From the NCBI GenBank assembly GCA_951799425.1, contig OX637392.1:52962093-53026092 (forward strand): DNA of 64,000 nucleotides, in the 5' to 3' direction. Origin of the DNA: Ilex aquifolium (Eukaryota > Streptophyta > Magnoliopsida > Aquifoliales > Aquifoliaceae). Below are positions 1 through 64,000 of the stretch, in pieces; positions within the stretch are counted from its first letter, which is position 1; each line of letters starts with the position of its first letter. Under the pieces are notes generated by a model, which made no database searches, was not told the DNA's origin, and saw nothing but the letters and a program-made list of their open reading frames with translations. Both the position numbers and the translations under genes were made by a program.

Positions 1-299
1 TATATATATATATATATGTATATCTATAAAGCATTAGCACTTTTTTTCATTTTTACTCCATCGTCCTCTGTTTCTTATTGCTTGCTACTCTTTTATGCGT
101 GATTAGTGGTGATAGTGTGATGTTTTAAGTTTAATGTTTTTATGGGTCTAATTTCTATGTTTTCTGGGATTGTGCTTTGAGATCACTAGTTTTTTGGTGT
201 GAAAGCAGATGATCAATAATCGTGCACGGTTATGAATGAAATATATGGATTGTTTTATGAATTTGTAATTATTCCCCCCTCTCTCTGTCTCTCTTGTAG
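1..299. other. AT-rich non-coding stretch, (TA)n at the left edge
   Basis: The window opens in a (TA)n run (1-16), followed by AT-rich DNA with a short pyrimidine-rich tract near 275-298. I see no coding sequence, RNA gene or clear repeat boundary here. Confidence 0.5.
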
Positions 300-475
300 T
301 GAACCCGAATTCAACCCAAGCCCGCCCGAATTAAACTCGGGCAGTGCTCGGGTTGAGTTTCTTAACCCGAGGTAGGGTTAGGGTTAGGGTTAGGGTTAAG
401 GTTGAAGATTATATACTTAGGGTTGTGCTAGGGTTGACTGTCTAACCCACCCAACCCGCCCGAGTTGCACCCCTA
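300..475. mobile_element. hAT-like non-autonomous element fragment with a telomere-like run
   Basis: The sequence is built from CCCGAA, AACCC and CGGGTT words and ends GCACCCCTA, the kind of terminus seen on many plant hAT elements (TAGGGGTG at the other end). Directly after it the FAR1-related coding sequence begins. Four TTAGGG units occur around 369-396. No matching left terminus or target duplication was found, so the left border and the family are uncertain. Confidence 0.35.
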
Positions 476-1930
476 CTTGGGAGGTTAGTCATTTTAATGA
501 CAGTCATAACCATAAGTTTGTTGCACTTGAAGACCAACAGTTTTTAAAAGTAAATAGACAAATAAATGTTGCTAATGCTAGTGTCATCAATTCTATGGTT
601 GACTCAGGTATTATAGGGACAAAAACATTCATATTTGGCAAAATAAGTTGGTGGTGCTGAGAATGTTGAATTCACACAACGAGATTGTCAGAATTTTATA
701 AATAGAAGAAAAGTAAATTTGATTAAGAAGGGGGATGCTCAAAGTGTATTGGCTCATTTCAAATGTTGTCTTACCGATGACCCTATGTTTTACTCCCTCC
801 GTTCCTAAATATCTGTCGTTTAAGGTTTTTGCACAGAGATTAAGGAAGCTATTAAATAGCTCTAATATGAGTAAAAAATAATTGCACAAGACTAAAATAC
901 TCTTATTCAATACGTATTGGAAAGGAAAAGAATATGAAAGACACTTAGCCTACACCTAATCTAATGCATTGAAGAGTTAAGGGTAAATTTAGAAGAAAAA
1001 ATATTAATTATGCTTTGGTTTCATTAAACGACAGATATTATGGAACAAAAAAAATTGTGTAAAACGACAGATATTTAGGAACAGAGGGAGTATCACTCAG
1101 TGGAATTGGATGAGGATAGTCGACTAGCAAATTTCTTTTGTAGAGATGGACGATCAAAATTGGATTATGATTGCTTTGGTGATGTTGTGATATTTGATAA
1201 CACATACAGAACAAATAAGTATAATATGATATTTGATCCTTTCGTTGGCATCAACCACCATAGGAAGAATATATTATTTGCTTGTGTCTTTCTCTTAGAC
1301 GAGACCATTGATACATTTATTTGGTTGTTTGAGACATTTTTAGAAGCAATGAGTTACAAGGCCCCGAAGACTATATTCACTGATCACTGTCAGGCAATGG
1401 CTAATGCTATCCATAAAGTATTTCCTAATACTTGCCATCGTCTGTGTTCATGGCACATTTCAAAAAATGTCACCCAAAAACTTGGGGGTTTGTACTCAAA
1501 TTCTGGGTTTAGGGGCTTATTTTTGAGGTGCTTAAAAGTATTAAATATGTGGAGTATCACTGAGATTCCAGCTAAGTACATATTGGCCAGATGGAAGAAA
1601 TTTGCTAGGAAACAAAATCCAGTCCAAGAGTGTGGAGAGTCCTCCAAAAAGAGAAAATCATCATTGAAAATTGAAAGAAATTATTTAGTGCAATTGGCTT
1701 ATAGCGCTATTTGTCATTTAGTCATGACAGATGAAGGAAAGAAGATGACAGAAGTGGCAGAATTGTGGGAAGAAGCCAAAAGACTCATGGACATTAGCAA
1801 TCCAAGGAACAATGGTGATACATTGGGTACTGATTGTGCACGTGAAACATTGGTGTTAGACCCTCCATGTGTGAGAGAAAAAGGAGTCACAAATGCCCGC
1901 AAGAAAAGCTATTTGGGGAAGAAGAAGTGA
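476..1930 (+). pseudogene. FAR1/FHY3-related (FRS) gene remnant, main exon
   Basis: FAR1-related proteins are transcription factors domesticated from MULE transposases. They have an N-terminal FAR1 DNA-binding domain, a MULE transposase domain and a SWIM zinc finger. Here 476-790 reads as the end of the FAR1 domain (SHNHKF onward), and 1091-1930 as the MULE domain (DYDCFGDVVIFDNTYRTNKY, then FVGINHH, FTDHCQAMANAI, CHRLCSWHISKN) followed by the C-terminal tail (PPCVREKGVTNARKKS). The gene is broken. Near 636-652 there is a frame change and an in-frame TAA. A Stowaway element splits the exon at 791-1092. Around 1530 the end of the MULE domain runs straight into the region that normally follows the SWIM finger, so the finger is missing. 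The frame stops at 1928-1930. FRS identity is secure from the conserved blocks; the exact member is not. Confidence 0.85.
793..1090. mobile_element. Stowaway-like MITE (Tc1/mariner)
   Basis: The left end CTCCCTCCGTTCC at 793 is matched by its reverse complement GGAACAGAGGGAG ending at 1090. The inverted similarity extends inward through ATATCTGTCGTTT on both sides. TA dinucleotides flank the element (791-792 and 1091-1092), as expected of Stowaway. It has no coding capacity. It interrupts the MULE-domain exon of the FRS pseudogene, and the coding sense resumes directly after the right-hand TA. Confidence 0.92.
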
Positions 1931-2269
1931 AGGAAGAGTGTGTTAGGGAAATTTACGAAATTCTCAAACCTGTGAGAAACAAATTATAGAGAAACACACG
2001 CCAATTTGTTATCGGCCCAAGCTGGAGCTCCATGGACTAAGTCTCAGAAAAAATTCCATTAAAGAAACGCAACATTATTTTGGATCGGATCATCATCCGG
2101 ATCAATACACAAACTAGACTCCACAAAAAAAACCCAACAGAGCGGAGGTTACACATGTTCTCAATCCATCGGTTTTGAACCAGGTTAGAAACCCTTTTGT
2201 GTTAGATTGCTATTGATATAAGATATTGGTTTTAATCATCTTACATTTCTTTTTCTGTTTTTAACAAAG
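1931..2269 (+). other. Probable intron or untranslated sequence of the FRS remnant
   Basis: No domain is recognisable. A possible 5' splice site (CCAG then GTTAGAAAC) lies near 2184 and a pyrimidine-rich tract ending AAAG lies at 2245-2269, just before the next candidate exon. This fits a degraded exon plus intron, but nothing is certain. Confidence 0.3.
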
Positions 2270-2481
2270 GAAAAAGTAGGCCACCTTATAATGACGGGGT
2301 TTCATGTGATCCACCAACTTTTCACCTACCAGTACATTCACCTGGCATGCCCCGTAGATGTTAACTTTCATAATCAGGTATACTGTTTCTGTAATTTTTA
2401 TTATCTTAATTAATATTCTTTTTTTTTTTAATGTGTTTTATGAGATTATATAATAATGCAGATAGCTCCATCGATTGTTGC

Positions 2482-3995
2482 TAGGCCTGTCAAAATTCGA
2501 CATGACACGATTAACCGACACAAATTAAGCGGGTTTGGATGAGACCTTAACGGGTTCGGGTGATAAACGGGTTAACCCGTTAAACATGTTTAATAAACGG
2601 ATCGTGTTCGGGGGAGACCTGTCAACCCGTTTATCACCCATTTAAAAAAAATAATATAATAATAAATTAATAATTATTTTAAAAAAATTAGTCAAAATTA
2701 AAATATTATATATAAATATATGGTAAATGAGTAAAAAAAATCTTCAAAAAAATTAAATACAGATTACTCACTTACCTCCTTTGCAGTGCTCGATGTGAGA
2801 TTATTCACTTACCCCCCTCTGTTTCTCTAGTATTTCTTGGCTTTTGCAGCTTAGAGATGGAACTTGATCTGAGTTTGAGAGATTCACCAAAACCATTTGA
2901 GTTCTTGATGGAGTAGTCCCTACAACACCTGGATGGAAAGCAGAAGTTAGTAGCTTAAGCAAGTAGGAACATGATGCATTGCTGGCAGCGGCACAGTGAA
3001 AGTTTTGGCTTGAATCCCACCTCGGCAAATTCAAATGAAGGAGATCTCTCATGCCTATAAAATGATGCAACCCCTTCCTTAAGTCATTAAATTTTTTCAT
3101 TTGCTTTTGCAAGTGGCAGCCAATTGGAAATTTTTTAATTAAGAGAGTACAATTGGTATGGGTAATTAATGGAGTTTAAAATTTTAATAGGATAGTGTAT
3201 TTGTTGCGGGTTAAAATTTTAATAGAATAATTTTAATAAAATTAAATGGGTTAAACGAGTCGTGTTACCCATTTATTAAACGGTTCGTGTTCATGTTTAG
3301 ATTTTTTACCCGTTTATTAAACGTGTCGTGTATGAGTTTACATTAGGCCGGACAATCGTGTCGAGTAGAACGGTTTCATGTTGGGTGAAATGGGTTTGTA
3401 TTAAAAAATTCTCCATCCATACCCTATTCGTTTATATAAACGAGTCCACTATCACACCCATACACGAATCATTTATTAGACGAGTTATCCGATACAACCT
3501 ATGTGTCACCCGCTAAATAAGAGAATATGTTAGAGTATTTCGAGTACACGAAAAATCATCAACTTGTTATACATTACACATGTTTAACTTGTTTACTATA
3601 ACAATAAATCATGGCAGAACAAAAAAATAAAGACAAAAAATAAACATTAAATGACTATTAAATTTGAATGAGTTTAAAAGATGAGAAGTGTGAGATGAGA
3701 CAGAGGCTGAGAGACCTAACTTTTTTTAAAAAAAATATAGTACAACTATTAACGGGTTGAAACGAGTTTATGGGTTAAACACGAAACCGGTTCATTTATT
3801 TCACGGGTCTGCTGAATTAACCCGTTAACCACCCGAACCCGTTAAGACTACACTCAAACCCGTTAAATTCGTGTCGGATTCGTGTCGGTTTCACGAGTCG
3901 TGTCTAAAATTGTCAGGCCTAGTTTACATGTTTTTCACCCGTCACCCGTTTAACCCGACACGTAACCGTTTAATCCGACACGTTTGACACCCCTA
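2482..3995. mobile_element. Non-autonomous hAT element with 8-bp target duplication
   Basis: The element starts TAGGCCTGTCAAA and ends TTTGACACCCCTA, imperfect terminal inverted repeats of hAT type. It is bounded by a perfect 8-bp duplication, ATTGTTGC (2474-2481 and 3996-4003). Subterminal regions are full of short CCCGTTTA and TAAACGGG words in both orientations. The middle is AT-rich; a 103-codon minus-strand frame at 2801-3112 has no recognisable domain, and no transposase is seen. It sits inside a candidate exon of the FRS remnant. Confidence 0.9.
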
Positions 3996-4108
3996 ATTGT
4001 TGCATCCTCGAGTATTGCAAACTTGCCCAAAAATACACAGGTTTTTAAAATTTCAAATTCATATGTTGTCTTACATGTCATATCATTGTATTAACTATTT
4101 GACTAATT

Positions 4109-4163
4109 TTTTTTTTTTGGAACAGAACTACAACACAACTCCTTAAAAGGAGAAGTGCAGTAG
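4109..4163 (-). mobile_element. Short retroposed tail flanked by a 15-bp target duplication
   Basis: A 55-bp insertion begins with about ten T and is flanked by a 15-bp direct repeat starting ACTATTTGACTAATT (4094-4108 and 4164-4178). Read on the minus strand it is a 45-bp unique sequence ending in poly(A). That is the form left by a heavily 5'-truncated LINE- or SINE-mobilised insertion. The family cannot be named. Confidence 0.75.
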
Positions 4164-4299
4164 ACTATTTGACTAATTGATACGTAGGATTTCAATTCAC
4201 ATTGGTTTTTAGTTAAATCCTACCTCCAATTTTGCTACCATGCTTCAGCGTAATGATCAGATGTTACATCTATCTCAGGTATTGCATTTAAAGAATTAT

Positions 4300-4586
4300 A
4301 TGACTGTCAGTTTAGGTCTTCGAGGGTGCAGAGGCTCATTGAATGTTCTGTCTAAGTCACTCACGTCTCCATAAATGCTGGGTCACATCGCATTAATTGC
4401 TGGTGTCAGAAGTTTATACTCGGCTCCACGAAACCATGCTCCTTCGTCGGTTCTCCTCCTCATTGTCGGCGCTGGCTCATTGCTCGGAGTCGGCTCCAAT
4501 CCTTGGCATCAGCTCCACGGCTTTATAACAGCTACACCTGTACACGTGTCGCTTTGGGGTCTGCTGAGCCGCCTTGAGTCCCTCCA
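4300..4586 (-). repeat. Element A 3' LTR (shorter copy)
   Basis: 4300-4428 matches 14337-14465, and 4429-4586 matches 28196-28353 on the other side of element B. Both segments are about 96% identical by eye. On the - strand the LTR starts TGGAGGGACTC directly after a purine tract (complement of 4588-4606, a run of G with A), which is the expected polypurine primer. The left edge at 4300 abuts the FRS remnant without a visible target duplication. Confidence 0.85.
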
Positions 4587-4940
4587 ACTGCCCCCCAGCC
4601 CCCACTCTTTTTGCGGCGTGGGACAAGTGGCGCAAGGAGAGAGGGGGCTTGCCTGTCACATCCATTAAAGAGGGGCGGTTACTTGCACGTTTTGAGCCGC
4701 CCTTTTCAAATACTCTAATGATGAGTGTCTTCTCGATTCCCGCTCTCTCATCTGCTTATAAATAGGGGAAGTTTTGGTCATCTGAGAACTTTGCAACTTC
4801 GAATTTCCTTCAAGCAATTAGCTGCCGAGTACTCCTTCCTCTCCTCCCGAGAACTCCTCTGCGAAGAAAACCCTGTAAGTACTCTCTCCATTCTATTTCC
4901 CTTTCTTCTTCTCCTTCCATTCTCCCCAGAATCTTCATCC

Positions 4941-7171
4941 ATGGCCATAAACCGTAGCAGCGAGGTTAGGAACCCTCCTCCACCAAAAACCCGTAGGTTG
5001 AAGAAGACCACAGTAAATGAGGATAATATAGGTGCCTTTAGGGCCAAATACCAAATCCCCGAGCGTGTCCTGACCTTCCCATTCCACCCCTCACAACATA
5101 GCAGGGAACGTGGGTGCGTAGAGATGATGCCCTTTTACACCAAGGCCATCATGGAAGACGGTTTAACCTTCCCCTTGCCTCCCCTTGTACTGAAGGTGTT
5201 GATGCAGCTTCGGCTGTTTCCACTTCAGTGTGGGGTGAACTTCTTTAGGATAGTTATGGGCGTAATCGCCCTGAATGCTCGGCTCGGGGTAAACTTAGGC
5301 GTAGACAAAATTCTGTTCTGCTATGACCTAAGACTAGTCGGCGGGGGAAGGTACTACCTCAAGGCCCGGGACACTTCAATGTACCTGGTCACCCACATGC
5401 CGGACTCGGACAAGGGGTATTTTGATGATCTGATCATGCTCGGGGGAAGCTGGGAGAAAGGCACAGGGCCCGAGTATGACGGATTGTACTGCCCCAAAGT
5501 GCCGAGGGATGAAGGTGTGTTTTGCACTAGTTAATGCCTGCTCGGCTTATGATTATCTTCACTTCTGACCTTGTCTTTCATTTTTGCAGAGGGATACCGG
5601 TGTGACGCAGCTCAGCCCCACAGGTCCCAAGTCAGGTTTGCCGACTTGTTGAAGGTGTGGTCCTCCGAACCGGCCAACGAATACTCCCGAGCAGCGCACG
5701 TGCTTCTTGGCTACCACCCATCCTACAGCCGATTTTCCCAGATCCCCCCTCCTTTCGATCCTAAACGTTGGGAGGATCTCTCTTCATCAGAAGAAGACGC
5801 CGAGCGAACCCCTTCTCCTCCCGTGCCGCCTTCTCCAACTGAAGAAATGTTTAACGTTCCACAAATCTCAGCTGCTGCTATGGAAGCTGCCGCTTCCCGG
5901 CGAAGAGCCAGGACCTCGGGGCAGGGAGCCTCCCCGAGCATAGCACCGACTCCCCCCCAACTTTACAACAGGACGCCCCTCCACCTCCGTCACGATCTCG
6001 GCAATCAGCGGACCCCCGCCATTTCGCCGAGTGACCCAGTGCCAACCCGCCAGACGCCAACTCGACAAGTCCCCCCTACCGGCGGCCAGCAAACGGGCAG
6101 GAGGGGTCGGGATCCCGAGGGACCCGAAGAACTCTGACAAACTGAAGAGCGTCGGCAGAAATGTCGCTACGACGCCCCGGGAGCAACCACTTCTACCCCC
6201 GGAGCGTCCACTTCCGCCGAGTGGGTTGCTCAGGCGAAAAAGAGGGAGGGTCAACCCGTCCTGGAATCAGACTCCATCATCCAGGATAAGGAGGTGGCAT
6301 TTGCCGTGGCTTCGACCCTCCAGTTTTCAGCCGACATGAGGGTCCATTATGGTCAATCCAACAATGCACTCCTCTTAACCGCTCTCCAGAACAACTTGGT
6401 GGTAAGTGTCTTGCTCTAATCTTTATCCCATATACTCGGCATTTGCCGGACTTGCTCTTCTATCGTTTTGCAGGCTTCCCAACAGCTGGGAGTCATCATC
6501 AAACGTTTTTGGGAACACAAACAGGCGGCGAGGGGCGCCAAAAAGATGATTGAGTCCAAGGATGCGCACATCAGGGGCGTTGAAGCGACCCTCGCCAACC
6601 AGAAAAACCACATTACTAACCTCATCCGCCAACGCGACGCCCTGGATGCCGAGTTGCAGAAGCTAAGGGCAAGTGAGGCCGCGGCGATGAAGAAAGTGGA
6701 GGAGTATGAGCTCAAAGTCTCGGCCGCCGAGGCCAAAGCTCTAGACTCCGAGGCATTGTCAGGGACTTAACCGCCCAAGTAGACTCTCTGACGACGGAGA
6801 AGGAGGGGGAGCAGCAAAGGTTGCTGAGTGAGTGTGAGATGGAATTCCTGGAAACCCAAGACCAAATGGTCCCCGCGTTTGAGGAAGCGAAGGCTAAATC
6901 TTATTGGCGCGGATGGGTAGATGCCCTGCACGCCGCCCTGGTGGACCCGGCCAATGAACTCTTTAAGAGGCACAACACTCTCGCCGAGGATGAAGCCGAG
7001 GTCCTTCCGGAAGGGCAACCAGATGCCGAGGGGGGTGACGCGGCCGAGGGAAATAGTGCAGCCATCACTGTAAGTGATGGTTCTGATGGTCTCTCCCCCA
7101 TCATCGGTGGCCAAGACCCCAACCTTCCTTCTTCGCCTGTTGAAGAGCTCACTACGCACGAGGCAAGGTGA
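4941..7171 (+). CDS. Antisense extra gene of element A (Transposase_28-like, coiled coil)
   Basis: This gene-like unit runs on the strand opposite to gag-pol. Its first part (4941 to about 5512) starts MAINRSSEVRNPPPPK and contains a globular block with FPLPPLVLKVLMQL and FRIVMGVIALNA. That block resembles the putative gypsy-type transposon domain (Pfam Transposase_28) or plant-mobile-type proteins attached to Tat elements. Intron-like junctions follow: GTGTGT near 5513 to TTTTTGCAG before 5590, and GTAAGTGT near 6402 to TTTTGCAG before 6474. The 6474-6770 part is a charged coiled coil (many E, K, A, R), and 6821-7171 is acidic. A TATAAATAG-like box lies at about 4757, upstream of the first ATG. 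The function is unknown; it is a known type of accessory ORF in Retand-like elements. As part of element A it is treated as a fossil. Confidence 0.6.
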
Positions 7172-7721
7172 ACCCAGTGGCAAGCTCCCTGTTTCTCTTT
7201 GGCTTCTCTCTTTTTTCCCCCCCCCCCCTTTTTTTTGTATGTAGGCCGTAGGGGACGCAAAGCCCTGTTTTGACTTGTAATGAAACTTTTCATCATTTAA
7301 TGAAATCTTTGTCATTTCGCATGTGTTTGAACTGAGAATGCAATTCACCTCTACGCTGTCATTTCTTCTTTATATGTGTTCTTTTGTTTTTTCCCTTATT
7401 GACTGGCTCTGAGTCACTTGATTCCTGGGAAGAGAAAATTAAGGCAGCAAGGCTTTAAGTTGAAACCGTGTGTTGAATCAGTCCGCCTCGGTCTTGTACC
7501 CCTAGGGGCCGAGATCCATGCTCTATCTTCTATATTTTTTCCTTACTGCTCAAGGATTATACCACCTTATCTCTAGGAAGTAGCATGAAAGAGAAAACTG
7601 AGGCAGTAAGGCTTCACGTCGAAACCATAAGGGAAATTCCCACTAGGTGAAAAACGAGCAAACCCTTTAACTGTTGATTATCATGCTGTCACCAACCTCT
7701 CCTCGAGGCCAAGACTATGAT
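7172..7721. other. Element A spacer between antisense gene and minisatellite
   Basis: Contains a homopolymer block of T, C and T near 7210-7236 and moderately AT-rich sequence. No coding feature is seen. It is probably the 3' untranslated region of the antisense gene or of element A. Confidence 0.45.
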
Positions 7722-8236
7722 GACCGAGAGCTCGTCTCGTTACTTTTGAGAGCGTTACCTCGGTGGTGAGGTCTCATATCCCTCGGGACCATGCCCCGAA
7801 CGACCGAGAGCTCGTCTCGTGTTATTCTTTTGAGAGTGTTGTCTCAATGGTGAGGTCTTATACCCCTCGGGACCATGCCCCTAACGACCGAGAGCTCGTC
7901 TCGTGTTATTTTGAGAGCGTTGCCTCAATGGTGAGGTCTTTTACCCCTCGGGACCATGTCCCTAACGACCGAGAGCTCGTCTCGTGTTATTTTGAGAGCG
8001 TTGCCTCAATGGTGAGGTCTTATACCCCTCGGGACCATGCCCCTAACGACCGAGAGCTCATCTCATGTTATTCTTTTGAGAGCGTTGCTTCAATGGTGAG
8101 GTCTTATACCCCTCGGGACCATGCCCCTAACGACCGAGAGCTCGTCTCCTGTTATTCTTTTGAGAGCGTTGCCTCAATAGTGATGTCTTATATCCCTCGG
8201 GACCATGCCCCTAACGACCGAGAGCTCGTCTCGTGT
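7722..8236. repeat. Minisatellite of 80-84-bp units in element A
   Basis: The word GACCGAGAGCTCGTCTC (one unit has a variant) recurs at 7722, 7802, 7886, 7967, 8048, 8132 and 8216, giving six full units and a partial one. Most spacings are multiples of three, so a 171-codon + strand frame passes through the array, but it is only the repeat read in one phase. Tandem arrays between pol and the 3' LTR are known in Tat-lineage elements and can seed satellites. Confidence 0.92.
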
Positions 8237-8375
8237 TATCATATTTCAAACCGAAACAGGATATTGAACCCATATTAACAAAAATATCTTTTCAGATTAG
8301 ATACATTCCAGGGTCGGATTACATCATTGCCATCCATATTCTGTAGCCGGTATGCCCCAGTGCCCCCCACTGCAA

Positions 8376-11356
8376 CTACTTTGTAGGGGCCTTCCCAATT
8401 AGGTCGAGCTTCCCTTCGGTGGGTTCCCGAGCAGCGCCTACTACCTTTCTAAGCACCAAGTCCTCCACTTTGAAATCTCTTGTTCGGACCTTCTGATGAT
8501 GCTGTCTTGATAGTTCTCCTTGGTACTTGGCTAATTTGATGGACGCCAGTTCTCTCCTTTCCTCGGCCAAGTCAAGATCTTTGGCAAGCATCTGGTCATT
8601 ATTCCCCAAATCGAACGCTTGACTTCGGATGGTCGGAAGCCCAACTTCCAACGGGATGACAACCTCAACCCCATATATTAAGGCAAACGGCGTTTCCCCT
8701 GTTGAAGTCCTCGGCGTTGTCCTGTAGGCCCACAGTACGTTGAGTAATTCCTCGGTCCACTTTCCCTTTGCCTTTTCAAGTCTTTTCTTGATTCCTGCCA
8801 ACACAGTTTTGTTAGAAACCTCTGCTTGCCCATTACTCTGGGGGTAGGCCGGTGTGGAATAATAGTTCCGTATTCTAAACCTCGAGCAAAACTCTCTGAA
8901 AGGGCCACTGTTGAATTGAGTGCCATTGTCCGAGACGATAGCTCTAGGAATCCCAAACCGAGTGATTATGTTCTGCCACACGAATTTCTTTGTCTCGGCG
9001 TCTCGGATACGGCTCAGGGGCTCGGCTTCGATCCACTTAGTGAAGTAATCAGTAGCGACTAGTAAGAATCTCCTGCCTGAGGGGGCCTTCGGGAGTGGAC
9101 CCACAATATCCATCCCCCATTGAGAGAACGACCAAGGACTAGTCAGCAAATTCAGATCTCCTGCCGGCTGTCGGATGATGGGAGCAAATTTCTGACACTT
9201 GTCGCATTTTCGCACGTAACTCTTTGCATCTTTCTACATATAAGGCCACTAATACCCTTGTGTCATTGCTCGATGCGTGAGGGATCTGCCTCCCGTGTGG
9301 CTTCCACATACGCCCTCATAGATCTCGTAGAGCAGAGGTTCCACCCTGTCTTCGGGGACACAAAGCAGATGGAGCCCGGAGAAAGATTTCCTGTACAATT
9401 GCCGATCGGAGGATATCCAAAACCTAGTGGCCTTGAGTCTGATCTTTCTGGCTTCTTTGGCATCCTCGGGGAGCACGCCCTCCGTCAAATATACAACAAT
9501 GGGTTCCATCCAACCGAGAGTTGGTTGTGTCTGTATCGACAATGCCTGCTGGGCACCTGTCTCTTCTATGCTTTGTTTTTCCCGATTTTCAACAATGATA
9601 CGCCGGGTTACCTCTGAGGCTAACGCCGAGGCCAGGCAGGCTAAGGCGTCGGCGTGGGTGTTCTGATCTCTTGAAATCTGGGAAACTTCCACTTTTTCAA
9701 ATTTCTCTATCTTGGCTTTCGCCTTCTGACAGTATGCTTTCATCCTGGTATCCCGGACCTCAAAGTCACCATTGATTTGATTCGTCACTAGCTGGGAGTC
9801 ACAGAAGGCATGCAGGTGTCTGACTCCAACCGAGTAGGCAATATCGATCCCTGCCAAGATTGCCTCATACTCGGCTTCGTTATTAGATGCCTTAAACCCC
9901 AATCTGATAGCTCGTTCTATTGTGAATCCTTCTGAACTGGCCAGTACTACCCCCACTCCTGCCCCCCTTGCGTTTGAGGACCGTCGACATGAAGGCTCCA
10001 GTCAACATTCAAAGCGGTAATCTCCGGCGGGGGCTCGGGCGCAGAGAACTCGGCAATAAAATCAACGAGAACTTGCCCCTTAATTGAGGTACGGGGTTTG
10101 TACCTTATTTCGAATTCCCCCAGCTCCACAGCCCACTTGACGACACTACCAGATATGTTGGTTTTCTGAAGGATGGGCCTGAGAGGGCGATCAGTCAATA
10201 CCTCAATGATGTGTGCCTGGAAATAGTGCATGAGTTTCCTCGCCGAGATGACCAGGGCAAGGACCAATTTCTCCATCGGCAGGTACCTCGTCTCGGCGTC
10301 CAGCAAGGTCTTACTCACGAAATAGACGGGCCTCTGCGCCCCTCCACACTCCCTTACCAAAGCACCACTGACAGCTTCCTCCGAAACAGACAAATAGAGG
10401 TATAACGTTTCTCCTGTCCCTTGGACGGACAGGGTTGGAGGGCGCTTCAAATATTCTTTAATCCCCTCAAGTGCCCGGCCGCATTCCTCGTCCCAGACCC
10501 CTTTTGCCGCCCCTTTCAGCTTGGCAAAAAACAATTTGCACCTATCAGAGGATTTGGAAATAAACCGGTTAAGGGCGGCAAGCATTCCAGCCAACTTCTT
10601 GATGTCCTTGATAATCCTGGGCGCCTGGACGTTTTGGACCGCCTGAATCTGCTCAGGGTTAGCCTCAATACCCCTATGGGTTACCAAGTATCCCAGAAAT
10701 TTCCCCGAGCTCACCCCGAATGCGCATTTCGATGCATTAAGCTTTAACCCGTAGTGTCGGAGTATTGAGAACGTAGTGCCGAGATTAGCAAGATGATCAG
10801 CGCTCTCCTTACTCTTTACCAGCATGTCATCAATGTACACCTCCATGGTGACGCCAAGGAGATGCTTGAACATTTTGTTCATTAACCGTTGGTAGGTAGC
10901 ACCGGCATTCTTCAGCCCGAACGGCATCACCGTATAACAATAGATTCTCCGGGGCGTAATAAAGGCTGTTTTCTCTTGATCCGACTCTTCTAAAGCGATT
11001 TGGTGATAGCCCGCTCGAGCATCCATGAAGGTGATGCGCTTGTGACCCGCAGTTGCATCCACCAACTGATCCACTTTAGGAAGCGGGTACCCATCCTTGG
11101 GGCACGCCTTGTTCAGGTCGGTGAAATCCACGCAAACTCGTCACTTGCCTTCTTTCTTTTTGGCGCACACCGTATTAGACAGCCACTCGGGGAATTGGAC
11201 CTCTCGAATGGTGTCTGCCTCTAGCAATTTATCCACCTCTTCGTCCACGGCTTTTGCGTGATGCGGGGCTGTCCTGCGCGTCTTCTGCTTCACCGGTTTG
11301 AAATTCGGATTAGCATGAAGCCGATGGGTCATGACCTCGGGGCTGATCCCTGTCAT
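8376..11356 (-). pseudogene. Element A pol region: RT, RNase H, archaeal RNase H, integrase
   Basis: Polymerase part of the Tat-like element, read on the minus strand. Reverse transcriptase occupies the 11131 end (MDFTDLNKACPKDGYPLP, MPFGLKNAGATYQRLMN, catalytic YIDDML). An ordinary Gypsy RNase H follows (YFVSKTLLDAETRYLPMEKL). A second, archaeal-type RNase H comes next (LHVDG, then EYEAILAGI, FCDSQLVTNQINGDFEVRD and DALACLASA). Integrase lies at 9215-8376 (CDKCQK zinc-finger end; core WGMDIVGPLP, ATDYFTKWIEAEP, IVSDNGTQF, YPQSNGQAEVSNK). The second RNase H is diagnostic of the Tat lineage. The upstream piece 11141-11356 holds the start of the reverse transcriptase region. The whole is a fossil with several breaks. 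Confidence 0.93.
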
Positions 11357-11563
11357 CTCGGCATGAGCCCAGGCGAAAACGTCGGCATTTCAGCACAAGA
11401 AAGAACTCATCTCAGCTTTCTCGGCATTATCCAATGAAGAACCTATCAAGAAGTACCTCCCTTCATCATCGGGATTCAAAAGGACCTTGATCAGCGGCTC
11501 GGTGGAACGGCCGGCTGGCTCCACTGCGGGCTCATCTATCCCCAGCTGACCAAACTATGATTG

Positions 11564-13792
11564 CTATTTGGCCACCACCTCCTCGGGATCACGGTCCCCA
11601 AGCCGGGTACCGAGTCTTGTCTTCATTGCGGCATAGAAATAGTTTTTGGCCGCCAACTGGTCACCTCGGATCTCCATGATGCCGCACGGGGTGGGGAACT
11701 TCATTTTCTGATGATAGCTGGAGTGGACCGCTCTCATGGCATGTAGCCACGTCCTTCCCATTATGGCATTATATGGGGAATCGGAGTCTATCACCAAAAA
11801 CTCCACCGGGATCGCGACGATTGTTGTCTGAACCACCAAAGTGTTCTTGCCGAGTGGTAGAGCACTCGAACCGTTAAAACCGACGAGTGAGGTCTGGACA
11901 GGCTTCAAGTCCCTGCGGGTCAGGCCCAACTTCTGGAAGAGGTCGTCGTACATTACCTCAGACGAGCTCCCAGAATCCACCAGTATCCTCCTCACATCAA
12001 ATTTGTCAATCCGCAAAGTGATCACAAGGGCATCATCATGCGGCAGAGCCACTCCCCCTAAGTCAGCGTCGGAGAAGCTGATGACCTCGTGATCCTGCCG
12101 GGGCCTCTTGGAGGATTGTCCTGCCCACTCACTCTCCTCAACCTTTAATGCTTGCGAAACCCTCTTGCATTCAGCCCGAAGGACATTATACGTCGGCCTC
12201 TCAACTGTGCAGGCATGTATAACGTTAATTATAGGAACAACCTCTCGGGGCGACTCCGCCCTCTCCTCAACCGCCCTTCGGCGCGGCCTCTGGTCAATGA
12301 ATTCTCCAAGGTGCCCATCCCGGACCAACTGCTCAAGGAAGGACTTGTACGCCTTGCAGTCTTTAGTCATGTGGCCAAAATCTCTATGATAGGAACACCT
12401 GGCTGTTGAGTCTCTCGTGGCCGGATCGCCTAACATCTTTGGGGGCCACCTGAAATAAGGTTGATACCTTATCTTTCTCAGCATCCTGTAAATAGGTTCC
12501 TTGAAAACCGTGTTAACCCCTTGGAAGGATAGGCGGTTCGATGGCGAAGTGGGTGCACTCCTACGAGATGACTATTCTCTCTCCCTCTTCCTCGGCACTG
12601 CGGCTCTGTTCTCGGGAGCAGTGGTCTCTTCCTCAACTCGTACATACTTGTCTATGCGCACCATTAGGTCCTTCATGTCCCCAGGAACCTTCTTAGTAAG
12701 AGATCGGTAGAGGCCGGTGTCCCAGGACAATCCCAGCCGAAAAGACGCAGCAGCCATCGCTTCCGAGCATGCGTCTACCTCATTAACCTCCTCCCAGTAC
12801 TGTATTACATACTGTCAGAGGGATTCCCCGTTCTTCCGCCTAAGCGTCAGCAAGGCGCCAATGTCTTTCGACCTTTTAGTGCTGGTGATGAACCGCGCCT
12901 TGAAGAGCTCGGCCATTTGCTTCCAAGACTCGATGCTCTCCGGGGCCAAACTCTCATACCACTTCATAGCGGTATCCCCCAGGCTCATGGGGAAAACTCG
13001 GCACAACACCCTCTGGTCAGTGTCGTAGATTGACATTAGTTGCTTGTAATGCCGAAGGTGACTCTTAGGATCGGTTCTCCCATCATATGCCTTGAATCGG
13101 GGGACGACGAACTTCTTCGGCATTTCAGTTTCCCTAATAGACCGCACAAAAGGAGAAGATATATGCTCGTCATCTCCCTTGGGATGCGGTTCTCGGCGCC
13201 TGTTGCCAATGTGCTCTCTGGGGTATCTAGCCTCCCTTGGCCCCCTTGCGGTAGACTCCGCCTGAGATCTCGTAGATATGGTATCCCGAGGAATCCCACG
13301 GCGGAGGTCCCACCACGAAAGGCTTGTCCCATGTCGATCTCCTCCGGACCCTTCAACGGGCGCATGTTTTCGACAATTTCATGGATTTTGTCTATCGGTT
13401 GAGCGTTCGCGCCGAGTCCTCTTGGGGGTCTCAGGTCTCGCCCTCCTGGACTCTCCTCGGCTAAGGCTCCGACCCTCTGGTTCTCGGGCACGCCAGCTGG
13501 CATTTGCTGACTGCTCGAATTCTCTCAGCCTATGCCGCACCTTGGCATTGTCTCTTTCAAGTTCTCTGATGCGTTCCTCCATACGTTCCTCCACCATCTC
13601 CACGATGTCACGGGCTGAGGGGCCTTGCCCCCCTGGTCCTTGATCCACAAGGAATGTCTGTTGTGAAGAACGCCCCACCCCAGCTGACTGTCTCGCTGGG
13701 TTTAATTCTGTAACCACCGGGAGGCGGGTAGCCTCCATGTTTCTCATGTGTAAACTCCCTACCCCCTCACCTTGGGATCGTATGTTCACCAT
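11564..13792 (-). pseudogene. Element A gag and protease region
   Basis: On the - strand, 13792 to about 13379 is the charged gag N-terminus with a helical stretch (EMVEERMEERIRELERDNAK). 13147-12815 carries the retrotransposon gag core (FKAYDGRTDPKSHLRHYKQL, then MKWYESLAPESIESW). 12484-11564 contains a zinc-binding cluster (CSYHRDFGHMTKDC) and then the aspartic protease, with active-site LVDSGSS and the flap-like region ending IMGRTWLHAM. The order gag to protease to RT matches Gypsy. It is broken in several places and treated as a fossil. Confidence 0.88.
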
Positions 13793-13822
13793 GATGCAAC
13801 CGCTACAAAGGAAAGGTCGTAT

Positions 13823-13841
13823 GTTCCCACAGACGGCGCCA
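13823..13841 (-). other. Primer-binding site of element A
   Basis: The minus strand reads TGGCGCCGTCTGTGGGAAC immediately inside the 5' LTR. It begins with TGG, as required for pairing with a tRNA CCA end, and TGGCGCC primer sites are common in Tat/Athila elements. I do not name the tRNA. Confidence 0.75.
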
Positions 13842-13843
13842 AA

Positions 13844-14465
13844 TTACACGGGATAATTCCTGCAATCAGTTTGAGATAGCGATTGAACTGCTGATGAACC
13901 CTGAAACAACCACAAGGTCAGGAAAAAGGGAGCCAGGCGCACGCCCGGCTTATCCCCTCCGAAGCTTAAGTCAGTAAGAGAGGGAGGATGAAGCTCAATT
14001 CAGTGTGTTCTTAATCGAGTTTGCGTACCTTTGTTCATTTTTCTGAAGGGTATTTATACCTGGACTTGAAATGATTGCTCTGACACAGAGGTCATCTCAG
14101 CATTCAATGTCCTTCTCAATTACCCATGCGCCATGAGTGATTCCTACTTGGATTCCCGTGTCATCAATGCTCGGGGGATGGAAGTAGCCCTCGGGGCCAC
14201 GCCGAGAACCTCCAACTATCTCCGAGTACTCGAGTGCCTATAAACGGCGTCTGACACCTACTCCCGAGTAGTCGGCGTCTAGGGGCAAACGCCCCTATAT
14301 CTGCACTCGGCGTCACAGTCATTAATGCATCAACTCATGACTGTCAGTTTGGGTCTTCGAGGGTGCAGAGGCTCATTGAATGCTATGTCTAAGTCACTCA
14401 CGTCTCCATAAATGCTGGGTCACATCGTATTAATTGCTGGTGTCAGAAGTTTATACTCGGCTCCA
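13844..14465 (-). repeat. Element A 5' LTR, inner part
   Basis: Runs from the primer site to the insertion point of element B and continues at 28196-28353 beyond it; the full LTR is about 780 bp. 14337-14465 is shared with the 3' LTR at 4300-4428. The minus strand carries a TATA box (TATAAATACC, complement of about 14047-14056), so this part includes the element promoter. The inner border is approximate because it does not end in the usual CA. Confidence 0.8.
14461..14465. repeat. Target-site duplication of element B (left copy)
   Basis: CTCCA at 14461-14465 and again at 28191-28195. The single CTCCA at 4424-4428 in the undisturbed LTR shows that this is a true 5-bp duplication. Confidence 0.97.
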
Positions 14466-16281
14466 TGACTTGATCCGAAATGTGTACACCCAAGTGCAGG
14501 CGGTCAAGTTGTAGTAATAATCTGGTTTGAGTCCAGAGTCGAATCCTCAGGGAACTATGGTTGGTGTTCTTTGAAGTAAATAGTGAGAAAGACTTGTAAC
14601 TGGAAATATTATGATTTTGAAGTTGTGGGAAGTTTTGGATAGAATGTAAAATTATTTCCAATGGGTATTTTTCTAGACAAAATATAAGATGATGATTAAA
14701 TGTAACAAACACTCTTTGGTTCGGGAATCAGAATATGTAGTTGATTATCCGGTGCATTATGTTTATGCTTTATAACTCAATTAACTCCCGTGTCAACGGC
14801 AAATTAATCGGAAGATAGGAATGAAGTGCAATAATGGTGGACATTGAAAGTTTGTCATGAAGAGTTAGTTAGGGTACTTGCCTTGAATCAATGGATCTTT
14901 CCATGTAGGAGTCATCCATTTATCATAGAAAGATCCGTTGATTATACAAAGTACCTTTACTTTGCTAGGTGCATTCAATCACCCAAAAATCAAGTGGAGT
15001 ATAGAACATTTAAGCATAAAGGTGATACACAAACATAATGTCCGGATTAATCTTTTACATATCTATCATCCCTTCCCAAAGAGTGAATGAGGACTACTCA
15101 CCCTTCATAGCTATGGTAAAGCTAGAATGATGAATGGTACTCATCCCCAAAAGGTGTTACAAAGTAAAATGCTCAAGCACTAAAAGTGAAATGCTTTAAA
15201 GTAAAATAGCTAAACAAGGAGCCGATCTTCGACAAAGAATGAGTGAATCACGTTCCACCCTTCACGGCTTTGGTAAAGCTCTAGAAAAGTGGAAGAGTTT
15301 CACTCCTCTAAGGGGAAGAAGGAAGCTCCAACAATGGAAGTAAAAGAAAACAATACTTAAATTAAAAGAAAGCAATAAATACTTGGTGTTTAATCCACAA
15401 CCAAGAGATGATAATACATAAAAGAAAACAACAACTTCTTGGTGTTTAATCCACAACCAAGATATAATAAAAACATAAAAGAAAACAATAACTTCTTGGT
15501 GTTTAATTCACAACCAAGATCTAATAAAAAGAAAACAACAACTTCTTGGTGTTTAATTCACAACCAAGATCTAATAAAAAGAAAACAATAACTTCTTGGT
15601 GTTTAATTCACAACCAAGATCTAATAAAAAGAAAACAATAACTCAAGAAAATAAATAAAGCAATAATACTTGAAAGATGATTCAAGAAAAAGATTCAAGA
15701 CCTTTGGAGTGTTTTCCACTAGGAAGAAATGTTCTTTACAAGAAAAATGAAACAAGAGAAGGATGCCCATTACAAGCCCCCAAGGGGGGTATTTATAGGC
15801 ATCCAAATTACAAATATCCTAAAAGATATTTATCCTAAAATATATTTAATTACAAATATCCTAAAAGATATTTATCCTAAAAGATATTTAATTACAAATA
15901 TCCTAAAAGATATTTATCCTAAAAGATATTTAATTACAAATATCCTAAAATATATTTAAATATCCTAAAAGATATTTAAATACAAATATCCTAAAAGATA
16001 TTTATTTACAAATATCAAGAAGATCTTGATTTACACTTTGATCTCCCTTTGTTTTGAGCTTTAATAATTTACACCCTATGCTTTGATAAGTTGCTCTCCA
16101 TGCTTTGATAATTGGCTCCCGTCGTTTTGACGCATAAAAACCTGAAAAGAACAACATTCAATGCATTATCCTTAATTCACACATTAACCCTAATTAGATT
16201 TATTTTGACTATTTTAACTTTATTTAATTACACAATTGACCTTTTAATTTAATTACATTTTGCATTAATTAGGGTTAATCA
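14466..16281 (-). repeat. Element B 3' LTR (1816 bp)
   Basis: Near-identical to 26375-28190. It contains tandem units of about 50-75 bp around 15395-15640 (TTCTTGGTGTTTAATTCACA repeated) and a second array of ATCCTAAAAGATATTTA words at 15810-16010. A TATA box lies on the minus strand (TATAAATA, complement of 15790-15797), with both arrays close to it. The promoter copy in this LTR faces out into element A and the FRS remnant. Confidence 0.97.
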
Positions 16282-16298
16282 CACCCCCCAACCTAAAC
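16282..16298 (-). other. Polypurine tract of element B
   Basis: The minus strand reads GTTTAGGTTGGGGGGTG directly before the 3' LTR, the expected primer for plus-strand synthesis. A similar tract occurs internally at about 20513-20529. Confidence 0.85.
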
Positions 16299-17736
16299 AT
16301 TACTAGTCCCTAGTAATAAATAACAGCATAACAAAATCACTTTCGTAGATAACACGATTGCATTTAGCATATGCAATAAGCCGTTAAACCCCTAGGTGAT
16401 TCCTAGTGGACGAGTTTTGTCTCGTGAAGGTTTTCAGTGAAGCTACCTACAAACTCCATTTGAAAAAATGTGTATATGCATTAGCACCATGATAGCTGAG
16501 ACGCCGAAATTTTTTTTTTTTTTTTTAAGATTCAAAATAAAACACTTCTCTGTCATTGGTACGTAATATATGCAAAAATAAACACTTGTTATATTGGTAT
16601 TTGAAATTCCCTATGTAGTAAGAATGATCATTCTAGCAACAAGAATTGTTATATAACAAACACTCCATTTTACTACCTTCCATGGATAGCTTCGATTTCA
16701 CAAACCTCTCGTAGAATGCTCTCAGCAAAAGTTCACTCTGATTATAGTGACTTGTCTCTCAAGGGGCATGTGATCAGAAGGTGGCCAATCGAAAAATCAC
16801 ATGCACAATTTAGGAAGGGAGTGAAGTTTAAGGAAACAAACTAATCATGTTTGGCATAATCTCATGAAAGAATATTGATGTAATTTAAAGAAATACTATT
16901 TACCATACCCCAATTTTGATTAACAACACACACATGTAACAGACTTGAGATCAATTAGGGCTTTTCATAGGTTGTAGCGTGGCCAGAGGTCAGTGGCTAA
17001 TGAAATGACGTCAGAGGTTTTCAAAAGCTATCTTTTCATTATGTAATGTAGCACACTTCTTTCTAGCTTTTCGACATTTTGCCCAGAAATGATTTCTTTT
17101 TTTTTTTTTTTTTCATTTGTTCCCATTGATTCTCCTTATCATCGAAAAGTAATCTCCACAGTTTTCCCATTTCTTTGCATTTCTGTGTCATATTGATTAA
17201 TAAGAGTGTGCAAGAAAATTAGATAGCAATGGTGTGTCCAGTATGTTTTCTTGTGGCTTGGTAAATATTTGGGTTTATCAAAGAAGAAATCATACATTGA
17301 GGGCTCAAACATGGCTGACTAGGGAAATAATTTTGCAGAAAAAATGGCTAAGGCTCAATATCAAATCAAAGATGGTCTAAAATCCTTTCTCAAGTATGTG
17401 AACATGTATGTGTCGTATGAACAGATTTCTTGGGGATATGTCAACAGATTACCTTAGTTGCGTCAATCAAAGCAAATTTAATGAGATTATTCAAAAATAG
17501 AGAATGAAAGACCTTACTTGAATAAATGTTAATTATCTCTCAAAAGTATGGTAAGGCTCAAAACTTACCATGGTATTCTTTATCATCTCTACTGGTAATG
17601 TCAGGTTTTTCATGGAATGTCGGTTATATACCGATTCTATTTTTGAGTCTGGTCATTCTGTACCTTAAGAATAACAAATAGCAATATACATTTGACATTT
17701 AAGCATAGAGAAAATACCATTTTTCAAAGAAGTGAG

Positions 17737-17768
<32 letters not shown>

Positions 17769-17796
17769 TAATAATAATAAAATTCAAAATTATAAA
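16299..17796 (-). other. Element B 3' untranslated region with poly(T)/poly(A) tracts
   Basis: No open frame of note. Long T runs lie near 16509-16526, 17098-17114 and 17739-17754, the last followed by A-rich (AAT)n. The sequence is otherwise AT-rich and of unknown role; long 3' non-coding regions are usual for Athila elements. Confidence 0.55.
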
Positions 17797-18060
17797 CATA
17801 CTCATTTATCTATGAAAATTGAAAGAAGACTAGATGCACCAATTAAACTTGAAAAACTATGACGTCTCAGGATAAGTCCCTACCCACACTACAGGTTGGC
17901 ATTTTAGGACATTCCTTACTCAGCCCACATACTCATTTATCTATGAAAATTGAAAGAAGATAAAATGCACAAATTGAACTTGGAAATTTATGGCGTCTCA
18001 GGATCAAATCCCTACCTACACTGTTAGTTGGTAGTTCGGGACGTTCCTTACTCGGCCCAT
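17797..18060 (-). repeat. Two ~131-bp tandem units carrying degenerate GLSKD motif copies
   Basis: Units 17797-17927 and 17928-18060 share CATACTCATTTATCTATGAA and similar sequence to their ends. Each ends in CCTTACTC(A/G)GCCCA, the same word that encodes the GLSKDYPDTP segment of the two zinc-finger ORFs upstream. They look like residual fragments of the same coding module. Confidence 0.75.
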
Positions 18061-18173
18061 ATTTTTATTTCAACAACCAGACTTTGTACAAAAATATTTT
18101 ACAAAAGAGTTCAGACCCTTAACCTTCATTCCAAAACATATTTTTCCACAGCTTTGTCTTTAATAGTCAAAAT

Positions 18174-18578
18174 CTAATCCGAGTCATTGCTTGGATCTAT
18201 GTCATTATCAGTGACCCTTCCAACTTCTTGTCGCACATAACTTGTAAGTCCTGGACTGGCATAAGATGGCGTGTCAGGATAATCCTTACTCAGCCCATAC
18301 ACTATCCAGTTTAATCGATCGGTTGCACGACCCGAAATTGGTTCAGAACACTGATTATGTTTTTTCATATGAAATATCCTGCCACAATGGTAACAAGCAC
18401 CCAGTCGTTTGGAACGACGATGTTTAGCAAAATTGCTTCTGCCACACAATGGTTGTTGTTGTTTCTCTCGGATCTCAATTTTTCTCACATCCCTTGCTTT
18501 TCTCATTATCACAGCATGCACATCAGATGGGAAAATGCGTAGAACTCCTAGACTAAACCAAAAAAGTTTAGGATCCAT
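18174..18578 (-). CDS. Basic zinc-finger accessory ORF 2 of element B (Carla_C4-like)
   Basis: A 134-residue frame starting MDPKLFWFSL; an upstream ATG at 18599 would add seven residues, but the shared start with the sister ORF favours 18578. Features: residues 19-32 SDVHAVIMRKARDV, a Gly-Arg-Ser plus basic patch at 46-60, a zinc-finger-like C62-x2-C65-x4-H70-x6-C77, then ISGRATDRLNWI and GLSKDYPDTP at 95-104, and an acidic tail. It is about two thirds identical to the ORF at 19902-20312. The layout matches the carlavirus cysteine-rich nucleic-acid-binding protein (GRS-x-YARRRRA, C-x2-C, distal C, then I-x2-G and a Pro). In those viruses the protein binds RNA and can counter silencing. Function here is inferred only. 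Confidence 0.72.
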   Translation of the reverse strand: MDPKLFWFSLGVLRIFPSDVHAVIMRKARDVRKIEIREKQQQPLCGRSNFAKHRRSKRLGACYHCGRIFHMKKHNQCSEPISGRATDRLNWIVYGLSKDYPDTPSYASPGLTSYVRQEVGRVTDNDIDPSNDSD

Positions 18579-19440
18579 GTTTGCTAAGCCCAAAGACATT
18601 CTATCTGGTTCTTTAACGTCTGCCAGTCACAAAGACAGTTGAAGCTGCATCCGATGTGATCATGAAATACAGGTACAAATACTAAAAAAACGCGATCCAA
18701 AAAAAATAAATTTTTTTTTTTTTTTTTTTTTTTTCAGATCTAAAACTAAAATTACAAATACGAAACTAGAGAAAGTATACCAAAATACAAGCGGAAGGAA
18801 GAAGATTTAGGATGAAACAAACAAATTAACGAAGAAGGAATAAACCCAGAATACATAGGATTGAGGAGGATTATTTGGCAAATTATCAGATCTTACTGTA
18901 ACAGCAATTACAACATAGTCATTGGAGGGCATAGCAAATTCACAAGGAATCTTATAAAGACAAATAGCCATGAGAATCACAAGCTGTAGATATCAAATTT
19001 CAAATATATATATAAATGAAATTACAAACAAGCAATACTTACAACACTAGCACTAGTGGGCTAGTGGAGATAAGGTTGTAAGGTACAGATCTGTTCATCT
19101 GCCGAAACCTACAAACAACATACAACAATTACTCAACTCAAGGAATATCTGGGTTTCTCTGGAAACTCCTCATCCTAAGTGTGAGAACACAAAGAGCACC
19201 CAGGTACACATACAAACATATAAGACAAATTATTAAACAAAAGACTGGATCGTCGGCGTATATGGTCATGGATTTACAGGGTGTGAGTTGTTTTTACAGA
19301 GAACAGAAAGAACGACGACGAAGAAGAAGAGAAGAAAAAGAAAGAGAAGAAGAGAAGGGAAAGAGAAAAGGGGGGAACCAACACCGGTGATGGTGGAAGA
19401 AAAAGAAAAAGGTGGAAGGCCTAATAAAGGCATTCCTCAG

Positions 19441-19478
<38 letters not shown>

Positions 19479-19901
19479 AGAAAGTGTCGGCAGGAGCTGG
19501 CAGGCAGAAGAAAAGAAAAAAAGAAGAAGAAGAAAGGCAGTGGGAGGCCCCCCCCTTTTTTTTTCTAACTTTACTTTCGGCAGTGTCGGCAGGCGCAATA
19601 ATAGCAGCAGGCGCAATAATGGTGCATAGTAATAAAAATGAGTAGGGTAAGAGAACACCTCGTACTTGAGCTTTGACCCATGCACCGATATCTGAAACTA
19701 GGAACAACAAAATTATACAACAAAAGAAAGTGACATGCATTAAAAATAACATTAATAAATAAAAGTAACTATACACTATTGTAGAAGGATTTTAGCAAAA
19801 ACGTTCAAACGTGTTGTAACGTTCGAACGTCGAATCAAAAATTTTTACAGACTCGGACCTTCAGCTTTCATTCCCAACCTCAGTACACTTTTCCACAGAG
19901 G
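18579..19901 (-). other. Element B spacer between the two zinc-finger ORFs
   Basis: The stretch holds T runs at 18711-18734 and 19442-19472. A purine-rich block (GAAGAAGAGAAG words) lies at 19310-19380, followed by GGCCTAATAAAGGCA. A possible 3' splice-like site on the minus strand (GTGACTGGCAG) lies at 18628-18638, just upstream of ORF 2. A 54-codon minus frame at 18807-18971 has no recognisable domain. The purine block and the GGCCTnATAAAGGCA word recur at 20820-20945, so this spacer is part of a duplicated module. Confidence 0.5.
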
Positions 19902-20312
19902 TCAATCTGATTCCCCCTCCGTATCTGTGTAAAATGGACAACCAGTAACTCTCCCAACTTCCTCTCTCACAAATCGGTTAAGCACAGTACCGGAATAGCA
20001 TGGCGTATCAGGGTAATCCTTACTCAGCCCATGTTTTATCCAGTTTAATCGATCAGTTGCGCGACCGGAAATTGGTTCAGAACATTTGTTGTATCTTTTC
20101 TCATGAAAGTATCTGCCACACTGTTTACAGGCACCAAGTCGTGTAGCACGACGACGTTTAGAATAACTGCTTCGGCCACAGAGGGGTTTCGCTTGTTTTT
20201 CTTTGATTTCAGCCTTCCTTACTAATCTTGCTTTTCTCATGATCATGGTATGTACATCAGATGGAAAAGTACGTAGGACTCCTAGACTAAACCAAAAAAG
20301 ATTTACATCCAT
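19902..20312 (-). CDS. Basic zinc-finger accessory ORF 1 of element B (Carla_C4-like)
   Basis: A complete 136-residue frame, MDVNLFWFSLGVLRTFPSDV at the start, lying after integrase in the position where Athila elements normally carry an envelope-like gene. Residues 46-60 read GRSSYSKRRRATRLG. A finger C62-x2-C65-x4-H70-x6-C77 follows, then ISGRATDRLNWIKHGLSKDY to residue 100. The carlavirus nucleic-acid-binding protein family has the same order: GRS-x-Y, an RRRA block, C-x2-C, a distal Cys, a Gly-Ile-Ser-like segment, an Ile-x2-Gly, then Pro. It lacks a zinc-knuckle spacing of the gag type (C-x2-C-x4-H-x4-C), so it is not simply a gag duplicate. No signal peptide or membrane segment is seen. 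Host-protein origin remains possible. Confidence 0.75.
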   Translation of the reverse strand: MDVNLFWFSLGVLRTFPSDVHTMIMRKARLVRKAEIKEKQAKPLCGRSSYSKRRRATRLGACKQCGRYFHEKRYNKCSEPISGRATDRLNWIKHGLSKDYPDTPCYSGTVLNRFVREEVGRVTGCPFYTDTEGESD

Positions 20313-20640
20313 GATTGCTAAGTTTGAAGACTCACTATCTGGTTCTTTTACGTCTTCCAGTTACAAAGACGATCAAAACTGACCCACAGATATTATCATT
20401 AATACAAGGTACATAATCTGAACAGATACAACAATAAAAACAAAAAAAAAAAAATTTACAGAAAATTTTACGGGTTCATCCTACGCAGATCAACTACTGT
20501 AAACTGTAGATCTCACCCCCCAACCTAGACTGAACATTGTCCCCAATGTTTCGAGTTTTTCGGTTTGTAGAGCTTGAATACGCAGTTAACTGTGGAGATC
20601 TGTTCAATCGCCGATGACCTATACCAAAAAAAAACAGAGA
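20313..20640 (-). other. Element B leader of ORF 1 with internal polypurine-like tract
   Basis: Contains a splice-acceptor-like sequence (minus strand, near 20355-20375) matching that before ORF 2, and a minus-strand tract GTCTAGGTTGGGGGGTG at about 20513-20529, nearly the same as the true polypurine tract at 16282. No coding sequence is seen. Confidence 0.5.
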
Positions 20641-20787
20641 TTAAGCATCTTTGGGGTGGTCTGGGTTTTCATTGGGACAAAAACCCTTGATCATCAGTGC
20701 GGCCCGAAGAAGAACAGCCATAAGTAAATAATACAAACAAATGTAGATCATGAGAAGGAGGATAGGGTCATCGAAAAATGCAGACAT
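20641..20787 (-). CDS. Small single-span membrane ORF of element B
   Basis: 48 residues starting MSAFFDDPILLLMIYICLYY, with one long hydrophobic segment (residues about 8-30) and a hydrophilic tail ending HPKDA. It follows integrase by roughly 150 bp. A longer frame through the poly-purine block exists (to 21078) but its low-complexity Phe stretch is unlikely to be protein. The ORF could be a relic of an envelope-like gene or chance. Confidence 0.35.
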   Translation of the reverse strand: MSAFFDDPILLLMIYICLYYLLMAVLLRAALMIKGFCPNENPDHPKDA

Positions 20788-20932
20788 GGTACTGTTATGG
20801 GTTGGATTGTGGTTCAGAAGACCAGATGCAGTGGAGAAGAAGAAGAAAAGAGAAGAAAAAGAAGAATAAAAAGAAAAGAAAAGAGTAAAGGCGGTGGGGA
20901 AAAGAAAAAAGAAAAAAAAAACGATGGGGGCC

Positions 20933-22246
20933 TTATAAAGGCAGTCCATCGTGTCGGGTGTCTGATTGACCCGACCCTTTTTTGTGTCGGCAAGCGTAAT
21001 CTCCGGAGTGATTTCCGGAGATACTTTCTGGATCAATAAAAAAAATGGTCTCCACATTTTGGACAAAATTCTCCACAAAGGGTTTTAATCGCTGACCATT
21101 GACGGTAAAAATGTTACCGTTTGATGGGTTCTCCACTTCCACTGCCCCATGTTCAAATACCTTTTTAACAATGTATGGTCCAGTCCATCTTGATTTCAAC
21201 TTACCAGGAAATAGGCGAAGTCTCGAATTGAAAAGTAGAACCTTTTGATCAGGTTCAAAAGATTTTCGCACTATGTTCTTGTCATGAAAAATTTTCATCC
21301 TGGTTTTTGCAATCTTAGCATTTTCATATGCTTCATTTCTCAATTCCTCCAATTCATTAATCTGAAGCTTCCGTGACAGTCCAGCCTTGTCTAAGTCAAA
21401 ATTCATTGCTTTAATAGCCCAGTATGCCCTATGTTCCAATTCCACAGGCAAGTGACATGGCTTTCCATAGACTAATCGATAGGGAGACATGCCCAAAATT
21501 GTTTTAAAAGCAGTTCGGTATGCCCAGAGCGCATCAGTTAGTCTTAATGACCAATCTTTGCGATCTGGGTTCACCGTTTTTTCCAAAATTAATTTGATCT
21601 CCCGATTAGCTAACTCAGCTTGTCCACTGGTCTGTGGATGATAAGGGGTTGCAATTTTGTGAAAAATCAAGTATTTTTTCATTAAATTCCAGAAGGGACG
21701 ATTGCAAAAATGAGAACCCCCATCACTTATAATGGATTTTGGAATTCCAAACCGAGATAAAATATTTTCTTTTAAAAACTTGATCACTGTTTGATGATCA
21801 TTATTTCGGCATGGAATTGCTTCAACCCATTTGGATACATAGTCTACGGCTACTAAAATGTATAGATAGCCAAAGGAGGGGGGAAATGGTCCCATAAAAT
21901 CGATACCCCAACAGTCAAAAATTTCGATCACCAAAATTGGGTTTAAGGGCATCATGTTTCTTTTTGAAATGTTTCCCAACCTTTGACATCTATCGCAAGT
22001 TACGCAAAAAGCATGGACATCTTGGAAAAGTGTGGGCCAGTAAAATCCACACTGCAAGATTTTTGCAGCGGTTTTTCGAGATGAAAAATGACCACCGCAT
22101 GCTTCTGAATGACAAAATGTTATTACCTGTCTACTTTCCTGAGCGGGGATGCAACGTCTTATGATCTGATCCTTACAGTACTTGAATACGTAGGGATCTT
22201 CCCAAAAGAAATTGTGGACCTCCCTCAGAAACTTCTTTTTGTCCAT
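20933..22246 (-). CDS. Element B integrase region
   Basis: Athila-type integrase, 437 residues in frame. The zinc-binding HHCC domain reads [20 protein letters not shown], then [17 protein letters not shown]. The catalytic core follows ([59 protein letters not shown]), and then the C-terminal GPY-like segment ([15 protein letters not shown]). The first catalytic Asp lies in GIDFMG, the second in SDGG and the Glu in QAELANRE. It acts in the nucleus to insert the cDNA copy. It is the last part of pol, directly before the accessory ORFs. Confidence 0.94.
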
Positions 22247-22316
22247 GGGAGTGAAAAATGGAGGAAGTGTTCCGGTAGCAAGGAAATTAGCAATATCAGC
22301 GTACCATGGGGTCTCA

Positions 22317-24620
22317 TCAATCCTGAATAGTTGTTGAGTAATTCATTTGGGCATCATTTAAAGTTTTACTTGCATAGTAAATCACATGTGGCTTCTTATC
22401 TTTTCTTTGTCCCAAAACAGCACCTACAGCATAGTCACTAGCATCACACATCAATTCAAAGGGTAGAGTCCAGTCAGGAGGTTGCATTATTGGGGCAGAA
22501 ATTAACATGCCTTTGAGTTTGTCAAAGGATTTTTGGCACGCTTCATTCCAGTCGAAAATGACATCCTGACTCAAAAGATGACACATAGGTTTTGCTATGG
22601 TGCTGAAGTCTTTTATGAACCTTCTGTAGAATCCTGCATGACCTAAGAATGATCGAACATCCTTTACAACCCTAGGAGCAGGAAGATTCCTTATCAAATC
22701 AATTTTTGCTTTATCAACTTTCATGCCTTCAGACGACACAATGTGACCCAAGACAATGCCTTGATTCACCATGAAATGACATTTCTCCCAGTTAAGCACC
22801 AGATTTGCCTCTTTGCATCTCATCAAAACTTTTTCTAGGTTAGCTAGACACAAATCAAATGAGTCACCATATACCGAGAAATCATCCATGAAGATTTCCA
22901 AAAATTTTTCGACCATGTCACTGAATAAGCTCAGCATACATCTTTGAAATGTTGCAGGAGCGTTACAAAGTCCGAATGGCATCCTTTTGAATGCAAAGGT
23001 GCCAAATGGACATGTGAATGTGGTCTTTTCTTGGTCATTCAGAGCTATCTCAATTTGATTGTATCCGGAATACCCATCCAGGAAACAGTAAAATTCATGG
23101 CCTGCTATTCTCTCGAGGACTTGGTCAAGGAAGGGAAGAGGAAAATGGTCTTTTCTAGTCACCAGATTGAGTTTTCGATAGTCAATGCACATTCGCCATC
23201 CTGTGACGACTCGTGTTGGCACGAGTTCATTTGCATCATTTTTGACTACTGTGACTCCAGATTTCTTTGGTACAACTTGGGTTGGACTAACCCATTTGCT
23301 ATCGGAGATAGGAAAAATTATCCCTGCATCCAGGAGTTTGAGCACTTCCAGTCTCACAACCTCTTTCATGTGAGGATTCAATCGTCGCTGCATTTGACGA
23401 GAGGGTTTTGAGTCCTCTTCAAGGTATATGGCATGATTACAAATTAACGGGCTTATACCTTTCAAATCAGCGATGGTCCACCCAATGGTGCTTTTATGAC
23501 TTTTAAGAACTTCAATTAATTGAGCTTCTTGCAAGTCTGTGATTTTTGAAGAAATTACCACTGGGTAAGATTTATCCTCACCTAAAAATGCATACTTGAG
23601 ATCAGATGGGAGCGGTTTCAGTTCAGGCTTTGGTGGCCTGTCACTTGAAGATAGTGGTTTTGTACCACTTGATGAAATTTCTTCAAATTTAGGAGCCCAT
23701 GTCCCCACATTGAAGGTAGGGCACTCAATGGAGTTTTGTTCCAGAGAGTCAGATGAGTCAGAATTTGACAAAGTTGATTCACTAAGATCCTCACAGAATG
23801 AGTCATTCAGATGTGCTTGTATCAATGACTCAATGGAATTTATTTCTCCTACCTCCTCGTACTCTCTTGGGTGTTTTGCAATGTCAAAGACGTTCATTTC
23901 GAGAGTCATATCCCCAAAAGTCAATTTCATAATACCATTCCTGCAATTGATTAGTGCATTGGAGGTTGCTAGAAAAGGTCGACCAAGAATGACAGGAATT
24001 GGAGTTTCTGAATGAACTTCTGGATGAGTATCTAGAACAATGAAGTCTACAGGGAAGACAAAATTATCCACTTGGACAAGTACATCTTCAACAATACCCC
24101 TAGGAATTTTTACAGATCTATCTGCCAATTGGAGTGTGGTGCAAGTGGGTTTCAGTTCACCTAAACCCAACTGCTGGTAGACAGAAAAAGGAAGCAAGTT
24201 GACACTAGCTCCAAGGTCTAACAATGCTTGCTCAATTTTGAAATTTCCAATGACACATGACACAGTGGGACACCCTGGATCTTCGCACTTTGAAGGGATT
24301 TTGTGTTGAAGTAGGGCACTGGCTTGCTCTGTGAGGAAGGCTCTTTTTTGAACATTTTGGCTTCTTTTGACTGTGCACAAGTCTTTTAGAAACTTGGCAT
24401 AAGCTGGAACCTGTTGGATTGCATCCAGAAGTGGGATGTTGATTTTTACTTGCTTGAAAAGCTCGTAAATTTCAGACTGATTGTTTGCTTTCTGTATGCT
24501 CTTGAGTCTATGAGGGAAAGGAGCAGGAATAGAACACGAGGGTTCTTCTTCCCTTGATGGCTCTGGTTCTTGTTCAATCATGGGATCACAGTCATTTTTT
24601 TTTTGCAAGTTCTGGCTCAC
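22317..24620 (-). CDS. Element B protease and reverse transcriptase region
   Basis: 767 residues in frame. The aspartic protease has the Athila-type active site [13 protein letters not shown] and the region [15 protein letters not shown]. Reverse transcriptase follows ([52 protein letters not shown], catalytic FMDDFSVYG), with the start of RNase H ([18 protein letters not shown]). The frame overlaps the end of gag by 29 bp, so expression by read-through or frameshift is likely, as in related elements. The element's polymerase region is not fully whole; details are left aside as it is a retroelement. Confidence 0.94.
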
Positions 24621-26247
24621 TTAATGGGTTGGCTGGAATTGAGTCTGGTTTTGGGTCTGGAATTAGCATGTTTCTGATGGACTTGTCAATCTTTTTGCCA
24701 CTTCTCAATGTGGTGACAGTTTTGGCTTGGTCTTGTGGAGTTTCCATAGTTGATGGATTTCCCACCTGAAATTGGCCTTGTGGAGGCTTTGGTTGGGCAG
24801 GAAATTTTCCTTTCTCATGTGTGCTCATGGACTGGGTCAGCTTTTGAATGTGGCCTTTGGGATCCTCAAAAGATTGTGTGGTCTGGGCCTTGAAATCAAT
24901 AAAAGCCTGAGTAGAACTATTGTTATAGCTCATTTGGGTTTGCATGAATTGATTCAATGTATCTTCAAAGCTCCTTTTGTGTGGTGGTTGATATGGAGGA
25001 TATTGTGGAGGTACTTGAGGTGGATGTGGTGGCCCTTGTTGATGAGGATATTGTGGAGGTCCTTGAGGTGGTTGTTGTGGACCTTGTTGCTGATTCATGG
25101 GGGTTGGTTGTGTGTTTCTCCAACTGAAATTTGGGTGGTTCCGCCACCCTGGATTGTATGTTTCAGAGTATGGGTTGGAGTAAGGCTTGTTGAAATTGGA
25201 AATGGCATTTGTTTGTTCCAACAAAACTTCTTTGAATGCCGGTATGGTCGGGCATTCCCCAGTAGGATGCCCTGTTAGCGCACAAATCTCACACACTTGT
25301 TCTGTGGGAGGGACAACATCAACTTGATGGACCTTTTTCATCTCTAAAGCTTCAAGCTTTCGAGACAAAGTGGACATTTTTGCTCTAAGATCATCATCTT
25401 CTCTCAAGACATACTTACCCCCTTGGAAAGTAGGTGGTTTGGCTTCTACAGTGGTAGGAGATGCTGAGTCCCACATTTGAGAACTGTCAGATATGGTATC
25501 AAAAAAATTGAATGCCTCCTCCAGACTTTTTCCCATGAACTCTCCTTGAGCCATCATTTCGACAAACTGTCGTAACCTAGTGGGCAAGGAATCATAGAAA
25601 AAACCTGCCAAAGTCCAATTTTCAAAAGTATGGTGTGGACAAGATTGGAGAAGATCTTTGAATCTCTCCCAGCTTTGATAAAAAGTTTCCCCTTCTTTGA
25701 CCGAAAAATTCATGATTTGTCTTTTGAGTGTATTAGTGCGGTGCAGAGGAAAGAATTTTCTGAAAAATTCATTCTGTAGAGCCTGCCAATTAGGGATTGA
25801 AAGAGATTTTAAAGAATGTAACCATTGTTTGGCTTTATCCCTCAAAGAGAAAGAAAACAATTTCATTTTTGTCAATTCAGAATTGTCTTGAAATGTTCCA
25901 CACACTTCTTCGAAGTCTTTGATATGCAGATACGGATTTTCTGCATCCAATCCATGAAACACGGGCAATAACTGCACTGTCCCCGGCTTTACAGTAAAGA
26001 GGGGAGCATTTTCAGGAAAAATAAAACAAGAGGGGACACTATTCCTTGTGGGATGTAAGTAATCTCGCAATGTTCGAATGTTGGGTACTTCCCCCTCTCT
26101 CACATGATCTTCACCCTGCCTATCAATATTTGCCATATTGAAGTTACAAGAGTCGGCTTTTGATTTGGGTGAAGGTGGTTCAAGTTGATTTACAGACCCA
26201 GAAGATTCAGCAGGCAAATTTGGATAGAGGCGATTGGTGTCAGTCAT
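24592..26247 (-). CDS. Element B gag
   Basis: 551 residues starting MTDTNRLYPNLPAESSGSVN. The retrotransposon gag core spans about residues 70-230 (FHGLDAENPYLHIKDFEEVC, KAKQWLHSLKSLSIPNWQAL). A zinc knuckle C-x2-C-x4-H-x4-C follows (CEICALTGHPTGEC), then NPGWRNHPNFSWRN, a conserved Athila signature. A Pro/Gln-rich repeat region and a C-terminal tail ending in TLRSGKKIDK come last. Gag forms the particle in which reverse transcription occurs. The start is 127 bp from the LTR, after the primer site. Confidence 0.95.
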   Translation of the reverse strand: MTDTNRLYPNLPAESSGSVNQLEPPSPKSKADSCNFNMANIDRQGEDHVREGEVPNIRTLRDYLHPTRNSVPSCFIFPENAPLFTVKPGTVQLLPVFHGLDAENPYLHIKDFEEVCGTFQDNSELTKMKLFSFSLRDKAKQWLHSLKSLSIPNWQALQNEFFRKFFPLHRTNTLKRQIMNFSVKEGETFYQSWERFKDLLQSCPHHTFENWTLAGFFYDSLPTRLRQFVEMMAQGEFMGKSLEEAFNFFDTISDSSQMWDSASPTTVEAKPPTFQGGKYVLREDDDLRAKMSTLSRKLEALEMKKVHQVDVVPPTEQVCEICALTGHPTGECPTIPAFKEVLLEQTNAISNFNKPYSNPYSETYNPGWRNHPNFSWRNTQPTPMNQQQGPQQPPQGPPQYPHQQGPPHPPQVPPQYPPYQPPHKRSFEDTLNQFMQTQMSYNNSSTQAFIDFKAQTTQSFEDPKGHIQKLTQSMSTHEKGKFPAQPKPPQGQFQVGNPSTMETPQDQAKTVTTLRSGKKIDKSIRNMLIPDPKPDSIPANPLSEPELAKKK

Positions 26248-26347
26248 AAAAAAAAAAATTTATTCACAATAAGGCAAAAATATACACAAAAAGAGAGGTT
26301 TTTTTTTTTTTTTTTTTTCACCTTTTTCTAAAAAGAGCACCTTTTAT

Positions 26348-26368
26348 GGTTCCCCGGCAACGGCGCCA
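26348..26368 (-). other. Primer-binding site of element B (tRNA-Asp type)
   Basis: The minus strand reads TGGCGCCGTTGCCGGGGAAC, separated by a few bases from the 5' LTR. This is the primer site usual for Athila elements, complementary to the 3' end of tRNA-Asp. Confidence 0.92.
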
Positions 26369-26374
26369 AAAACT

Positions 26375-28190
26375 TGACTTGATCCGAAATGTGTACACCC
26401 AAGTGCAGGCGGTCAAGTTGTAGTAATAAGCTGGTTTGAGTCCAGAGTCGAATCCTCAGGGAACTATGGTTGGTGTTCTTTGAAGTAAATAGTGAGAAAG
26501 ACTTGTAACTGGAAATATTATGATTTTGAAGTTGTGGGAAGTTTTGGATAGAATGTAAAATTCTTTCCAATGGGTATTTTTCTAGACAAAATATAAGATG
26601 ATGATTAAATGTAACAAACACTCTTTGGTTCGGGAATCAGAATATGTAGTTGATTATCCGGTGCATTATGTTTATGCTTTATAACTCAATTAACTCCCGT
26701 GTCAACGGCAAATTAATCGGAAGATAGGAATGAAGTGCAATAATGGTGGACATTGAAAGTTTGTCATGAAGAGTTAGTTAGGGTACTTGCCTTGAATCAA
26801 TGGATCTTTCCATGTAGGAGTCATCCATTTATCATAGAAAGATCCGTTGATTATACAAAGTACCTTTACTTTGCTAGGTGCATTCAATCACCCAAAAATC
26901 AAGTGGAGTATAGAACATTTAAGCATAAAGGTGATACACAAACATAATGTCCGGATTAATCTTTTACATATCTATCATCCCTTCCCAAAGAGTGAATGAG
27001 GACTACTCACCCTTCATAGCTATGGTAAAGCTAGAATGATGAATGGTACTCATCCCCAAAAGGTGTTACAAAGTAAAATGCTCAAGCACTAAAAGTGAAA
27101 TGCTTTAAAGTAAAATAGCTAAACAAGGAGCCGATCTTCGACAAAGAATGAGTGAATCACGTTCCACCCTTCACGGCTTTGGTAAAGCTCTAGAAAAGTG
27201 GAAGAGTTTCACTCCTCTAAGGGGAAGAAGGAAGCTCCAACAATGGAAGTAAAAGAAAACAATACTTAAATTAAAAGAAAGCAATAAATACTTGGTGTTT
27301 AATCCACAACCAAGAGATGATAATACATAAAAGAAAACAACAACTTCTTGGTGTTTAATCCACAACCAAGATATAATAAAAACATAAAAGAAAACAATAA
27401 CTTCTTGGTGTTTAATTCACAACCAAGATCTAATAAAAAGAAAACAACAACTTCTTGGTGTTTAATTCACAACCAAGATCTAATAAAAAGAAAACAATAA
27501 CTTCTTGGTGTTTAATTCACAACCAAGATCTAATAAAAAGAAAACAATAACTCAAGAAAATAAATAAAGCAATAATACTTGAAAGATGATTCAAGAAAAA
27601 GATTCAAGACCTTTGGAGTGTTTTCCACTAGGAAGAAATGTTCTTTACAAGAAAAATGAAACAAGAGAAGGATGCCCATTACAAGCCCCCAAGGGGGGTA
27701 TTTATAGGCATCCAAATTACAAATATCCTAAAATATATTTATCCTAAAATATATTTAATTACAAATATCCTAAAAGATATTTATCCTAAAAGATATTTAA
27801 TTACAAATATCCTAAAAGATATTTATCCTAAAAGATATTTAATTACAAATATCCTAAAATATATTTAAATATCCTAAAAGATATTTAAATACAAATATCC
27901 TAAAAGATATTTATTTACAAATATCAAGAAGATCTTGATTTACACTTTGATCTCCCTTTGTTTTGAGCTTTAATAATTTACACCCTATGCTTTGATAAGT
28001 TGCTCTCCATGCTTTGATAATTGGCTCCCGTCGTTTTGACGCATAAAAACCTGAAAAGAACAACATTCAATGCATTATCCTTAATTCACACATTAACCCT
28101 AATTAGATTTATTTTGACTATTTTAACTTTATTTAATTACACAATTGACCTTTTAATTTAATTACATTTTGCATTAATTAGGGTTAATCA
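26375..28190 (-). repeat. Element B 5' LTR (1816 bp)
   Basis: Same length as the 3' LTR at 14466-16281 and almost identical; visible differences lie near 26430, 26562 and 27730. It carries the same internal tandem arrays. The minus-strand TATA box (complement of about 27699-27706) would start the genomic RNA toward gag. Confidence 0.97.
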
Positions 28191-28195
28191 CTCCA

Positions 28196-28353
28196 CGAAA
28201 CCATGCTCCTTCGTCGGCTCTCCTCCTCATTGTCGGCGCTGGATCATTGCTCGGAGTCGGCTCTAATCCTCGGCATCGGCTCCACGGCTTTATAACAGCT
28301 ACACCTGTACACGTGTCGCCTTGGGGTCTGCTGAGCCGCCTTGAGTCCCTCCA
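28196..28353 (-). repeat. Element A 5' LTR, outer part
   Basis: Continues the LTR interrupted by element B. It matches 4429-4586 with about six differences and ends CCCTCCA, after which the sequence turns into (AT)n. The flank is too repetitive to show a target duplication. Confidence 0.88.
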
Positions 28354-28861
28354 ATATATATGTATATATATACATAGATCTATGTATATATGGTATAAAG
28401 AAGGAAAAAGGGGGAAACGAACAAGAGAGACGATGTAGGTTTCGTCTTCGTCTTCGTCTTCGTCTTCTGCTTCGGCTTCTTCGTCTTCGTTGCTGGTTTC
28501 AGAAGAGAAGAACGAGTGAGAGAAAGGAACGAGCAAGACAGAGAAAGACAGATGAGGAAATAGATTAAAAAAAAAAAAGGAAAAGGGCTTTTTATAGTTG
28601 GCACAAAAAAAAGTCTCATTTTGTTGCTAATGATATTCGAAGGTTGGATCTCATTAATTGTTCACAGGAGACACGCGTGTTTTTAGTTTTGGATGTCTTC
28701 AAAAACATCATTTTTTATGTTTATAGATTTGGACCTTGTTTTTAAAATAATATGGCTTTAAAAAAAAAAACACTTCCAAAACATGTTATTATTTTTTCTT
28801 TTTACAAAAAGTGAAAAAAAAAAAACAAAAAAAAAACACAAACATAATGTTACCAAACAGC

Positions 28862-28963
28862 ACCTAAGACTTCAGGCTTGCTTAATTTCTTCATCCAAAA
28901 CTTTTCCAATCTTTCACTGACCTCTTTGATATCAAGATTTGGATGTGGATTCTGCAAATTTGA
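28862..28963 (-). other. Exon-like segment, unrecognised
   Basis: On the minus strand a TTTGCAG acceptor-like site at about 28956 is followed by an open segment with a charged, helix-like reading (KEVSERLEKFWMKKLSKPE). It runs into an in-frame stop close to a transposon-like terminus. It may be a fragment of the same gene as the proline-rich segment at 29287-29493. No family is recognised. Confidence 0.25.
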
Positions 28964-29286
28964 TGCTACCTATTAATACTGAAAATCCAATAAAGTATAA
29001 CTTGAAATTAATGCCTTAATAATCATTAAGTAACACACAGATATTCAAAATATACACCTTCAAGAAACATGCTGAAATAAAAAAATTTATCCCCTAAATC
29101 AGAGTTGGTCCATCATATTATACCAAAAATTAAACAAACCCATTTAACTATTTCACACTTCATCCTTTTGCTATAATATTTAAGCATGCTAACTTGCAAT
29201 CATTCATTGTTTAATCAAACATAATAGAAAAACGACAAGCCGACGATACCCCAGAAGCCAAGGAAGGTAGTACAATCTTGGTTTTG

Positions 29287-29493
29287 TTGTCCTCTGCTAC
29301 TCCTTATCTTCTATGAACGCAGTCCATCTGAAAATTGGAATCAATGTTGGTTGAGAAAGCTGATGGATGTCTGGAACTAGAGAAGCAAAGGGGAAGATAT
29401 CCAAACCAAATGCTGGGGGCGGGGGCGGTGGTGGTGGCGGTGGTGCAGCATAGGGGGCATAGGTTTTCTCGTCCCAGAGTTTCTTGATGTCCT
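29287..29493 (-). other. Proline-rich exon-like segment, unrecognised
   Basis: After a TTTCATAG acceptor-like site the minus strand reads DIKKLWDEKTYAPYAA, a run of ten prolines, then AFGLDIFPFASLVPDIHQLS and a stop (TAG). The codons after the proline run still give an ordinary amino-acid composition, so this is more than a repeat. It could be a remnant of a host gene. No function is proposed. Confidence 0.3.
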
Positions 29494-30086
29494 ATGAAAT
29501 TGCTTAGTTGCCAATTGGAAGTTTAACCAGGAAGTTTAATTGAAAAGAAAAATGGAGAAATTTGGCGGACATCCATAAAATATTTAGGCGGAAAGATTAA
29601 ATTCAAAAAAAATTTGGAGACATTTGAGGGGCAACTTACGGCGTTATATTCAGAAGGGTTAAAGCGTTTATGCAACTGATTTATTTGTTGACGTGACATA
29701 TTTTATAATGAGGATGCTAGCTGTTGGAATGGTAAAATTTGATTGGTTTGTTATACCATGTCAGCAAAGTGACATGGTATAACCGTTGTAACAAATATTT
29801 TGTGTTCGGGCCCTTTCCATTTTTTTTCTTATTTTTTCACTCTTGGTGGAAACACTTCCTTATTTTTTACGAATCCTAATGATTTTTATTTTTTATTTTT
29901 GGGTTTAGTGAGTGCATGTCACGTACAAGTTTAGGACCAGTGTTGTATCGGTCCGGTTAACTATCATCGGCCGTATAATGGTCACCGGCGGCAGAGTGTG
30001 AGTTCCCGCGTTTTTCTTGAGTGGTGGTGGGAGGCCCACATCCAAAGTTATCGGAAACGCTTTTACAACCGTTCACAATTCCCCAC

Positions 30087-30124
<38 letters not shown>

Positions 30125-30332
30125 ATTAGGCTTGCGTGCTTGCCTCTAAGCCTCTCTGTCCACTGCTTCAACTTTCAAGTGTTGGCTTCTTTTGTCAATG
30201 AGTTCAATTCCAAGAAGTATGCCGGTCAACATATAGGATTTGGATGGGATTCTATTCATTCGGATTTAAATTCAATTTTAAAAGTTTAATTTGAATTTGA
30301 ATTTGTGATCTATTTTCAAATTTGTTAATAAT

Positions 30333-32930
30333 TCAAATCCGTATCAAATATAAGATATAAGTTTTATGCTTATAAGATTTTCTTTGTTTTTTACTTGATT
30401 TTCCATAATATTCTTGTTTTGAAAAATTATTTTTGCTTCTTTTGTAATAATGCTTACTTCTGCTGTAGGGCCTATGTGACTTATGTTTTCTGCAAGATGG
30501 TGCTACTGAAGGGAGACCATATTGTTCACAAAAATCACCAATTTCATATTTAGCTTTTTTCTTATCATCCTTCATTTGTTTGCTAATTTTCATATCAATA
30601 TACATTCTTAAACCTTCTTTTTGAATAATACTGATAATATTACCATAAGTTAACTGATCATATCCGATGATTCCTTTAGGTTTGCTTAATGCTTCTCTAA
30701 TCTTATGTTACCTTAAGTTAAAAATAAAGTTATATTAACAATCTTGATAACACTGAACCCGAAATAGTTGACTTAATCATTTCTGGATTCACATGAATGT
30801 TAAAAAACTAGTGGGATAACTATCTCAGTCAAGATCTACGAGACAGTATTAGGTATGCTATTGAAGTAGATGATGAAAATATTCCATTTTTTTATGAAAC
30901 AATTGGAAGAGCAAAATCAGATGGGATTAACACTGTCATCTACACAATAATCAAACATTTTGTTGGAACACCTAGTAACATAACATCAAGAATTCATGAT
31001 TAGCTAAGTAATCTAAGATGTCAACCATTAAGTGACTTCAGATGGTACAAAGATGTATTCATCTCAAGAGTAATACTCAGACAAGACTGTGACTTCTTTG
31101 CTATTCTTCTTTCCTAACTTTTTTTTATTAGTTTTATGCTTATAAGATTTTCTACTCATTTACCGCAATTATAACATTAAACTTCTTTGCTATTCTTCTT
31201 TCTTTACTTTTTTTTATCAGCAAGTAAGATGAAACAAATATAACTCAATGGTTAACTATCCATTTTCCATTTATGTTTTGTTATTACTTTGACTGATTTG
31301 TAATGGTTTTCTAAGTAATCAAAGAAATAGATTTCACATCTTATTTCATTCATAAACTTAGTCAATTTTTTAAATATTCTTTGTTGTTTACTATCTTTAT
31401 ATTTGCTGTTAAATTCTCGTCTTTTGGGTTTATTTTCCTTAGACTTGAATTCATCATATAATTTGTTTGTATCAATTATAAACAAACATTTGATTTACTA
31501 ATTGTAAGTAACTGTTTATTTACTGGGGGGGGGGTTACTCTCCAGGTTAGTAGTAGAAGGAGATGGTGTAAAATCATCTTCTTCTTCTTCGTGAAACCGT
31601 GATTGTGGAGTATAACATGGTTTACTAATTTTTGAGGAGGAAGTGTTAATTCCTTTTAGCTTGAATCTTTTTTCTAATTCATTAACTAAATCTTTATCTC
31701 TCCTAGTTAAACTAGAATGTGCTGACTCAGATTTCCTTCCTTCATTAATTTGAAGTGGTTTACTAGATCTTTGAGATCTTGTGCTATCAAATGAGATTCT
31801 TACTGATCCATCAGAAAACTGTTGGATACCTTCTAATTTTGCTGAAGTATTTTGACTTTTTTGATTATAGCTTTGATTTTCAAGCATCCATCATTCTAGA
31901 AGTTGAACATCTTTTCATAGAATTCTTTTTGATACTTGGATATTTGTTTCAGTAGTACTTTCTTGAATCAACATGATTCTATCTTTAGGACTTTTCTTTA
32001 ATGCATGAACATTCAGGTTTGTTGTTATGCATTTGTAATAAATTCTATAGATAAATACTATTGGTCTGGCTCCATCTGTCATATTAGCAAATTGACTCGC
32101 AGTTTTTATACTTAATGTTAATACTGTTAATAGAGTAGGATCATCAAGGCTTAGGGTAAAGTTTGGGAAACAATTGAAATATATTGGTCCATTATGAAGA
32201 CCAGCTTCCATTATTCCCAAGATGCTAGTTTCATAGTCTAGGAATCTGGCATCTTTTAAAACTAGTAGGGTTGAGGAATTAACTCCTTCTTGTCCTAATG
32301 GTTTTAATGCTACTTGAATTAGATCAAGATGAATAAATTTATATCATTTTGATCTATGTTTTTTCATGGCTTCTTTACTTAGTAATTGACAAATTTCTTC
32401 TTCTTTTGTGAGGGCAAAAACTTGTTCAATTGTTTTGACTTGCAATTCTGACTTGAAAGCTGTTGGAATCCAGCTTGTTTTGTAGATTTCTTTTACTGGG
32501 ACTTTAGGGATTTTCCATTCCCTCCAGTCAGTGTATGACTCATGTTCTTCTTCATTTACTATTGATGGTATAGAAGTTAATGAAGATCTAGATGAGCTAG
32601 CTATAGAATTATATCTGAATAATCTACTCATTTCTAAATCTGGGATTTTTCAACTTTGTAAATTATTTGTAAGTTTTTACTTCGTTGCACATACCCCTCT
32701 TATGCACATACCCTTTAGATTTGTTGTCCATTTTCCCCTATTCTGCCTCTCAATAGGATTTACACTGGGATCTAGACTTTCTAGGCTTAGGTGGCAAAGC
32801 TAAGGTGGCAAAGAACATAACACTTAGAAAAAATCTACTAATTGAAGCATCAAAGATTTATCAACAAGTAAGATGAAACAAATATAACTCAATGGTTAAC
32901 TATCCAGGCTGTCATATGGCTCTGATACCA
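30333..32930 (-). mobile_element. Old, rearranged endogenous pararetrovirus copy (Caulimoviridae)
   Basis: Fossil pararetrovirus related to the copies at 47179-61203 but clearly diverged. The minus strand carries a tRNA-Met-type primer site (complement of 32918-32930) and the movement-protein region (32631-31250; MEAGLHNGPIYFNCFPNFTL, then INEGRKSESAHSSLTRRDKD). 30605-30333 is coat-protein-region sequence on the minus strand, whereas about 30750-31090 is coat-protein-region sequence on the plus strand (DGINTVIYTIIKHFVGTPSN). The parts are therefore scrambled in orientation. It is broken in many places (ten or more) and is the oldest of the three copies. Confidence 0.85.
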
Positions 32931-33235
32931 TTTAAGTTACCTTAAGCTATAAGATATCGAATTCGAATTCGAATTCGAATCAAAATCAGAATCAGAATTT
33001 GATTTATTGAGAGACCTATCAAGAAGTTCTAACTCTCAATAGAATTCAATGAGTTTTGTTTCTTAAGAACAGAAAACTGTAAAAAATTGTGCGTGTTTGT
33101 GTTGAAAAAAAAATTTGAACCGTTCATGTATCCCACATCAATTGTACAACTTGTGCCTTTGAAGTTTATAAATTTGTCTCTATCCCTTCAAAAACTAAAA
33201 AAATCTTATTTGGGTTATCAATCAGATCTCTATAA
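32931..33235. repeat. Palindromic GAATTC repeat and flanking AT-rich DNA
   Basis: 32957-32981 consists of overlapping TCGAATTCGAATTCGAATTC units, each a palindrome. They are followed by GAATCAAAATCAGAATCAGA. The rest of the stretch is AT-rich with no gene. Confidence 0.6.
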
Positions 33236-33250
33236 GTTAGGCTTAGGTTT

Positions 33251-33496
33251 TTTTTTTTTTTTTTGTTAATCAAAAATAGGGATGGGGGCAAAGGAGAGTG
33301 CCCAGAGACCACCCAATAAGCCCTCACTGGTGGGATCATGAAGCCCCTAACCGCTCTCATTACTCATCTTGAGAACGAACCTTGCTAGGCTAACATAGCG
33401 GTCAACCACCGAGTCCCAATGTGGACTTCAAGAATCGAATCTCCAATTTCATGGTGAAAAGTTCGGCTGGTAGCCCACTAAATCCCCAACTCGGCG
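33251..33496 (-). mobile_element. tRNA-derived SINE with 15-bp target duplication
   Basis: 246 bp in reverse orientation: it begins with about 14 T and is flanked by GTTAGGCTTAGGTTT (33236-33250 and 33497-33511). On the minus strand the head contains an A-box-like TTTAGTGGGCTACC and a B-box-like GATTCGATTC, the internal RNA polymerase III promoter of tRNA-derived SINEs. The tail ends in poly(A). The B-box and the duplication support the call strongly; the family name is not known to me. Confidence 0.88.
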
Positions 33497-33784
33497 GTTA
33501 GGCTTAGGTTTACTGAAGGTCGATTTGACCAAAATATTATTACTTCACTTTCTTCTCATTGAGGAAGAGAGACAAATTAGAAAAAAAAATATATTTCACC
33601 TCTTATCAATTAGAAAAAAAAAAATTGGCAAAAGAATTCCAAAAGATTTTTATGAGTTCAACATGTCATATGGTCCCAAAATAAGTGTGAGGCCCCTAGA
33701 TAAATTTTCGGAAAATTCGGGAGTTAAATACAAATTGTAAAATCCAATGGCATTGGCCTTTCCACAATCTTAAGTTCTTAACTA

Positions 33785-34630
33785 AAGTGGTGTTTGATAA
33801 AACTGAATGCTGAATTTTAAGTGTTGTATGCTAAATTTTTTAATTCGTAGACTATTTGGTATTAACTGAAATTTAAGTATTTAATTTAATCAAACTGTTT
33901 GACGAATATAAGGAGCTGAAGTCTGAAAATTATTATTATTTTAATTTTTCCCTTATCTTTAACCATCTCTCTGTAACTGCCTTATTTTTATCACCACCAT
34001 CACAAAATAGTGGTGGTAGTGGTGGCGGCGACAATGGTGGTGGTGGTGGCGGCAGTGACAATGGTGGTGTTGGTAGTGGTGGCGACAGCAATAGTGGTGG
34101 TGGTGGCGACACAATGGTAGTGACAGTGGTGACGATGGTGGTGGCGGCAATGGCAGTGGTAGTAGTGGTGGCGGTAGCGATGACACAATAGTGATGGTGG
34201 TGGTGGCGGTGACTAACGGCGACACAATGGTAGTGGTGATGGTGGTGGAGGTGGTGGCGACAATGGTGGTGCTGGTGACGATGGCATAATGGTGGTGGTG
34301 GTAGTGATGGCAGCGCTGATGCTGATGGTAGTGGTGGCAGTGATACAATAGTGGTGGTGGTGATGGTGGTGATAGTGTTGGTGGTGGTGGCAATGATACA
34401 ATGGTGGTGAGGATATATTTGTCCATTATAAGAAATTGATAAAATCTTTACTCATTAATATTTTCAGCATTAAGTGATAAGTAAGTGGCTTGTTACTTAA
34501 AATTTTAGTTTATTTTTAAAAAATGTTTAAAATATTAAGTAGTATGAGTTTTAGGTTATTAAATAAGTTTAATTTATTAAGTACTTAAAGTATTCAGTTT
34601 TAAACCTTAAGTGGTGCTATCAAATAGTCC
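33785..34630. mobile_element. Possible hAT-like MITE swollen by a GGT microsatellite
   Basis: The left side reads GTTTGATAAAACTGAATGCT and the complement of the right side reads CTATTTGATAGCACCAC, then AAAACTGAATACTTTAAGT, giving partial inverted similarity. Between them lies the GGT-rich array. No clear target duplication was found, so the borders are approximate. Confidence 0.35.
34009..34410. repeat. Degenerate GGT/GGC trinucleotide microsatellite
   Basis: About 400 bp of GGTGGTGGC-type repeats with scattered A and C changes. Minus-strand frames are His/Thr/Pro-rich artefacts of the repeat. Confidence 0.93.
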
Positions 34631-35521
34631 CCAAGCCGAGAGTTAATTACTAATAATTTTATAATATTAAACATAGAAAGACCAGGTTTAGAGATACTGC
34701 TTTAAGTTTCAAACTCTCTCGGCCCACCCTTGGGCCTGGCCTTAAGTCTAGTGGCCCAACGGACCAGAACATGGAGCAGCTCACTGTTTGGGCTGGCCCC
34801 ACCGACAGCCCAAGTTTATGTAGGATAGGATCATCATACATTATATGTGTACAAATCAATAGAAAAATTGAATAAATGAGAAGGATATTAACATATGTTT
34901 CTTTGGATGGATTTTTTGTTTCAATATATATAATTATAATATAAAACATGACAGGTTCAATAAGTCTATCTAACGGTCTCAAATAGACTCATTCAACGGC
35001 TATCAACATCTCTCTCAAAACCATTCATATTACAACGTACCTTTAGGCATGAGTTACCCCTATAACATGCATTTTTATGCAAATTTAAATAAGCATGATA
35101 TAACTTATGAGAGTATAAGATCCGGCGTAACGGAATTTTTTTTTTATAGTGACTTATATATTATGGATACAAATTATTGAAACAATCTCTCCATACGAGA
35201 TATAATCCTGCTTATTTACAACTTTTTCTCAGATTTTATAATGATGAGAATTTCATCGATTCTGAATTATTATGTTGTTTTTAGATCATGATATAACTAA
35301 TACGTAGTGATGATGCAAGGTTAGGTTGGACATGGTGGTCCATGAAATAATAAAATAGAAGTAATTCTTTCAAAGGGTTCTTCACGAGCTTTTTAATAAC
35401 AGAAATGTCAACCATCCCATGCACATGAGAGCAAAATAACATATGTCTTCTATCTACGTAGGGTTTGGTTTTTCTCATTATCTTAATTAAGTCCCCCATA
35501 CATAAAACGCCATTTTTAACA
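34631..35521. other. Non-coding stretch
   Basis: AT-rich sequence without recognisable domains, repeats or RNA genes. Confidence 0.5.
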
Positions 35522-35529
35522 CTTCCAAC

Positions 35530-36883
35530 CAGTGTTATCAGAATCGGACCGGATCGGCCGGTCGGACCGATTCAACCGTGAACCAGAACCTTAACCGGTC
35601 CAGTTCCGTAGTTGGACCGCTTAAGAAGGAGAACCGGCTAAAAACCGGAAAACCTGCCGATTTTTGTAAAAAATCGTGAACCGGCGGTTTTATAAAAACC
35701 GGCCGGTTTAATTCCAAATTAAAAATTAAATTACATAAAATTAAAATCTCAACTCAAGCTTCTGGAATTGGGATCTTTTATTGCCCTAAATTGCAGACCA
35801 AGCTTCAACGACCACCACCAAGCTCCAGTTCCCAGCGACCACCACCAAGCTCTAGCGACCACCACCAAGCTCCAGGGCCTCCAGGCGACTGCGACCAAGC
35901 TCCAAGCTCCAGCGACCAGCGAACTCAGGCGACTGCAACCAAGCTCCAAGGCGATCGATCAGCCACTGCGATCACCGACCAGTGAACTCGGGTAAGATTT
36001 TCTTGATTTGGGTTTAATCTGGAAAGATTTTAAATTTGATATTGAGTTTTTTTATGGGCTACGTGATTTTCATTTAAAGTCATTGTTTAGAGTGGTTTGA
36101 TTTGGAGAAATAGTTCATGTTTTTGATTAAGGTTGTTTGTTAATTATTGTTCTGATAGAAATTTGATTTCGAATTACTAATTGTGTTCTTGATATAAGGG
36201 ATCATTGATGTCCCGTAGCTAATGGGTAGTCATAAACTATTAAATTGGTGAGGGACTGTTCTAGCTTAACCAAGGTCTCGGGTTCGAGTCTTGGGAACGC
36301 AGCTGCGTTCGGTAGAGAGAGCTTTGCCGCTCTTGTGGTCCCACCCGGCTCGAATCCGGATTAGTCGGAGCCCAATGTGGCTTTCGGATACCGGATGGTC
36401 TGACAAAAAAAAAAAATATTGATTGAGTCTCATCGAATAGTTGGTTAAACTACAAGTTTATAATTGTTTGTCAAAACACTTCATTCATGTTGTTTGAATT
36501 GCAAGCGTGGGAACTGATTAAGTTAAATGAATTAGATTTTTGCTTAGTTAAATAAAGTAATACAAGACTTAGGGTATATGTGTTTGGATACTTTTATCAT
36601 GCTTCATATTTTCGGTTTGGATACTTTTATCGTTGTTTGTCTGTTAAATAGGGATTCACAAGGGAATAGTTACTTAACTTCATTAATTTTATGACAAATT
36701 GTATGCATTTTAGACATATTTTATATATTTTAGCTAAATTATTATGTTTTATAATTATTATATATATTTTTTTATTTTTTTATTATATGACCGGTCCGAC
36801 CAGTTGACCCACCGGTTGAACCAGTAAACCATTGACCCAATCCCTTAGCCGGTTCGATGACGGGTCCAATTCTGATAACATTG
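35530..36883. mobile_element. Non-autonomous hAT element with exon-like content
   Basis: Starts CAGTGTTATCAGAAT and ends ATTCTGATAACATTG, matching terminal inverted repeats. It is bounded by an 8-bp duplication CTTCCAAC (35522-35529 and 36884-36891). Near both ends are runs of ACCGG and CCGGT words. The interior has a GC-rich island (35795-35992) of ACCACCAAGCTCC-type units ending in a canonical 5' splice site (GGGTAAGATTTT). A SINE is nested at 36209-36417. No transposase is present. Confidence 0.92.
36209..36417 (+). mobile_element. tRNA-derived SINE nested in the hAT element
   Basis: The head reads GTCCCGTAGCTAATGGGTAG (A-box-like) and the B box is GGTTCGAGTC at 36280-36289. The body ends GATGGTCTGAC followed by poly(A). 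A short direct repeat ATTGAT flanks it (36203-36208 and 36418-36423). It differs in sequence from the SINE at 33251. Confidence 0.85.
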
Positions 36884-36891
36884 CTTCCAAC

Positions 36892-38967
36892 ACTTCTCTG
36901 TATTAAACCTCCTTTATAAATTCATAGTCCTTCAAATCTCTCTCTATATATATATATGCAGACGTAAGGGATATTTGGACAGTTTTGGGTGTCTTTTAGG
37001 GTGACACAAGTGATTCCTTTCCTACGACCTTCTCTTTCATTGAAGAAAGAGGCCAAATTCTCCAAAGTAATCTCTTTGGATTGAATGGGAAAGGTTAAAG
37101 AAGAGATCAACTTTGGATATCTTAGGGGAGACAAGCCTGTCTTAGCTTCCACCAATCCCAACATATTATCCCTCATTTCAATCTCTCTTTCTCTCTCTCT
37201 CTCACACACACACACACATTTTTAATAACTCATAATACAGACCCTCCACTAACCATATCAAATTCACATATGGTGTACTTCTCATTTTCCTTGAATCTTG
37301 ATCTCCTTTGGAAAGAAAGGAAAGGGCAGTAAATGGGTAAGCATTATTTATTCTTTCAAATTCTTGGTGGGGGCATAAATAGGGCTTCCCTACCCAACAT
37401 TGCTTGTGAATTGGAGAAAATATTAAGTGCTTGGCAGGTACCATTACACATAAAATGTAGTACATTGTCAAAAAATGTTATCCATTTTCATGTTTGTGTG
37501 ACAAATTTTCATTGGTTTTAGTGTCCGATGATCACCCAATAGTTTCTCTGTGAAAGTGCAAAAATGACTCTTGAGATAGGTAATTTATAGCTCTCTTGAG
37601 TATCAAAGCCAAATATCTTTATGCAAGAATCATTTTAGGGTTAAGAGGAGTATACAATGTTTACGTAGTTAATTGACTTAATTTGTTAAATTAATATACT
37701 TACAATTCAATATGAGGATTTGGTACTAATTCAACGGTTATAATATATTAGATCAATAAATTAGTGAATTGAATTTTCAAATAGAGTCAAAATAAATCTA
37801 TTTAAAAGCAAAAGCACACCCCTTTGAAAGTTAGGAGTCGTAACATAAATCATGTCGATGATTCATGCATACAATTGTGTTTATTCATGCTTAAGTGTTG
37901 TGGTGTTCATATACATTGTGATCATGCATACTTGAATAGTGGTGACCATTGATTTCAGAAAACTATATATAACTCTTGAGTAAAAGGTTGCGTTCTTTTA
38001 TATACAGGGGCCCATGTTCGATTTCTTTTATATATGGAAATGATCTTACTTACTGAAAAAAAAAAAAAAAGGTTTCGTTCTTTGATTTAGATTTAGTTTC
38101 GTCTAAAGTATTCAATACAAGATAATAAAAACCAAGCGAGCAACCAATCGAGTAAATGTTTAATATAACAGTGATATTATGTCATCACTGTTATATAGTA
38201 TCACTATCCAATAATAAATTTATCAGTGGGAAATATGAACTTCACTTTTTTTTTACATGGACATTTATTTTCTTAGATGGTTATAGTGGTTACTAAATTA
38301 TGTGTGGTCTACTTGTCTACATATTGATTTATTGTTAAATGACGACACCACGTGACAATAATAATGTGGTGTTATCGTCACTTTGATGTCACAGTTTTTG
38401 AGTTCAAGCTAAAAATGCTCTCTCTCTCTCTCTCTTTTGTGTGGTGAACAAGAGTCAAGCCACCAATCCAATCATAAGTGTGCACTTAAAGACTGATTAA
38501 TTTTTCAACTGTGCATGCATACACTGTATGAAAGCAAAATTTCATCCAGCTTCTAAAATATATGTATGAAAAATTATGGATGCCATTTTTTTAAAAGATT
38601 AAATTCCCCACCAAAATTGACCCATTTCTATGTATTACCCACCACTTGCACCCCGAAGAATTTTGAAAATCTCAATCAATGTTGTGTTTTCGTGATTTAG
38701 ACTCATATATTCGAACAATAGAATATTTTGGCAAAATAAAATATGGATTGATGAATAGGAATGAAAGCATGGGGATAGTTAATAAGGGTTATGATGTGGG
38801 AAGAAAGTCTAGTTTAGGTGAGAAGAAATTGATAGGTTCTTGAGGTGACAAATTTAAATTTAAAAAAAAAAAACAAAAAGACAAAGAGAAGAAGAAGAAT
38901 TTGTTTATCATAATAAAAAAGAGAATAATCTAAAGCATAGGTCAAACAATTAAGATAATTACATGCA

Positions 38968-39017
<50 letters not shown>

Positions 39018-39319
39018 GTAGACAAATGTCGAAAGATTTGGTGTAAAGGAGAAAAAAAAATCTTTCGAGAAGAGAAGTCACATGATATTCAACAGCCAAA
39101 GGGACCAAGTCACCAGCCTCATCTGTATCCTTAATGTAAGAATTATTGGATCATGATGAGCACAGAAAGACTTACCGACCAATGTTGATTTCTTAAAGAA
39201 ACCCATGAAAGTCTTAGGAAATTCTGAAAAGCTGTGATGACTATTGGCATCAAACTTCAATTCCATGGTTGAATGAAACACAAACCTCCCAGACACAACA
39301 GCCTTTCTCTCTCTCTCTG

Positions 39320-39350
<31 letters not shown>

Positions 39351-41546
39351 TCCCATTTGACCGTTCGCTCATATGCTAGATCCTTAGAGTTCTTACTTTT
39401 GTGGGTATGAACTATGAAAGAATTCACACTGAGGTATGCTTATAACTGCAGCAAGTGATTGTCTGATGAAGATCAAGGAAAGGGGCAATTGAAGCAGCTA
39501 TATCATAACTGGTTTGTATATTTAGAGAAAGAGAAAATAAAAGTTCTTCTACCCTACATGAAATTACAATTTTCCTTGTTGCAGCATATGCAAAAATAGA
39601 GTTTTTTTTTTCGGTAAGTAAATTACTTTCATTTCCGGAAAGCAAAGATATTGCATGAAAGCACAACACAAACCCAGAAGGGTACATGGAACAATCTTGC
39701 AAAAGAATTGCCCAGAAATAAAGTTCAGATGCTTTGAATCTGAACTTTAGCTATTCCTGCTAAAGTTCATTTTTTATAGTATCATTTTTTTTTTCGAAGT
39801 AAAAAAACATGCTTTGTTTGGAATATCCTGAACCAACCCTAATTTATGGAAATTGTGTCATTTCATATTTCTGTAAATCATGACCTAAAGTGCATCTGAT
39901 CAATTTTGTATAGAGGAGAGAAGTGTTTGGTTGACCTGTGTTTGCTAAAACTTTGTCATGAAAGAAATCAGGAGTGAAAGGTCCATATGATCACTGATAA
40001 CTACTTCCCTTATTGTTGACATCAAGCTTATAGCTTATTAACTGGCCACCTAATTAGTTCATTTTACAAGGCATAAAGGTTTTGCTTATCCCTGTCCATT
40101 TTGTCTACATGTTTCCTTTGATTTATTTACTTATTTATTTTTTGTTGGGTGGGTGGGGGGGGGGGGGTCTTTTGAATCCATTTTCCTTATGGATTTAGAA
40201 CCAAAATTTCAAAAATTATTGATATAGAGAAGTATATAACTTCATCTGTTGGTGATGTACTGGTTTTGATTTCTTAAAGCTTGCTATGAAATAATAATAT
40301 GATAACCTTCTGCTAAATTTTTTTGTAACTTCTCTTCTGCTCAAGTTTAAGAAATCATATTTCTATGATATGTTTTATGCATACTCTATGGATTTTTCTT
40401 GCGTTCTAGTCGTTTGTGTGATTACATATGAAATAGTCATCGAGACATCCAACTAATACGCATGTGTTGATGACATTATGCAACTATTGTTTCAGATTAA
40501 GTCCTTTTAGGCTTCGCTAACATTTTTTAAATCCTTCTCTTATCACATCAAATTTGCAGAATTTCTGAAGAAATTAATGGTAGAGAAGATCGCAAACATC
40601 AACTGCCTCACAAGCATTGGGATAATCATATAATTATCAAATATTCATTCTGGCCTCTTCCCATTTTCTTGGCAAGTAACTTAACTGTTTTTCTTTTTTA
40701 ATCAGAACCTTTAAGTTTAGAGCCCCCCAACCCCACCCCGCAGCTGGGGGGTGGGGACGGCAGGGCTAATGATTGCATTTCATTTTTTTAGGTTCAATCA
40801 GTATTGACTTTCTACTAAGTAACCAAAAGCTTATACCTACTCAAACCATAAGATATAACTATTTGGCCATCTGGAGTAGTTTATTTCCTAACTACTTCAA
40901 TTTATATAGGTTGATGAAGCATCTGATCAAAAAGGAATCAGTAATAAATGTTCTAACAAATTTTGTGCACTCTGCATTAAATTTTTAAAACACATGTTAT
41001 CACATATAAAATTCCCACAGCTAGTAGATGCAACAACATTTGGATTACAATCATTTCAAAAATACAGCATGTAGGGTAGTACTAGTGGGATGAATGTATA
41101 TAATAGGACATACACTGTATTAAACTAGTTTTTGTTTGGGGTAAGTAAGATGATTCCATTAACCGAAAAGAATAATACATCTATACAAAGTATATCCCGA
41201 GTCATTACAGTTATATACCCAAAAAAAAAAAAAAGCACTGAATTTGATCACAATTTCACACTATGATTTTATGTTAAATATGAACTAAATAGAGATTGAA
41301 AACAACTACTCATTGCTAACTTTGATCTTTAATTGGCACTTCTTGTCGCTTTTGTATATCTTTTTTCGCCATGAAAATTTTCCTTCAGAAATCTTATGTC
41401 ACATTCTTCACAATTGGCATGGCATCCTATATAATTTTTTTTTTCCAATTGATTTCCTATATAAGCTTGCATTTTGCTCCGCAGAAGTGTATCTCTGGAA
41501 GAAAATCTACATTGTGAAGTGATTACATAACAGAATAAGTGCAGCC
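36892..41546. other. Long intergenic stretch upstream of the GARP gene
   Basis: Contains (CT)n and (CA)n at 37185-37218, (CT)n at 38418-38434, (GA)n at 38970-39016, (CT)n at 39305-39352 and a G-run at 40155-40167. Two reverse-oriented poly(T)-headed segments lie at about 39602-39700 and 41133-41235 (RC ending in ACTTACC then A-rich), resembling 3' ends of L1-type LINEs. A perfect hairpin lies at 38163-38196. No open frame here reads as a plausible gene. The last few hundred bases hold the promoter and leader of the GARP gene, but no confident TATA box was found. Confidence 0.5.
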
Positions 41547-44500
41547 ATGACTGAAGGATTAAAGATTCATGACAATAAAAAGAGTGATGGAAGTGAAGAA
41601 GAAGAAGAAGCCGAAAACACATCATCAATGTCTTTGCAGAAACTTTCATCCTTCGATTTGAACGAAGAAGCCAACACCGAAGGCGATGATCATGGCGATA
41701 CTGAGGTTGCTGATCACCTCAGTATTGAGGATGGGGAGAAAACAGTAGAAGGGAATTCGGAAAATGATAGTAATAGCGGGGGAGGAAAGGAAAAGAAGAC
41801 TAAAGTTCGACAATATGTTCGTTCGAGAACGCCTCGGTTACGTTGGACTCCTGACCTCCATTTCTCCTTTGTCCATGCCATTGAAAGACTTGGTGGGCAT
41901 GAGAGTAAGTTTACTTAGACATTTAAATGTGTCTTGGCAATCAGAATCCATCTTCTATATAATTTCTCCTGTGAGGTCCGTAAGTGCATTAAATAATATT
42001 TTTCACTGAGTTAACTTCGTACTATGATAAAATGTATCGTACGATGAAAGTACAATATCGAACTTATCAAGCACTTCACATAATAGGGCCCTTCATATGA
42101 TATTAGAGTCATTGACCTTTGCGTTATGGAAGCCACATACGCTGTGAGCAGTGGAACGAAGCTGTCTACGAAGCTTTGTTTCTCTCCCCGTAATACTCGA
42201 CTTGTCACTAGCTTAATTCAAAAGGTAATCGATGGTTCCCGATTTTCTCCGGTTTCTGCGATTGTAACTATTTGTCATTCCGATTGTTTCATCCATCAAC
42301 CTTTTTTTTTTATTATTTCAAAATAGCGATATTGTTCTCTAGAGTGCCACATTATTTGGGTCAGGATAGGTATCAAATGAGGACGTTTAGGTTTAAGGGA
42401 TTGACGTGTGTGATAGATTTGAACTTTAAGCCTTCATTTCATTAATTATGTATTCTGAAGTCATACTAATCTATCCCAAAATAAATAATATTGTACAATA
42501 GGGCCGGGTGCGTTACATTTCTATTGGTTAACAACTTAGACTGTCTTTGGCTTTGTGTGCAGAAGCGACACCCAAATTAGTGCTGCAGTCAATGAATGTA
42601 AAAGGACTTGGCATTGCGCACGTAAAGAGTCACTTGCAGGTACTGACATGGTTTGAGAGTTTGTTAGTTTAATTCTCTCTCTTAATGTTTTCCTCTTTCT
42701 GATCACTCATTTTCATAGAAGAAACTTGATGATCTAATACTCTCTCTTAATGTTTTACTCTTTCTGATCACTCATTTTCCATATCAGATGTATAGAAGTA
42801 AGAAACTTGATGATTCTGGGCAAGGTAAAACAGTAAAAACTCAGTTTTTTTTTTAGCCCAGCAAAATCAAGTATTACAAATTCACAGGTTTTGTTTTCCT
42901 TTGACAGTTTTATGCCAAACAAGTAGAGTGATGCAAGGAAGAAATTACTTTCCAGGCATTTTGAGTCAAAGGACTAGTCCTCTTCAGAACTTGAGAATGG
43001 AAAGTGGTGGGATTGTTCTGGCAAGGAATTCTTTAGAAGGCCATCATGCTCAGATTCTTCCACAACATCCTTTCTCCACAGCTTTTGATCTCAAAGCTGT
43101 TTCTTCAAGGTAACCATCTTCCTGATTTGAACAGAAACTCGCATTTGAAAAACCGACTTGTAAGAAAAGGGTGGTGAAGAGTTCATATGCACGTCGTCAA
43201 ACATGTACTTTACTCGGTGAGAAACATAGATTCATAACATACCACCACTCTTTCGCAGTCAATGTTTACGACAACCTACTTTGGCTCGATAACGTGACAG
43301 TTTCCCATCAAATATGCCAACAATTTAATCTGGCTTATGAGTCGCCCCTTCCACGATGGCGACCACAGTGTTACAGTCCATATAATATCCCATCCTATAA
43401 TCGATGTGGTGCCAGGCTTTGATATCCTATGATATGAGTCCATTGGTGGAACTCACATTTAAATCAGGACTCCCTAGAGTTCATACACATCAAAATCCAT
43501 ACTATGTGGGACATTTAGGATCATAACAAAATTGAAGGAAATATATTTGTTTCCATATATTCCTAACTCTCTCTCTCTCTCTTCCAGACAGCAAGAATTG
43601 TTGTCAGACATGAGAAAACCAAGTTCTCTCATAAGCAAAGACACAAGTCAAGACAACAACCTGATCAACACAATGATGTTTCAAAATCAAGACAATCCAT
43701 CTCCTTTGAAGCACATTCATGTCATGGATATAAGCACCAAAAATGGACCCTTGAGACCAAGCCAGTTTCTTGAAGAGAAAAAGTGGCCTCCAAGTGAAAT
43801 CATTGAAAATCAATGGAAAGCGAAAAGGATTCAATCTCCCATTCATCAAAACAGTACAACATCAAGGTCTACTGGGGCAACCTTCTTCATGCAGCAAGCT
43901 GAGTGGAAATGGAGAAGCAGCACAAGGATTAGACAATTTCACTCCCACATGCCTAATCCTAAGATCAAGTCCCACATATTTGAGCCTCAGTTTGAGGCCC
44001 CGTTTCAACTTGAGGTAATTAATTTGTTGCATATCAACACACTATTTCATATAGTTCTCACGACTAGGGTGTCAATTTTATTCATTAACACTAACACGAC
44101 ATGATACAAACCTAAAAATAACATGATCAATTAATTAGAATAATAAATGTATCAGATTAAAACTGATTTGATTTGTTTTCGCTAGGATTTAGATGAAATA
44201 GATTTATAATTTATAAGAGACTCATATTGTAGTGGCCAGAGGACTCACCCAAAAGAAGTTGGGTGCAGTGGTTACACCATGTCAGAAATGTTGATGTGAT
44301 GTAACCATCAAATAAAAAAACTACAAAATAAATAAAATGAGGCTCATTTCCTATCATGGAAGTGGTTATGTATTACATAGTTGAGTGATTTTGAATTTTT
44401 GTGGGACTCACTTACTGACTTGTTTCTGTATTAATGGACGGTTGCACCACATGCTGACTGGCGTGGTATAACGGTACATCCAATATTTTTTCCCCAAAGG

Positions 44501-44978
44501 GTTGCAATGAGATGTCATTTGGGGCCATTTTTCTTACATATGTACCCAAGATCCTTGTGCAAACTTCCTATGGAGAATTCAACACACGTCAATGTATATC
44601 ATCCTATGGATTTGGTTGGGAAAAAAAAAAAACAATGGTCATTCAGTTTTTGGTTACCACAACATGCAATTTTATGTTAACACAACACGAATTCAAAATG
44701 ACATGATCCGAATATGATACAACACGAATAGATCGATAACCCACATCAATCATGCACCAAACCTATTCCCTCTTATTTTTGATTATTTAGTTTTAATTTT
44801 CATTATGCAGGAGAAAAACCTGAAGCATAAGGAATGGTTGCCTGATTTACAGCTACGATTGAGCAGAAGCTCAGGGAACCATGAGGAGAAGACTCCTAGA
44901 AAGAGCCTTCCAGAAATCAACACCATGCTTTCTCTCTCTTTGTCCCCATGTTCTTCAAGGCAAACAAGAAGAACCTAG
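41547..44978 (+). CDS. GARP/Myb-type transcription factor, six exons, intact
   Basis: Exons 41547-41904, 42563-42639, 42788-42824, 42908-43109, 43588-44014 and 44811-44978 all have GT-AG introns in phase, giving 422 residues with no interruption. The single GARP (Myb-like) DNA-binding domain spans about residues 94-152: TPRLRWTPDLHFSFVHAIER from exon 1, ATPKLVLQSMNVKGLGIAHV from exon 2, and SHLQMYR across the exon 2-3 junction. SHLQMYR is the hallmark of this family. An EAR-like repressor motif FDLNE lies at 36-40 within an acidic N-terminus, and a second, LSLSLSP, at 407-413. It therefore probably acts in the nucleus as a transcriptional repressor. I recall a similar layout in Arabidopsis At2g40260-type proteins, relatives of KANADI. 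A polyadenylation-type AATAAA lies at 45175. Confidence 0.95.
44015..44810 (+). other. Intron 5 of the GARP gene, with transposon-like termini
   Basis: A 796-bp intron that holds hAT-style words (AGGGTGTCAA near 44068, ACACGACATGAT, then AACACGAATAG near 44725) and AT-rich filler. This suggests an old MITE, but borders and target duplication are not clear. Confidence 0.35.
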
Positions 44979-45371
44979 CAATGAACCCTCAAAAATTCCC
45001 CAAGCAGAAACTTGGCCTACTGTCATATATATAGATAGAGCACTGGGCTTCATGGAGGCTGAGTACTTGAGATCTGACCATGCATGTTAAAAAGCATAGG
45101 AGTGAGATCTTCCAAGTACTTGTCCTGAAAGCCACTACATAATAGTCATGGTTTTGTATTTTCTTTTGCAACAAAATAAATTATTTTGGGTGAATTGCTA
45201 TAGAATAAGTTATATATTAGATCACCATAAGAAACTTAGAAAAGGGGTATAATGTTCTTTTGAGTGTCTTACTTTTTTGAGAAATGTCATGTTTGTCTGT
45301 GTCAGATCGTATCCGTGTCCAGTGTTTCTTAGCTATTGAGTTTTTTTCATTTTACTTGAATTGGTTTCACA
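44979..45371 (+). other. 3' flank of the GARP gene
   Basis: Includes the AATAAA at 45175-45180, about 200 bases after the stop codon, the most likely polyadenylation signal. Nothing else is recognised. Confidence 0.55.
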
Positions 45372-46361
45372 TTATTTCAAAATCAAATATTTCTTATGTA
45401 TTGGATACGAAAATATCCACCTCTTATTAGATTTGAGACAAAAATAAGACAAAATGAAAAGCCTTATCTTTCTTGTTGGTGCCCCACATACTTTGTAGGA
45501 GAAAGGAACGCAATTTGCGTGCAATTTAGGCAAACTTGGAGTATCTATGAGTGAAAGGGATGTACAAATTGAGTGCAGAGCCCCATATATATAGTCAAAT
45601 AATAATGCAAAATAACCAGAATACTCCTCTGGTCTAGGCAATACATAAAAGTCATAGTAAGGGTAAAAAATGAAAAAACCAGAAAAAACTAGACTTTAAC
45701 TCCTACACTCCCCCTCAAGTTAGGCGCAAAAATGTCAACTAAGCTAAGCTTGACAACAGAGTCCTGGAGAATGGATAAAGTAACAGGTTTGGTGAAAACA
45801 TCTGCAATTTGATCACTGGTCCTCACAAACAATGGAGTAACAATACCACAACTAACCTTCTCCCGAAGAAAGTGAACGTCGATCTCTATATGCTTCATCA
45901 TCTCATGTAGTACAGAGTCAAAGGTGAGCTGAATAGCAGATCGATTATCACAATATAATATGGATGAATAAGTCACTAGAAATCTCAACTCACCAAGAAT
46001 CGATCGTAGCCAGATGATCTCACACGTGTTAAGTGCCAGTGCCCGATATTTTGCTTCTGTTGAAGAGCAGGAAACAACTGCCCTGCTTCTTGCTCTTCCA
46101 AGAGATAAGATGAGTTCCTCAAAAAGCGCAAAATCCTGTAGTAGATCGACCGTCACATGTTCTCCCATAATATGAATCTGAATAACAAGCTAGAGAACCA
46201 ATCTGAGATCCTGATGCATAGAACAACCCAAGTCCAAGGCAAGACTTGAGGTACCGAAGAATATGATAAACTACATCAGGATGAGGCTGACATGATTTGT
46301 GCATGAACTGACTAACTCGGTTGACAGTGATGATGCACAAAATAGACTTATGCAAGATCAA
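45372..46361 (-). mobile_element. Ty1/Copia retrotransposon fragment (RNase H end plus LTR)
   Basis: The minus strand carries the end of a Copia polymerase: the connection region (QPHPDVVYHILRYLKSCLGL) and RNase H (SSTEAKYRALALNTCEIIWL, LYCDNRSAIQL, MKHIEIDVHFLREKV, VRTSDQIADVFTKPVT). A polypurine tract (complement of 45708-45720) and the start of an LTR (TGTAGGAG at 45707) follow. Only this 3' part remains. It is a fossil with several breaks, and the outer end of the LTR is not defined. Confidence 0.85.
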
Positions 46362-46369
46362 CAGTCTAG

Positions 46370-46536
46370 TGGATGATGAAAGGGAATTAATGAGACAATT
46401 AATAAAGCAACCAATGACAAAAAGGTAAATATTGGGTCAACACACAGATATATAGTGGTTCGGTCCAGATGACATACTCTACTCTGGAAAACTGCAATGA
46501 TGGTCAGAGAACCTTTATTAATGAAATAAGGTGAAC

Positions 46537-46567
<31 letters not shown>

Positions 46568-46948
46568 CAATGGTTAGCTCCGGGAGGGGGATGATAACTA
46601 GGAGAGAGAAAATTTATGTGAGGGGTGTGTAGAGAGGTGTAGAGATAGATCATGCCCTCTCATGTAGAGAGAACTTACAATTTATAAGCACAGAGCCTTG
46701 GTTAAGGCGGTGACTCGAGGACAAATGTACTAGTTTTTAGGGGTGCTACAAAAGGTAAGTACAATTAAATGTTATTTTGATCTTCGAGAGTGAGCATCCC
46801 GATAATTACTTCCCACGTGCTCTAATTATTCTTGGACTCCTTGGACCTTGGGTTGGGTCGGATTCACGAACTAGGTTTGACTTGCCTTTTAGCTGATTTG
46901 GGCTTACTTGATTTATTGGGCCTGACCGAATTGAATATGGGCTCATCA
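46370..46948 (-). repeat. LTR of an unclassified retroelement
   Basis: Begins TGGATGATG and ends CTCATCA on the plus strand, with a purine-rich primer-like tract on the minus strand just outside (complement of 46949-46965). It contains GTGGTTCGGTCC and AACCTTTATTAATG words common in plant LTRs, and a (GA)n run at 46541-46567. The interior is not present; the sequence beyond runs into (AT)n and the pararetrovirus. Confidence 0.6.
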
Positions 46949-47131
46949 TTTTGCCCCCATGCCCCAAACCCTGATGGTGGTAAAATGGGTTGAGGACATG
47001 AGTGAGTCCTTTATTTCAGGTGGCTTGCTTCCCACGGTAGCTTTACTGTTAAATGTTCATCGCAAAGGTACCCAATTTCTTGATATCCTTAATGAAAAAA
47101 TCCCCTTTTCAATCTAGGGCATGGCTCTCTG

Positions 47132-47133
<2 letters not shown>

Positions 47134-47178
<45 letters not shown>
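47134..47178. repeat. (AT)n microsatellite at the left edge of the pararetrovirus locus
   Basis: Uninterrupted AT dinucleotides. The viral terminal sequence starts directly after it. A second (AT)n marks the far edge at 61203-61218. Confidence 0.95.
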
Positions 47179-47180
<2 letters not shown>

Positions 47181-47244
47181 TCCATTTATATCTACAGCTT
47201 GTGATTCTCCTCACATCTCATGTCTTTCCGCACTTGTTTTATTT

Positions 47245-47257
47245 TGGTATCAGAGCC
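47245..47257 (+). other. Primer-binding site (tRNA-Met type) of pararetrovirus copy 1
   Basis: TGGTATCAGAGCC, complementary to the 3' end of initiator tRNA-Met, the primer used by plant pararetroviruses. Confidence 0.92.
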
Positions 47258-47547
47258 ATTTGACGGCCTGGATAGTTATCTTTAGTGTTCTATTTGCATA
47301 AGTCTTACTTGTTTTAAATCTCTGTCTTTTCATTTATTAAATCACTTCTTAGTTTAGTCTCACTTGGTCACCCAGCCTTTGTCTATCCAAGAGTGTGTAA
47401 GCCTCTTTGTCTATCCCGTTTGTAAGTCCAGGTGTGGCAGTTAAGGGATTTTAGGCGAGAAACTGAGGGTAAAACAGATTAGGGGGTATGTACCAAGTAG
47501 CTAAAATCTAAGTAGTAATTTAAAATTTGAAAAACTTTGATTTAAAT

Positions 47548-48768
47548 ATGAGTAGATTATTCAAATCTAACTCTAGAGCTAGCTCATCTAGATCTTCATC
47601 TAGTACTATACCAAATATAGTAAATGAAGAAGAACATGAGTATCATGAGTCTAAAGTAAAATGGAGTGATTGAAACATTCCAAAAGTCCCCCAAAGGGAA
47701 ATTTACAACACTAGTTGGCTCCCTACAGCCTTTAATGCTACACTACAAGTCAATACTATTGAACAAGTTCATCCTCTCAAAAACGAGGAAGAAATTTGCC
47801 AGCTCCTCAATAAGGAAGCTTTAAAAAGACATAGGTCTAAAGGATTTAAATTTATCCATTTAGGTCTAGTACAAGTTGCAATTAAACCATTATTAACAAT
47901 GGGAACAAATACTTCAGTTTTGTTAACCCTAAGAGATGGAGGGTTTACAGTTTATAAACCTAGCATTTTAGGGATAATGGAAGCAGGCCTCCATCAAGGA
48001 CTTGTGTATTTTAATTGTTTCTCAGACTTCACATTAAGTTTAACTTGTGGTAAAACACCCAAAGCCCTTACTTTAGGTGTAAAACATAATGGTGATATTA
48101 CAAAACTTGAAGCTGGAACAGAATCCATAGTACTCATCTATAGTATCTATTACAAATACATTACCACTAATCTGAATGTACATGCATTAAGTAAAAGTCC
48201 TAGGGAAAGTACTCTGTTAATGCAAGCTAGTACTACTGAATCTAACATGCAAGTCCCTAAAAGACTTTTATGGAAAGATGTAGAATTACCAGAACACTGG
48301 ATAGTTGAAAATGAAAATTATAATAAAGATACTAAAATTCAGACCACTAATGTCGAACATGTCCAGCAGCTTACTGACGGTTCAGTAAGAATATCCTTTG
48401 ATGGTGCAAGATCCCATAAATCTAGCATGTCATCAATTCCTCCTAGTTTGTTTAATAAACCTATTAGGATTAATGAAGGACGAAAATCTGAATCTTATTC
48501 TAGTATATCCAGAAGAGATAAAGAAATTTCTGAAGAACTAGAAAAAAGATTTAAGTTAAAAGGAATTGATAACTCCTCCTCCTCCATTAGTAGGCCTTAC
48601 TACACTCCTGTAAGTGTGCCATTACAATCTAGATTTAGTGAATTCAAAGAAGTTGAAAAAGAAGACTTGGCTCCACCTTTTTCCCCTTCTATTAGTGACT
48701 TTGATGGTAACCTAGGTGAAGAGGCCCCAATTAGCCATCACTTATGCACTATCACTAGAGAAAAATAA
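47548..48768 (+). pseudogene. Pararetrovirus copy 1 movement-protein region
   Basis: Starts MSRLFKSNSR and contains the 30K-type movement-protein core: FKFIHLGLVQVAIKPLL, TSVLLTLRD, ILGIMEAGLHQGLVYFNC, then YYKYITTNLNVHALS. Movement proteins of this superfamily open plasmodesmata for cell-to-cell spread. A linker rich in Ser and Lys follows. Fossil. Confidence 0.88.
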
Positions 48769-48774
48769 TTTTTT

Positions 48775-49650
48775 ATGCCTGATATTTACAAGTTAATGAA
48801 AAAATTCAAATCTGAGGAAAACAAGCCCCTTAGGCGAGGATTTGAAAGTTTAACTAGTAAAAGACAGGAAGAAATTAGAAAAGAATGGATTAAATTAATG
48901 TATAAATTAGAATCTGAAATTGCCTTAACTGACTTCCTTGATAACTTCCACAAAGAAGTAAAAGTAGTAACTAAGCATATCTGGAAGACAGAAAATACCA
49001 CTGTTTCCTCTAGTCATCCTCCTATAGAGACTTTTACAGTTAAGTATATGAACAAAGATGTTACAGCCTCTCCTTTTAAGATTCCCATTAGTGAATCAGA
49101 AAAGAAAATAGTTGAACAAGTTAATTTTACCAACCAAAGCCTAATCACTATAGGAAAACAGTTGGATAAAATTGAAACTAAAATTGATGAAATCAGACCA
49201 TCTCCAAGTAAATTAGAGAAACCTCTAATTAATCTACCTGAAGATAGGAAAAATTTAGGTTTAAAAGATAAACAGATTGTTCAACAGATTGATGCACTAC
49301 TTCGAAAGACCGAAGCCATTGGTTCGTCTCAGATCACAGTCATCAACCAAACATCTGATGATTCAGAACATAGTAGCACAAAAAGCTCCTCTAATTCTGA
49401 CTCTGAAATTGAAAATTTGGAAAAACAGTTTGCTGACCACAATATAAACCAACTGGGTTCAATTAAACCTATTTCCAAAATTAATAAATTAATAACGGTC
49501 CCTACTAGTTCCACTAAGAATTGGTATTCTAGACCTACACCACCTGATCTTCAATTTGAAGAAAAGAATATTTCTAATCAGTTTTCTGTTCAGTCTAGAT
49601 GCATGTCTGTCAAGATGATGTATGTTTTAAAACATCATTCATACTTGTAA
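48775..49650 (+). pseudogene. Pararetrovirus copy 1 linker/coiled-coil region
   Basis: Downstream of the movement protein: a charged, coiled-coil-prone region (KKIVEQVNFTNQSLITIGKQ, LDKIETKIDEIRPSPSKLEK) with a Ser-rich acidic stretch. Its position resembles the virion-associated region of other caulimovirids. The same sequence is present in copy 2. Fossil. Confidence 0.75.
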
Positions 49651-51371
49651 AAGACATGACTGACTCAGTCATTTTTGGTTTACCATTTGTATATCTTTTG
49701 TATCCTTTTACAACAGGTACAGATGGGCTATCAACCAAGCCTTTTGGTCAAACTGTAAATTTTAAATTTATAACTAAACCTGAAGAAAAACAATTAAGGC
49801 AGCTCAAAGATTGTTCAATCTCTAAGTCCCTTAATGTTATCAACAGGAAAATTAATCAAGTGAAATTTCTCCAAGAAGAAATTAATCACCTTAGGATTAA
49901 TGAACAATTAACCAACCCAATCTTAATACAAAAGATTGAAAGGTTTAAAGAAAAATTGGAAGTAGAAGTTTGTTCTACCCTTCCTACGGTTTTCTGACAT
50001 AGGAAGAAGCACATGGTAAGACTTCCATATATTAAAGGATTTAGTGAGGCAAATATCCCCACTAAGTCTAGACCTATTCAGATGAACCATGAAGTAATGG
50101 AAATCTGCAAGAAAGAGATTTCTGAATTACTCAAAAATGGTATTATCAGAAATAGCAAATCTCCTTGGTCATGCCCAGCTTTCTATGTCATCAAAAATGC
50201 AGAATTAGAAAGAGGCGTCCCAAGACTTGTAATTAATTACAAACCATTAAATGCTGTTTTGGAATGGATCAGGTACCCAATTCCAAATAAACAGGATTTA
50301 ATTAAAAGACTCAGTAAGTCTATAATATTTTAAAATTTTGATCTTAAAAGTGGTTATTGGCAGATTCAAATCTATCCAGAAGATAGATATAAGACTGCCT
50401 TTGTAACTCCTTTTGGTCATTATGAATGGAATGTAATGGCATTTGGGTTAAAAAAATGCTCCTAGTGAATTCCAGAACATAATGAATGAAATATTTAATT
50501 GCATTAGTCATTTCTCTATTGTCTATATAGATGATATTCTCATCTTCTCCAGGTCAATAGAAGAGCATTGGAAACATCTTAATACCTTTGTTGAGATTGT
50601 TAAACAAAATGGTTTAGTCATCTCTGCCCCTAAGATTAAGTTGTTTCAAACCTCAGTAAGGTTTCTTGGATATAATATCCAACAGTCTACTATTGTTCCC
50701 ATCAGTAGGTCTATCCAATTTGCGGATAAATTCCCGGATGAGATCACTGATAAAACTCAATTGCAAAGGTTCTTAGGTTCCCTAAACTATGTTTCTGACT
50801 TCTATCAGGATTTTAGGAAAACCGTTAAGCCTCTGTATAACAGACTCAAAGGAAATCCTTCTCCTTGGACATCTGTTCATACTTCTATTGTGAAACAGGT
50901 CAAACAGTTCATCAAAACCTTGCCCTGTCTTGGAATACCATCTTTTGATTCCTTTAAAATCATTCAGACTGATGCCTCCGATGTTGGTTACGGTGGTATC
51001 CTCCTTCAGCGAGAATCTCCTAATTCTCCTGAACAAATTGTCCGGTTCCATTCTGGAATTTGGAACAAAGCACAAGCAAACTATAGTACTATTAAAAAAG
51101 AAATTTTATCTATTGTCCTGTGTGTCTCAAAATTCTAGGATGATATATTAAATCAGAAATTTCTAATTCGCGTCGACTGTAAATCAGCAAAACATGTTTT
51201 AGAAAAAGATGTTCAAAATATTGCTAGTAAGCAAATTTTTGCCAGATGACAATCTATTTTGAGTATTTTCGATTTTGACATCGAATATATTAAAGGCAGT
51301 AATAATTGTATCCCTGATTTCCTAACGTGTGAATTTCTGCAGGAACCTCATGGCGGACAAGAACAAAAATA
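49651..51371 (+). pseudogene. Pararetrovirus copy 1 reverse transcriptase/RNase H region
   Basis: Contains the end of the protease region (DMTDSVIFGLPFVYLLYP) and the start of reverse transcriptase (SPWSCPAFYVIKNAELERGV, LVINYKPLNAVLEWIRYPIP). The catalytic YIDDILIFSRS and RNase H (FKIIQTDASDVGYGGILLQR) follow. The end of the frame overlaps the ATG of the next ORF by 22 bases. Fossil with several breaks. Confidence 0.9.
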
Positions 51372-52743
51372 AGCCTGAATCCTCTTCCAAACACGGGAGG
51401 GATACTGGGAAAAATAAACAACTTTTTGCCTTACCTAGCCCAAACCAATTGCCAGCCCAAACAGCCGCAATTGATTTAACCAATCGTTTCCACTCTTTGG
51501 GAAACCCTAATCCAGTAAGACCAGTAGCCCAATCTACTTCTTCCTTAGTCACCAGGCCAGTAGCCCTGCTGACTACTACTGTCAACCCACTTACCTTCAA
51601 ACAAATGGCCCAACAACCACCCATCAGGCCTCCTAGCCAGGTTGTTAACCCATATATTCCTCACCATTTCGAGTCAGCCCATAAAGGCCCAGTGGTGGAT
51701 TACATCAAGGCTTATACACAGAATGTATTTGCCATTGAACCGCCCTATGTTCATCTGACTGATCCCATTGACCTAGTCAATGCTTTTATTGAACCAGGAT
51801 GGACCTTTATCCCATCAAATCCTGAGGAAACCCATAGTTTCTATCAGGATATCCTGTTCTTCACCAAGTCAATCTTTGTTAAACCAATTAATGATAAGTT
51901 TAACCCAAAAAAGGTTATCTATCATTCTTTGATTATTTTGAAGATTATTTTTGTCAGTGAATGGGGATCTCACCCTTCTTTGCTCCGAGACCTTCCATAC
52001 GACAACAGACAATTTAATTACTATGATTATAAAGAATCATGGTTTAAAATCTTACTCCACCAGAATGAGGACTACTCCCATTCATGGTTCCTTAATTTCC
52101 ATAAAGATTTCAAGAGCCAGATTCCTGCCTGGTTCGCACAGTGGTGGTTTATGCATGGCCCCATTCCTGAAATCTTTCCTGCTGATCTCCAAGATCAGAT
52201 TACTGTATTCTCATCTATTTACCGTTCTAGTAAACATGAGAGTCAGTTTCCTTTTTTACTAATGTTTATTTGCAGGTACAAAGTCTCATGGATACTCAAG
52301 TGGAAATGGGAAATTGCTGGATATAATGTAGTCAGGTAATTCTATGCCAAATGGTGGCCTAGGTTCCAGCAGAGTGACATTATCACTCTTGTCAAACAAT
52401 AATTTCCAGTCAAGGTTCTAACCCTTGTAGCGGTGCCAGCAACCTTGCCTCCAGTAACTCCAGTTAAGGACATTGCTAGTCCTTCCACAGTCCCATTGAA
52501 GTTGGAAAAATCCTCTGCTAAGGATTCCAGCAAACAGCGAAAATCCTCCTCTAAGGATTCAAGCAAGAAGAAGACTGCCAAAATCTTACTATTGGCACAA
52601 AAGCTTCTTGATAATTCAGACAATGACAGTGATTCATCTGTATCCTCCCAGGCGTCTATAAATGCATCTCTGGATCCCTTCCAAGACAGCCAAGACCCTT
52701 ATGCAGGATATGATGACCTCACTCCTGATCTGGCTTCTCCTTG
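51350..52743 (+). pseudogene. Pararetrovirus copy 1 second ORF (unknown function)
   Basis: Starts MADKNKNKPESSSKHGRDTG, overlapping the RNase H end. The middle part is globular and rich in aromatic residues (PAWFAQWWFMHGPIPEIFPA). The end is Ser/Lys-rich and acidic. An ORF of this kind behind the polymerase is a feature of florendoviruses; its role is unknown. Fossil. It is absent from copy 2, which starts inside the reverse transcriptase. Confidence 0.75.
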
Positions 52744-53387
52744 ATTCTTACCATTACCCGTGATAGCTTCAATCACTACTTCCCCCACTAGTGGAAGAAA
52801 AGCTGTCTGTCACGTGTAACGATAAGGCATCAATTTGTGAGCCTGGCTCTTTCCCCTAGTAAAGCAGCCGACAGTCATTTTTCAGATCTGTTTTCCACCA
52901 AAAGTAGATTTTCCAGACAACAACAGGGCCTATTAGTCCCTTTAGTCCACAATTACCCTGAGTAAAAGTCATTTACTCCACCTTTTCCACCAAAAGCAGA
53001 AGGTGAAAGACTTTACCCAGAGTTAAAACAAAAGGGAAATCATTACAACGATTCCCTCTGAAGTTCTTACCTCTATATAAGGCCTTCTCCATTTCATTTG
53101 TAATCAAGTCTTGTTAGACACTACTACAAGCCTTGAAATACTTTCCTCTCCCTTCTCTTATATTGTAAGCCTTCTTCATGATGCAAAAGAAGAGCTCATT
53201 CCTATTCCGCTTATCTCCACTAGACCTTTAGTTCTAGTGTTGTAAGTACTTGTATTTATTTTGTAAATTGTATGTTTGGTTAAAAGATTTTCTTCAGTAA
53301 AGAAAATTATATTATCCATTTATATCTACAGCTTGTGATTCTCCTCACATCTCATGTCTTTCTGCACTTGTTTTATTTTGGTATCAG
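52744..53387 (+). promoter_or_regulatory. Pararetrovirus promoter and terminal region
   Basis: A TATA box TATATAA lies at 53074-53080, with a leader start a few tens of bases downstream, near TTGTAATCAAGTCTTG. The region then runs through the R-like sequence into the primer site at 53375-53387. This is the expected site for pregenomic RNA transcription, fully present in copy 1. About 100 bp upstream are two near-repeats of the CACCAAAAG(T/C)AGA word (52897 and 52990), possibly promoter elements. Confidence 0.75.
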
Positions 53388-56300
53388 TGATAGAAGTCAG
53401 AAACATAGTTTAGGGAACCTAAGAACCTTTGCAATTGGGTTTTATCAGTGATCTCATCCGGGAATTTATCCGCAAATTGGATAGACCTACTGATGGGAAC
53501 AATAGTAGATTGTTGGATATTATATCCAAGAAACCTTAATGAGGTTTGAAACAACTTAATCTTAGGGGCAGAGATGACTAAACCATTTTGTTTAACAATC
53601 TCAACAAAGGTATTAAGATGTTTCCAATGCTCTTCTATTGACCTGGAGAAGATGAGAATATCATCTATATAGACAATAGAGAAATGACTAATGCAATTAA
53701 ATATTTCATTCATTATGTTCTGGAATTCACTAGGAGCATTTTTTAACCCAAATGCCATTACATTCCATTCATAATGACCAAAAGGAGTTACAAAGGCAGT
53801 CTTATATCTATTTTCTGGATGGATTTGAATCTGTCAATAACCACTTTTAAGATCAAATTTTGAAAATATTATAGACTTACTGAGTCTTTTAATTAAATCA
53901 TGTTTATTTGGAATTGGGTACCTGATCCATTCCAAAACAGCATTTAATAGTTTGTAATTAATTACAAGCCTTGGGACGCCTCTTTCTAATTCTGCATTTT
54001 TGATGACATAGAAAGCTGGGCATGACCAAGGAGATTTGCTATTTCTGATAATACCATTTTTGAGTAATTCAAAAATCTCTTTCTTGCAGATTTTCATTAC
54101 TTCATGGTTCATCTCAATAGGTCTAGACTTAGTGGGGATATTTGCCTCACTAAATCCTTTAATATATGGAAGTCTTACCATGTGTTTCTTCCTATGCCAG
54201 AAAGTCGTAGGAAGGGTAGAACAAACTTCTGCTTCCAATTTTTCTTTAAACGTTTCAATCTTTTGCATTAAGATTGGGTTGGTTAATTGTTCATTAATCC
54301 TAAGGTGATTAATTTCTTCTTGGAGAAATTTCACTTAATTAATTTTCCTGTTAATGACATTAAGGGACTTAGAGATTGAACAATCTTTGAGCTGCCTTAA
54401 TTGTTTTTCTTCAGGTTTAGTTATAAATTTAAAATTTACAGTTTGACCAAAAGGCTTGGTTGATAGTCCATCTGTACCTGTTGTAAAAGGATACAAAAGA
54501 TATACAAATGGTAAACTAAGAATGACTGAGTCAGTCATGTCTTTTACAAGTATGAATGATGTTTTAAAACATACATCATCTTGACAGACATGCACCTTTG
54601 GTAATTTATATTTAACTTTCATTCTACTACCATTGGCAGAACTAATTCTTTCCAATGTTTTTTCATAGAATTTAGTTGGAATTAACCATTCCTGGATACA
54701 GTTTACGTCTGCACCAGTATCAATAAGGGCAATGGTGTTAAATTCAAAATCATTATTAATGATGATTTTTACTTCAACATGCCACTTTTGGACAGTAAGT
54801 TGATTAATCAAATTAATCCTTTTGTCATCTGTTTGTGAGCATCTATCGTGAAATGGCAGGTTCGTTACACCTAAATTTTCCACAGAAGAGGTGGAGGTTA
54901 TAGGTATCCCCTGAGAACATGTTCTGTTATGACTAAACGGATTAACTAAGTTTTCAGATTCAGATTGTTCTTCAGGATCTGAGTCCTTTGATTTTTCTAA
55001 ATCATTTCCATATTGTAAAAGACTTAAAACTTCTGCAAATTTCTTGTCTTGAGTTTTTAGATCTTTTATTTCTATTTTTAACTTATTAACTTCACTTTGG
55101 AGATCTTGTAAGGTGACTTCTTTTTTCTTTTCCTTACTACATCTTTCCATAGTTTTGTTAAGACTAATAATTTGTTTTTCAGGAACAAGTTGTTTATTAT
55201 CTTTTTTAACAAAAAAATTCCTAAGTTGCTTAACATATTTATCCTTAAGATCTGGATCTTCTATCTTGGAGATTAGATCAATTAGGATGTATTCTTCAAA
55301 TTGTTTAGTAATAACCCTAACCCTTTTGGGGCAACTGCAACCTAATTTAATGTTAGGTTCACTGGGATTGTCAGAGGCTGAATGATATTCTGAAGAATCT
55401 TCATGGCTTTCTGAACTATCTGATTCTTCATCATCTGAACTGGGGTTGTTTAGCCTAAAGATTTTAAGAATTTCTTCTTCATCTTCTGGGGCTAAGTTTA
55501 ACCTTTTAACTTGTTTTTTAACTGGACAATCAGTATTAATGTGGCCTGTTTTACCGCAGTTAAAACATTTAAAATCATCTTGAGCTTTCCCTTTCCCCCC
55601 TGATTTTTTCTTATAAATGTTACGCTTATAAGGTTTTCTAGGCTTCCTATTGGGATGGCTAGAAGTTTCAGGTTTAGTGAAGGATTTCTTACTACGTCTG
55701 TGGTAAGATTTGCTCTTAGAATAAGGCTTATGAGATCTGTATTTTCTGGACAGGGATGGTGCTATAGGCTGAAGACCATATTGCTCACAGAAATCACCTA
55801 ATTCATATTTAGCCTTTTTCTTTTCATTTTTTAGTTGCTTACTAATCCTCATATCAATACACCATTTCATTCCTACATTTTGGATGGTGCTAATGAGTTC
55901 TCCATAAGCCAAAGAATCATATTCAATTATTCCAGTGTCTTTTCTAAGTGCTTCTCTTACCTTATGGGCAAAAAGATTTGGCAAGCCATTAACAAATTTT
56001 TCCTTCCAGAATGCTTTTTGGCAGTCTGATCGGACCATAACTCAGGAAACAAAAACATCTTTGTACCATCTAAAATCACTTAGTGTTGGGAACTTAAGAT
56101 TGGTAAGCTGGTCATGGATCCTAGCTGCAATATTACTAGGTGTGCCAACAAAGTGTTTGATAATGGTGAAGATAAGGGTGTTTATGCCATCAGGTTTGAC
56201 CATACCAATCCTTTCATCAAAGACTGGAACACCTTCATCATTTTTCAAGACAGCATATGTGACACTGTCTCTTTGTTCTTGGGTAAGATAGTTGTCCCAC

Positions 56301-56401
56301 CAATTTCTTAAAACACCTGTGAATCCTGAGGTTACAAGGTTAACAATATCAGGTTCAGGGCTATCAAGGTTGGTGACATAGCTATTTACTACCATGGACA
56401 A
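53388..56401 (-). pseudogene. Pararetrovirus copy 2 coat, zinc finger, protease and RT region
   Basis: Coat-protein region 56401 to about 55600 (DGINTLIFTIIKHFVGTPSN, then basic stretches). A CCHC zinc finger of coat type follows (CFNCGKTGHINTDC, about 55517-55558), then an acidic Ser-rich linker and the aspartic protease (ALIDTGADVNCIQEW). The 54334-53384 part is reverse transcriptase with YIDDILIFSRS. The order is that of caulimovirid polyproteins. Fossil with several breaks. Confidence 0.9.
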
Positions 56402-56449
56402 ATGACTAATCTTGTTAAGTATTTCTTGTTCACTTAACCCATCTATGTT

Positions 56450-57771
56450 TCATTCATAGAGTTTGTTAGACTGAACAGAAAACTGATTAGAAATATTCTT
56501 TTCTTCAAATTGAAGATCAGGTGGTGTAGGTCTAGAATACCAATTCTTAGTGGAACTAGTAGGGACCGTTATTAATTTATTAATTTTGGAAATAGGTTTA
56601 ATTGAACCCAGTTGGTTGATATTGTGGTCAGCAAACTGTTTTTCCAAATTTTCAATTTCAGAGTCAGAATTAGAGGAGTTTTCTGTGTTACTATGTTCTG
56701 AATCATCAGATGTTTGGTTGATGACTGTGATCTGAGACGAACCAATGGCTTCGGTCTTTCGAAGTAGTGCATCAATCTGTTGAACAATCTGTTTATCTTT
56801 TAAACCTAAATTTTTCCTATCTTCAGGTAGATTAATTAGAGGTTTCTCTAATTTACTTGGAGATGGTCTGATTTCATCAATTTTAGTTTCAATTTTATCC
56901 AACTGTTTTCCTATAGTGATTAGGCTTTGGTTGGTAAAATTAACTTGTTCAACTATTTTCTTTTCTGATTCACTAATGGGAATCTTAAAAAGAGAGGCTG
57001 TAACATCTTTGTTCATATACTTAACTGTAAAAGTCTCTATAGGAGGATGACTAGAGGAAACAGTGGTATTTTCTGTCTTCCAGATATGCTTAGTTACTAC
57101 TTTTACTTCTTTGTGGAAGTTATCAAGGTAGTTAGCTAAGGCAATTTCAGATTCTAATTTATACATTAATTTAATCCATTGTTTTCTAATTTCTTCCTGT
57201 CTTTTACTAGTTAAACTTTCAAATCCTCGCCTAAGGGGCTTGTTTTCCTCAGATTTGAATTTTTTCATTAACTTGTAAATATCAGGCATAAAGAATTCTT
57301 TTTCTCTAGTGATAGTGCATAAGTGATGGCTAATTGGGGCCTCTTCACCTAGGTTACCATCAAAGTCACTAATAGAAGGGGAAAAAGGTGGAGCCAAGTC
57401 TTCTTTTTCAACTTCTTTGAATTCACTAAATCTAGATTGTAATGGCACACTTACAGGAGTGTAGTAAGGCCTACTAATGGAGGAGGAGGAGTTATCAATT
57501 CCTTTTAACTTAAATCTTTTTTCTAGTTCTTCAGAAATTTCTTTATCTCTTCTGGATATACTAGAATAAGATTCAGATTTTTGTCCTTCATTAATCCTAA
57601 TAGGTTTATTAAACAAACTAGGAGGAATTGATGACAGGCTAGATCTATGGGATCTTGCACCATCAAAGGATATTCTTACTGAACCGTCAGTAAGCTGTTG
57701 GACATGTTCAACATTAGTGGTCTGAATTTTAGTATCTTTATTATAATTTTCATTTTCAACTATCCAGTGTT
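56450..57771 (-). pseudogene. Pararetrovirus copy 2 linker and movement-protein tail
   Basis: Same content as 48300-49590 of copy 1 on the other strand: INEGQKSESYSSISRRDKEI, the coiled-coil-prone KKIVEQVNFTNQSL block and the Ser-rich acidic end. Continues beyond the solo LTR at 59635. Fossil. Confidence 0.85.
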
Positions 57772-57776
57772 CTGGT

Positions 57777-59634
57777 TGATTGAATGATAATTACGTCGTT
57801 CCTAACCTCTAAACATCACCCTCACCCTCAATGTGTGTATGTGGCTTATAGTGATGGGGGAGTGTCACTCTCCCTCCGGATGATGCAAGAAGATAGGAAA
57901 CAACAACAAAATGGATGTGAATGGAAATGTGATGAACAAAATATGTGGAATGAGATGCGGTGTGCACAAAAATGCTCCCCAATCGAAAGGAGTCTTTTGT
58001 GGTCGTGTGATTTACTTGGAAAATATTCCAAGGTCATCTCCTCAGGGAAGGAAAGGGAGTTTTGTGAAAGTGATTTTGCAAAAGTGAAAAGAAAGTGTAA
58101 AATCTTGTATTTGTGTTTTGATGAGTTTTGTTCAAAATGAAAATGCAAGAAAGCAAGTGTTGGCTAATCCAAAGGGTTCATTCCAATGGGAATACCAAAT
58201 CAACTCAAAGCCTTCCTCCGATTGAGCATGAATGAACGATTGATTCGGGGGAAGCTAAGGACGAGATTGGTGAGTATCTAAACATAAACCGTGACTAGGC
58301 CTACAGAATATCAAAGGCTCACCAACTCATCCACTCTCAACCCCGTCAAACCAAACCATTTGACTCTAAAGGGAGGAATGAAGAAGATTTGAACATGGTA
58401 TTCCCAAGAGGAATTTTCCCTTGGATTAACCAACTTAAATCTAGCTACTCATGCTTGAAAGGAAAGACATTAATGTAAATGGAAGACATGTAGAAGAAAT
58501 GAAGCATGGAACTTAACTAAATGCAAGAAATCTTAAACTAAGAAGAAAGAAATACAATACCCAATTTAAAACATGAAAATGAAGAACTTGAAAGCATAAC
58601 AATGGTGAAAAGTAAAGTGCAAGGCTAAACTTGAAATGAACATGAAATAGATGAGATTAAAGTGCAAGGATTAAGAATTACAAGAGTATGAAAGCTTACT
58701 ACAACAAAAACGGAGAAGAAAATGCAAAAACGTCACTATTCATCATCTTCCTCCTTGGAGCTTCAAAAAAACTAATCCTAAGCTTAGGTAGCCAACCCCT
58801 TTTCTTGTGTGTTGAATGTTGAATGTATAATGGAGAGTGAAAGCCTTGAATTTCGTCCATGGAGGGTCCCCCTAGGTGTGTGCAGGTCTTACACCAAAGA
58901 GGGGCTGAGTTGATTGCCTTGGACAAGCTAGGACAACACCCCCATGGTAGCCCACTTCCCTCCCATGCAAAGCCTCCAAAGTCCTCCAAATGTGTAAGGG
59001 AAGCATGTGCTTGTGTAAGATAATGTTGGGGAGCAAGTGGGAGAAGATTAGGTGGGACCCCCAAGCCGCAAAGTTGAGTTGCAGGCTGTTTTTCGCATTC
59101 TGGGCAAGACCTTCCGGAAGAACGATGAAAACCTTCCGGAAGGTTTAACCTACTGGAATCTGGTGACAGCTCTGGACCAGTTTTGGTAGAAAAATAATAA
59201 ATTTTGATCCAACCGTTGGATTGAGCTGAAATTTTGACACAATAAAAAGGACATCCATATCTACAACTTTCATGTTTTTCATTTTTTCAAATTCGAAGTA
59301 GATCATGGTCAAAATTTAGAAAAACAGTGATACAGTGTCAAAATTACGAAATTCCAGTGGGCTAAACCTTCCGGAAGGTCTTCATCCAAAATGCATTTTT
59401 CTTGATTTCTTTACCTTCCAAGCCTCTCAATCCTCATTTCATGAGTCCACCACTTCACCTCACATCCAACATAGTTGCAAAGTCCTAAAATCCATCATTT
59501 AAGCTATCAAAACATGCAACATCAAAATATCAACATTATTCACAACTTTGGCTAACACTAAGTACTTAAATGCAAAAGTTGAGTTAAAATGCATATAATG
59601 ACGCCATCAAATATGCAATATTTTGCTCTCATCA
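57777..59634 (-). repeat. Solo LTR (probably Athila-like) in pararetrovirus copy 2
   Basis: 1858 bp, TGATTGAATG to CTCTCATCA on the plus strand, flanked by the 5-bp duplication CTGGT (57772-57776 and 59635-59639). Copy 1 has the uninterrupted sequence at 48285-48300. No internal genes are present, so one LTR is left after recombination. General style and length recall element B, but the sequence is different; the minus orientation is a guess. It contains three CCTTCCGGAAGG-type palindromes (59110-59120, 59130-59145 and 59366-59379). Confidence 0.9.
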
Positions 59635-60379
59635 CTGGTAATTCTACATCTTTCCATAAAAGTCTTTTAGGGACTTGCATGTTGGATTCAGTAGTACTAG
59701 CTTGCATTAACAGAGTACTTTCCCTAGGACTTTTACTTAATGCATGTACATTCAGATTAGTGGTAATGCATTTGTAATAGATCCTATAGATGAGTACTAT
59801 GGATTCTGTTCCAGCTTCAAGTTTTGTAATAGCATCATTAAGTTTTACACCTAAAGTAAGGGCTTTGGGTGTTTTACCACAAGTTAAACTTAATGTGATG
59901 TCTGGGAAACAATTAAAATACACATGTCGTTGATGGAGGCCTGCTTCCATTATCCCTAAAATGCTAGGTTTATAAACTGTAAACCTTTCATCTCTTAGGG
60001 TTAACAAAACTGAAGTATTTGTTCCCATTGTTAATAATGGTTTAATTGCAACTTGTACTAAACCTAAATGGATAAATTTAAATCCTTTAGACCTATGTCT
60101 TTTTAAAGCTTCCTTACTGAGGAGCTGGCAAATTTCTTCCTCGTTTTTGAGAGGATGAACTTGTTCAATAGTATTGACTTGTAGTGCAGCATTAAAGGCT
60201 GTAGGGAGCCAACTAGTCTTGTAAATTTCCCTATGGGGGACTTTTGGAATGTTCCAATCACTCCATTTTACTTTAGACTCATGATACTCATGTTCTTCTT
60301 CATTTACTATATTCGGTATAGTACTAGATGAAGATCTAGATGAGATAGCTCTAGAGTTAGATTTGAATAATCTACTCAT
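59635..60379 (-). pseudogene. Pararetrovirus copy 2 movement-protein core
   Basis: Starts MSRLFKSNSRAISSRSSSST at 60379 and carries the 30K-type core (ILGIMEAGLHQRHVYFNC, YYKCITTNLNVHALS). Almost identical to 47548-48290 of copy 1. Fossil, interrupted by the solo LTR. Confidence 0.88.
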
Positions 60380-60682
60380 ATTTAAATCAAAGTTTTTCAA
60401 ATTTTAAATTACTACTTAGATTTTAGCTACTTGGTACATACCCCCTAATCTGTTTTACCCTCAGTTTCTCACCTAAAATCCCTTAACTGCCACACCTGGA
60501 CTTACAAACGGGATAGACAAAGAGGCTTACACACTCTTGGATAGACAAAGGTTGGGTGACCAAGTGAGACTAAACTAAGAAGTGATTTAATAAATGAAAA
60601 GACAGAGATTTAAAACAAGTAAGACTTATGCAAATAGAACACTAAAGATAACTATCCAGGCCGTCAAATGGCTCTGATACCA
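60380..60682 (-). other. Pararetrovirus copy 2 leader and primer site
   Basis: Matches the 47245-47547 leader of copy 1 in reverse. The primer site is at 60670-60682 (complement TGGTATCAGAGCC). Confidence 0.85.
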
Positions 60683-61203
60683 AAATAAAACAAGTGCGGA
60701 AAGACATGAGATGTGAGAAGAATCACAAGCTGTAGATATAAATGGAGAATATAATTTTCTTTACTGAAGAAAATCTTTTAACCAAACATACAATTTACAA
60801 AATAAATACAAGTACTTACAACACTAGAACTAAAGGTCTAGTGGAGATAAGCGGAATAGGAATGAGCTCTTCTTTTGCATCATGAAGAGGCTTACAATAT
60901 AAGAGAAGGGAGAGGAAAGTATTTCAAGGCTTGTAGTAGTGTCTAACAAGACTTGAAATAGTTTCCTCTCCCTTCTCTTATATTGTAAGCCTTCTTCATG
61001 ATGCAAAAGAAGAGTTCATTCCTATTCCGCTTATCTCCACTAGACCTTTAGTTCTAGTGTTGTAAGTACTTGTATTTATTTTGTAAATTGTATGTTTGGT
61101 TAAAAGATTTTCTTCAGTAAAGAAAATTATATTCTCCATTTATATCTACAGCTTGTGATTCTCCTCACATCTCATGTCTTTCCGCACTTGTTTTATTTTG
61201 GTA
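60679..61203. repeat. Inverted repeat of the viral terminal region, ~250-bp arms
   Basis: Left arm 60679-60928, spacer 60929-60951 (23 bp), right arm 60952-61203. The arms are nearly perfect reverse complements; I saw a handful of differences. Both represent the R-like region between the pregenomic RNA start and the primer site, also present at 53133-53383. A transcript through it would fold into a long hairpin. Confidence 0.93.
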
Positions 61204-61364
61204 ATATATATATATATACAATCCATAAGATGACTTTTCCATTTTCTTTCTCTTTTGCTATCCCTTTTCTTTGAGCTAAGCAACCCATACAATGTAGGGA
61301 GTTTCAATGGAGATGAAGATGCGGGCTTCGAAGACCAAGAAGAGCACCATGGAAGGACCACAGG
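61203..61364. other. (AT)n and short gene-like flank
   Basis: (AT)n at 61203-61218 directly abuts the viral end. After it lies about 145 bp of normal sequence containing an ATG-led charged open frame (around 61317-61363) that stops at the next LTR. No domain is recognised. Confidence 0.45.
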
Positions 61365-63809
61365 TGTAAAATCCAGGTAAATTTAAATTTTTATGAAAAA
61401 TGACAAAACGATAATTTGTCACTACGGTACGGGTTGAAAATTCAAATTTTTTTAGAGCTTGGATGATGAAATGGACCTCACCGTTGGATTCGTCTCACGA
61501 AATCTAGTTACACAGTCAATTTTCGTCGAATTCTGAGACAGTCGAATTTTTTGCGTTTTACGAGGCGATCTAGTGTCGGATGACCTAAAAACGAAATGTG
61601 GAATAAAATTTTGAAATTTGAAAAATAATTTAAAAGAAGTTTATATATAAATATTTTGAACTTGAACCGGGACGAAATTTAAACGTTTTGGGACGAAATT
61701 GGACCTGAAAAAGGAGGACGTGTGGCGCAACGTGGGTCAAGCATCCTAAGAGTACAAATAGAGGAGAAAATCAGATTTTGTCCCCCATTATCAGCTGGGT
61801 TTAACGTTGGAAGAGGAAGAGAGGGAAAATAGAAGAAAAAAATCAAAATCTTCAACTTCTCTCTACGATTTACGGAGTTCCGTTGGTCGAATCGACTCGG
61901 GCCAAGAGTCAAAGTTCATCTATGCGACAAGGGCTACGCCTACGTCCCAAAAAGGACAGATTTTTGACGAAATTCAAAAGACGAAATTTTGGGAAAAGCT
62001 AGGATTTGAGCTTGAATTTGGTTCTTGGAACTTTCTACCGTTGTTTTACGCTTCAAGAGGTAGGATTTTCATCATAACTAGGTTTATCCTCAACCTAGGT
62101 TTGTGATATGAAGTGGATAGGTTGTTAGAGGTATATGACACTTGCCTATTGTTGTAAAATTAATGAAATGGGTAAAATAAATTCTATCTTGAATTGAGTA
62201 TGTAGAAATTACATAATGATGAAATTGGGCATTTTATGTGACTACATGATTTGGTGCCTTGAAGGTGTTTGATTAAATGCCTATGTGAAATTAAGTGTGT
62301 TATTGTATAGATTATATATAACATGCTTGAGAAAATTGTTGTTGAATGTAAATGTTGATATATGTTTATGATGTATTGGCATTGTGATGATTTATGAAAA
62401 ATTATATGCTATGGATATAATTAGTCATGGAATGTGTTGAAATGTGGTTGAAATAATATTCATTACATATGGATATGATATTGATATTGTAATTGTTCAT
62501 TATATTGCATATGCACGGAGGCATCACATTCGTGGGTATTAGACATGGGTATGAGTGTGTGCATGTCTTTGAATCAAACATCACTTTTGGTGGTTGATAA
62601 GTGGACTTGGTATAGTTAGACCAAGGTTCAACAGATTCGCTCGGTTGAATGAAAAAGAAAAACTTGTGTCGGGTATAGCAAGAAGGGCTAGATACTCCAT
62701 TGTAACGGTGTACGGAACTGGCGGTGAGATTCCAAAATCCAAATACCCAACAACAGACACATGGTTTATTTTTAAAAGGTCATTGGATGTGCAAGATCAA
62801 TGACAAGGGCTTGGAATGTCCGATTTTATACTCATGGCATTGCATGTGTAAGGGAGCTAGTAAAGACTCGGGTTGAGTTGTATGAGTGAGTCTCATCTCA
62901 TTTCATGACATGTCATGAAAATTCCTATCATTGAATTGCATATCATTGATTAGAAGGTTTGTTACTTGTGAAGTTATGTATGTGAACATTTCATATGCAT
63001 TTAGGTTGGGGAGTAGCCTCTTTAGGAGATATCCTATTGAGCGTGCTCACCCTTTATGGAAAAACATTTCAGGTGCGGGTTATACACCGGTGAAAGGCTC
63101 TCATTCGGGGCCTCAAGGATGAAGGAAAATCGATTTGTGGCTTTTAAACCTTGTTTTGTAAAAATTTGATGTAATTCGATTTTAGGCATGTAATTATATG
63201 AAAAGAATTGTAATGTGGACTCATATGAACTGTATTTTGCTTAAAATTGATGTTATGAGTTTGGTATGAGGTTGTGTAAGTTTGGAATGGATTGGAATGG
63301 ATTGGAATTGAAAAAGGAAGGAATCGTAGGAGAATTGGTAAAACCTACTGGTAGAACGTCGAGTACTTCTATCGGTAGAAATTTTCCAGTGGGCAAAACC
63401 TACCGGTAGAACTTCAAGTTTTGCGGTAGAATTTTTTCAGTAGGCAAAAACTACCGGTAGAACTATGACAAACCTACCTTTAGGTTTTCCAAAAATCTCA
63501 ATTTTTAAGAGTGTTATGTCATGTTTTCGGGCTTTGTGTCATTTTATTCAAATGATGTAAATGGACAATAATTGAGTATAAATTAGAGAATATTGGATCT
63601 CGGACGGGTCATGTGGTTAAATGGTATACAAGTTGTGCATTTGGGAGAGTCCGGTATAGGGGAGACTCTGTCCAAACTATGTGTTTTGTGATCCCGATAA
63701 AGGGGATGTTGTGTCATGGTGTCGGGTTATGCGGCATTCAAGGGTATTTTCACGGGTTGATGGGTGATTAATGGGTTGACAAAGGACCCCCGGTTTTAGG
63801 GGCGTCACA
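61365..63809 (+). repeat. Large Gypsy-type LTR, probably solo
   Basis: About 2.44 kb starting TGTAAAATCCAGG and ending GGGGCGTCACA, the TGT...ACA form common for Tekay/Del-like LTRs. A promoter-like TACAAATAGAGG lies at about 61754. CTACCGGTAG-type palindromes occur at 63400-63409 and 63451-63460. CACAG is present on both sides (61359-61363 and 63806-63810) and could be the target duplication if the ends are set one base in. No primer site follows, which favours a solo LTR. Confidence 0.65.
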
Positions 63810-64000
63810 GCATGAGAGATCGAGTGAGAGCCTCCCTTTAGCAAGGCCTGGCGAAGCCAAGGGCGACGTCATTCCTCAGTGGTCCCATAGTAGAGGCGAC
63901 GCCTCAAGTGACGAAGGGGGAGCCCAGCCAAAAGGAGAAGCCGAAGAGAGGTAGGACAACGCTTGCCACTCGTCGGGCGGCGACAGTGGAGGCAGCAGCC
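63810..64000 (+). other. GC-rich gene-like flank at the window edge
   Basis: GC-rich and open in the frame QHERSSESLPLARPGEAKGD for about 50 codons, charged and low in hydrophobic residues. It could be the N-terminal gag region of another retroelement or a host gene. It is cut by the window end, so it is not assigned. Confidence 0.35.

Follow-up and report, generated by a model that had tools for sequence, protein, structure and literature searches.

A young Athila-like retrotransposon of Ilex aquifolium carries two homologues of the flexivirus nucleic-acid-binding protein gene

The window analysed is a 64,000 nt stretch of the Ilex aquifolium genome (GCA_951799425.1, contig OX637392.1, positions 52,962,093-53,026,092, forward strand), which contains on its minus strand a young Athila-like Ty3/gypsy LTR retrotransposon of approximately 13.7 kb. 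The 5′ LTR (26375-28190, minus strand) and the 3′ LTR (14466-16281, minus strand; TG...CA ends) are direct repeats of each other with 3 mismatches over 1817 aligned bases, a count that includes one base past the LTR. The target-site duplication CTCCA was read in the LTR flanks (14461-14465, second copy 28191-28195), and the uninterrupted target site is seen in a related repeat at 4300-4587 of the window. The 18-mer TGGCGCCGTTGCCGGGGA (26351-26368, minus strand), which we take to be a tRNA-Asp primer binding site, is located 6 bp inside the 5′ LTR, the Athila-type position a few bp inside the LTR. It is followed on the same strand by gag (24592-26247; PF03732), by protease, reverse transcriptase and the start of RNase H (22317-24620; PF13650, PF00078, PF17919) and by integrase (20933-22246; PF17921, PF00665), the Ty3/gypsy domain order gag-PR-RT-RH-INT, and the 3′ polypurine tract GGTTGGGGGGTG (16282-16293, minus strand) adjoins the 3′ LTR. 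An envelope-like ORF is absent after pol, with no sense ORF of at least 80 aa present between copy 2 (described below) and the 3′ LTR (16294-18173); the place that this ORF has in related elements is occupied by modules containing a gene for a nucleic-acid-binding protein (NABP).

The original prediction, made from the letters of the window, described two related ORFs of 134 and 136 residues behind the integrase, and both were found as placed, on the minus strand. Copy 1 (19902-20312) encodes 136 aa, and copy 2 (18174-18578) encodes 134 aa from a conserved MD start (18599-18174, 141 aa, with the first ATG at 18599, in the mechanical ORF list). The two proteins are 69% identical, and the predicted motif order was seen in both: SDVH...IMRKAR, LCGRS with a basic patch (KRRRA-type; KHRRS in copy 2), C-x2-C-x4-H-x6-C, the ISG-type segment ISGRATDRLNWI, and GLSKDYPDTP. 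The proposed resemblance to the carlavirus family Carla_C4 (PF01623) was borne out by profile search (copy 1 E 6.8e-6, 26.4 bits; copy 2 E 3.3e-5, 24.2 bits; gathering cut-off 20.9 bits), with partial coverage (residues 38-70 of copy 1 and 25-76 of copy 2), and the match to Viral_NABP (PF05515) was stronger (copy 1 E 8.2e-11, 42.7 bits; copy 2 E 3.3e-12, 47.3 bits; gathering cut-off 23 bits), all four matches thus exceeding their gathering cut-offs. Three more genome copies match PF05515 at 41.9-44.5 bits, and 12/12 members of set A1 match both families (E up to 1). A chance motif match was dismissed because of these Pfam E-values; as judged from the profiles, the likeness of the ORFs to viral NABP exceeds chance. 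The gene is a homologue of the viral protein and not a viral gene, because it is situated behind integrase inside LTRs, whereas the viral NABP/CRP gene is encoded in an RNA genome, on the 3′ side of the coat protein gene.

An independent origin, in which the gag zinc knuckle or a host zinc-ribbon protein such as eL43 came to resemble NABP, is highly improbable. Four weak PDB sequence matches to eL43/L37Ae (E 0.0046-0.02), one metagenome relative bearing the source name L37AE/L43A, and a weak match to zf-C2HC_2 (copy 2 E 0.11; best E 0.002, in 2 of the 12 A1 members) point in that direction. However, the likeness to viral NABP covers approximately 100-126 residues in the same order and extends beyond the zinc finger, and gag carries a separate knuckle of its own, read by eye as CX2CX4HX4C (CEICALTGHPTGEC). 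Furthermore, up to E 10 the only other Pfam matches were below cut-off (zf-C2HC_2 and zf-ChsH2, the latter at E 0.13), so that neither eL43, a CCHC-knuckle family nor any better-matching gag or host family, the outcome against which the original prediction had been set, was found there; on this basis, and with the PDB eL43 matches being weak, a gag or eL43 origin was rejected. NCBIfam gave one match only (E 0.085), far under its cut-off.

Each NABP ORF is part of a larger duplicated module that also comprises a hydrophobic ORF, a leader box and a GCCTTTAT[A/T]AGGC box. The leader box, a PPT-like box and the hydrophobic ORF duplicated with the gene are new observations that go beyond the original prediction. 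The conserved leader box of 44 nt (module 1, 20329-20372; module 2, 18595-18638; both minus strand) is present upstream of the NABP gene in 30/30 further loci (described below) and was aligned from 32 of 34 distinct stretches (alignment A5; L038 and L057 left out). An Rfam search over 16284-21100 left it unmatched, the five matches obtained (E up to 1) overlapping at 19429-19564 on the plus strand, in homopolymer-rich sequence, and all lying under the gathering score. In the leader box, 94.1% of cells are compatible with a pseudoknot, but covariation was not above that of shuffles (68/500 as high) and the most-changed pair links two CpG sites; the pseudoknot is therefore not claimed. The small hydrophobic ORFs of module 1 (20641-20787, minus strand; 48 aa, with a single membrane span as assessed visually) and module 2 (19138-19269, minus strand; 43 aa) are 34% identical (E ~0.02 within the window). 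This ORF is present in 10/30 further loci and open in 9, and its dN/dS of 0.25-1.46, obtained for part of the pairs, gives no clear selection signal. At the integrase stop, near the start of module 1, is the GCCTTTATAAGGC box (20930-20942, minus strand), with a counterpart in module 2, which is a candidate TATA-like element or small inverted repeat; the core TTTAT[A/T]AGG precedes the gene by at most 1 kb in 10/10 loci with the hydrophobic ORF and in L061. The internal PPT-like box GACAATGTTCAGTCTAGGTTGGGGGG (20516-20541, minus strand) resembles the 3′ PPT beside the LTR and was seen in 26/32 upstream regions examined, being missing upstream of copy 2.

Across the 800-Mb genome, 150 scored matches to copy 1 were all at least 99% identical and open; as these are the top 150 out of 4101 loosely matching candidates, stop-bearing copies are under-represented among them. 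Nine of the loci L001-L034 were inspected (L001, L002, L010, L020 and L030-L034); among them, L002 corresponds to the window, L031 and L001 are one place, and so are L032 and L020. At L001, NABP copy 1 stands alone, with no integrase or hydrophobic ORF found nearby. A second list, ranked against the metagenome protein P0015 and overlapping the copy 1 list in places, provided 30 further loci (L035-L064, the top of 150 scored among 3395 candidates) whose best aligned stretch shares 56-93% identity with whichever window copy is nearer. Of these 30 loci, 20 have a co-oriented integrase upstream, and none was found in the flank of the other 10. Reading from the aligned ATG, 19/30 have an NABP frame of 110 codons or more, with that of L041 stopping early, at 113; the frame of L049 is open without an ATG, and 10/30 carry in-frame stops. 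Recurrence of the ORF in other elements of the same genome, one of the points on which the prediction depended, was thus observed. The NABP gene is common to several element families, and its uptake therefore predates this young element; a capture private to this element was ruled out by the many genome copies and the other NABP-bearing elements.

Purifying selection acts on the NABP gene among open copies. The selection analysis covered 11 of 21 frames (open frames only, 51-93% identical), and dN/dS was 0.07-0.45 in 52/55 pairs, with NG86 dS not computable for 2/55; copy 2 and L039, which are the most similar two frames, gave 2.81 from 11 differences. Between copy 1 and copy 2, dN/dS was 0.27 (NG86) or 0.21 (ML), so the absence of purifying selection, which would have counted against the original prediction, is not the case. 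Distances between loci in NABP rise with those in integrase (r 0.63; 0/2000 permutations as high), as measured on the window locus plus 20 loci whose integrase overlapped sufficiently (L036 left out). These data bear on the idea that the gene is a neutral passenger, a piece of endogenous virus that a young element happens to carry along. Endogenous betaflexivirus replicase sequence is known in cucumber, according to passages of PMC3136472, but the frames are open in several families, dN/dS is mostly <0.45, and zinc ligands and a basic patch are retained in 21/21 open frames; a passenger pseudogene is contradicted by the open frames and dN/dS and is hardly credible.

Viral relatives were searched for with a profile built without viral sequences, which matches the NABPs of Peach mosaic virus (E 2.4e-7) and Grapevine virus H (E 6.7e-7) among 5.8 billion sequences, the named viral proteins found in this way being one from a trichovirus and one from a vitivirus. 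Pairwise identity of element and viral NABP is 33% over 126 aligned columns. A wider profile extends to more tricho-, viti- and carlavirus proteins, matches that are not independent because the query contained the Peach mosaic virus and Grapevine virus H proteins. Viral contigs scanned with A1, P0015 and P0019 yielded zero relatives. A basic GRS-x3-K-x-RR patch followed by a C-x2-C zinc finger, as in flexivirus NABP/CRP, is present in the element proteins, and S48, K52, R54, R55, C62, C65 and G95 are invariant in 35 rows selected from elements, metagenomes and viruses.

Two trees were computed, the first from 59 proteins minus 12 (mostly fragments and frame-broken ones), and the second from 21 chosen unnamed proteins, 11 viral proteins, 19 genome copies and the 2 window copies. 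In both, the proteins of elements group with element-like ones in a single clade (first tree 86/61, 98% of bootstrap trees; second tree 92/93, 90% of bootstrap trees). Tricho- and vitivirus NABPs are nearer to this clade than carlaviruses in the first tree, with weak support at those forks; the forks joining element and viral groups have SH-aLRT values of 26-61, and the viral branches are long. The carlavirus affinity of the original prediction can accordingly be refined: on sequence, the closest named relatives appear to be those of a trichovirus and a vitivirus, with carlaviruses probably further off.

The trees also bear on a transfer in the reverse direction, in which plant retroelements were the origin of NABP and flexiviruses acquired it from them, perhaps repeatedly. 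Viral NABPs are split over more than one clade in both trees (3 changes; starred branches force 1 and 2), and the NABP ORF is patchy in viruses, with some trichoviruses having it and genera varying internally, as described in the part of PMC4472227 available. In addition, on visual inspection some proteins in two more metagenome clades (P0047, P0049, P0051 and P0048) seem to have disrupted frames, a hint that these are genomic copies and not viral. However, NABP diversity in viruses, with long branches and several genera, is greater than in elements, and constraining the viruses to one clade was not rejected (p-AU 0.212; second tree, unrooted). The tree cannot be rooted, and a single viral clade is compatible with it; transfer from virus to element appears the likelier, and the reverse is rather unlikely.

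A structure model from a deeper alignment (pLDDT 72.6, pTM 0.51) replaced an earlier model (pLDDT 46.8). In a viral structure library, flexivirus nucleic-acid-binding proteins rank first with this model, and the 26 named entries among the best 30 matches are all flexivirus proteins, the families of some of them being those we presume. The fold match leans on sequence, because the model is moderate, TM-scores are at most 0.45 on query length, and E 0.001 is reached by 3/48 matches. A PDB fold search with the model returned no match.

The analysis establishes the homology to viral NABP, the location in the element, the number of copies, the covariation of the gene with integrase, the purifying selection on the open copies and the conservation of the leader. 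We consider it probable that an Athila-like Ty3/gypsy lineage took up a flexivirus-type NABP gene in a single event at some time in the past. The gene would have been kept between pol and the 3′ LTR, the site of the envelope-like gene in relatives, would have passed down together with pol, and in the young family would have been duplicated along with the leader and the small hydrophobic ORF. The protein may be made from a downstream or spliced RNA by way of the leader box, may bind RNA or DNA by its basic patch and zinc finger, and may benefit the element by dampening RNA silencing. Suppression of silencing by the element protein is suggested by analogy with viral relatives from vitiviruses, carlaviruses and mandariviruses, which are reported as silencing suppressors in the accessible parts of PMC4472227 and PMC12172455.

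The main alternative for the function of the protein is regulation of transcription in the nucleus, in which NABP would act chiefly as a transcription factor or genome-RNA chaperone and not as a suppressor. The carlavirus CRP p12 of Chrysanthemum virus B is described as a transcription factor and weak suppressor (PMC12172455, in part), the basic patch could act as a nuclear import signal and, more speculatively, the leader box could be the binding site of NABP. The suppressor activity reported for the viral relatives speaks against this alternative, which we regard as possible, if somewhat doubtful. A broader proposal, that plant LTR elements are a reservoir of a flexivirus suppressor gene, exchanged with viruses and maybe their source of it, and that each element family keeps the gene behind an RNA leader of its own as an anti-silencing weapon, is unlikely.

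Extra ORFs are common in plant LTR retrotransposons, the origin of many and their function being described as unknown in the portion of PMC7264820 available. Here, the extra ORF has a clear RNA-virus relative whose activity is measured in those viruses, and the idea of an anti-silencing gene is therefore directly testable with one small protein. The case would also document, in plants, genetic exchange of RNA viruses with retrotransposons, maintained by selection across several element families, and would change the interpretation of Viral_NABP matches in plant genomes and metagenomes, as these need not signal viral infection. No earlier report of NABP in a retrotransposon was found among the titles and abstract openings of the literature covered, which took in few subscription journals and preprints, and NABP is not among the nine domains named in section 12 of a 121-genome screen that found 15 extra domains (PMC9289625). 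The literature mentions of PF01623 that were found use this number for another domain, HAGH_C.

The element protein shares with the NABP/CRP of Betaflexiviridae (Trichovirus, with Peach mosaic virus and Cherry mottle leaf virus; Prunevirus; Vitivirus) the GRSxxAKRRRA-type patch, the C-x2-C zinc finger and a W[IV]-x2-G segment; trichovirus NABP, at 137 aa, is also similar in length and resembles it in the N-terminal region. Unlike these, it is encoded behind integrase in a chromosomal LTR retrotransposon, in two diverged copies, and has C-x2-C-x4-H-x6-C spacing, a G[LQ]SKDYPDTP-type motif and an acidic tail. To the carlavirus cysteine-rich protein the match is weaker, and carlavirus rows have long branches further from the element proteins in both trees. 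Among retrotransposons, Athila, Calypso and Diaspora have the same gag-pol order and a TGGCGCC... primer binding site a few bp inside the LTR (tRNA-Asp, 5 bp beyond the LTR, in Diaspora and Calypso), and Diaspora is a known env-less member of the Athila lineage (PMC1142308, passages available). Relatives in this lineage have an envelope-like ORF where NABP modules are found here. A Phalaenopsis Gypsy element with an AlkB m6A demethylase ORF is also a plant Gypsy element with an RNA-related extra gene, and the AlkB domain is also found in Alpha- and Betaflexiviridae (PMC9289625, in part). A host source is possible for that ORF because AlkB proteins exist in plants too. For NABP, we know of no host-gene counterpart. 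The TRP28 ORFs of Retand are likewise extra, possibly nucleic-acid-binding ORFs between pol and the 3′ LTR, but differ in being antisense and in having another domain, according to the sections of PMC11963269 available.

A complete LTR element of about 13.7 kb was found on the minus strand at window positions 14466-28190, with LTRs at 14466-16281 and 26375-28190 (minus strand; 3 mismatches in 1817 aligned bases), a CTCCA target duplication on both flanks, and an uninterrupted insertion site present in a related repeat at 4300-4587. The ORF order is that of Ty3/gypsy elements (gag, protease-RT, integrase), and TGGCGCCGTTGCCGGGGA is located 6 bp inside the 5′ LTR end; the tRNA-Asp primer site of the Athila relatives Diaspora and Calypso is reported to lie 5 bp beyond the LTR (PMC1142308). 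Based on the primer-site position and this ORF order, the element is putatively Athila-like. Another, different retroelement lies at 8376-13792 (minus strand), with ORFs that by eye resemble gag, RT and integrase, and is adjoined by direct repeats at 7744-8324. The stretch 47174-60888 holds inverted repeats that are large and nested (97-99% complementary), with arms of at most 1.3 kb.

Behind the integrase are two minus-strand ORFs, copy 1 (20312-19902, 136 aa) and copy 2 (18578-18174, 134 aa), which the original prediction had matched to carlavirus-type proteins. Profile searches bore this out, with both ORFs over the Pfam cut-offs for Viral_NABP (PF05515; E 8.2e-11 and 3.3e-12 for copies 1 and 2, respectively), the flexivirus-type nucleic-acid-binding protein (NABP), and for Carla_C4 (PF01623; E 6.8e-6 and 3.3e-5); for comparison, the PF05515 score of the Peach mosaic virus NABP was just 17.9 bits (E 0.0032). 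Searching 5.8 billion proteins with copy 1 gave, at an E-value limit of 0.01, 10 relatives from metagenomes, each containing both Pfam domains. A virus-free profile, built from these 10 proteins and the two window ORFs, gave 23 matches at E up to 1 in the 5.8 billion proteins and matched the NABPs of Peach mosaic virus (2.4e-7) and Grapevine virus H (6.7e-7). A wider profile, in which these two viral proteins and other distant matches were added to the earlier set, gave 56 matches at E up to 0.1, with further trichovirus, vitivirus and carlavirus proteins. Pairwise alignment of the Peach mosaic virus NABP with copy 1 showed 42/126 identities. The predicted NABP structure (pLDDT 72.6, modelled from 35 sequences) had 48 matches in a viral structure library, 3 at E 0.001 or better, a result that leans on sequence because the TM-scores were low. 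Among the best 30 of these 48, all 26 named matches were Alpha- or Betaflexiviridae proteins (a family placing that is presumed for some of them), led by Cherry mottle leaf virus and then two pruneviruses. A fold search of the PDB with the NABP model gave no match. Downstream of copy 2, short direct repeats at 17869-18070 (minus strand; 18070-18000 versus 17938-17869, 76% over 71 bp) look, by eye, like DNA coding for the GLSKDYPDTP segment.

The NABP is a family trait. Copy 1 was searched against the genome (800 Mb, 103 contigs), and the best 150 of 4101 loose candidates, scored by a ranking biased toward intact copies, were each at least 99% identical, full-length and stop-free. A search with the distant metagenome relative P0015 gave 150 scored matches of 3395 candidates, at places partly shared with the copy 1 list, and the best 30 of these were taken as further loci (L035-L064). 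Their NABPs share 56-93% identity with whichever window copy is nearer, with a frame of at least 110 codons in 19/30, an open frame without ATG in 1/30 and stops in 10/30. The ORF recurs in other elements: at 20/30 loci the 1.5-kb flank holds an integrase in the same orientation upstream of the NABP; a hydrophobic ORF resembling those of the window was present at 10/30. At 14 loci the last matched integrase residue lies 281-415 nt before the NABP and the interval revealed no hydrophobic ORF; five have the order integrase, hydrophobic ORF, NABP; one has the integrase 876 nt before the NABP and no hydrophobic ORF found; and at 10 no integrase was found in the flank. Among nine inspected loci of L001-L034, the two-module arrangement of the window recurs at three further places (L020/L032, L030 and L033), L010 and L034 show part of it, and at L001/L031 copy 1 occurs with no integrase. 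L034 and L036 form one locus with oppositely oriented NABP copies, which suggests neighbouring or rearranged copies.

Selection was assessed using open frames only, with broken copies excluded. Copy 1 and copy 2 differ at 31, 23 and 50 sites at codon positions 1, 2 and 3, respectively (dN/dS 0.27 by NG86, 0.21 by ML), and dN/dS was 0.07-0.45 in 52/55 pairs from 11 open frames (51-93% identical), which shows purifying selection among the open copies; the exceptions were one near-identical pair (2.81 on 11 differences) and two saturated pairs. C-x2-C-x4-H-x6-C and a basic patch are retained in 21/21 open frames. That two diverged copies are kept open suggests that their jobs are not quite identical. 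NABP and integrase distances correlate (r 0.63; 21 loci, 210 pairs; 0/2000 permutations as high), and thus the NABP travelled with pol.

When the two window modules were aligned, the duplicated unit proved to contain a GCCTTTAT[A/T]AGGC box, a leader rich in pyrimidines, a small hydrophobic ORF and a 3′ splice site-like stretch. The TTTAT[A/T]AGG core is located within 1 kb upstream of the NABP at 10/10 hydrophobic-ORF loci, at L061 and in the two modules of the window. At 9 of the 10 hydrophobic-ORF loci this ORF is open; selection on its protein is not evident, since dN/dS, for part of the pairs, spans 0.25 to 1.46. Upstream of both NABP starts is a 44-nt non-coding leader box (20329-20372 and 18595-18638, minus strand), T[C/T]GTCTTTGTGACTGGCAGACGTTAAAGAACC[A/G]GATAGnG[A/T]GTC, which recurs at 30/30 further loci (first half only in L038, two boxes in L035 and L043). 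An alignment of 32 stretches over 55 columns has 18 invariant columns and a further 19 conserved at 90% or more, with flanking positions mostly variable. The box matched no family in an Rfam search, and a pseudoknot can be drawn without covariation support; it is possibly an RNA structure, a translation or promoter element, or the binding site of the NABP itself. A box like GACAATGTTTAGTTTAGGTTGGGGGG, resembling the 3′ polypurine tract beside the LTR, lies between integrase and NABP in 26/32 regions, including that of copy 1 in the window (20516-20541, minus strand). Since the Diaspora polypurine tract is reported 128 bp after pol (PMC1142308), the NABP may be a later addition, placed downstream of an old tract which is now internal; the box could be a central polypurine tract or a relic of an ancestral pol-PPT-LTR order.

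In a 53-protein tree, the element and element-like proteins (31 rows) group together in one clade (92/93; 90% of bootstrap trees), as did 15 such rows in an earlier 49-protein tree (86/61; 98%), which fits a single uptake of the NABP by elements. The forks where this clade joins the trichovirus and vitivirus groups are weak, the viral branches are long, and constraining the viruses to one clade, at a cost of 4.7 log-likelihood units, is not rejected (p-AU 0.212). The direction of transfer does not follow from this tree; we lean toward virus-to-element transfer because viral diversity is greater. Two further NABP-like clades consist of metagenome proteins (P0015, P0024-P0026, P0028, P0030 and P0031; P0019, P0027, P0029, P0032, P0033, P0035, P0036 and P0040), and P0027 comes with an 8.7-kb contig. 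Their kin P0047, P0048, P0049 and P0051 look frame-broken by eye, which suggests genomic repeats rather than viruses. The NABP-like P0005 and P0014, the latter a fragment like copy 2, come from equally long contigs (2941) of the same source, possibly a two-copy arrangement in another sample.

Flexivirus NABPs are described as RNA-binding zinc-ribbon proteins, several of which suppress RNA silencing (PMC4472227, PMC12172455), and the element protein retains their basic patch and zinc finger. By analogy, the most economical reading is that the element NABP probably has an anti-silencing role, in which it would keep host silencing away from the element's RNA or its reverse-transcription intermediates, or would lift silencing of the element. 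One carlavirus NABP-type protein is reported to double as a transcription factor (PMC4472227, PMC12172455), and the main alternative to an anti-silencing role is a nuclear regulator.

A literature search that covered few subscription journals and no bioRxiv preprints found no viral NABP inside a retrotransposon in the text it covered. A flexivirus replicase fragment is reported in cucumber DNA (PMC3136472), and plant LTR elements are well known to carry extra ORFs (PMC7264820, PMC11728184). The closest precedent found for the NABP-bearing element is the AlkB demethylase reported to be carried by orchid Gypsy elements (PMC9289625).
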